This document shows positions 1 to 24,193 of a DNA stretch of 24,193 bases, piece by piece. The translations under genes and the position numbers were made by a program. Each line of letters opens with the position of its first letter. Positions within the stretch are counted from its first letter, which is position 1. The notes under the pieces were generated by a model. The model did not search any database. It worked only from the letters and a program-made list of their open reading frames with translations, and was not told the DNA's origin. Source of the stretch: a virus; IMG/VR virus record IMGVR_UViG_3300025138_000345, positions 1 through 24,193 of that record; one strand, written 5' to 3'.

Positions 1-70
1 CATTGTTTTCAAACAACATGCTTTGACCATTAGCAAAAACAGCCCAAAAATATAATACCCAAGGTGTCAT
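1..70 (-). CDS. Small hydrophobic-start protein, partial (C-terminus outside window)
   Basis: An ATG at 70 overlaps the TGA stop of the amidase gene in an ATGA junction, and the frame stays open to the window edge. The 23 visible residues begin MTPWVLYFWAVFANGQ, a short hydrophobic segment suggesting a signal or membrane-anchored N-terminus. The 4-base overlap matches the junctions of the four genes before it, so it is probably co-translated with them as part of the lysis cassette. Its function is unknown: a spanin component or other small membrane protein is possible, but too little is visible to decide. Confidence 0.6.
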   Translation of the reverse strand, partial: MTPWVLYFWAVFANGQSMLFENN

Positions 71-501
71 CCTGACAACCACTCTTTAACATTAAAGCAA
101 GGGCAGGCTTTTGCTGCATAAGAATTGTGAGCAGAAACCTTCTTAATTCCGCGGTGTTTACGTTTTAAATCTTTAATAACTGTACGCAGTGCTTTGTCTT
201 GTTCTGGCGTGTAATTATCTAAGAATTGATCGTCAGCGCAGCCGCCTCTGCCGCCCAAAAGTGTAACGCCAATAGTATTAGCGTTTTTGCCACGACAATG
301 CGCCCCAGAGCGCTCCATTGGTCTAGCAAATCCTACGTTGCCTTTGCGATCCAAGACCACATGATAACCACAATCCGACCATTTATTGTCTTCCACATGC
401 CAGCGCGTTAATTCTGACACAACATCGTCGATTGATCTGTTTTCATACCAGTTTGGCTTTGTAGCTGTGCAATGAATAATAATTTCGTTTATTTTTCTCA
501 T
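67..501 (-). CDS. Endolysin: N-acetylmuramoyl-L-alanine amidase (T7 lysozyme-like, amidase_2)
   Basis: This 144-residue protein should be a zinc amidase that cuts the bond between N-acetylmuramic acid and the stem peptide of peptidoglycan, releasing progeny at lysis. Its length is close to that of T7 lysozyme. The zinc ligands appear as H10 (motif IIIHCTAT), H125 (SAHN) and C133 (KACPCF). Y46 in CGYHVVLDRKG and K131 match the T7 catalytic tyrosine and lysine. No signal peptide is visible, so export should depend on a holin. It starts at ATG 501, overlapping the stop of the 41-residue gene before it (ATGA), and its own stop overlaps the next start. T7 lysozyme also inhibits its phage RNA polymerase; nothing here tests whether this protein does so. 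Confidence 0.95.
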   Translation of the reverse strand: MRKINEIIIHCTATKPNWYENRSIDDVVSELTRWHVEDNKWSDCGYHVVLDRKGNVGFARPMERSGAHCRGKNANTIGVTLLGGRGGCADDQFLDNYTPEQDKALRTVIKDLKRKHRGIKKVSAHNSYAAKACPCFNVKEWLSG

Positions 502-623
502 TTGTATTGTTCCTGTATTAACTTTTGCTGCTCTTTGATTTCTTGTTGTTGTTTTTCCAAAGCAATAAATTGCTTGTCCAATTCAGACTGATTAGGGAAT
601 TTAACAACTTTAGGCTTGGTCAT
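498..623 (-). CDS. 41-residue coiled-coil protein in the lysis cassette
   Basis: The frame is open further upstream, to an ATG at 695. I choose ATG 623 because it overlaps the previous gene's TGA as ATGA, the junction used throughout this cassette; the longer form would lie deep inside that gene. The product begins MTKPKVVKFPNQSELDKQF and ends in a strongly charged, glutamine-rich stretch (EKQQQEIKEQQKLIQEQYK) that should be helical and probably coiled-coil. No membrane segment or signal is seen. Lying between a holin-like gene and the endolysin gene, it may act in lysis timing or in complex with a neighbour, but I do not recognise the family. Its stop overlaps the endolysin start (ATGA). Confidence 0.65.
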   Translation of the reverse strand: MTKPKVVKFPNQSELDKQFIALEKQQQEIKEQQKLIQEQYK

Positions 624-964
624 TTGCCAAACCCTCTCATTGTGCGGAAACCAAAAGACGCTGCTATTGACGCGTACATTCCCCATTTCACCCATTCTGG
701 ACAGGTTTCCAAATTAGCGAAGCCAACTCGCATATGTTCTTGCAGCGAAGGAACAAAATTAGCTGCTAAAATAAAAACAAAAACTATTGTCCAAAGCTCG
801 TCTTTCCAGCTGTCTTTAGAAGCCTCAATTGCAGACTGCTCCCAATCCGTTTCCGACGTAGCTTTTTTTAAAGCAATCTCAGCGTTAGCTTTTTGGATCG
901 CCGTTTTTCCGTCAATATAAGATCCAGCTAAACCGCCTATCGCGGATACAATTGCGCCAATCAT
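620..964 (-). CDS. Holin-like membrane protein with SWKDE motif
   Basis: A 114-residue protein with an N-terminal glycine/alanine hydrophobic patch, a charged amphipathic middle, and two likely membrane segments at about residues 57-73 and 91-107. The block DSWKDELWTI next to the first membrane segment, and the end ASIAASFGFR, resemble a family I recall as common in marine and cyanobacterial phages, sometimes annotated as holin or as gene-transfer-agent type 3TM holin. ATG 964 is chosen over ATG 982 because it makes an ATGA overlap with the previous stop and follows CGGATCAG. Directly upstream of the endolysin region, a role in membrane permeabilisation is likely but not shown. The next gene starts at its stop (ATGA). 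Confidence 0.7.
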   Translation of the reverse strand: MIGAIVSAIGGLAGSYIDGKTAIQKANAEIALKKATSETDWEQSAIEASKDSWKDELWTIVFVFILAANFVPSLQEHMRVGFANLETCPEWVKWGMYASIAASFGFRTMRGFGK

Positions 965-1167
965 TTTTCTGATCCGCACCATATGGCAAATGCTCCCGTA
1001 AGCGCGCCAGTTACGGTTGCGGTCAGGGCGGTGGCTTGTGTGCTAACAATGTCTTGAGGCAGCGACATAAACCACTCAATCACACGAATATACATCACGG
1101 TCATTACCAACATCATAAGCCGAGGCATGATTTTCCATGCCAGAATTTTTTCCATTGCTATGCTCAT
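961..1167 (-). CDS. Putative holin, 68 residues, two membrane segments
   Basis: The product begins MSIAMEKILAWKIMPRLMML. It has two hydrophobic segments, about residues 13-34 and 45-63, joined by a short polar turn and followed by the short tail CGSEK. Small size, two membrane passes and position upstream of the endolysin fit a class II holin, which would open the inner membrane to let the amidase reach the wall. The start has a good AGGAG site about eight bases upstream (AGGAGCAGTTTAAATG). Its stop overlaps the start of the next membrane protein (ATGA), so the two are probably made together; one may be the holin and the other an antiholin or accessory protein. The family assignment rests on topology, not a recognised signature. 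Confidence 0.65.
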   Translation of the reverse strand: MSIAMEKILAWKIMPRLMMLVMTVMYIRVIEWFMSLPQDIVSTQATALTATVTGALTGAFAIWCGSEK

Positions 1168-1178
1168 TTAAACTGCTC

Positions 1179-1634
1179 CTATTTTTGCATTGCCCAAAGG
1201 ACAAAGCCAATTATGCCAACAACCATAATGCCTAAAATTACAGATGCGCCTACGGTTGCTGCTGCTTCTACTTCTTGTTGACGAACTTCTGCTGCGCGTC
1301 GTTCTCTGGCTTTGCGGTGTTTTTCCGCAAGCGCTTGCTCTCGCTGTAATTTCAAAATGTCTTGCCAAACATTGTAACCAAATCGACCAATTATTAATTC
1401 TTGGCATTCAGCAATAGCTTCTTTTGCCATTTCCCGATCAAGAACAATTTGCGTAGCTGATTGACCTATGCGTTTTGCTTCTTGTTCTTCTTTTTTAAGC
1501 TGATGCGCCCCATTAAATAGCCCATCAATATCCTTGCTTAATGCTGAAATATCTTTAGCGGTTTTAGCTGCCGTTCTAAAACTTTCGATGCTTTTAACAA
1601 CGAGCGCCGCACCAGCTATAATTTCTGCAACCAT
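1179..1634 (-). CDS. Membrane-anchored coiled-coil protein, unknown function
   Basis: A 151-residue protein with a small hydrophobic N-terminal patch (AEIIAGAALVV), a long charged helical middle rich in K, E, R, A and Q (about residues 15-125), and one strong C-terminal membrane segment (about 127-149, GASVILGIMVVGIIGFVLW). The start ATG follows a GAGG site seven bases upstream. It sits between the tail-fibre gene and the holin candidates, nine bases after the preceding small gene. A tail-associated or lysis-accessory role is possible. I do not recognise the family. The layout of a long helix anchored at its C-terminus could also suit an inner-membrane spanin-like part, although spanins usually carry their membrane segment at the N-terminus. 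Confidence 0.75.
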   Translation of the reverse strand: MVAEIIAGAALVVKSIESFRTAAKTAKDISALSKDIDGLFNGAHQLKKEEQEAKRIGQSATQIVLDREMAKEAIAECQELIIGRFGYNVWQDILKLQREQALAEKHRKARERRAAEVRQQEVEAAATVGASVILGIMVVGIIGFVLWAMQK

Positions 1635-1643
1635 AGCTTTGCC

Positions 1644-1835
1644 TCAGTTTAAACCCCACAAGATTGAAGACAGCAAAACAATAATGGCCGAGGCAGCGCC
1701 CACTAAAATTCCTTCGATACGTTTTAAACGAATAAACAGTTCTTTAAATTGAAGACGAGATTCCGTCTCAATTACAGTTATTCGCCTGTCTAAAAACTCA
1801 ATTTTAGAAAAAGCTTTATCCATGTCGTTATCCAT
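1644..1835 (-). CDS. Small coiled-coil plus C-terminal membrane protein (XhlA-like layout)
   Basis: A 63-residue protein beginning MDNDMDKAFSKIEFLDRRI. A charged helix of about 40 residues is followed by one membrane segment (about 43-61, ILVGAASAIIVLLSSILW). This layout is typical of haemolysin XhlA-type phage proteins, which act with holins, so a lysis role is plausible. The open frame extends to a TTG at 1853, and a further ATG lies at 1823. I prefer ATG 1835 as the first ATG of the frame, but no strong ribosome site separates the options. It starts shortly after the tail-fibre stop, and nine bases separate it from the next gene. The family call is by topology only. Confidence 0.65.
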   Translation of the reverse strand: MDNDMDKAFSKIEFLDRRITVIETESRLQFKELFIRLKRIEGILVGAASAIIVLLSSILWGLN

Positions 1836-1856
1836 TATTAAAAACCCAAACAAACA

Positions 1857-4031
1857 TTAAACTACATCTACTTTAATTAAATTGACATTTGTGCCGCCGT
1901 TGCTCGTAACAAATTCCATTGTTGTTCTAGCATTAGGTTTAATTAAAGTTGGGCTACCTTCAACAACAGACGAAGGTAAGGTTACCTGGCAAGGAGAAGA
2001 GGTGTCAAAAAGCGCAATTTTTTTATGATTATGACCACTTAACCACATGTATTTTCCATTATGAGAAAAGCCAAAGCAATAATTTTGGCCATCATCATTT
2101 AAAGAAGCAAGTGAAATTTCTTGTCGTGATATGTTAAAACACTCACTCATAACATATGCGCTAGAAAGTGAAGAATGAGCAATTCTTTCATATGTACTTC
2201 CGCAAGAAATTAAAGTTAATCCATCTGGCGTTATTGTGAAGCCGCCGTACGCAGCATTAGCATCAACAAAAGCATCACCATTGACAAGTGGGCCGCTCTC
2301 GGCACTAACTAAACTGCCTATTGAACTTGCATCCCAAGCTGTGCCAAAATTGTATTTATAAACGTATTCGCCACTGTTCATTACAAATAGCTGCATTCCA
2401 TCAGAAGTAATATGAAAAGAATATGGATTAGATATAAGCGATTTAAAATCATTATAAACTAAAGTACTTAAACTAAATGGACTGGTCAAAGTCCAATGAC
2501 GAAGCGCATCAGACCCTGTGCCAAGAATATACATGTGAAGCCCATCGGGACTAAAACAAAAATCTATTCCATTAGATTCATAACCGCCATAATAATAATA
2601 ATTAGTTTCTGTTGCAACTATAGTTGTAATGTCCCAATTCACAGTAAGTGCATGTTCATAAATTCTATCTTGATTAGCGTTTAAAAAGAATATTTTATCT
2701 CCATCTGCGCTAAATCTTATTTGATAAATAGTATTAGATCCCAAAGAAGTTGGCCTATCTACATTAGCAATTGGCTGAAAAGCACGATCTTGTCCTGCTT
2801 CGGTTACATCTGGAATATAATAACCTACTCCACCTGATCCAGAGTTAAAGCTATACTGCCATCTTGCTTTCGTAGGAACGTTAGTAAATGTAGGCGATGT
2901 TGTTGCGGTCAAAGTACCGTTATCAAAAAAGTTATTATTACCTACGTTTAAAGCTGGGGTTGTTCCCGTAACAGATTCAGACCGATGCAAGCCGCCCAAT
3001 GCCCCTGTCATTGTGCCGCCACTTGTAGACAAAAGACCGTCACCAGCCGCCGAGCCATTGAGCCAACCCTGACCGCCATTACCTGAAAAACCTGTATAAA
3101 CTTTTAGTTTATTCTGGGCTGTATTGTAAAACAAATCACCTTCAGCTGGGGTTCCAGTAATTGGATTATATGCTGGATCAGTCGTGCCAGTTTTATATCG
3201 GTTAAAGAAATAATTCACGCTGCCTATATTGTCTGCAACAGTATCAACAGCAGCAATATTATCTCCAACAACATTAACTTCAGTGGAATACAAAGACACT
3301 CGGCCTATGTCGTAGGCGTCTGCGGCTACTGTGGATATATCAGAAGCTATGCCCGCTACAGTTGTTACATTACCAGATACGCTTGCTACGGTTGTTACGT
3401 TAGATGCAATGCCAGCAACCGAAGAAATAGCTGTGCTATTGCTTGCTGCATTTGTGACACTGCTTGATATTCCTGCAACTGTAGTAACGTTAGCAGAAAT
3501 GCCAGCAACCGTGCCTATGTCTGCTGAGATTTGAGTTACACTAGAAACACTAGCTATGTCTGGTCCTGCTTCTGGATTACCTGTTGTGGAATTAAAGCCA
3601 AGCAATCTTCCTGCTCTTGCCGTAGAAGATGGCAAAGTCATGTCGATCGTTGTTGCGTCCGTAAGTGGCGCGTTTAATGACCGTGTTTTGTCAAACTGGT
3701 TTTCTTGAAGGTTAGCGTAAATATTGTCAATTTCACCGTTAAGCGCTGTCAACGTTAAATTATCTGTTGTTGAGCGTTTTGAAGATGCTTCTGACGCTAC
3801 AGTAACAATTGAGTTAGTAACCCCTGTTTGTAGCGTAACAAAATTGCCACTAGTTCCGTAAGCACTGCCTTGAGTAACGCCGTAGGTACTAATTTTAGTC
3901 CCGTTTACGTAGACTGCAACATCGTCGCCATCTGCAAATGGGAATGTAATTGGAAACGGCCCTGTCGAAGCTGTTGCCCCTACAGTATAAGCTGCAAGAC
4001 GATCTGTTTCAGTAGATGTAAGTGTACCCAT
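1857..4031 (-). CDS. Tail fibre / receptor-binding protein with T7-fibre-like N-terminus, decapeptide repeats and beta-propeller
   Basis: This 724-residue protein should be the receptor-binding tail fibre. Residues 1-130 (ETDRLAAYTVGAT, FPITFPFADGDDVAVYVNG) resemble the N-terminal virion-attachment domain of T7 gp17-type fibres. Residues 165-274 form eleven decapeptide units of the VAGIxxNVTT type, probably a trimeric stalk. Residues 299-314 (GDLFYNTAQNKLKVYTG) match a motif common in phage fibres. From about 436 to 680 come five spaced copies of an F-x-F-S-x-D-G pattern followed by hydrophobic strands, as in beta-propellers; this is likely the receptor-contacting head. It follows the three ejection-protein genes, a usual place for a podoviral fibre. 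No strong Shine-Dalgarno site precedes ATG 4031; a weak AAGAGAA lies in the loop of an inverted repeat that touches the start codon. Confidence 0.85.
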   Translation of the reverse strand: MGTLTSTETDRLAAYTVGATASTGPFPITFPFADGDDVAVYVNGTKISTYGVTQGSAYGTSGNFVTLQTGVTNSIVTVASEASSKRSTTDNLTLTALNGEIDNIYANLQENQFDKTRSLNAPLTDATTIDMTLPSSTARAGRLLGFNSTTGNPEAGPDIASVSSVTQISADIGTVAGISANVTTVAGISSSVTNAASNSTAISSVAGIASNVTTVASVSGNVTTVAGIASDISTVAADAYDIGRVSLYSTEVNVVGDNIAAVDTVADNIGSVNYFFNRYKTGTTDPAYNPITGTPAEGDLFYNTAQNKLKVYTGFSGNGGQGWLNGSAAGDGLLSTSGGTMTGALGGLHRSESVTGTTPALNVGNNNFFDNGTLTATTSPTFTNVPTKARWQYSFNSGSGGVGYYIPDVTEAGQDRAFQPIANVDRPTSLGSNTIYQIRFSADGDKIFFLNANQDRIYEHALTVNWDITTIVATETNYYYYGGYESNGIDFCFSPDGLHMYILGTGSDALRHWTLTSPFSLSTLVYNDFKSLISNPYSFHITSDGMQLFVMNSGEYVYKYNFGTAWDASSIGSLVSAESGPLVNGDAFVDANAAYGGFTITPDGLTLISCGSTYERIAHSSLSSAYVMSECFNISRQEISLASLNDDGQNYCFGFSHNGKYMWLSGHNHKKIALFDTSSPCQVTLPSSVVEGSPTLIKPNARTTMEFVTSNGGTNVNLIKVDVV
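3210..3539 (-). repeat. Eleven in-frame decapeptide repeats in the tail-fibre stalk
   Basis: Within the fibre gene, residues 165-274 fall into exact 10-residue units without any gap: VTQISADIGT, VAGISANVTT, VAGISSSVTN, AASNSTAISS, VAGIASNVTT, VASVSGNVTT, VAGIASDIST, VAADAYDIGR, VSLYSTEVNV, VGDNIAAVDT, VADNIGSVNY. Ten of the eleven begin with V, and position 8 is usually V or I. Central units are nearly identical at protein level and similar at DNA level (30-base period, recurring gttgttac and gccagcaac), while the flanking units have diverged. Repeats of this kind occur in phage fibre stalks; unit number may vary between relatives by recombination. Confidence 0.8.
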
Positions 4032-4063
4032 GCCAATGTTCTCTTATGTGAAACCCATTGGCA
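4031..4063 (-). promoter_or_regulatory. Perfect 8-base inverted repeat touching the tail-fibre start codon
   Basis: On the minus strand TGCCAATG (4063-4056) and CATTGGCA (4038-4031) are perfect complements with a 17-base loop. The last paired base is the A of the fibre ATG, and the loop holds the only plausible ribosome site (AAGAGAA). There is no T run, so it does not look like a standard terminator. It could modulate fibre translation or be an RNA processing site. Function is inferred. Confidence 0.4.
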
Positions 4064-4098
4064 GATGAGTAGTTACGCGCAAGCTACGCTTTTAGATT

Positions 4099-7000
4099 TT
4101 AATTTACTAGTCCCGCTGTGTTTCTTTCATAACCGTCAATCAAAGAGTCAAAGAAACTCTTTAAAAACAAGTAGTTTCTAAACGGCAAACCCCAAGATGC
4201 CTGATCAAGATCGCCGCTTAACGTACCGCCAATTAAATTCCTTGCCGCAGAAGGCCCAGCCCCCATTAAATCAAACGCTGCATCTGTGCCAGTTGGCTCA
4301 AATCCGTACTTTGGACCCCAAGGCATAGGATTAACGCCAAATGCTCCAATAGCTGTTCCTTGAGCAAGATCATGATAATTATGAATTACGCCCATAACGC
4401 CAGATTGATCAATAGCCCTTCTTAGCCGCTGATCTAGCGTCATGTTTTCCCAGTGATTGCTGTCTGTTTTAATTGCAGCAACCATGTAAGCCAAACCTAA
4501 TATCGACGCAATTCCTGACAATCTCTGAGCAGTTGGTTCATCCAAATTAGCAAGCAATATTTTGTTAGTTGCAGCTAAAGAGTAATTCCAAAAAGTAAAT
4601 GGCAATGCCATTAAGCCAGATTGAACTTTCCAATAATCTCCCTGCTGTTCCCAGCCCATTGCTTCCGCTGCCGTATCAACTTTTGCATTGCGTTTAAGGT
4701 AAACAACACCGTCTGAAATGATAGGTTTGTCTGCCGCTGTTGCCGCAATAATAGTGTTTTCGTTGCCTTGCTTAACTGCGGCTCTAAAATAACGGACTAA
4801 ATTTTCGTCGTTCCATTTGTCGGTATTTGTCATCCACATACCGTCGACTTCTTCCATTGGCTCGTCGGCCATTTTCTTAGCCATTGCTTTGGAAATGCCA
4901 AATCGTGACAAATATGCAATTTCTTCTGGCGTTGCCAAATCATCAGCAACCAGATTGATTTTATCCAGCAAATCAGGAACCCGTATGCTGGCATCCAATT
5001 CTTTTAATCTGGACGTTACTGCTGCAAGCCCATTCCAAAGAAAGTATTTGTTTGCAGCCACTTTAAGATAAAACTCAGGCCGAGAAGTCATTGCAGCTTC
5101 AACGCCAGTTTCGGAAAAACCAGACAATGCTGTACCCATATGAATGTCCATAATGGCACCAGATTTATGTCCTTCTAGCGCACCAGCTTTTGAAATCTGC
5201 CCTAAAGCACTATCCAAATCATGGAATGCTGCTTGGAAAGATCGCGCTGCGCCGTGGCGCATAATAAGCGCACCAAATTCAGTAACCGCTGATAATGCTG
5301 ACGTTCCCATAAATGCCAAGTGGCTCCAATCTTTAAGAACCATTGCCGCCCTGTTGTCGATACGATCAGGGTTTTTGTAAACGCGATTAACAACCCTATC
5401 CACAGAGTTAAGAATGTCGCGCTCCATTTCAGAAGCGTGATCTTTCGCTGCTTTTTGTATCTTACGATCAGTGTCAAAGAATATACGTTGTAAAGGATCA
5501 ATAAATTGCTTGGGAATGCCAAACTTATCGTCTATCGCTTGAAATAAACCATGCAATTTATCAGCGTCTTGCAATTTGCTACGACCTATAAATGCTTCAA
5601 TTCTTGTATCAATATTTTTAGTAGGCATTAAACGTTCAAAACGAGTAGTAGATACACCAGTTTTTTTAACCATAGTAGGTCGCGGCCCTTTAGAACCAGA
5701 AACTATTGTGAATCTAAAAGGTTCATTGCCAGAAGAAAATTTCCATGTGTTTCTACCTAACACAAATTTGTCAAAAACATCTTGACCAACATTATTAATT
5801 AAAAACCCGTCAATAGCTTTAACTCTGCCAGCGGTATCTTTAGCAACATTGCCCATATGAATGTCTACTGGCATGTATCCAGCTTGCTCAATGTCTTTTA
5901 GAAATAATTGATATTCAGCTTCGGATACGCGCGTGTTTACTTTAGGCATAACCTCGACGTATAATTCACCAACTCTGGTTCTAAATTCTGGCGCTAGAAT
6001 AAAGTCGCTATCGCCATAGTTTTCTTTAAATTTAGTAACGCGAACAACTTGGCCTCGGCTTTCAAATACCTTTTTAAAAACGCCTTCGCCTAAATATTTT
6101 AAATCTCTAAAGCCAGCTTCATACAAGACTTCGGCAACTTTAGCTAAATCAGGATGCTGTGCAGATAATGCTTCAAAAGATTTGTCTGTTTTTAATTTTA
6201 AAGAGATTGGGCCGCGCCCCAAAAACTTGTCAAACCACCGAACTTTTATTGCAGCAGTTTCAAGTGGATTGCTTTCTAAAAGATTTGCTGCCGTTGTGCT
6301 TACTGCATTAGAAGTTTTACTAAGTTGTTTGCGTAATTCTTTTTCAAACTTGGCAATCTCAGCATCACGGCGCGGCAATTCATCTAACGCTCTGTTAGCA
6401 AATAAAACAGTTTCATTCTGTTTCATTTTTGCTATCTGCTCTCCTAATCCTTGTTCCCAAGTTACACCGTCTGCTGGTCGAGCAAACGTCCGAGCCATTT
6501 CAATAGCTGGCCCCATTCGATCCACATACATCTTGCCGACGATGTTGTAGTCCGTTTCTATAAAGTCAGCGATCCCGTTGCCTAATGGCCCGTCTTTTAA
6601 CAACAGCGAGTTTTGAATGTTAAACACACGGCTGCGCCCAAACGTAGGGCGATGCGCTTCGCGGAATTGAGCAAGCTGACTAGGCTCACCTTCTTGCAGC
6701 AAATCATCAATAAACTTGTCGGCTCTGGCCTCAATAGCTTTAGGCGCAGTGCTGGCGCGTACTGTTGTCCATTGTGCGTATTCTGGCGCGCTTAAGTAGT
6801 CTAATGACAGTTTAGTTTCTCTTGCTTGAAGCCTTGCTTTTTGTTTATGCCAAGCTTTAGTTTTGAACTTTTTTGCTTTATGACGATTTAAAGCGTCTGT
6901 TGCTTCCTCAAGCAACTCTTTAGCTTCTTTTTTGCCTAACACCCAAGTATCAATGTACGGCTGCTGCTTCATATGAGGCATAACAACCTGACGCTTAAAC

Positions 7001-9525
7001 GCCTCGCGGTTTTCTTCAATAGCTTTTGCCAGATAAACCCGCGTAAAGTATTCTTCTGCTGGACCTGTTTCCGCAGATTTTGCCTGGTCTCTTAATTCTT
7101 GAATGCGGATTAAATCGTCGTTTAGCTCACCTAAACGCGCTGCATATCTATCTTTGTCAGATTTACTTAAAATAACATCAATGTCTTTTTTTACTTGAAT
7201 TTCAACTTCATCAAGAGCCATTAGCTTTTTAGAAATCAAACCGCCTTTTTGAGAAATAACGCCAAATTCTACAGCCGGTATTCTAAACTTTTCGTAGAAG
7301 GACTTAACTTCCGTCGCCATTTCGTTAATTTCGGGAATGCTGTGTTTTTGACCAGTAATTAAAGTCTTAGAAACCTGATCCCTAAATTCCCCAATCGACA
7401 AGGCTTTGCTACCGTCTGCCTTGTTGCGAGTTACGGCTTTGTTAATGTTCATGCCAAGAAATTCGTTTTCATCAAGGCCAAGGTATTTGTTAAATATCCT
7501 GTCCTCAGACGCAATCATTGTATCAACTTCGCCGTTCCACGTATCTCTGCGAGAAAATACAGATGCGACGCCCATTCCGTCCGCGTCAGACCCACGCGCA
7601 AACCCGCCATCGTGAATAAGCAAATCCATTAATGTGCGTGTTTCTGCATTTAACGCATTTCTGTGAATACGTTTGTAGGGGCTGTCAGTTAAACGGGCCA
7701 ACGCTTCCAGCCTTGAGTTTTGCAATATTTGGTTATTTTCAGCGCGGTATTTACTAACTGCTTCGTCAGCTTCTTCTATAGCTTTGCGAACAAACCCAGC
7801 TTGGACTTTTCCAAGAATAGGTATTTCAACACCATCAATATTAACCTTAGCCTCCGCAGACCTAAGACGCTCCATAGATGCCGCTTTTTGAATTTGCCAT
7901 TCAGCAAGTTCGTTTGGTGTAGACACGTTTTCTGGTGTATTTCCCCGTTTGTACCATTCCAAAGTAGAGCGTTCATCAACTAGGATTTCCCCATTGTGAA
8001 CAGCAACGCCTTCGTTTTCTTTTAATTTGGTTCTAATTTCTGGCTTTAAATCTTTTTCGTCAACAAAACGTACTTTAGCTGTTTTGTCACCGCCAATATC
8101 CAAGTTGTCAGAATTGCGGGATATGCCTCTGCTTGCAGCAATTTGCTGCGTCATATCGTTAATTAACGTGTCTCGCGCACCTCTGCCGTACATGCCGCCA
8201 AAGCCACCGCCTAATAGCCCCGCAGCGCCCGTCGCAATGCCTACACGCGCTAAACTATCCATTCCTGTCGCACTAGGGTCATAACCAGACCTAAGTTGCT
8301 CTAAACCCGCTTCTACGGGAAAAGCCGCCGCCGAACTTTTTAAACCTGTTCTAATGAAATTTCCGCCAAAACCACGAATAGCACTTGCGCCAAAGCCAAT
8401 AGGCACAGCCATGGTAAGCAAACTGTCTGGATTAGACATTGCGCCTAAAAACATTGCAGACGCATGATTGCTTACTTGCCGCCGACGATTGCGTTTTTGT
8501 TCAGCCTTTATATTTGTAAGCAAGAAATTGTAATGCGGTCTGCTAATAGCTTTAGAAAGATACCTAGCTTCTGAAATTCCCAATCCTGTTCTTCTAGCTT
8601 CGGCAACACCATCAAACTCAGTATTTACATAACGAACTTTGTCTATTTCGTGTTTAACGTGCCGCACAATTCCTGCGTCTGTCCATTCGTCTTTAAACGT
8701 CTGCCACCATGTATCAGATAATTGCTGACCGCCGCCGCCAGACCCGCCTCTTGTTTTGTAACGGTCTTCGTAAGGTTTATTGCTTACAGGCGCTAATACG
8801 CCAGTATCACTATCATTATCTCCTTCGGATCCTTTTTCTAATTCAAGCCCTTTTCTCCAAGGGGGTATAGTTCCGCTAACTTCATCTGTTGGATAGAACT
8901 GCCTGTCTGGATTAAACCCTGCTGAAAAAGTTCGTAACGGGACATTTTCACCATGACCATTAGAACCAACAGTACTGCTTCCAGAAATGACAGGTGTACC
9001 GCTGTTTTCTAAAACACTTTGAAATTCATTTGCACCTACTTGTGCAGAGTTATTTGAAGTGCCGTCGTGGTATCCTTGACCTCGTTTTAAACGGTGTCTT
9101 TTTTTTCTATGATATGTGTCTTGCAAAACAGGCAAAGCTGCCCATTCCATAGAAAGTCTATTGCCAAATTCTTCTGTAGATATACGGCCTGATTTCCAAG
9201 CAGGATAACCTCGTCTATTTAACAAATGTAAATTTGCTTTGTCTTGAGTTTCTTCGTTATACAAATCGTCTAGATTAATTACGCCATTACGCACTAAACC
9301 AGACAGCGTTGTATAAACAATTTGCCCTGCGCCAGCAGCACTAAATTGTCTTTCTAATGGCAACTCGGTGCGATTTCTTTGTTGCCAATGCAAAACTTCT
9401 TTAACTGTCAATTCAGTCAAAGGTTTGTCGGGACGAATTTCCGTCCCATGGTTCCACATATTATAATCGCTTTCACCTTCGATGCTGTAGATAAAATCTA
9501 AAAGGTTGCGTTGCTGGGCGTCCAT
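4099..9525 (-). CDS. Giant internal virion / DNA-ejection protein (T7 gp16-like) with lysozyme and kinase-like domains
   Basis: 1808 residues, the third of three consecutive internal virion genes and the counterpart of T7 gp16, which forms the ejection channel across the envelope. Residues 1-135 resemble a GH104-type lysozyme: FIYSIEGE with probable catalytic E16, AAGAGQIV (59-70 region), then QDKA, NRRGYPAW and MEWAALP in family order. Residues 145-270 are a low-complexity Ser/Gly/Asn linker. Glycine-rich hydrophobic segments at about 365-395 and 425-450 may insert into membrane. Residues 550-1090 are mostly charged helices. Residues about 1140-1250 look kinase-like (listed separately). The C-terminal 400 residues are helical with hydrophobic stretches near 1400-1425 and 1665-1685. 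The start ATG overlaps the previous stop (TAATG). It is larger than T7 gp16, as expected from the extra domain. Parts of it resemble the polyvalent proteins of phages and conjugative elements. Confidence 0.9.
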   Translation of the reverse strand: MDAQQRNLLDFIYSIEGESDYNMWNHGTEIRPDKPLTELTVKEVLHWQQRNRTELPLERQFSAAGAGQIVYTTLSGLVRNGVINLDDLYNEETQDKANLHLLNRRGYPAWKSGRISTEEFGNRLSMEWAALPVLQDTYHRKKRHRLKRGQGYHDGTSNNSAQVGANEFQSVLENSGTPVISGSSTVGSNGHGENVPLRTFSAGFNPDRQFYPTDEVSGTIPPWRKGLELEKGSEGDNDSDTGVLAPVSNKPYEDRYKTRGGSGGGGQQLSDTWWQTFKDEWTDAGIVRHVKHEIDKVRYVNTEFDGVAEARRTGLGISEARYLSKAISRPHYNFLLTNIKAEQKRNRRRQVSNHASAMFLGAMSNPDSLLTMAVPIGFGASAIRGFGGNFIRTGLKSSAAAFPVEAGLEQLRSGYDPSATGMDSLARVGIATGAAGLLGGGFGGMYGRGARDTLINDMTQQIAASRGISRNSDNLDIGGDKTAKVRFVDEKDLKPEIRTKLKENEGVAVHNGEILVDERSTLEWYKRGNTPENVSTPNELAEWQIQKAASMERLRSAEAKVNIDGVEIPILGKVQAGFVRKAIEEADEAVSKYRAENNQILQNSRLEALARLTDSPYKRIHRNALNAETRTLMDLLIHDGGFARGSDADGMGVASVFSRRDTWNGEVDTMIASEDRIFNKYLGLDENEFLGMNINKAVTRNKADGSKALSIGEFRDQVSKTLITGQKHSIPEINEMATEVKSFYEKFRIPAVEFGVISQKGGLISKKLMALDEVEIQVKKDIDVILSKSDKDRYAARLGELNDDLIRIQELRDQAKSAETGPAEEYFTRVYLAKAIEENREAFKRQVVMPHMKQQPYIDTWVLGKKEAKELLEEATDALNRHKAKKFKTKAWHKQKARLQARETKLSLDYLSAPEYAQWTTVRASTAPKAIEARADKFIDDLLQEGEPSQLAQFREAHRPTFGRSRVFNIQNSLLLKDGPLGNGIADFIETDYNIVGKMYVDRMGPAIEMARTFARPADGVTWEQGLGEQIAKMKQNETVLFANRALDELPRRDAEIAKFEKELRKQLSKTSNAVSTTAANLLESNPLETAAIKVRWFDKFLGRGPISLKLKTDKSFEALSAQHPDLAKVAEVLYEAGFRDLKYLGEGVFKKVFESRGQVVRVTKFKENYGDSDFILAPEFRTRVGELYVEVMPKVNTRVSEAEYQLFLKDIEQAGYMPVDIHMGNVAKDTAGRVKAIDGFLINNVGQDVFDKFVLGRNTWKFSSGNEPFRFTIVSGSKGPRPTMVKKTGVSTTRFERLMPTKNIDTRIEAFIGRSKLQDADKLHGLFQAIDDKFGIPKQFIDPLQRIFFDTDRKIQKAAKDHASEMERDILNSVDRVVNRVYKNPDRIDNRAAMVLKDWSHLAFMGTSALSAVTEFGALIMRHGAARSFQAAFHDLDSALGQISKAGALEGHKSGAIMDIHMGTALSGFSETGVEAAMTSRPEFYLKVAANKYFLWNGLAAVTSRLKELDASIRVPDLLDKINLVADDLATPEEIAYLSRFGISKAMAKKMADEPMEEVDGMWMTNTDKWNDENLVRYFRAAVKQGNENTIIAATAADKPIISDGVVYLKRNAKVDTAAEAMGWEQQGDYWKVQSGLMALPFTFWNYSLAATNKILLANLDEPTAQRLSGIASILGLAYMVAAIKTDSNHWENMTLDQRLRRAIDQSGVMGVIHNYHDLAQGTAIGAFGVNPMPWGPKYGFEPTGTDAAFDLMGAGPSAARNLIGGTLSGDLDQASWGLPFRNYLFLKSFFDSLIDGYERNTAGLVN
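5776..6108 (-). other. Protein-kinase-like (Kinase-PolyVal-like) domain inside the ejection protein
   Basis: Residues about 1140-1250 of the 1808-residue protein show kinase-fold landmarks in order. There is a glycine-rich loop LGEGVFKKVFE (1145-1155) and a beta-3-like strand QVVRVTKF (1159-1166), where the usual lysine position reads Arg, with K1165 close by. A hinge-like strand ELYVEVMPKV (1187-1196) follows. The catalytic-loop-like VDIHMGNV (1220-1227) has D1221 and N1226 five residues apart as in eukaryotic-type kinases and aminoglycoside phosphotransferases. KAIDGF (1236-1241) has D1239 at the DFG position. Kinase domains are described in large polyvalent proteins delivered by phages and conjugative elements, which fits a protein ejected into the host. 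The domain is short, so activity is uncertain; it could be a divergent or inactive fold. Confidence 0.6.
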
Positions 9526-12500
9526 TATTTAAACCAATCTGGATTTTCTTGCTTGTAAGTTTCAAGCATTTTTTTGGCTTCCGGAGCTGTTATCTTCCAG
9601 CCGTTGTCCCTCATTTCAAGTATTAAAATTTCTATATGGAATGATGGAGATTGCCGTTGTTTTTCTGAGAAACCTGAAATTATTACATCCCGTAAATATC
9701 GACCATCATCATCATTTTTGTCCCAGAGTTCTGAAACTTTAATTTTAGTATCATTACCTTCAATCGTATTATTTAAAACAGTGTTAGCTCTTTTTGCTGA
9801 AATTGGCCTATCAACAACTAACGCTTCATCTTTTGCTGTTCCTCTATTTGCGCCAGTTTTGTCTTTACCAACGTATAGTTCAGCTGCGTGTTGCGACTTT
9901 TCTTGACCAGCAACTACACCACCAACAACTGCTTCTGTACCTTCACCAACAATATCAACAGTTGCTTTTGCACCAGCCATGAAATCAGCATCTGCTTTTT
10001 CAAGCATAGTGCTGTCGCTGTCTGCTGCACCGCCTTGATCGGTTGCATCGCTTACAGGAACAGCCATACCGCCGCCCATAAGTTTAAAGAAATTAAAGTC
10101 GCTATCAAAAATTGAACCGTCATTTATGTCGTTTGCCAAATCCTCAAATTGCTGGCTTGTAAATCGCTCTACTGCGGCTGTGTGATCTGCTAACGGTTGA
10201 TATGGTTCTTCTGGATTTATAACATTCCACAACCCAGCTTCGTCGCGCATTAAAATTCTGTAAGCTGGATTATCGCCACTGCTCGGCACATATTCCGTCA
10301 TGTAATGAACGCCAGCTACATAAAGTTCATTATCTTCAAAATCATCATACTTTGCACTAAAAGTACCAGATTTTAGAATTTCCTTAATTTTATGATCGAT
10401 AACCCCGTCAAGGATTGTAAATCCCATTTTTCTTGAGCCATAATCTTTTCTGTAAATTTCCGCTTCTTCATGCGTCATAAACAAATCAGCAGTGGCCATA
10501 TCTTCAACAGCTTCAACAACAGGCTTTTTAATATTTCGCATTGCCCATTTACCCAAAGCTTTCCAAGCTGTCGCTTCGGGAGGGTCTTTCATATACATAT
10601 CAGGCGCGTGCATAGTTCTGCGCGTTGTGTATTTGCTGCTTTCAAAACGACCAGCAAAAGCATTGCGGGTCATTTGCAAAGCTTCTTCTACTGGATTTCC
10701 ATGCTTGCTTTGTGCTTGCAATAAAAACGCACTTTTAAAGTAAATTGCGGCTTGCTGCATTTCAGACGGGTCTACAACTTCACCGTCTTGATGAAACGCT
10801 TTGTCAGGAAATATATGCTCAAGCAAACCTTTTGGCTGAGAAAGCCACGCAGCTACCGCGTTATCAATTTCATTTCCTTCAATACCAATTAACGTGCCAG
10901 CTTGGTTAGGGTTCCAGAAGTTTCGCCAAGTTTGGTCTGCTTCTTTCATGATAAATTTATCAAGCATTTGACCGTAAATAGCGTCGCCGTTTCCTTCTTT
11001 GTCTATTTCGCTTATTCTTTGAACATAACCAGTTGCTTGCTCTAGCGCATAATCAAAGCTGGAACCTTGATCGTGCATAATCTCAAGCATTTGCATAAAA
11101 GCGTGGCCTTCTTCGCCAAACGCATCAACAGTTACGTCTTTAACATTGCCTGTTAATCCAGAATTACCTTGTTCTTTAAAATCTTTGTAAAGCGTAAACA
11201 AATTAAAAGCTTGGTCGTGATCTAAGCTATGCTCCCAAGAGCGCAATGCTTCTTTAATTGCAGTTGGCACATTGCCATTATGTTTTGAAATTTCAACTAT
11301 TTCATGACGTTGTTTTTCTGTCATAGGAACAAGCTTGCCTTTTGCATTAGGCACCATTCCTGTTTTAAACATTTCCGCTGTAATTGGCATTTGTTTGCCA
11401 TTAACAATCGGCAATCCAATTTCTGCGCCAAGCCAAGTGTTGTAAAGAGGCGCAATTTTTTTATCTAACGGTATATCACCTTGAATTACTTGTTCTAATA
11501 ATCCTCTGTTTTCAATATCAGTTTGAGCTTGTTTTTCTCTTGCGTTGGCTTGTGAAATGTAAGTTCCAAGTAATGCTGCAAATCTATCGCCAGCCGCTTT
11601 GTTGTAAGTTTTGCCTAAAGCAAAATCGCCCGGAATTGTAGCGACACCTTCGTTCATTGGAAAAATAGCCGTCCAGTTTTCTTGAAAACCTTCTTCTATA
11701 TCTGGATGACCCATAATTACGTTATAATCTGGGAAAAAATTAGCTAACGCTTCTGCTTCCTTTTGACTTCTAGGCATTTCTAATGCGTGGCTAAGATTAA
11801 TTAAATCTTTTGCTTTAGCTGTCCTTGGATTAAGATCGGCATCTGCAAAAATACGAGCATGTGCTGTTGCATCTAACAGCGTTTGAATGTGTTTTTGCTT
11901 TTGGTCTCTAGCTAGAATATCTTCCTGTTCATTCATTATTCTAGTCATATAGCCAATCATATTAGCTCTAGCTAAATCTGGCTGTCCGCTAGCAATAAGA
12001 CCAATTAAATTCATTCTTGCAGACTTAATATAAGGAGGATAACTGCTGCGGCGAATGTCTTTGTCCAACAGCATTTGCGCTTGACCAACGCTAAACTGTG
12101 CATCTCCTAATTCTTTTTGTGCAATTGTTTGAAACGCACCTCTAAATTCTGGCGGTAATCCGTCTTCTAATTCACCTAAACTTGCAACGACAGCTTTTTC
12201 AAATCCTTCTAAATCGTTTTCATATTCAATCTGCGTTTCATCAATACGCATTTTTGCAGCCGTGCCGATTTCATCAATCATTCGGTCAGTAATACCCGCG
12301 TCATATGTTTGACGGGCAATGCGCCCCATTTCTGCCGCTCTGTTTTCGGGAATTTGAGGCGCACCAGTTTTAGGGTCTTTATTAAAGATTGCCTCCCTAA
12401 CCATTGCCTTGCCTTTAAGTTCAGCTTCTCCTGCAAGCATACGTCCCATTTGGCGAGAGGTTTCAATAATTCCCTCAGCAACATTACTAAGAACTTCGCC

Positions 12501-12578
12501 CATTGGGTTGTTAGGCATTTGGACAGGCTGGATAGAGCGTGTGTCTCTAACTTCAATTGGCTTACGAACTACGGGCAT
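9525..12578 (-). CDS. Internal virion protein (T7 gp15-like position)
   Basis: 1017 residues, mostly helical and charged, lying between the gp14-like and gp16-like genes; this position and size suit the second ejection protein, which in T7 forms part of the internal core and periplasmic tunnel. The N-terminus (MPVVRKPIEVRDTRSIQPVQ) is proline-rich, followed by helices with the segment NVAEGIIETSRQMGRMLAGE. A stretch near residues 830-900 is rich in Ala, Gly, Asp and Val (SDATDQGGAADSDSTM; AVVGGVVAGQ) and may be flexible or membrane-active. No enzymatic motif is recognised. The start has an AGGA site (ATAGGAATGACTAATG) and lies nine bases after the previous stop. Its stop overlaps the next ATG by one base (TAATG), suggesting coupled synthesis of the two large ejection proteins. 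The call rests on context more than sequence. Confidence 0.75.
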   Translation of the reverse strand: MPVVRKPIEVRDTRSIQPVQMPNNPMGEVLSNVAEGIIETSRQMGRMLAGEAELKGKAMVREAIFNKDPKTGAPQIPENRAAEMGRIARQTYDAGITDRMIDEIGTAAKMRIDETQIEYENDLEGFEKAVVASLGELEDGLPPEFRGAFQTIAQKELGDAQFSVGQAQMLLDKDIRRSSYPPYIKSARMNLIGLIASGQPDLARANMIGYMTRIMNEQEDILARDQKQKHIQTLLDATAHARIFADADLNPRTAKAKDLINLSHALEMPRSQKEAEALANFFPDYNVIMGHPDIEEGFQENWTAIFPMNEGVATIPGDFALGKTYNKAAGDRFAALLGTYISQANAREKQAQTDIENRGLLEQVIQGDIPLDKKIAPLYNTWLGAEIGLPIVNGKQMPITAEMFKTGMVPNAKGKLVPMTEKQRHEIVEISKHNGNVPTAIKEALRSWEHSLDHDQAFNLFTLYKDFKEQGNSGLTGNVKDVTVDAFGEEGHAFMQMLEIMHDQGSSFDYALEQATGYVQRISEIDKEGNGDAIYGQMLDKFIMKEADQTWRNFWNPNQAGTLIGIEGNEIDNAVAAWLSQPKGLLEHIFPDKAFHQDGEVVDPSEMQQAAIYFKSAFLLQAQSKHGNPVEEALQMTRNAFAGRFESSKYTTRRTMHAPDMYMKDPPEATAWKALGKWAMRNIKKPVVEAVEDMATADLFMTHEEAEIYRKDYGSRKMGFTILDGVIDHKIKEILKSGTFSAKYDDFEDNELYVAGVHYMTEYVPSSGDNPAYRILMRDEAGLWNVINPEEPYQPLADHTAAVERFTSQQFEDLANDINDGSIFDSDFNFFKLMGGGMAVPVSDATDQGGAADSDSTMLEKADADFMAGAKATVDIVGEGTEAVVGGVVAGQEKSQHAAELYVGKDKTGANRGTAKDEALVVDRPISAKRANTVLNNTIEGNDTKIKVSELWDKNDDDGRYLRDVIISGFSEKQRQSPSFHIEILILEMRDNGWKITAPEAKKMLETYKQENPDWFK

Positions 12579-12587
12579 TAGTCATTC

Positions 12588-13169
12588 CTATCCTGTAAAG
12601 AAACTTTTAAAATTACCCCAGCTTTGTTTGTAGCCATCAAACGTTTGTTTGCGCCAATCTTTGGGTTTCATTGCTGACTTTTTATCGTGATGATAAGTGT
12701 CAGAGTAGGTTTGTGCGCCTTCAACCAATGTATTTGCTGCTTTTAAATTGCCAGAAAGCCGCGCTGCTGCTGCATCCATTTGACCGCCAATCATCGCCAT
12801 TGCGCCTTGGTTTTTGTAATTAAGCTTTTCAATATCTGTGTTTGCAGACAAACGAGACAAAGATTTTTGCGTGTCTTTTTTCATGCCTTTATCAATTGAA
12901 TTAAAAGACGCCATATCCAAACCAGAAAACATTGCTGCTGCTATATTGTCTTGAATTTGCAAAGCCATTGCCGATCTAATGTCGGATTCGCCTTCAAATT
13001 TACGAGCATCAGCCAAAACGCCCATCGCATCCATTTGAGCTTTTTCAAATTTAGCTTTGGTCATCGCGTTTTGAGCGTTTATTTTACCAGCTTGATATTG
13101 ACCGTAGGCACCTATAGCGGCGTTGCCCATCATCATTTTAGATTGCGCTTGTGAGTTGCTTTCACACAT
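12588..13169 (-). CDS. Internal virion protein B (T7 gp14-like)
   Basis: 193 residues. The N-terminus MCESNSQAQSKMMMGNAAIG resembles the MC-start and small-residue hydrophobic N-terminus of T7 gp14, the first ejection protein, which inserts in the outer membrane. An alanine-, lysine- and glutamine-rich helix follows (QYQAGKINAQNAMTKAKFEK), and the C-terminus is basic and aromatic (KPKDWRKQTFDGYKQSWGNF). It lies directly after tail tubular protein B and before the gp15-like gene, as in T7-type genomes. A GAGGA site (GTGAGGACAGATAATG) precedes the start. It is of similar length to T7 gp14. Assignment combines N-terminal pattern and gene order; the middle of the protein has no diagnostic motif. 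Confidence 0.75.
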   Translation of the reverse strand: MCESNSQAQSKMMMGNAAIGAYGQYQAGKINAQNAMTKAKFEKAQMDAMGVLADARKFEGESDIRSAMALQIQDNIAAAMFSGLDMASFNSIDKGMKKDTQKSLSRLSANTDIEKLNYKNQGAMAMIGGQMDAAAARLSGNLKAANTLVEGAQTYSDTYHHDKKSAMKPKDWRKQTFDGYKQSWGNFKSFFTG

Positions 13170-13178
13170 TATCTGTCC

Positions 13179-15563
13179 TCACACATATACATTGAGAACA
13201 GCCCCACGCATGACTAATCGCCCTGCTGTGTTGCCCTCTATTTTTAAAGTAGGATCGCGGCCCCAAAGACCGATGTAATATTCTCGCCAATCATCTACAG
13301 GAATAACTGCCAAATCATCGGCTACGTCTAATCCGGTGAGAACATCGACGCCTTGTATTGTTCCTGTTGCTGCTTTTTCCCAGCTTATAGTTGCTGAGAC
13401 TAAGCGCTGCTGTTGACCAATGCGCGTACCTGTTTGAATGCCAGCAACGGGAGCATGAAACTCTACGTTCCAACTCATAGGATCACCAATAGTTACGCTG
13501 GTTACGCTGGTGTCATTAATAAATGCTTTTGTGGACGCAGCCACAGACACATCTCCGTATGTGTAATAGCCAAAATACGCTTGCTGCACCCTGCCATCAA
13601 TGTTGCTTGCAGTCCAAGAGGTTGTTGCTGAACTGTTTGTTAAAACCTCGGAGAAGTCTGTTGTAATGTAATTCTCGCTTTCAGTATCAAACCTAAGAAT
13701 TACATATTCATTAGCACCCGACGATGTTCCGTTTACGTCTAAATTGACTTGCCTTTTGCCTACTGCAAACAAGCGCGTTCCTAGCGTAGCAACAGAAGTA
13801 AAACTGCCGTAATCTAAAGTCCAACGCATCCAGCCAAAGCTATCATCAGCACGACTAGAGTGTAAAACCAACATTGCACCGTCTGTTTGATTTGCAAAGA
13901 GCAAGTACGGAGTTGTAATAATTGCAGAGGCCCCGTCAAATACTGTAACATCTTTTGGTTCCTTTACCCAATCTGGAACAACAATTGAGGCTGGCAATGA
14001 CGAGTATTCTGTAATGCGTGTGTCAGTGGCAAATTCACGAATAACCAACCCGTTAAAATCAACGTAAAATACACCGCCATCAAATTTGTGTGGTTGCGTG
14101 TATGACGCGCCATGTTCTGTCGCGGACACAATACGCACCGAGGCTTGAGATATAGCTTCAGTTGTACTTCCTGGGACATAAATTTCGTCGTTATCTGTAA
14201 AAAACATTAAGTCATATGCTGCAACAACATGTCTAATTCTGGATTGGTTTCCAATGCCGTACAAAGCTATTGCTTCAGTTACATTACCTGTGCCTAAATC
14301 AAAGTTTCTAAATTGACCGAATTGCGATCCCCAAGCTGCATTTGGCAAAGAGTTTGTACCCGCCATCCAAAGTCTTCGCTCATGCACCGCGCATGTTGTA
14401 GGCCAACCTCTTGCTGTAGAAAATGCCGGTTCTTTTAAGCCTTTAATTCCAGACAACACAAAACACAAAACACTAGCGCCGCCAGCTAATATGTCATTGG
14501 TCGCATTTGCATTTCCATAAACTTCAAAAGTATCAAGACTTATTATTCTTGAAATTGTGTAAGCAGCGCTAATGCCTGATGATGTGCTAGTTGAAGCAGT
14601 ATTAAGAGGTGCTAATGAGGCTGTAGTTAATACTAATCTTGCATCATCAGACCTAGACAATCCTGCAAAATACACTTTATCGCCCACACTAAGCCCGTGG
14701 TTAAAAAAAGAAACCTCGACTAATCTTGAGTCTTTTTTAAGGTAAAAAGGATCTGTATCTAATTTTTTTTGAACGTCAGTTATAACTGTTACTCGCGCTT
14801 CTCTAGCGCCAATTACCGACGTTATTTTATATTCGCCGTCTAATAATCTAACGTGTGTATTTACATAATCTGCTGTAAACAAATCTTGGTTAGATGTTAT
14901 TGTACCTGTTCCGGTTAATGTACTTGCAGTTGGAACGTTTGGAAATGTAGCGCTGTCAATTAACTCAACGCCCTGCAAGCGTGATGTATAAGCTTGAGAA
15001 GTTCCTGCTGACATCCAAACATTTGCAATAATTTCTAATGAGTCATCAACAAATTGATAAAACGGCGCTTGCTGTGTACCAGTTTGCAAATCAAACCCAA
15101 AATCAAAATTACTTAACGCAAATGTTCCATCAGTCCTGCGTCTAATAATTTTAGTGTTAAATGTTGCGTCAGCTAATATTAGGCTGTCGCCTTCAGACGC
15201 TATAGATATGTAATCTACGTTTGATGTTGTTAACCAAGATTGCCCACTATATCGTATAACCATTGTAAGCGCGTCAGTGCTTGGTGTGTAAGTGTGTATT
15301 TCAATTTCTTCTTCTGATGGTTTAAACACAATTAAATATTGATTGGTGTCTGAATAGTACCAAGGCTCAATTCGTATTGCAGACGTAAAACCTTTTATAT
15401 ATTTAGTTCCCCATCTGCGCCCCAGCCGACCATCGCCTAAAACCATCATGTTATTAGCTTCGCGCACAGAAGATGTGTACGCTTGCGCGTCTTGCCTTAT
15501 TCTAAGACCTGATCCCGTTCTGCCTTTGCGAAAATCTGCGCGGAAATCTGTTAATGTTGGCAT
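13179..15563 (-). CDS. Tail tubular protein B (T7 gp12-like nozzle protein)
   Basis: 794 residues, the expected size for the gp12-type nozzle of short-tailed phages, which forms the distal tail tube and anchors the fibres. The N-terminus has the typical layout: a short start (MPTLTDFRADFRKGRTGSG), then SVREANNMMVLGDGRLGRRWGT, in which an early N-rich helix and a G-R-R-x-G-T turn are characteristic. The rest is beta-rich, with many V, T, S and aromatic residues. Later blocks such as AVHERRLWMAGT and IRHVVAAYDLMFFTDNDEIY are typical of the family's beta-propeller-like middle. It starts at 15563, sharing one base with the stop of tail tubular protein A (TGATG), with an AGGAATATCTG upstream region. 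The next gene follows nine bases after its stop. Confidence 0.9.
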   Translation of the reverse strand: MPTLTDFRADFRKGRTGSGLRIRQDAQAYTSSVREANNMMVLGDGRLGRRWGTKYIKGFTSAIRIEPWYYSDTNQYLIVFKPSEEEIEIHTYTPSTDALTMVIRYSGQSWLTTSNVDYISIASEGDSLILADATFNTKIIRRRTDGTFALSNFDFGFDLQTGTQQAPFYQFVDDSLEIIANVWMSAGTSQAYTSRLQGVELIDSATFPNVPTASTLTGTGTITSNQDLFTADYVNTHVRLLDGEYKITSVIGAREARVTVITDVQKKLDTDPFYLKKDSRLVEVSFFNHGLSVGDKVYFAGLSRSDDARLVLTTASLAPLNTASTSTSSGISAAYTISRIISLDTFEVYGNANATNDILAGGASVLCFVLSGIKGLKEPAFSTARGWPTTCAVHERRLWMAGTNSLPNAAWGSQFGQFRNFDLGTGNVTEAIALYGIGNQSRIRHVVAAYDLMFFTDNDEIYVPGSTTEAISQASVRIVSATEHGASYTQPHKFDGGVFYVDFNGLVIREFATDTRITEYSSLPASIVVPDWVKEPKDVTVFDGASAIITTPYLLFANQTDGAMLVLHSSRADDSFGWMRWTLDYGSFTSVATLGTRLFAVGKRQVNLDVNGTSSGANEYVILRFDTESENYITTDFSEVLTNSSATTSWTASNIDGRVQQAYFGYYTYGDVSVAASTKAFINDTSVTSVTIGDPMSWNVEFHAPVAGIQTGTRIGQQQRLVSATISWEKAATGTIQGVDVLTGLDVADDLAVIPVDDWREYYIGLWGRDPTLKIEGNTAGRLVMRGAVLNVYV

Positions 15564-16177
15564 CAGATATTCCTGTGAGTGCGACGGCTTTTAATAAACA
15601 TTTTAGTATCTAAACGCGGCGAGGTTCTGCCCTGCGCGTCACGCGATCTAGCTTTAATCATCATAGCTTCGCCCTGCTGAGCTAAAAACGCTGCTGTTTC
15701 TTTATCTTGAGTAATTGGCATACAAATAGCGGATGCAAGACAAAGAACATATGCTCTGCGGAAATATCCGGGCCAACTTTCTGCGCCGACTGTGTTTGTG
15801 TATTCAACAGTAACATTATCAATAGAATTAGCGTCAACATTAACCGCAATTTTAGGCCCAAATCTGTCAAAATCAGCAATAAAATCGCCTACATAAACGG
15901 TTTGAATAGTAATCGCGCTAGTAGGCAATTGATATAATCCCGTCCACGGAACAGGTGGTGTTTCTACTAATCTAGCAAGAATGGCTCTGTCTCGCGCAAA
16001 TCGCCAAGGATAAGCCGACAATTCATCTTCAAGTATGTCAGAATACAGCCTGTTAATAGTTTTTGCGGGAAGTGTTTGCTCTGTAAAAGAAGCAATAGAC
16101 GGAACGCCCAATTGCGCTAATGCCGCGTTTGCTACTTTCAAAGATGAATTTGAAACAGATAATGGCGTAACGGTCAT
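15563..16177 (-). CDS. Tail tubular protein A (T7 gp11-like gatekeeper/adaptor)
   Basis: 204 residues, an adaptor between portal and nozzle. Diagnostic blocks are KVANAALAQLGVPSIASF at the N-terminus, INRLYSDILEDELSAYPWRF (gp11-type proteins have a run of helix ending in pW-x-F/A) and WTGLYQLP. The C-terminal third, with FRRAYVLCLASAICMPIT, is helical. The frame is open to 16339, inside the capsid gene. ATG 16177 is chosen because it follows an AAAGGA site seven bases upstream and the protein family pattern begins there. The stop and the next start share a base (TGATG). The preceding 97 bases carry two stem-loops after the capsid gene. Confidence 0.88.
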   Translation of the reverse strand: MTVTPLSVSNSSLKVANAALAQLGVPSIASFTEQTLPAKTINRLYSDILEDELSAYPWRFARDRAILARLVETPPVPWTGLYQLPTSAITIQTVYVGDFIADFDRFGPKIAVNVDANSIDNVTVEYTNTVGAESWPGYFRRAYVLCLASAICMPITQDKETAAFLAQQGEAMMIKARSRDAQGRTSPRLDTKMFIKSRRTHRNI

Positions 16178-16198
16178 TTCAAATCCTTTAATTAGGTT

Positions 16199-16230
16199 GG
16201 GGAAGCGGTAGGAAGAAAACCCGCTCCCCC
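16199..16230 (-). terminator. Strong stem-loop downstream of the capsid gene
   Basis: On the minus strand GGGGGAGCGG and CCGCTTCCCC form a 10-base stem (one G-T pair) with a 12-base loop (GTTTTCTTCCTA). It lies about 45 bases after the capsid stop. There is no T run after the stem, so it may be a weak terminator, as after T7 gene 10, or a 3' stabiliser of the capsid transcript, rather than a full stop. The tail genes beyond it still need read-through or a promoter. Confidence 0.45.
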
Positions 16231-16237
16231 AGTGTTT

Positions 16238-16267
16238 AGCCAGCCCAGTCTGCCACCAGAACTGGCT
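16238..16267 (-). other. Second, weaker inverted repeat after the capsid gene
   Basis: On the minus strand AGCCAG and CTGGCT (6 bases) flank an 18-base stretch that itself contains CCAGTTCTGG-like palindromic sequence overlapping the left arm. It begins eight bases after the capsid stop codon and is followed closely by the stronger stem-loop at 16199-16230. Alternative foldings are possible. It is probably part of one structured 3' region. Confidence 0.3.
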
Positions 16268-16274
16268 GAACCAT

Positions 16275-17117
16275 TTAGGAAGGCGCTGGCGACAAAGTAG
16301 AAACTTTATACATGCCACTGTCTTCAATAATGGTTGCACCGAGCGACATTGAAGAAACGCACGACCAAGCAGAACGAGTGTTCTCGTAATCCCAGATTGT
16401 GCTGATTTCTTTGTTTATGCCGTGTCCGACTGCTGTGCGGTGCCACGCAAGGTTAGTCGCAACATTGGTTGCTGCAACGCCGTGTGCAATATTCGGGAGA
16501 GGCATCCAAAGAGTACCCATCCAGAATTTTGCAGTAAGCGATCCCTTAAAGGGCAAGTTTTCTGAGCTGACATAATCAGCGTTTGCAAACTCTGGAACCT
16601 TTAAAAATTGCGCCCATGCGTAGGGGTGCAGCGCACAGAAACGATTGCCATCGTCAGGCACTTCGTTGACTGAGAATTTAGTCACAACAGACATTGCTGT
16701 GTTAAAATCCCATACGCCTGTAGCATCACCAGCGTCAGTAGAGTTTGCGCCAGTTTCCATTGCTGCAATTAGAACTTCGTCTGTCTTTTTGCCAAGAGCA
16801 GCAGCGTGAGCGCGCGCATGTGCGCCTTTTTCATCGATGTTCTCTTTGAGCATATCCAGATCATCGATCAGCGTTGGCACGTAGTAATCTGCCATAGTTG
16901 CAGAAACTTTGCTGTGCGCTGGATCAAGAAACGTGTGTGTGCCATTACGAGTTTTAGTATTTGCCGACAGTGTTCCAAATTTTTGGAAATGCACAGTCGA
17001 GCCTTGCACAGTACCTTTGCGGGTAGTGTTAGCTAGGCGAGAACCATACTGACGATACAGTAAGTGTACGTCCGCGTTATATTCTTCAATAAACGCATTG
17101 GAGATTGTAGATGCCAT
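16275..17117 (-). CDS. Major capsid protein (HK97-fold, small podovirus type)
   Basis: 280 residues, the shell subunit. It directly follows the scaffold and GNAT genes and precedes the tail tubular genes. The N-terminus (ASTISNAFIEEYNADVHLLY) and the block RKGTVQGSTVHFQKFG, followed by SATMADYYVPTLIDDLDMLKE, are typical of the small capsid proteins of podoviruses in the Phage_capsid_2-like group. The later FCALHPYAWAQFLKVPEF and the FWMGTLWMPLPN region are the A-domain strand-helix elements commonly seen in this group. The gene has a GAGG site eight bases upstream of ATG (CTGAGGCTAAAAAAATG) and an unusually long leader for this window, with an inverted repeat. Two stem-loops follow it. No decoration domain is fused. 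Confidence 0.88.
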   Translation of the reverse strand: MASTISNAFIEEYNADVHLLYRQYGSRLANTTRKGTVQGSTVHFQKFGTLSANTKTRNGTHTFLDPAHSKVSATMADYYVPTLIDDLDMLKENIDEKGAHARAHAAALGKKTDEVLIAAMETGANSTDAGDATGVWDFNTAMSVVTKFSVNEVPDDGNRFCALHPYAWAQFLKVPEFANADYVSSENLPFKGSLTAKFWMGTLWMPLPNIAHGVAATNVATNLAWHRTAVGHGINKEISTIWDYENTRSAWSCVSSMSLGATIIEDSGMYKVSTLSPAPS

Positions 17118-17136
17118 TTTTTTAGCCTCAGTTGAA

Positions 17137-17274
17137 TTACAGGAACAAAGCGGGTGTTCCTCTAATCAACATCGCGGGTATTCCTTGCGGAGCCGTTTGC
17201 GATCTTCGGGGCCGACAAAAAAACCGCTGCGCTAAAAGTATTTCAAAGTCAACTTCTACGCCGATAAAACTTTC
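17137..17274 (-). other. Open frame with protein-like content but no normal start, between GNAT and capsid genes
   Basis: In the 131-base gap between the acetyltransferase and capsid genes, the frame one base ahead of the GNAT frame is open for 45 codons up to TAA at 17137-17139. It reads through IGVEVDFEILLAQRFF and ends in the segment GIPAMLIRGTPALFL, with an internal GIPA/GTPA near-repeat. The only usual start within it is a late ATG at 17178, which would give just 11 residues. An AGGAAAG lies just before the ATC codon at 17265. It could be a gene using an unusual start, a +1 frameshift extension of the GNAT protein at TTT-T, or a remnant. I list it as unproven coding sequence. Confidence 0.25.
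17141..17161 (-). promoter_or_regulatory. Perfect 7-base inverted repeat in the capsid-gene leader
   Basis: On the minus strand AGGAACA, a 7-base loop (CCCGCTT) and TGTTCCT form a perfect hairpin ending 23 bases before the capsid ATG and clear of its GAGG ribosome site. No T run follows. It may mark an RNA processing site or stabilise the 5' end of the abundant capsid transcript. It overlaps the end of the unexplained open frame at 17137-17274, so its symmetry could also be a coincidence of coding sequence. Confidence 0.35.
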
Positions 17275-17698
17275 CTACGTCATTAAAACCCATACGTTCG
17301 TAAAATTTTCCCGTTCTTTCTGCTGTAATTCCAGTAGAAACGCCCAGGCTAATAACTTTAGCGCCTTTTGCTTTTGCCCATTTTTCATAAGCTTTCAGCA
17401 ATCTCATTGCTGCGCTAGTTCCTCTGTAAAAGGGCGTAACGTACAGTGTTAAATCAGACGCCAGCAAATCCTTGCCAAACCAATGCTCACAAACCAAACC
17501 GACAAAAAGGCCAGCAATGTCGCCGTTTTTATCTACTGCAACAAAGCCGCAGAAATTGTCCTGCTCAATTTGCTGCCAAACGGAAAACATTTTGTTTTTG
17601 TCAAAGTCCAAGTCACTAAAATACCCTTCTTGGTGCAATTGCATTCCAAGAACAGTACAAACGCCTACATCTTCGGGGCGCATTTCTCTAACAATCAA
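17249..17698 (-). CDS. GNAT-family N-acetyltransferase within the head operon
   Basis: 149 residues, a complete single GNAT fold that transfers an acetyl group from acetyl-CoA. The first strand (IVREMRPEDV, 2-11), the central strands (GFVAVDKNGDIAGLFVGLV, 51-69), the acetyl-CoA loop VTPFYRGTSAAMRLLKAYEKW (87-107, with the R-G-x-S-A-A pattern), and the C-terminal KFYERMGF (131-138) are in family order. TTG 17698 is chosen over a later ATG because the first GNAT strand begins there and it makes a TTGA overlap with the scaffold stop; AAGGA lies close upstream. It sits between scaffold and capsid genes, so it is made in the late phase. The substrate is unknown: a virion protein, a host protein or a small molecule are all possible. 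Similar GNAT genes occur near the structural genes of some other phages. Confidence 0.88.
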   Translation of the reverse strand: MIVREMRPEDVGVCTVLGMQLHQEGYFSDLDFDKNKMFSVWQQIEQDNFCGFVAVDKNGDIAGLFVGLVCEHWFGKDLLASDLTLYVTPFYRGTSAAMRLLKAYEKWAKAKGAKVISLGVSTGITAERTGKFYERMGFNDVGKFYRRRS

Positions 17699-18438
17699 AG
17701 TCCTTGCTGCTTAGAATACATTTCCCAATTACGGCGCACCATAGCCGTATATTCAGCGTTTTCACCAAATCTGGGATCAGCTTGCATTTCCCTAATGCCA
17801 TCGCGGGTTAAAGGCTTGCTTTGCTGGCTTGTTTGAATATCGTCAGGCGCAAATCCACGATCTGCGTTTTTATTCATTATATATTCAAAAAATTCGACGC
17901 CACTTGCGTCCGTCATAATATTGGACACTTTTTCAAAATGCTTTTCGTCAACATTGGCAGATACCCATTTGTTGACTTTTTCAATTCTGGTTTCTGCATT
18001 TTTGCCCAGCTTTTCAACTTCTGCGTCAAAACTGGTTTGTGTTTTTGCGTAAACGTCAGAAATCAGGCTTTTAAAAGCATCTTCTCCAACATTGTTGGTT
18101 TTGGCCCATTCTCGTAAAGTTTGATCTACTTCTTCTGGCGGTGACTGAAATCCTTCGGGATACGCATAGTCATCAAGGCTTTCTGGTACGCCCAAAGATT
18201 TAGCGTAATCTGACGCAGCTTCCGCTTTGACTTCTTCACGCAAATCATCTGTTTTCTTTGAATATGCCCCGTATAATTCGTTATACGCTTTGGCTTGATC
18301 TTCGGGCGAATTGAATTTCTCCAATAACCAATCTGGACGTGCGTTATCTGCCGATGCGGGTGCTTCCGTATCGGGCTGGAACATCGACCCAGTATCCTGT
18401 GATGTTTCTTCTGATGTAGTGGCAGCTTCTTCAGTCAT
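17695..18438 (-). CDS. Scaffolding / capsid assembly protein
   Basis: 247 residues, strongly acidic and helical, upstream of the capsid gene, as scaffold proteins usually are. The N-terminus is a low-complexity acidic stretch (MTEEAATTSEETSQDTGSMF). Then comes RPDWLLEKFNSPEDQAKAY, typical of podoviral scaffolds, and SLGVPESLDDYAYPEGF, a segment shared by many phage capsid-assembly proteins. Several helices follow to a short basic C-terminal end (MVRRNWEMYSKQQGL), the usual capsid-contact region. The ATG comes immediately after the previous stop (TAAATG) with an AAGGA site. Its stop overlaps the GNAT start (TTGA). It is expected to be inside the procapsid and lost before or during packaging. 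Confidence 0.85.
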   Translation of the reverse strand: MTEEAATTSEETSQDTGSMFQPDTEAPASADNARPDWLLEKFNSPEDQAKAYNELYGAYSKKTDDLREEVKAEAASDYAKSLGVPESLDDYAYPEGFQSPPEEVDQTLREWAKTNNVGEDAFKSLISDVYAKTQTSFDAEVEKLGKNAETRIEKVNKWVSANVDEKHFEKVSNIMTDASGVEFFEYIMNKNADRGFAPDDIQTSQQSKPLTRDGIREMQADPRFGENAEYTAMVRRNWEMYSKQQGL

Positions 18439-18633
18439 TTAGTTTCCTTTAGGGTTCGTTCTTAATCTGCGAATAATAGCCTGTGCTTTGGGCGAAATGT
18501 GGTTCATTGCGTTTACATGCCTAGTAACGCTTGTAGGTAGAATAGGATTAGTTGCTGGCACTGGCGGTAAATGAGAACCAAGGCTATGAAGATTACCTTT
18601 AGCTTTTCGTCCTTTGGGCGTTTTGTCCTGCAT
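18439..18633 (-). CDS. Small basic protein between head genes, unknown
   Basis: 64 residues from ATG 18633, beginning MQDKTPKGRKAKGNLHSLG. It is rich in Lys, Arg, Pro and Asn, has a proline/threonine middle (PPVPATNPILPTSVTRHV), and ends in SPKAQAIIRRLRTNPKGN. The frame is open to a TTG at 18672, but ATG 18633 has an AAAAGG site upstream and lies one base after the previous stop. No membrane segment. It directly precedes the scaffold gene, ending at the base before that ATG. I do not recognise the family; a small DNA-binding or head-assembly role would suit its charge, but that is inference. Confidence 0.65.
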   Translation of the reverse strand: MQDKTPKGRKAKGNLHSLGSHLPPVPATNPILPTSVTRHVNAMNHISPKAQAIIRRLRTNPKGN

Positions 18634-18634
18634 T

Positions 18635-18925
18635 TTATCTGCCTTTTGGTTTTGTTTTACGTCTGTAATCAAGAATACCAGCTAGACGCCTCATGCCTTC
18701 TTGCATCCTTAATTCTGCATCTGTGCAGGACGGGTGCATAACGGCATTAATAGATATGGATTTAATGTAATCCATAAGAGCATCGCCATCGTCGGTATTC
18801 AGTACGTTTCGGCAGAGTATGTTTATTTGTTCTTCAGCTTTCTGAGGACGCCCGTAACCGTCAATAGAGTTTTCAGCCAGTGACCGAACTTCCTCGATTT
18901 TTCGTTTTACAGCGTGGTTATTCAA
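18635..18925 (-). CDS. Bbp19-like small head-associated protein
   Basis: 96 residues. The segment ILCRNVLNTDDGDALMDYI, then the internal helix and ELRMQEGMRRLAGILDYRR, follow the pattern of the Bbp19-like domain (a f-x-t-x-d-G-x-x-l-x-d-l strand-helix then an E-G-x-R-x-l helix), a small protein next to the portal and capsid genes in podoviruses such as Bordetella phage BPP-1. No ATG, GTG or other TTG near the N-terminus gives a complete product, so TTG 18925 is taken; it forms a TTGA overlap with the micro-ORF stop. Its precise role in virion assembly is not known to me. A basic tail (KTKPKGR) overlaps the next gene's upstream region. Confidence 0.6.
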   Translation of the reverse strand: MNNHAVKRKIEEVRSLAENSIDGYGRPQKAEEQINILCRNVLNTDDGDALMDYIKSISINAVMHPSCTDAELRMQEGMRRLAGILDYRRKTKPKGR

Positions 18926-18975
18926 TAACCTGTACCGCCGCCTTTGCCGCCTTTTTTAGTTGGCTTTTTTTTCAT
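18922..18975 (-). CDS. 17-residue lysine/glycine micro-ORF coupled to both neighbours
   Basis: ATG 18975 overlaps the preceding TGA (ATGA) and its own TGA overlaps the TTG start of the Bbp19-like gene (TTGA). The product is MKKKPTKKGGKGGGTGY. There is a weak GGGA seven bases upstream. Without it, 46 bases would lie between its two neighbours in a region where genes otherwise abut. The composition (6 Lys, 6 Gly of 17) could be a nucleic-acid-binding peptide, or the ORF may serve mainly to carry ribosomes to the TTG start. It is too short for family recognition. Confidence 0.5.
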   Translation of the reverse strand: MKKKPTKKGGKGGGTGY

Positions 18976-19250
18976 TTCTTTTTCCCATAGTTTTCTGACC
19001 ATTTATCCAAAGCTGCACGACGATTATGATATTCCCCCACTGTAAATTTATGAGGATCTCCTGCTTTAAGGCTTTCAACTGTCGGCGCATTTTTTTGAAG
19101 GTTTGAATACATTTTACCGTGTTGGTTCATGAAGTTTCTGCCTTCAGACGAAAAATAAGTAGTTAGCTTAGGAAACCCGCTTTTTCGCATATATTTAGCG
19201 TTGTGGCCTTCCTTCGACGTTCCTACTCTGCTTTTTCTAACTCCGCTCAT
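18972..19250 (-). CDS. Small basic protein downstream of the portal, unknown
   Basis: 92 residues, strongly basic, beginning MSGVRKSRVGTSKEGHNAKY and ending WSENYGKKK. It includes an aromatic/basic middle (KSGFPKLTTYFSSEGRNF) and no membrane segment. Start ATG 19250 overlaps the portal stop (ATGA), and an AAGG site lies nine bases upstream inside the portal gene. Position and charge suggest a small head or head-completion protein, but I do not recognise the family. Its stop overlaps the micro-ORF start. Confidence 0.7.
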   Translation of the reverse strand: MSGVRKSRVGTSKEGHNAKYMRKSGFPKLTTYFSSEGRNFMNQHGKMYSNLQKNAPTVESLKAGDPHKFTVGEYHNRRAALDKWSENYGKKK

Positions 19251-20803
19251 TGCATCAGACCTTGTTGCTGTGGCGCTGCTGCTTGCGCTTGTTCCATTTG
19301 CGCTTGCTGCATCATTTCAGCTTGCGCTTGCATAGACTTCATTATTTCTGGCGCAGACTTATAAAGCTTGGTTTCCAAACCCATGCGCTCCTGCATCCAA
19401 GTGTGCAATTCTTCCAGATTATACATTTGGGTTGCAGCTTGCGGCCCAAACATTTGAGCGCGGATTTGAAAGTCCTGCATTAACTTTTGTACGTCTTGCC
19501 CGTGTTGAGCTTGCGCTAAAGGAGAAATAGCTCTGATTTGAATAGCGCGACCATTTACAACAGGTAACTGAATGTCGCCGCGTTTTTCTAAAAGATACAA
19601 AGCTCGACGCATGTAAGGCTGAATAAATTCATAGAACACTCGCGCAAACCCCGCAGAGGTGCGGTGCGCTAAATCAGCCATACGCTCTGAAACTTCATAA
19701 GCTGTGGCTGGCGTTTTGTTGGGATCAGACAGCATATCATTATACATGGCACGTTTAATGTTTAGGCGCTGATCGCCTAACACTACGTCTTGCATATTAA
19801 AATTGCCTGTGCTGCCTGTAATTGGCTCAAGCCCACGGCTTCCAATTTCCTTAGTAATAATAGTCCCTGGCAAAAGAGAAATATTGTCAGCGTTTACAGT
19901 GCCTTCGTTGTCTGTTTGGTACATTCCAACAATCGACATTGCTGCGTTTTCCAAAATCATTTCCACCATTAGGTTAGTGGTTCTGATTGCGCCCATAGCG
20001 TTAAGCAGGGGACCGCGCCCCCAAGTTTCTCCCGCTGCCGTAGACCAGCGAAATGCTATAAATGGATTAGACCCTGCGCCTTTGGTTTTACGCACTTGCA
20101 GGATTTCACTGTGATTTTCGCACACAACTACGCTGTAATGGCATTCTTCATCTGCTGTATAATCGCGGTATGTATATTCAATAATATCCAGTTCTTTATC
20201 CGCACTATTCGTTATGTCCGAATAGGTTTTCATCATCTGCTCGGACTTCATATCGGGATAGCGAATAGGCAAATGCTGGGCTTTGACTTTTTGGCAACGA
20301 TAAACGCCGCCAATCATATCATCGGCTCCACGCTCAATATAAACGTCTGTTATTGGAATTGCGCGATGGTGAAACGCACTATCGCCTTTGCCTTCTTCAA
20401 ACAAAAGAACGCCCGTAGAAATAGCCATATCGTGTAGGCTTTCGGCGGTTTCTTGGGCAAAATTAGAGTTCCAGATTTCTTCAAACACAAACTTATTAAT
20501 TTCGTCTAAATCACGATTGACAGCTTTTTTATCCCTTGGATCAATCATTGAAGACGCATCAAGTTTAACAAACTCGGTAAACGGCGGCATTAAGCCAGCT
20601 TGCATTCTGGACACAAATTCTGACACAGCATTTGCGCCAGTTTCGTCAAATATGTCTTCTGCTTTATCTATAGGATTAAGCATGTGAAAACGCTTACGGG
20701 CTGGCATAGTTAGACGCAAAGCATCGTCGTATAGACCTTCTAGCCTTTGCCTTTCCGCTTTTGCGTGATTGCGGCGTTCTACGATTGTTTTAGCATCCAT
20801 CAT
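19247..20803 (-). CDS. Portal protein (podovirus head-tail connector)
   Basis: 518 residues, the expected size for the podoviral head-tail connecting protein, a dodecameric ring through which DNA enters and leaves. The N-terminus IVERRNHAKAERQRLEGLYD then RLTMPARKRF is typical of the family. Later blocks include GANAVSEFVSRMQAGLMPPF, FHHRAIPITDVYIERG, FIAFRWSTAAGETWGRGP (a strongly conserved family segment) and TPATAYEVSERM. The last 40 residues are rich in Gln, Met and Ala (MQAQAEMMQQAQMEQAQ), as in many portals. The gene begins seven bases after the preceding stop, with ATGs at 20803 and 20800; no strong ribosome site is seen. Its stop is within the next ATG (ATGA). Confidence 0.93.
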   Translation of the reverse strand: MMDAKTIVERRNHAKAERQRLEGLYDDALRLTMPARKRFHMLNPIDKAEDIFDETGANAVSEFVSRMQAGLMPPFTEFVKLDASSMIDPRDKKAVNRDLDEINKFVFEEIWNSNFAQETAESLHDMAISTGVLLFEEGKGDSAFHHRAIPITDVYIERGADDMIGGVYRCQKVKAQHLPIRYPDMKSEQMMKTYSDITNSADKELDIIEYTYRDYTADEECHYSVVVCENHSEILQVRKTKGAGSNPFIAFRWSTAAGETWGRGPLLNAMGAIRTTNLMVEMILENAAMSIVGMYQTDNEGTVNADNISLLPGTIITKEIGSRGLEPITGSTGNFNMQDVVLGDQRLNIKRAMYNDMLSDPNKTPATAYEVSERMADLAHRTSAGFARVFYEFIQPYMRRALYLLEKRGDIQLPVVNGRAIQIRAISPLAQAQHGQDVQKLMQDFQIRAQMFGPQAATQMYNLEELHTWMQERMGLETKLYKSAPEIMKSMQAQAEMMQQAQMEQAQAAAPQQQGLMQ

Positions 20804-20809
20804 GTTAAA

Positions 20810-21097
20810 TCACGCTGCAAAGAAAGAACGGCTAGAAAACAAACCGCCATTGCCCTTAAATTTATTGCTTGTTGCCATTGCTCCGCGACGAGAAGCGTAT
20901 TCTTCATTTCTTGCTGATAAAGCTGCTGTACTTGATTTAGCGGCTTCCGCATCTGCTGCATTTTTAGTTTCTTCTGACGCTTTTCTTGCTGCTGTTGCTT
21001 GGCGATTAGCTGCTTTTTTAGCTTGTTTTGTTGAATGAACAGTAGCACCAGCACTAGCTGCTGTTGCCATAGCCATCATTGTTATTGGTTCACACAT
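20810..21097 (-). CDS. Small MC-start protein upstream of the portal
   Basis: 95 residues. MCEPITMMAMATAASAGATV is followed by an alanine/lysine-rich helix (KQAKKAANRQATAARKASEE) and a glycine/aromatic end (GNGGLFSSRSFFAA). The first half resembles the N-terminal half of gp14-type internal virion proteins: Met-Cys start, small-residue hydrophobic patch, A/K/Q helix. It is too short to be a complete one. A strong GGAGG site precedes ATG. The preceding protein also begins MC and ends GLxxxRxFF, so the two may be related. A virion-associated role is inferred. Confidence 0.7.
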   Translation of the reverse strand: MCEPITMMAMATAASAGATVHSTKQAKKAANRQATAARKASEETKNAADAEAAKSSTAALSARNEEYASRRGAMATSNKFKGNGGLFSSRSFFAA

Positions 21098-21100
21098 AAT

Positions 21101-21394
21101 TTAACCTCCAAAAAAGTTTCTGCCGCCAACTAAACCGGCACTGCCTCTTGGTTGCGCTACTTTTCTAACTTTTTTTGCACCACTTGATGCTGTTCGCCTT
21201 GCAGATGAAGCCGCTGCGTAAGCTGGAGTTTTTGAAGCTACTTTTGAAATTGGCATCGGTATGCCTGATTGGTCTGAAAGTTTTCTAGCAAGTTGCTCTA
21301 ATGGTAGCGGATTGCTACCAGACCCTTTGCGAAAGCCCGCACTTTGCCCTATTAAGGTGTGGCCCATCTGCTTGCTTGCTTCATTTGTGCACAC
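21101..21394 (-). CDS. Small basic protein after the terminase, unknown
   Basis: 97 residues from a GTG start at 21394, which has a GGAG site eight bases upstream (TTTGGAGCAAAGTTGTG). It begins MCTNEASKQMGHTLIGQSAG, has an alanine/serine/arginine middle (AAASSARRTASSGAKKVRK), and ends SAGLVGGRNFFGG. The C-terminal pattern G-L-x-x-x-R-x-F-F and the MC start are shared with the next gene. An internal ATG 27 bases later is possible but has a poorer site. No family is recognised. It lies between large terminase and portal genes, so a head role is likely by context. Confidence 0.65.
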   Translation of the reverse strand: MCTNEASKQMGHTLIGQSAGFRKGSGSNPLPLEQLARKLSDQSGIPMPISKVASKTPAYAAASSARRTASSGAKKVRKVAQPRGSAGLVGGRNFFGG

Positions 21395-21456
21395 AACTTT
21401 GCTCCAAATAACTCTAATTATCGGGACGCTTTGCTTATCATGCCTTTAAGTCAAGC

Positions 21457-23004
21457 CTATCTACCTCTGGAAAGAATTGACTGCCTGTTTTGCTGTCTTG
21501 CGGTCATAGAACTACCGCGATTAAACAGGTTTTGCTTGCGATTTGCCTGTATCGACGGTTTGGCGTGTGGATTACGCCCAATTATTTTTTTGCCGTAGCC
21601 CATTCTGAGAAACATATACTGTTCTGCATCGCTGACGTGGCTGTAAATTGATTTTTTATCGATTTCCTCACGATCCTTGAGGTAAGAGTACCCGCCTTTT
21701 TTGGCATTAACCAAATATGTGCAGTTTGGAGACAGAAAATAAGCGGGTCTACCGTCTATGAGTGTGTTTAGCTGAGTTTCTACAGCCCCTACACGAATAA
21801 TGGGATCATTTGACCAAGCTGGCTGCACATCTAGTCCCGCTGCTTTAAAAATCTGGTATGGCGTAACGCTATCTGTAGTAGCGCGGTCTTCGCCACGCGG
21901 ATCGCCTGTCATTACAATAGAGTACCCATAATAATGCTCTTTGATATGATTGCTGAGAAGGGTGGCAAATTGTTTGGCGTTTGTATCTCTCGTTACCAGT
22001 TCGTCAAAAACCCGCACTTGGCCTCTTACATCCTGACCGAATGACGCCGCTGGGGTTAATCCAAAGTCTATACCGATATGTATTGGCAATCCTTCTGTTG
22101 CGCCAAATTGTTCGTCGGCAACGTGCATTTTCTCAGAAAAACCGCGATATACAGGACGCCCAGCAAATATGCGCCCTATATTGTTTTGCAGCATGTTTCT
22201 AATCCAATCGCGGGTCTGTCCGTGAAGTAGATCAGTATAATAAGTTACATCTGTAAATTTAGCGTTTTCTCTGTCTGGATTTAGTTCATACCCAGTAAGT
22301 TCGCCGCTAGGTCCAAACTTATCTACAACCGCTGGCGGCTGGGTCATAAATGTCCAGTTTTCGGGCTTAATAAGTGTAAGCCTGTCATCTTCTGTCATCC
22401 AATCTGGGGCCTCGGCCTGACCAGACATAATAGCCCACCAGTGTTCTTCGTGAGGCGCGTTTGTGTCCATAATCACACAAGAACGTGTCGGCCCCCCTTC
22501 AATCATGCGGGGGTATCGCTTTACTCTAGAAATTGCGGCAGTTACGATTTCGCGGCTAAGTTCACGCGCCTCATTTAACCATATAGCAGTAAATTCAAAC
22601 GACAGCAACTTACGCACGTCTTCATCACGGTCTAAGGCCAAGAACCAAACCTCGGCCTCAAGATCAATTTCTGGAATACGAATATCCTGGCGAAACGGCG
22701 CTCTCCACCTCACTTTCCCAAAATCATTCTCAGGAAGCCAATCCAGCCACGTTTTCATAGTGGTTGTTTCTAATTGTGGCGTTGTATTGCGAATTACGCC
22801 CAATCTAAACTTTCTAGGGCCAGTTTGCTTGCCTGTTTTGAGGTCAATGCTGCGTTCCTGACCCAACATTAACCTCAAACACTCAATTACACAGCACACG
22901 GACTTGCCAGAACCAATTGGCCCCTGCAATCCGCGCACAAATGACGGATCAGACATAAATTTAACAATAGTCTGCCCGTCTGGTGTGTAATTTACGTCAA
23001 CCAA
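21457..23004 (-). CDS. terL: Terminase large subunit
   Basis: 515 residues with both parts of a packaging motor. ATPase: Walker A GPIGSGKS (28-35), Walker B-like AIWLNEA (140-146), with N144 where Asp is more usual and E145 as the probable catalytic glutamate; IMDTNAP (178-184) is the coupling-motif region. Nuclease (RNase H-like): D313 in HIGIDFGLTP, D368 in VMTGDPRGED and D459 in SDAEQY are the likely metal ligands. It packages DNA into the prohead through the portal. The start is TTG 23004 with an AGGAG site six bases upstream (AGGAGTAATGG then TTG); no ATG or GTG in this frame lies nearby, and the ATG in this spacer belongs to the previous gene. It overlaps that gene by 13 bases. No obvious small terminase is adjacent in the window. 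Confidence 0.95.
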   Translation of the reverse strand: MVDVNYTPDGQTIVKFMSDPSFVRGLQGPIGSGKSVCCVIECLRLMLGQERSIDLKTGKQTGPRKFRLGVIRNTTPQLETTTMKTWLDWLPENDFGKVRWRAPFRQDIRIPEIDLEAEVWFLALDRDEDVRKLLSFEFTAIWLNEARELSREIVTAAISRVKRYPRMIEGGPTRSCVIMDTNAPHEEHWWAIMSGQAEAPDWMTEDDRLTLIKPENWTFMTQPPAVVDKFGPSGELTGYELNPDRENAKFTDVTYYTDLLHGQTRDWIRNMLQNNIGRIFAGRPVYRGFSEKMHVADEQFGATEGLPIHIGIDFGLTPAASFGQDVRGQVRVFDELVTRDTNAKQFATLLSNHIKEHYYGYSIVMTGDPRGEDRATTDSVTPYQIFKAAGLDVQPAWSNDPIIRVGAVETQLNTLIDGRPAYFLSPNCTYLVNAKKGGYSYLKDREEIDKKSIYSHVSDAEQYMFLRMGYGKKIIGRNPHAKPSIQANRKQNLFNRGSSMTARQQNRQSILSRGR

Positions 23005-23279
23005 ACCATTACTCCTGTTATTGTAGCTACAGCATTCACGGCCAGAACGCCTTGAAGGACATTCAGCCTTGCTTTGTGCTTTTCTTGCAGACTTTGCAGC
23101 TTTTTTTTGTAGTAAACTTCTTCCGCAGAGACAGAAATTACGACGTTTTTTCTTAATTCTGTCAAGGATTTGTGAATAAAACGCACATCTTCTGCGTCTA
23201 ATTCAAAACCAGCTTTAAAAGCGCTGGCTACCTCAATACGCTGAGAAAGCGTAAGGCTTTTGTCAGTAACGTCAATCAT
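22992..23279 (-). CDS. Small C-terminally membrane-anchored protein preceding terL
   Basis: 95 residues. A helical, charged N-terminal part (MIDVTDKSLTLSQRIEVASA, then VRFIHKSLTELRK, then YYKKKLQSLQEKHKARLNV) is followed by one C-terminal hydrophobic segment of about 22 residues (73-94, ending TITGVMVWLT). AGGAAG lies upstream of ATG. It occupies the usual place of a small terminase and its end overlaps terL by 13 bases, but a C-terminal membrane segment would be strange for that role and no DNA-binding motif is seen. It may be an early membrane protein, a lysis regulator or a host-takeover factor. Unknown family. Confidence 0.7.
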   Translation of the reverse strand: MIDVTDKSLTLSQRIEVASAFKAGFELDAEDVRFIHKSLTELRKNVVISVSAEEVYYKKKLQSLQEKHKARLNVLQGVLAVNAVATITGVMVWLT

Positions 23280-23319
23280 GGCAGTGATCTTCCTGTGGTT
23301 TTAATTTGAAAAATGCAAA

Positions 23320-23400
23320 CTAAAACGCAGCAGTTGGTCCTGTAGGCGGATCAGGCCATTTTGAAGATTTCGTATTACAACCTCCAACAAAATTTGCCAA
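23320..23400 (-). CDS. Possible 26-residue lipoprotein-like mini-ORF
   Basis: This mini-ORF occupies most of the 132-base gap 23280-23411. From TTG 23400 the frame reads MANFVGGCNTKSSKW and ends PDPPTGPTAAF. FVGGC is close to a lipobox, and the proline-rich remainder after the Cys would suit a small outer-membrane lipoprotein. However there is no clear ribosome site, the sequence before the Cys is too short for a signal peptide, and upstream in-frame codons (open to 23455, overlapping the previous gene) contain no ATG or GTG. I rate it as a weak call; apart from this I see nothing in the gap except the AGGAAG site of the next gene. Confidence 0.2.
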   Translation of the reverse strand: MANFVGGCNTKSSKWPDPPTGPTAAF

Positions 23401-23411
23401 TGCTTTAGAAA

Positions 23412-23777
23412 TTATCTTATCCCTGCTCGTCTTGCTCGTAGGCGGTTTCTGTTTAAATCAGCCTTCTGTTTTTCAGAAAGCATACTCATAATTTTGCGCG
23501 GCGCTCCACGCGTGACCTTAACTTCATGCCCAGATGCCCGAACACACCAAAAGCCATCCAAGTCAAAAAACCCGCCAGCCATCTTAAACAAACAACCGTT
23601 AGGCTTTCTTTCTGTTTTCGCAGAAGTCTTAACGCCCTGCTTTCTTGCCTCAATACTCGCCTCATACTTTACACGGCTAACTAACTGACGATCACCGCGC
23701 ACAGACATAACTGGCGGCTTAAATACTGCGATCTTTTGCTGGGGAACAACAGGGGGTTTGTGTGAAAAAAATGTCAT
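23412..23777 (-). CDS. Basic protein of unknown function
   Basis: 121 residues, strongly basic (notably the last 25: SEKQKADLNRNRLRARRAGI). The N-terminus is proline-rich with a near-repeat (HKPPVV and FKPPVM). A middle segment CLFKMAGGFFDLDGFWCVRA reads as two short strands and may be a compact beta fold. No membrane segment. Start ATG 23777 overlaps the stop of the previous gene (ATGA). The basic C-terminus suggests nucleic-acid binding. I do not recognise the family. Confidence 0.7.
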   Translation of the reverse strand: MTFFSHKPPVVPQQKIAVFKPPVMSVRGDRQLVSRVKYEASIEARKQGVKTSAKTERKPNGCLFKMAGGFFDLDGFWCVRASGHEVKVTRGAPRKIMSMLSEKQKADLNRNRLRARRAGIR

Positions 23778-24049
23778 TCCTCAGCCATTTCCGCACCTAA
23801 AGCCAAATACCCCATGCCATCACGATTACTGTCCTCATGATAACCGTTCATCAGCCGACTAACCTTTAACAAAAACAACATATAAGTTACGTCATACGGC
23901 GTAAATTCCGTCCCCTTATACATAGTCCACAACTTCGCTATCTTGCCAAAACTCTCGTCAGGTGAACCATAAGTCGTTTGCCTCGGCCCCGTAATTAATT
24001 CAGCAGCCTCGCGTAAAGCTTCCTCGCCCTTACCCAGCATCTTGTTCAT
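23774..24049 (-). CDS. DUF6378-like protein
   Basis: 91 residues. The pattern RQTTYGSPDESFGKIAKLWT, then YMLFLLKVSRL, and the closing DSNRDGMGYLALGAEM matches the DUF6378 domain common in tailed phages (Y-G-x-p-x-x-n-f, l-x-K-x-a-R, then a D-x-x-G-Y-x-x-l helix). The all-helical layout with acidic residues recalls nucleotide pyrophosphohydrolase-type folds, but that link is my inference and no activity is claimed. The ATG has a GAGG site seven bases upstream and overlaps the end of the previous gene by 20 bases; the stop overlaps the next start (ATGA). Confidence 0.7.
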   Translation of the reverse strand: MNKMLGKGEEALREAAELITGPRQTTYGSPDESFGKIAKLWTMYKGTEFTPYDVTYMLFLLKVSRLMNGYHEDSNRDGMGYLALGAEMAEE

Positions 24050-24193
24050 CCAAAAACCTCAACTTCCTTTGATAAAACGGATCATCCTCTAATCGGGCCA
24101 AATCACGTCGCTCTATCGCGTTCTTTTGATGTTCAGCACAAACCCACATGTAACCCTGCCTGTTTAAAGGTATGTCCTCAGAACGCCCACCAT
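24030..24193 (-). CDS. C-terminal end of an unknown protein (start outside window)
   Basis: The frame is open from the window edge to a TAA at 24030-24032 and gives 53 residues plus the stop, including RQGYMWVCAEHQKNAIERRD and ending DEQDAG. The segment is charged and helical (ERRDLARLEDDPFYQRKLRF). It overlaps the DUF6378-like gene by 20 bases, in keeping with the tight packing here, and the GAGG ribosome site of that gene lies within it. The family cannot be judged from this fragment. Confidence 0.6.
   Translation of the reverse strand, partial: GGRSEDIPLNRQGYMWVCAEHQKNAIERRDLARLEDDPFYQRKLRFLDEQDAG

What the first reader, a model, noticed from the sequence alone, without database searches (positions are those of the whole stretch)
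5776..6108. Protein-kinase-like domain embedded in the giant DNA-ejection protein
Seen: LGEGVFKKVFE, QVVRVTKF, a hinge-like strand, VDIHMGNV (D and N five residues apart) and KAIDGF occur in the order and spacing of kinase or APH catalytic cores, inside the 1808-residue gp16-like protein. Known: kinase domains are described in large polyvalent proteins carried into hosts by phages and conjugative elements. Inferred: the phage may inject a kinase, or a relic of one, with its DNA, to phosphorylate host proteins, counter defence or regulate the ejectosome. The beta-3 lysine position reads Arg, so activity is open.
Basis: partly seen in the sequence, partly recalled or inferred. Interest (0 to 1): 0.8.

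Follow-up and report, generated by a model that had tools for sequence, protein, structure and literature searches.

The report
Mini-kinase spliced into phage ejection protein
A phage's large DNA-ejection protein carries, as an inserted module missing from its closest relatives, a stripped-down kinase-like domain also found beside toxin domains on bacterial plasmids, so the phage may deliver a tiny kinase (or kinase-shaped part) into the cell with its DNA.

Summary
The 1808-aa ORF (4099-9525, minus) contains every named motif in kinase order. Residues ~1039-1345 form an in-frame insertion, present in the window and one ~81%-identical relative (L003) and absent from seven others up to 74% identical. 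Residues ~1125-1250 are homologous to an unannotated domain of Zeta-toxin proteins on Burkholderia plasmids: a profile built without phage sequences finds this ORF alone in the window (E=1e-7). The beta-3-position Arg (R1162), D1221, N1226 and D1239 are invariant in all nine aligned members. AlphaFold2 gives a confident kinase N-lobe plus catalytic/metal loops for the homologue (pLDDT 86); all 50 top PDB matches are kinase-superfamily. The window's own model is poor (pLDDT 57), but its N-lobe also matches only kinases and APHs. AlphaC and the helical C-lobe are missing. dN/dS (0.20 in the domain, 0.56 in the following linker) argues against a relic. Best reading: a horizontally acquired minimal kinase-fold cargo domain delivered with the ejection protein. 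Catalysis is open; a nucleotide-binding pseudokinase is almost as likely. Truncated kinases are already described in 'polyvalent' proteins (Iyer 2017); this is a new subtype in a new carrier: new variant of a known kind.

The parts
4099..9525 (-). Giant ejection (T7 gp16-like by position) protein, 1808 aa, carrier of the domain
   Evidence: ORF; C-terminal match phrog_16310 E=4e-17; relatives L003-L011; T7-like late gene order: terL, portal, scaffold, major capsid, tail tubular A/B, gp14-like, gp15-like, this gene, tail fibre
9001..9504 (-). N-terminal lysozyme/transglycosylase-like domain, residues 8-175
   Evidence: tblastn to Rhizobium phage lysozyme-like/SAR endolysin transglycosylase proteins, about 39% id, E down to 7e-22
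5491..6411 (-). Inserted module, residues about 1039-1345, present here and in L003, absent in L005-L011
   Evidence: multiple alignment and BLAST segments
5776..6153 (-). Minimal kinase-fold domain, residues about 1125-1250
   Evidence: profile built without phage sequences E=1e-7; PHROG kinases; structure matches
6061..6093 (-). Gly-rich loop segment LGEGVFKKVFE (1145-1155)
6040..6042 (-). R1162 at the beta-3 lysine position (VVRV), invariant in the family
5953..5955 (-). E1191 in beta-5, invariant in the family
5863..5865 (-). D1221, catalytic-loop aspartate position (GYxxxD)
   Evidence: invariant in all nine
5848..5850 (-). N1226, metal-ligand asparagine position (D-x4-N)
   Evidence: invariant in all nine
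5809..5811 (-). D1239, DFG-aspartate position (IDGF here, TDPGG in plasmid homologues)
   Evidence: invariant in all nine
5491..5775 (-). Fast-evolving linker from the domain to the conserved C-terminal part
   Evidence: dN/dS 0.56 and 53% aa identity to L003
4102..5490 (-). Conserved C-terminal ejection-protein region, residues 1346-1808
   Evidence: 54-74% id in relatives without the insertion; phrog_16310 over 1353-1603

Best explanation
Residues ~1125-1250 are a minimal kinase-fold domain: a five-stranded N-lobe with Gly-rich loop, hinge, one alphaE-like helix, catalytic loop D-x4-N and metal-binding Asp, with no alphaC and no helical C-lobe. It was acquired as part of an inserted ~300-residue cargo module in the ejection protein and is under purifying selection. 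As part of a virion protein of the gp16 type it would be carried into the infected cell with the DNA, probably exposed on the cytoplasmic side. There it would bind ATP/Mg and transfer phosphate to a nearby host or phage component, giving an advantage before any phage gene is expressed. Shown by computation: fold, conserved active-site residues, insertion, selection, and a shared domain with Zeta-toxin proteins of plasmids. Inferred: virion packaging, delivery, cytoplasmic exposure, catalysis, target, and gain (rather than loss in relatives).
For: Fold: homologue model pLDDT 86.3, pTM 0.76, Foldseek best TkArkI E=1.2e-4 and all 50 top rows kinases, VIA Z up to 10.3 over 116 residues; window model, low confidence in the catalytic loop, still matches only kinases/APHs. 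Homology: profile without phage sequences E=1e-7; tblastn to Burkholderia plasmid E=4e-4. Residues: R, E, D, N, D invariant in nine sequences. Insertion. Selection: dN/dS 0.20 in the core, unchanged motif residues, 0.56 in the linker after it. Mobility: 104 Burkholderia plasmid records, 90 typed conjugative; Zeta toxin adjacent, order reversed in L015. Context: late-gene cassette. Delivery precedent: T7 gp16 is ejected and its C-terminal part is presumed cytoplasmic (PMC8954989); phage polyvalent proteins lie by virion genes and carry C-subdomain-less kinases proposed to act like T7 kinase (PMC5512222).
Against: The beta-3 Lys is Arg throughout the family, usually a crippling change in canonical kinases (general knowledge). 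No alphaC and no canonical His two residues before the catalytic Asp. The C-lobe that binds protein substrate is missing; SteC cut back to 210-375 is inactive (PMC13395416). Window model pLDDT is 57 with the catalytic loop under 50. Only two phage contigs carry it, so phage-side conservation rests on one pair. No virion proteomics, no known substrate, and sequence homology of the carrier to T7 gp16 not detected.
Confidence: 0.48

Rival explanations
1. Pseudokinase: the domain binds nucleotide or a protein partner but does not transfer phosphate. It serves as a docking or folding module of the ejection machinery, or as a binding module that neutralises a host factor.
For: Family-wide Lys-to-Arg, no alphaC, no C-lobe, DFG replaced by IDGF/DPGG; truncated SteC lacking much of the C-lobe is inactive.
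Against: All three metal/catalytic positions D1221, N1226, D1239 are invariant between phage and plasmid branches that share only about 25-29% identity, which is unexpected if chemistry is not used. A structural role in ejection is not general, because seven relatives lack the module.
Confidence: 0.36
2. A non-protein-kinase chemistry on a kinase fold, for example AMPylation or phosphorylation of a nucleic acid or small molecule rather than protein.
For: Closest Foldseek match for the homologue and top VIA match for the window domain is TkArkI, as I recall an archaeal tRNA kinase; aminoglycoside phosphotransferases rank next for the window model; the protein-binding C-lobe is absent; the T7 gp16 C-terminal part binds DNA.
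Against: No direct evidence; differences in structural scores between kinase families are within noise.
Confidence: 0.1
3. A decaying relic of a former kinase with no current role.
For: Truncated, Arg for Lys, and absent in relatives.
Against: dN/dS 0.20 over 119 codons with no change at any motif residue, against 0.56 in the adjacent linker; the same truncated form and the same Arg are conserved in plasmid homologues.
Confidence: 0.04
4. Chance resemblance of motifs in an unrelated domain.
For: DIHMGNV by itself occurs in unrelated phage proteins such as DNA polymerases; Pfam finds no family above cut-off.
Against: Independent profile hit, only-kinase structural and PHROG matches, invariant active-site positions.
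Confidence: 0.02

Closest known systems
Unannotated domain of Zeta-toxin-family proteins on Burkholderia conjugative plasmids (e.g. WP_230459396, pMSMB2035; also Burkholderia sp. SRS-46 and a Rhodocyclaceae MAG)
   Same: Detectable homology over the whole domain; same Gly-loop, VVR[VL], E in beta-5, GY-x3-D-x4-N, and D of DPGG; also a multidomain protein of a mobile element
   Different: About 25-29% identity; sits beside Zeta toxin in a plasmid protein, not in a virion protein; DPGG in place of IDGF
Polyvalent-protein kinases of Iyer et al. 2017 (PMC5512222; Pfam Kinase-PolyVal)
   Same: Kinase core that has lost the C-terminal subdomain yet keeps active-site residues, in large multidomain phage or conjugative-element proteins
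   Different: No Kinase-PolyVal match by HMMER; the Gln of the last N-lobe strand and the His-Asp insert reported as hallmarks are not seen; reported there mainly from (pro)phages of Verrucomicrobia-Chlamydia and Bacteroidetes
T7 gp0.7 protein kinase (phrog_15752)
   Same: Sub-significant PHROG match (E=0.09-0.29) aligning the Gly-loops; FDMHSGNI resembles VDIHMGNV; TDP resembles the plasmid homologues' TDPGG
   Different: Separate early-expressed protein, longer, with VIK lysine; pairwise alignment is not significant
T7 gp16 ejection protein
   Same: Giant virion protein with N-terminal lysozyme/transglycosylase domain between gp15-like and tail-fibre genes
   Different: No detectable sequence homology; 1808 aa against 609-1337 for gp16 homologues (PMC8954989); no kinase module known to me
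TkArkI (PDB 7vnx), DAPK1, CDC7, APH(2'')
   Same: Nearest folds by Foldseek/VIA
   Different: All have a full or larger C-lobe; identity about 10-20%

Membership tests
Protein-kinase-like (PKL) superfamily fold | N-lobe five-stranded sheet with Gly-rich loop, hinge, catalytic loop and metal-binding Asp in order | tested here: met
   homologue model pLDDT 86 with all elements; only-kinase matches; window model confident only for the N-lobe
Protein-kinase-like (PKL) superfamily fold | Catalytic Asp, Asn five residues on, and DFG-position Asp conserved | tested here: met
   D1221, N1226, D1239 invariant in nine homologues
Canonical active protein kinase | beta-3 Lys paired with alphaC Glu | tested here: not met
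   Arg at the beta-3 position in all members; no helix between beta-3 and beta-4 in either model
Canonical active protein kinase | Helical C-lobe (alphaF-alphaI) for substrate binding | tested here: not met
   homology ends just after the DFG-position Asp; L003 and window diverge sharply there
Pfam PF18762 Kinase-PolyVal | Match to the family profile | tested here: not met
   not among hmmscan hits at E<=10 for whole protein, domain, or nine homologues; a profile-profile comparison was not possible
Polyvalent-protein kinases sensu Iyer 2017 | Loss of the C-terminal subdomain with active-site residues kept | tested here: met
   definition from PMC5512222
Polyvalent-protein kinases sensu Iyer 2017 | Gln in the last N-lobe strand and an insert between conserved His and Asp | tested here: not met
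   beta-5 reads LYVEVMP/LRYEILP without Gln, and no His precedes the Asp; definition
T7 gp0.7 kinase family | Significant sequence similarity | tested here: not met
   phrog_15752 E=0.09-0.29; pairwise z about 1
ABC1/ADCK/UbiB kinases (PF03109) | Score above the Pfam gathering cut-off | tested here: not met
   14.1 bits against 22.9
T7 gp16-type ejection protein (carrier) | Sequence homology to T7 gp16 | tested here: not met
   hhalign probability 0.2% against T7 gp16
T7 gp16-type ejection protein (carrier) | Gene order and N-terminal lysozyme/transglycosylase domain | tested here: met
T7 gp16-type ejection protein (carrier) | Packaged in the virion and ejected into the cell | not testable with these tools
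   needs virion proteomics and ejection assays

The most novel reading that the evidence does not exclude
A family of ~110-residue kinases that work without a beta-3 lysine, alphaC helix or C-lobe (Arg substituting for Lys), passed between conjugative-plasmid toxin proteins and phage ejection proteins, and delivered with incoming DNA as a catalytically active first-strike enzyme.
Probability: 0.33. Interest if true: 0.8.

Novelty: new variant of a known kind. Interest (0 to 1): 0.58.

Why it matters
If delivered and active, it would be a phage kinase that acts with the incoming DNA, before any phage gene is expressed, and one of the smallest kinase catalytic units. It would also give a natural presence/absence pair (window/L003 against L005/L006) to test what cargo in an ejection protein is good for. 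Independently of activity, it links a domain hidden in over 100 annotated Burkholderia Zeta-toxin plasmid proteins to a phage virion-type protein, giving that unannotated domain a fold and a testable function.

Tried and rejected
Pseudomonas phage tblastn hits at E of about 3 to 7 over the N-lobe: no hit with the family profile, chance. Vibrio phage GR7B hit is a DUF5675 protein, chance. PDB sequence search with single sequence and with profile found no kinase; only structure comparison does. Search for further phage copies: and the DIHMGNV DNA scan found only L003's contig. Class-wide genome search of the Rhodocyclaceae MAG found 1 of 369 genomes; Burkholderia 9 of 65. Four-sequence alignments misplaced the catalytic loop of the homologues, so for the window model the homologues were cut before that loop; that is one reason its catalytic loop is poorly modelled. 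T7 gp0.7 kinship: attractive by eye but not significant. T7 gp16 homology of the carrier: not found. Other ejection proteins (Pelagibacter phage Hodr, TL-2011b, Microcystis phage) show no mini-kinase. PHROG scan of the plasmid homologues gave no kinase family. Kinase families missing from the structure aligners' lists were not used as evidence.

Full report
What was checked. The record is a 24,193-bp virus contig whose genes run in T7-like late order on the minus strand: large terminase, portal, scaffold-like, major capsid, tail tubular A and B, a gp14-like internal protein, a 1017-aa gp15-like ORF, the 1808-aa ORF, tail fibre, and later an amidase. The N terminus of the 1808-aa protein resembles lysozyme-like proteins of rhizobial phages and its C-terminal part matches phrog_16310. 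It is therefore placed as a gp16-type ejection protein by position and architecture; sequence homology to T7 gp16 itself was not detectable.

The kinase stretch is an insertion. Nine related ejection-protein loci were found in viral contigs. In L005 and L006 (74% identical in the C-terminal part) and L007-L011, the protein passes from about window residue 1038 straight to about 1346 through a short helical linker; the ~307 residues between are missing. L003 (about 81% identical over residues 1132-1808) carries the stretch in frame, although its contig starts inside it, and comes from a separate record, which argues against a chimeric assembly. L004 starts after the region and is uninformative. 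GC content dips to 0.36 at 5600-6199 against 0.37-0.46 elsewhere around the gene, weakly in keeping with later acquisition; direction (gain here or loss in relatives) is not proved.

It is a kinase-fold domain, by independent routes. Pfam gives nothing for the whole protein and only a sub-threshold ABC1 match for the piece, but the PHROG matches of the piece are kinases, best E=7e-4. tblastn in plasmids finds a Burkholderia ubonensis Zeta-toxin protein at E=4e-4 across the domain. That protein's domain is unannotated in Pfam and recurs in 104 Burkholderia plasmid records, 90 typed conjugative, in nine of 65 sampled genomes of that genus, and in a Rhodocyclaceae MAG. A profile made from these alone finds, among all frames of the window, only this ORF, E=1.1e-7 over 1126-1240. 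In the nine-sequence alignment the beta-3-position Arg, a beta-5 Glu, D1221, N1226 and D1239 are invariant, at about 25-29% identity between the two branches.

Structure. The window domain alone was modelled poorly (mean pLDDT 57; N-lobe strands and alphaE partly acceptable, catalytic loop under 50), yet its 50 best Foldseek matches are kinases or aminoglycoside phosphotransferases, and VIA gives TkArkI Z 8.7 over 89 residues. The homologue pair gave pLDDT 86 and pTM 0.76, with beta1-beta3, beta4-beta5, alphaE and beta6-beta8; all 50 top PDB rows are kinases, and VIA reaches Z 10.3 over 116 residues at 2.9 A. Neither model has a helix between beta-3 and beta-4, and the homology stops shortly after the DFG-position Asp. 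So this is N-lobe plus catalytic and metal loops, without alphaC and without the helical C-lobe.

Selection. Between window and L003, dN/dS is 0.20 over the domain with no change at motif residues, 0.56 in the linker just after it and 0.06-0.09 in the conserved C-terminal region. The domain is maintained, not decaying. It is less constrained than the ejection core, as expected of cargo.

How it most likely works. By analogy with T7, whose gp16 is ejected and whose C-terminal part is presumed to lie in the cytoplasm (PMC8954989), the module would enter with the protein; hydropathy shows candidate membrane-associated stretches at 369-443 and beyond 1400, so the side on which 1125-1250 ends up is inferred. 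Iyer et al. (PMC5512222) described polyvalent-protein kinases that lost the C-terminal subdomain but kept active-site residues, and suggested that they modify host proteins like T7 kinase. I commit to a delivered minimal phosphotransferase as the leading explanation (0.48), with a nucleotide-binding pseudokinase close behind (0.36). The conserved D/N/D triad favours chemistry; the family-wide Arg for Lys, lack of alphaC, and the precedent that SteC without its C-lobe is inactive (PMC13395416) weigh against it.

Membership. It belongs to the kinase-like fold and meets the general description of C-subdomain-less polyvalent kinases. It does not match Pfam Kinase-PolyVal by HMMER and lacks two hallmarks given for that group, so it is not filed as a member. 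Resemblance to T7 gp0.7 is suggestive by eye but failed a shuffle test.

Novelty. The library searches made here returned no paper describing a kinase domain in a short-tailed phage ejection protein; the library lacks many subscription papers. I rate it a new variant of a known kind.

Noticed in passing
L013:4203-6155; L015:441-2381; L022; L023: The same mini-kinase domain sits unannotated in Zeta-toxin-family proteins of Burkholderia plasmids, with domain order reversed in L015 (mini-kinase first, Zeta second), suggesting a shuffled cassette.
   Followed up: partly
window 9525-12578: The 1017-aa gp15-like ORF upstream has no PHROG match and no convincing Pfam match, although the genes around it are recognisable.
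   Followed up: no
window 15563-16339: The tail tubular A ORF as listed (GTG start) overlaps the major capsid ORF 16275-17117; the PHROG match begins only at residue 65, so the true start is probably further downstream.
   Followed up: no
window 9001-9504: The N-terminal lysozyme-like domain of the ejection protein is closest to stand-alone SAR endolysins of Rhizobium phages (about 39% identity), hinting at a lysis gene reused as an ejection-protein domain, or the reverse.
   Followed up: no
BFVD entries A0A6J5RHA8_2 and A0A6J5KT55: Uncultured Caudovirales proteins, one a large protein labelled 2'-5' RNA ligase superfamily and one of 146 aa, match the mini-kinase homologue model structurally; other phage multidomain proteins may hold similar truncated kinases.
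   Followed up: no

Follow-up and report, generated by a model that had tools for sequence, protein, structure and literature searches.

In-place exchange of a T7 gp13-like gene for a GNAT acetyltransferase gene between the scaffold and capsid genes in a clade of marine podoviruses

In the lineage of marine podoviruses described here, the slot between the scaffold and major capsid genes holds either a homologue of T7 gp13 or, in one clade, a canonical GNAT acetyltransferase of the phrog_1249 family. The two genes were exchanged in place, exclude each other in the records searched and share a predicted fold, and the GNAT gene is under purifying selection. The slot is thus probably what is locked while its occupant was exchanged, the GNAT having replaced the gp13-like gene once and taken over its role in assembly. 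Position, fold and exclusion, seen in a single exchange event, together point to an assembly role common to both proteins.

The GNAT gene was found in the window, that is, the whole stretch of 24,193 nucleotides analysed here, a 24.2-kb virus record of a marine podovirus (IMG/VR IMGVR_UViG_3300025138_000345). The minus strand of the window carries a podovirus morphogenesis module of terminase, portal, scaffold, GNAT, capsid and tail protein genes, including the following features:

19247..20803, minus strand: portal gene (PF12236), the query for slot-blind sampling of relatives
17695..18438, minus strand: scaffold gene of the T7 capsid assembly family (PF05396 at 3.6e-8), upstream of the GNAT gene
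17701..17705, minus strand: AAGGA, Shine-Dalgarno-like, at the short spacing of 2 nt before the GNAT TTG
17695..17698, minus strand: TTGA, overlap of the scaffold stop (TGA) with the GNAT start (TTG)
17249..17698, minus strand: GNAT acetyltransferase gene, 149 aa, TTG start, phrog_1249 and PF00583
17138..17217, minus strand: conserved capsid-leader element, candidate structured RNA, between the GNAT stop and the capsid start
16275..17117, minus strand: major capsid protein gene (PF19821 at 2e-49), downstream of the GNAT gene

The initial annotation had described a complete GNAT gene that starts in the scaffold stop and precedes the capsid gene, and this description was borne out by the sequence, by the PF05396 and PF19821 matches of the neighbours, and by matches of the protein to PF00583 (5.1e-11, 43.3 bits against a cut-off of 20.7) and to the phrog_1249 acetyltransferases of PHROGs (6.3e-33). 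The TTG start and the stop are kept in all ten GNAT genes of the lineage, five of which are distinct in DNA; in L015, AAGGT stands in place of AAGGA before the TTG. The dN/dS values of the window gene against three relatives were 0.051, 0.081 and 0.077, with 0.102 between two of the relatives, similar to the 0.096 and 0.101 of the capsid gene. Start and stop conservation, profile matches and low dN/dS together indicate a real and selected gene and no chance frame, and the TTGA overlap suggests that its translation would be coupled to that of the scaffold. A GNAT toxin of a toxin-antitoxin pair was rejected as a candidate, since there is no adjacent antitoxin gene and both neighbours are the scaffold and capsid genes.

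The AlphaFold2 model of the window protein (pLDDT 86.6) has the GNAT fold, with 665 PDB matches at E<=0.001 and a polyamine acetyltransferase as the best. Arg92 is present in 12 of 12 aligned GNATs and Tyr133 in 11 of 12, CRP-810 having Phe; the Arg92 region is what we take to be the acetyl-CoA loop, and Tyr133 presumably the catalytic tyrosine. The putative loop reads YRGTSAA in the window protein, in which the last small residue differs from the usual motif.

Scanning of viral contigs for this GNAT revealed nine near relatives (87-99% identical) and two distant ones, and in all nine near relatives the gene lies directly after the scaffold and before the capsid gene, the latter being cut by the contig end in two. 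Scanning for the capsid instead revealed 16 loci (L023-L038) with capsids 78-80% identical but without the window-type GNAT, in which 557-587 bases separate the scaffold and capsid matches and an open frame of 183-188 aa is present in 16 of 16. These slot proteins are homologues of T7 gp13: phrog_308 was found in all 16 records, and the three slot proteins that were scanned as proteins match it at 2e-18 to 3e-20. A scan with one slot protein matched only itself and one relative, while a profile made from the slot proteins of the lineage alone matches T7 gene 13 at 2.5e-6, so that the homology does not depend on PHROGs alone. The nearest isolate, Pelagibacter phage Hodr, with 36% capsid identity, also has a gp13-like gene in the slot (phrog_308 at 1.8e-26; PF11090 at 1.2e-4 and 22.8 bits, just below the cut-off of 25). 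On the other side of the exchange, neither the window protein nor its record matched PF11090 or phrog_308, and phrog_308 and the slot profile had no match in the GNAT-bearing records G000, G005, G006 (32.8 kb) and G009. As a side observation, the locus tags of the Pelagibacter phages Hodr and Baldr appear to be swapped between OQ414635.1 and OQ414636.1 (L002, L044).

Relatives were also sampled blind to the slot, by portal alignment, taking the best 80 of 551 relatives (42-98% identical). By local profiles, 60 of these 80 were gp13-like, 6 GNAT and 14 neither; the contigs of the 14 stop at most 1,103 bases from the portal frame and contain no capsid gene. Among the 66 loci of this sample that reach the slot, therefore, 60 are gp13-like, 6 are GNAT, none has both and none is empty, and the 60 loci with a capsid gene likewise divide into 55 gp13-like and 5 GNAT with none having both. 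Clustering of the best 80 at 90% portal identity gave 20 clusters: 18 gp13-like, one GNAT and one unknown. In a tree of 30 portals, the four GNAT rows form one clade (100/99) whose sister L037 is gp13-like (94/91), and a single label change accounts for the distribution; the simplest history is a single exchange from gp13-like to GNAT in the clade of the window. The 60 gp13-like occupants among 66 slot-reaching loci strengthen the link to assembly that the initial annotation had drawn from position. Its further claim that the acetyltransferase gene is locked in place holds for the slot, which is filled in all 66 of these loci, but fails for the gene, since the 78-80% identical capsids occur without it.

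The gp13-like occupant is itself predicted to have a GNAT fold (pLDDT 83.5; 505 PDB matches at E<=0.001). Polyamine acetyltransferases top the PDB lists of both models, but very many GNATs match both and therefore no substrate is drawn from these matches. Between the window GNAT and the gp13-like family BLASTP found no match, and profile-profile comparison reached a probability of 41.5%; this comparison is weak, and it is slot, fold and exclusion that connect the two families. The chemistry may differ as well. In 31 of 31 aligned slot proteins, Leu or Ala stands, by eye, at the place of the catalytic tyrosine, and no acetyl-CoA loop is recognisable, again by eye and with columns matched on the assumption that the last helices correspond. 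Because the gp13-like proteins apparently are without the catalytic residues kept in the GNAT, their biochemistry may be different, and on these alignments the exchange may have put an enzyme where a non-enzyme had stood.

Mutual exclusion extends beyond the slot. Across 58 records, phrog_308 was found in 28, phrog_1249 in 22, both in none and neither in 8, a count inflated by the 27 records that are contigs of the window's own lineage. In 26 named phage records, phrog_308 was present in 10 and phrog_1249 in 10, with none having both and 6 neither; such zero overlap has a probability of 0.0015 under independent draws, although this sample is non-random, as 5 of its 10 GNAT records were chosen for having a GNAT and T7 and SP6 were chosen by name. 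Fifteen phage records sampled by portal alone gave 6 with phrog_308, 4 with phrog_1249, none with both and 5 with neither, and are too few to prove exclusion alone. One of these 4, Vibrio phage CKB-S2, matches phrog_1249 weakly (2.1e-7) and far from the portal, and probably has another kind of GNAT. Among the 8 records with neither family, Baldr has phrog_4470 upstream of the portal; PF00583 and the slot profile matched in none of the 8, and a GNAT-fold gene may therefore not be a universal requirement of such phages.

By profile, the window GNAT belongs to the same family as the phrog_1249 GNATs of the podophages SP6 (gp28), SIO1, Achelous, LL11, YeP5 and Piluca, which, as in the window, lie in virion modules with no phrog_308 in the same record. 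Their exact places are different: in SP6, LL11, Achelous and BD1 the GNAT closely precedes the portal, separated from it by one or two small genes, and in SIO1 and CRP-810 it stands beside tail and large internal-protein genes, whereas in the window it occupies the scaffold-capsid slot. The T7 gp13 family (PF11090, phrog_308 and the overlapping phrog_4177), whose predicted fold is that of a GNAT but which has no direct sequence match to the window GNAT, holds that slot in the close relatives and in Hodr. In T7 itself gene 13 lies between genes 12 and 14 rather than between scaffold and capsid, and gp13-like genes follow tail protein genes in T7, HTVC010P and ZP6. The window thus adds the scaffold-capsid slot, already in use by the gp13 family, to the places of the GNAT family. 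The different placement of phrog_1249 GNATs in other podophages speaks against a tie to one capsid type, which the initial annotation had proposed to look for among relatives. Free movement among relatives, which it had named as evidence against its reading, was found in part: the family does move between phages, but the slot was entered once and the gene was then kept.

A correspondence between a GNAT and gp13 has been suggested before. In the accessible part of Bischoff et al. 2019 (PMC6775973), T7 gp13 is proposed as the possible counterpart of the cobavirus GNAT pc40, with virion morphogenesis as the role; for gp13 itself such a role is suggested there with reference to Kemp et al. 2005. 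In that part of the paper the case is argued from the domain and from a position beside the internal virion proteins, and not from an in-slot exchange among close relatives. In the PMC texts covered, outside which most subscription papers lie, this cobavirus suggestion was found and an in-slot exchange of gp13 for a GNAT was not. The T7-like phage phiPsa17 has a gp13 homologue, VO98_195, which is absent from the virion proteome table as printed (PMC4517105); this absence would fit a factor that, like the scaffold, is gone by the time the particle is mature. The names given to T7 gp13 conflict, as Pfam has it as a probable scaffold protein and both PHROGs and RefSeq as an internal virion protein. 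In PMC8515928, ORF12 of Alteromonas phage ZP6 is presented as a GNAT and considered together with Rac, but it matches phrog_4177/phrog_308 (L043:9765-10163) and lies after the tail tubular genes, and thus looks like a gp13 homologue.

Rac (LUZ19 gp28) offers the model for a takeover enzyme, in which the window GNAT would acetylate a host protein and stop host transcription, as Rac does, its place among structural genes setting only the timing. Like the window GNAT, Rac is a podophage GNAT adjoining structural genes, in a phage where phrog_308 has no match, so that GNAT and gp13 are mutually exclusive in LUZ19 too. Unlike it, Rac belongs to phrog_3986, which reaches only 4.9e-4 to phrog_1249, is 18% identical to the window protein, and lies before the portal rather than after the scaffold. 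According to the accessible text of PMC7552054, Rac acts on the host RNAP alpha subunit, which is cleaved, and the effect is genus-specific, as the GNAT in the corresponding place of LKA1 leaves alpha intact. A takeover role also leaves unexplained why a gp13-like gene is replaced in the same slot, and this alternative is considered improbable, although Rac itself neither defines the role of the phrog_1249 GNATs nor excludes a host role in the window.

There is similarly little likelihood that an accessory GNAT, a moron or metabolic gene unrelated to assembly, landed in the slot by chance, the loss of the gp13-like gene being coincidental or compensated elsewhere. GNATs are indeed common in phages (the window protein matches 253 of 50,697 phage records), phrog_1249 matches occur in 14 of 14 cellular control genomes, and the GNATs of RCA phages are read as host-metabolism genes by their authors, as far as PMC6918029 was available. 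Nevertheless, the GNAT sits exactly where the lineage, in the best 80 of 551 portal relatives, otherwise always has a gp13-like gene; its constraint is capsid-like, it is kept in ten of ten, and no gp13-like gene was found elsewhere in the records searched. That no exchange took place, the GNAT being descended from the gp13-like gene of this very lineage by great divergence or by a return to canonical form, would agree with the common slot, predicted fold and single clade but is very improbable, because the window GNAT shares 28-32% identity with the GNATs of podophages unrelated to it and yet is not matched by BLAST to the slot protein of its sister L037 (86% portal identity), while the slot proteins of L037-like relatives are 42-50% identical among themselves and the slot gene of L036 and L037 starts within the scaffold gene end and runs into the leader element, neither of which the GNAT gene does.

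The preferred reading is a replacement in place by an assembly gene. The ancestral slot would have held a GNAT-fold morphogenesis protein homologous to T7 gp13, which in the window clade would have been replaced once by a canonical phrog_1249 GNAT, with one junction at the scaffold stop and the other just upstream of the conserved capsid-leader element. The GNAT would be produced together with scaffold and capsid and would do the gp13-like job during head or core assembly; as a guess, it would acetylate a scaffold or virion protein rather than serve solely as a structural helper. A bolder and rather doubtful extension is that an acetyltransferase step is old in T7-like head or core assembly, present as a live GNAT or a degenerate gp13, and that the window clade swapped the degenerate form for the live one. 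If this extension holds, T7 gp13 would be a pseudo-acetyltransferase that an enzyme is able to stand in for, and its partner or substrate would be a scaffold or an internal virion protein. The natural replacement among close relatives makes the function and mechanism of gp13 testable. Furthermore, where GNATs lie in podophage virion modules they may be assembly genes, even though they are sometimes assigned to host metabolism (PMC6918029).

The exchanged segment ends upstream of the leader element, a conserved stretch of 80 nt directly upstream of the capsid gene. In L037-like relatives the slot gene reaches into it with its last codons, and in L089 it is intergenic. Its positions in three relatives are as follows:

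L089:7617-7696: leader element
L126:5333-5414: leader element
L002:5899-5977: leader element

By eye, the element consists of two nested helical parts, in both of which the same internal loop recurs (C opposite AYAM). In an alignment of 32 distinct rows (A7), 14 of 17 pairs change on both sides, with covariation of 0.363 against 0.184 for shuffled and 0.045-0.120 for slid alignments; the count of further pair types, at 23, fell below its shuffled mean of 27.0, contrary to expectation. The 21 rows outside the window's side covary strongly (1048 versus 248.6), but the 11 window-side rows do not (18 against a shuffled mean of 26.6), and in them most of the inner part of the outer helix is unpaired. 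An RNA structure of the leader is thus well supported in the sister lineage, and the window shows sequence conservation and the inner hairpin only. On this comparative evidence, the element is a candidate structured RNA that may control capsid expression.

A model of the leader matched all 60 lineage loci that have a capsid gene (from the best 80 of 551 portal relatives); in a set of 39 records it matched 13, namely 12 contigs and Hodr, once each, and none of 25 other named phages. Many of these matches are training rows of the model. For hold-out, an alignment of 18 rows (A8) seemed one base off in L130, L126, L114, L101 and L103 and was replaced by A9, which omits these and adds L108 and L106. 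The hold-out model R2, with 15 rows of the distant lineage (15 of A7's 32), found 5 of the 19 lineage sources that had been held out, each at its correct position (L130 at 9.8e-5, L114 at 0.017, L002 at 0.024, L101 at 0.042 and L126 at 0.19), none of them window-side, and 0 of 11 other phage sources. Against Rfam, nothing reached the gathering scores, and the only match was a chance-level snoRNA (E 4.7). The structure was not seen by alifold on the raw leader alignment, and single-sequence folding of four members was no better than shuffles (z -1.11 to 1.04). A literature search, within the texts accessible to it, found nothing fitting such a capsid-leader element.

Several other genes of the window were observed. 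Two short proteins, one between terminase and portal (20810-21097, minus strand) and one in the usual place (12588-13169, minus strand), have weak matches to T7 gp14 or internal virion proteins (PF24072 at 0.0014 and phrog_805 at 1.1e-4; phrog_418 at 0.0065). The tail tubular A frame (15563-16339, minus strand) runs, as read here, about 54 codons into the end of the capsid gene; in many relatives the tail tubular A match begins only at residue 55, and the true start is probably downstream. A frame of 1808 aa (4099-9525, minus strand) matches phrog_16310, of unknown function, at 4.2e-17, and lies downstream of a frame of 1017 aa (9525-12578) without a PHROGs match. An amidase endolysin gene (PF01510 at 6.2e-12) and a DUF6378 gene (2.8e-24) were found at 67-501 and 23774-24049 on the minus strand.
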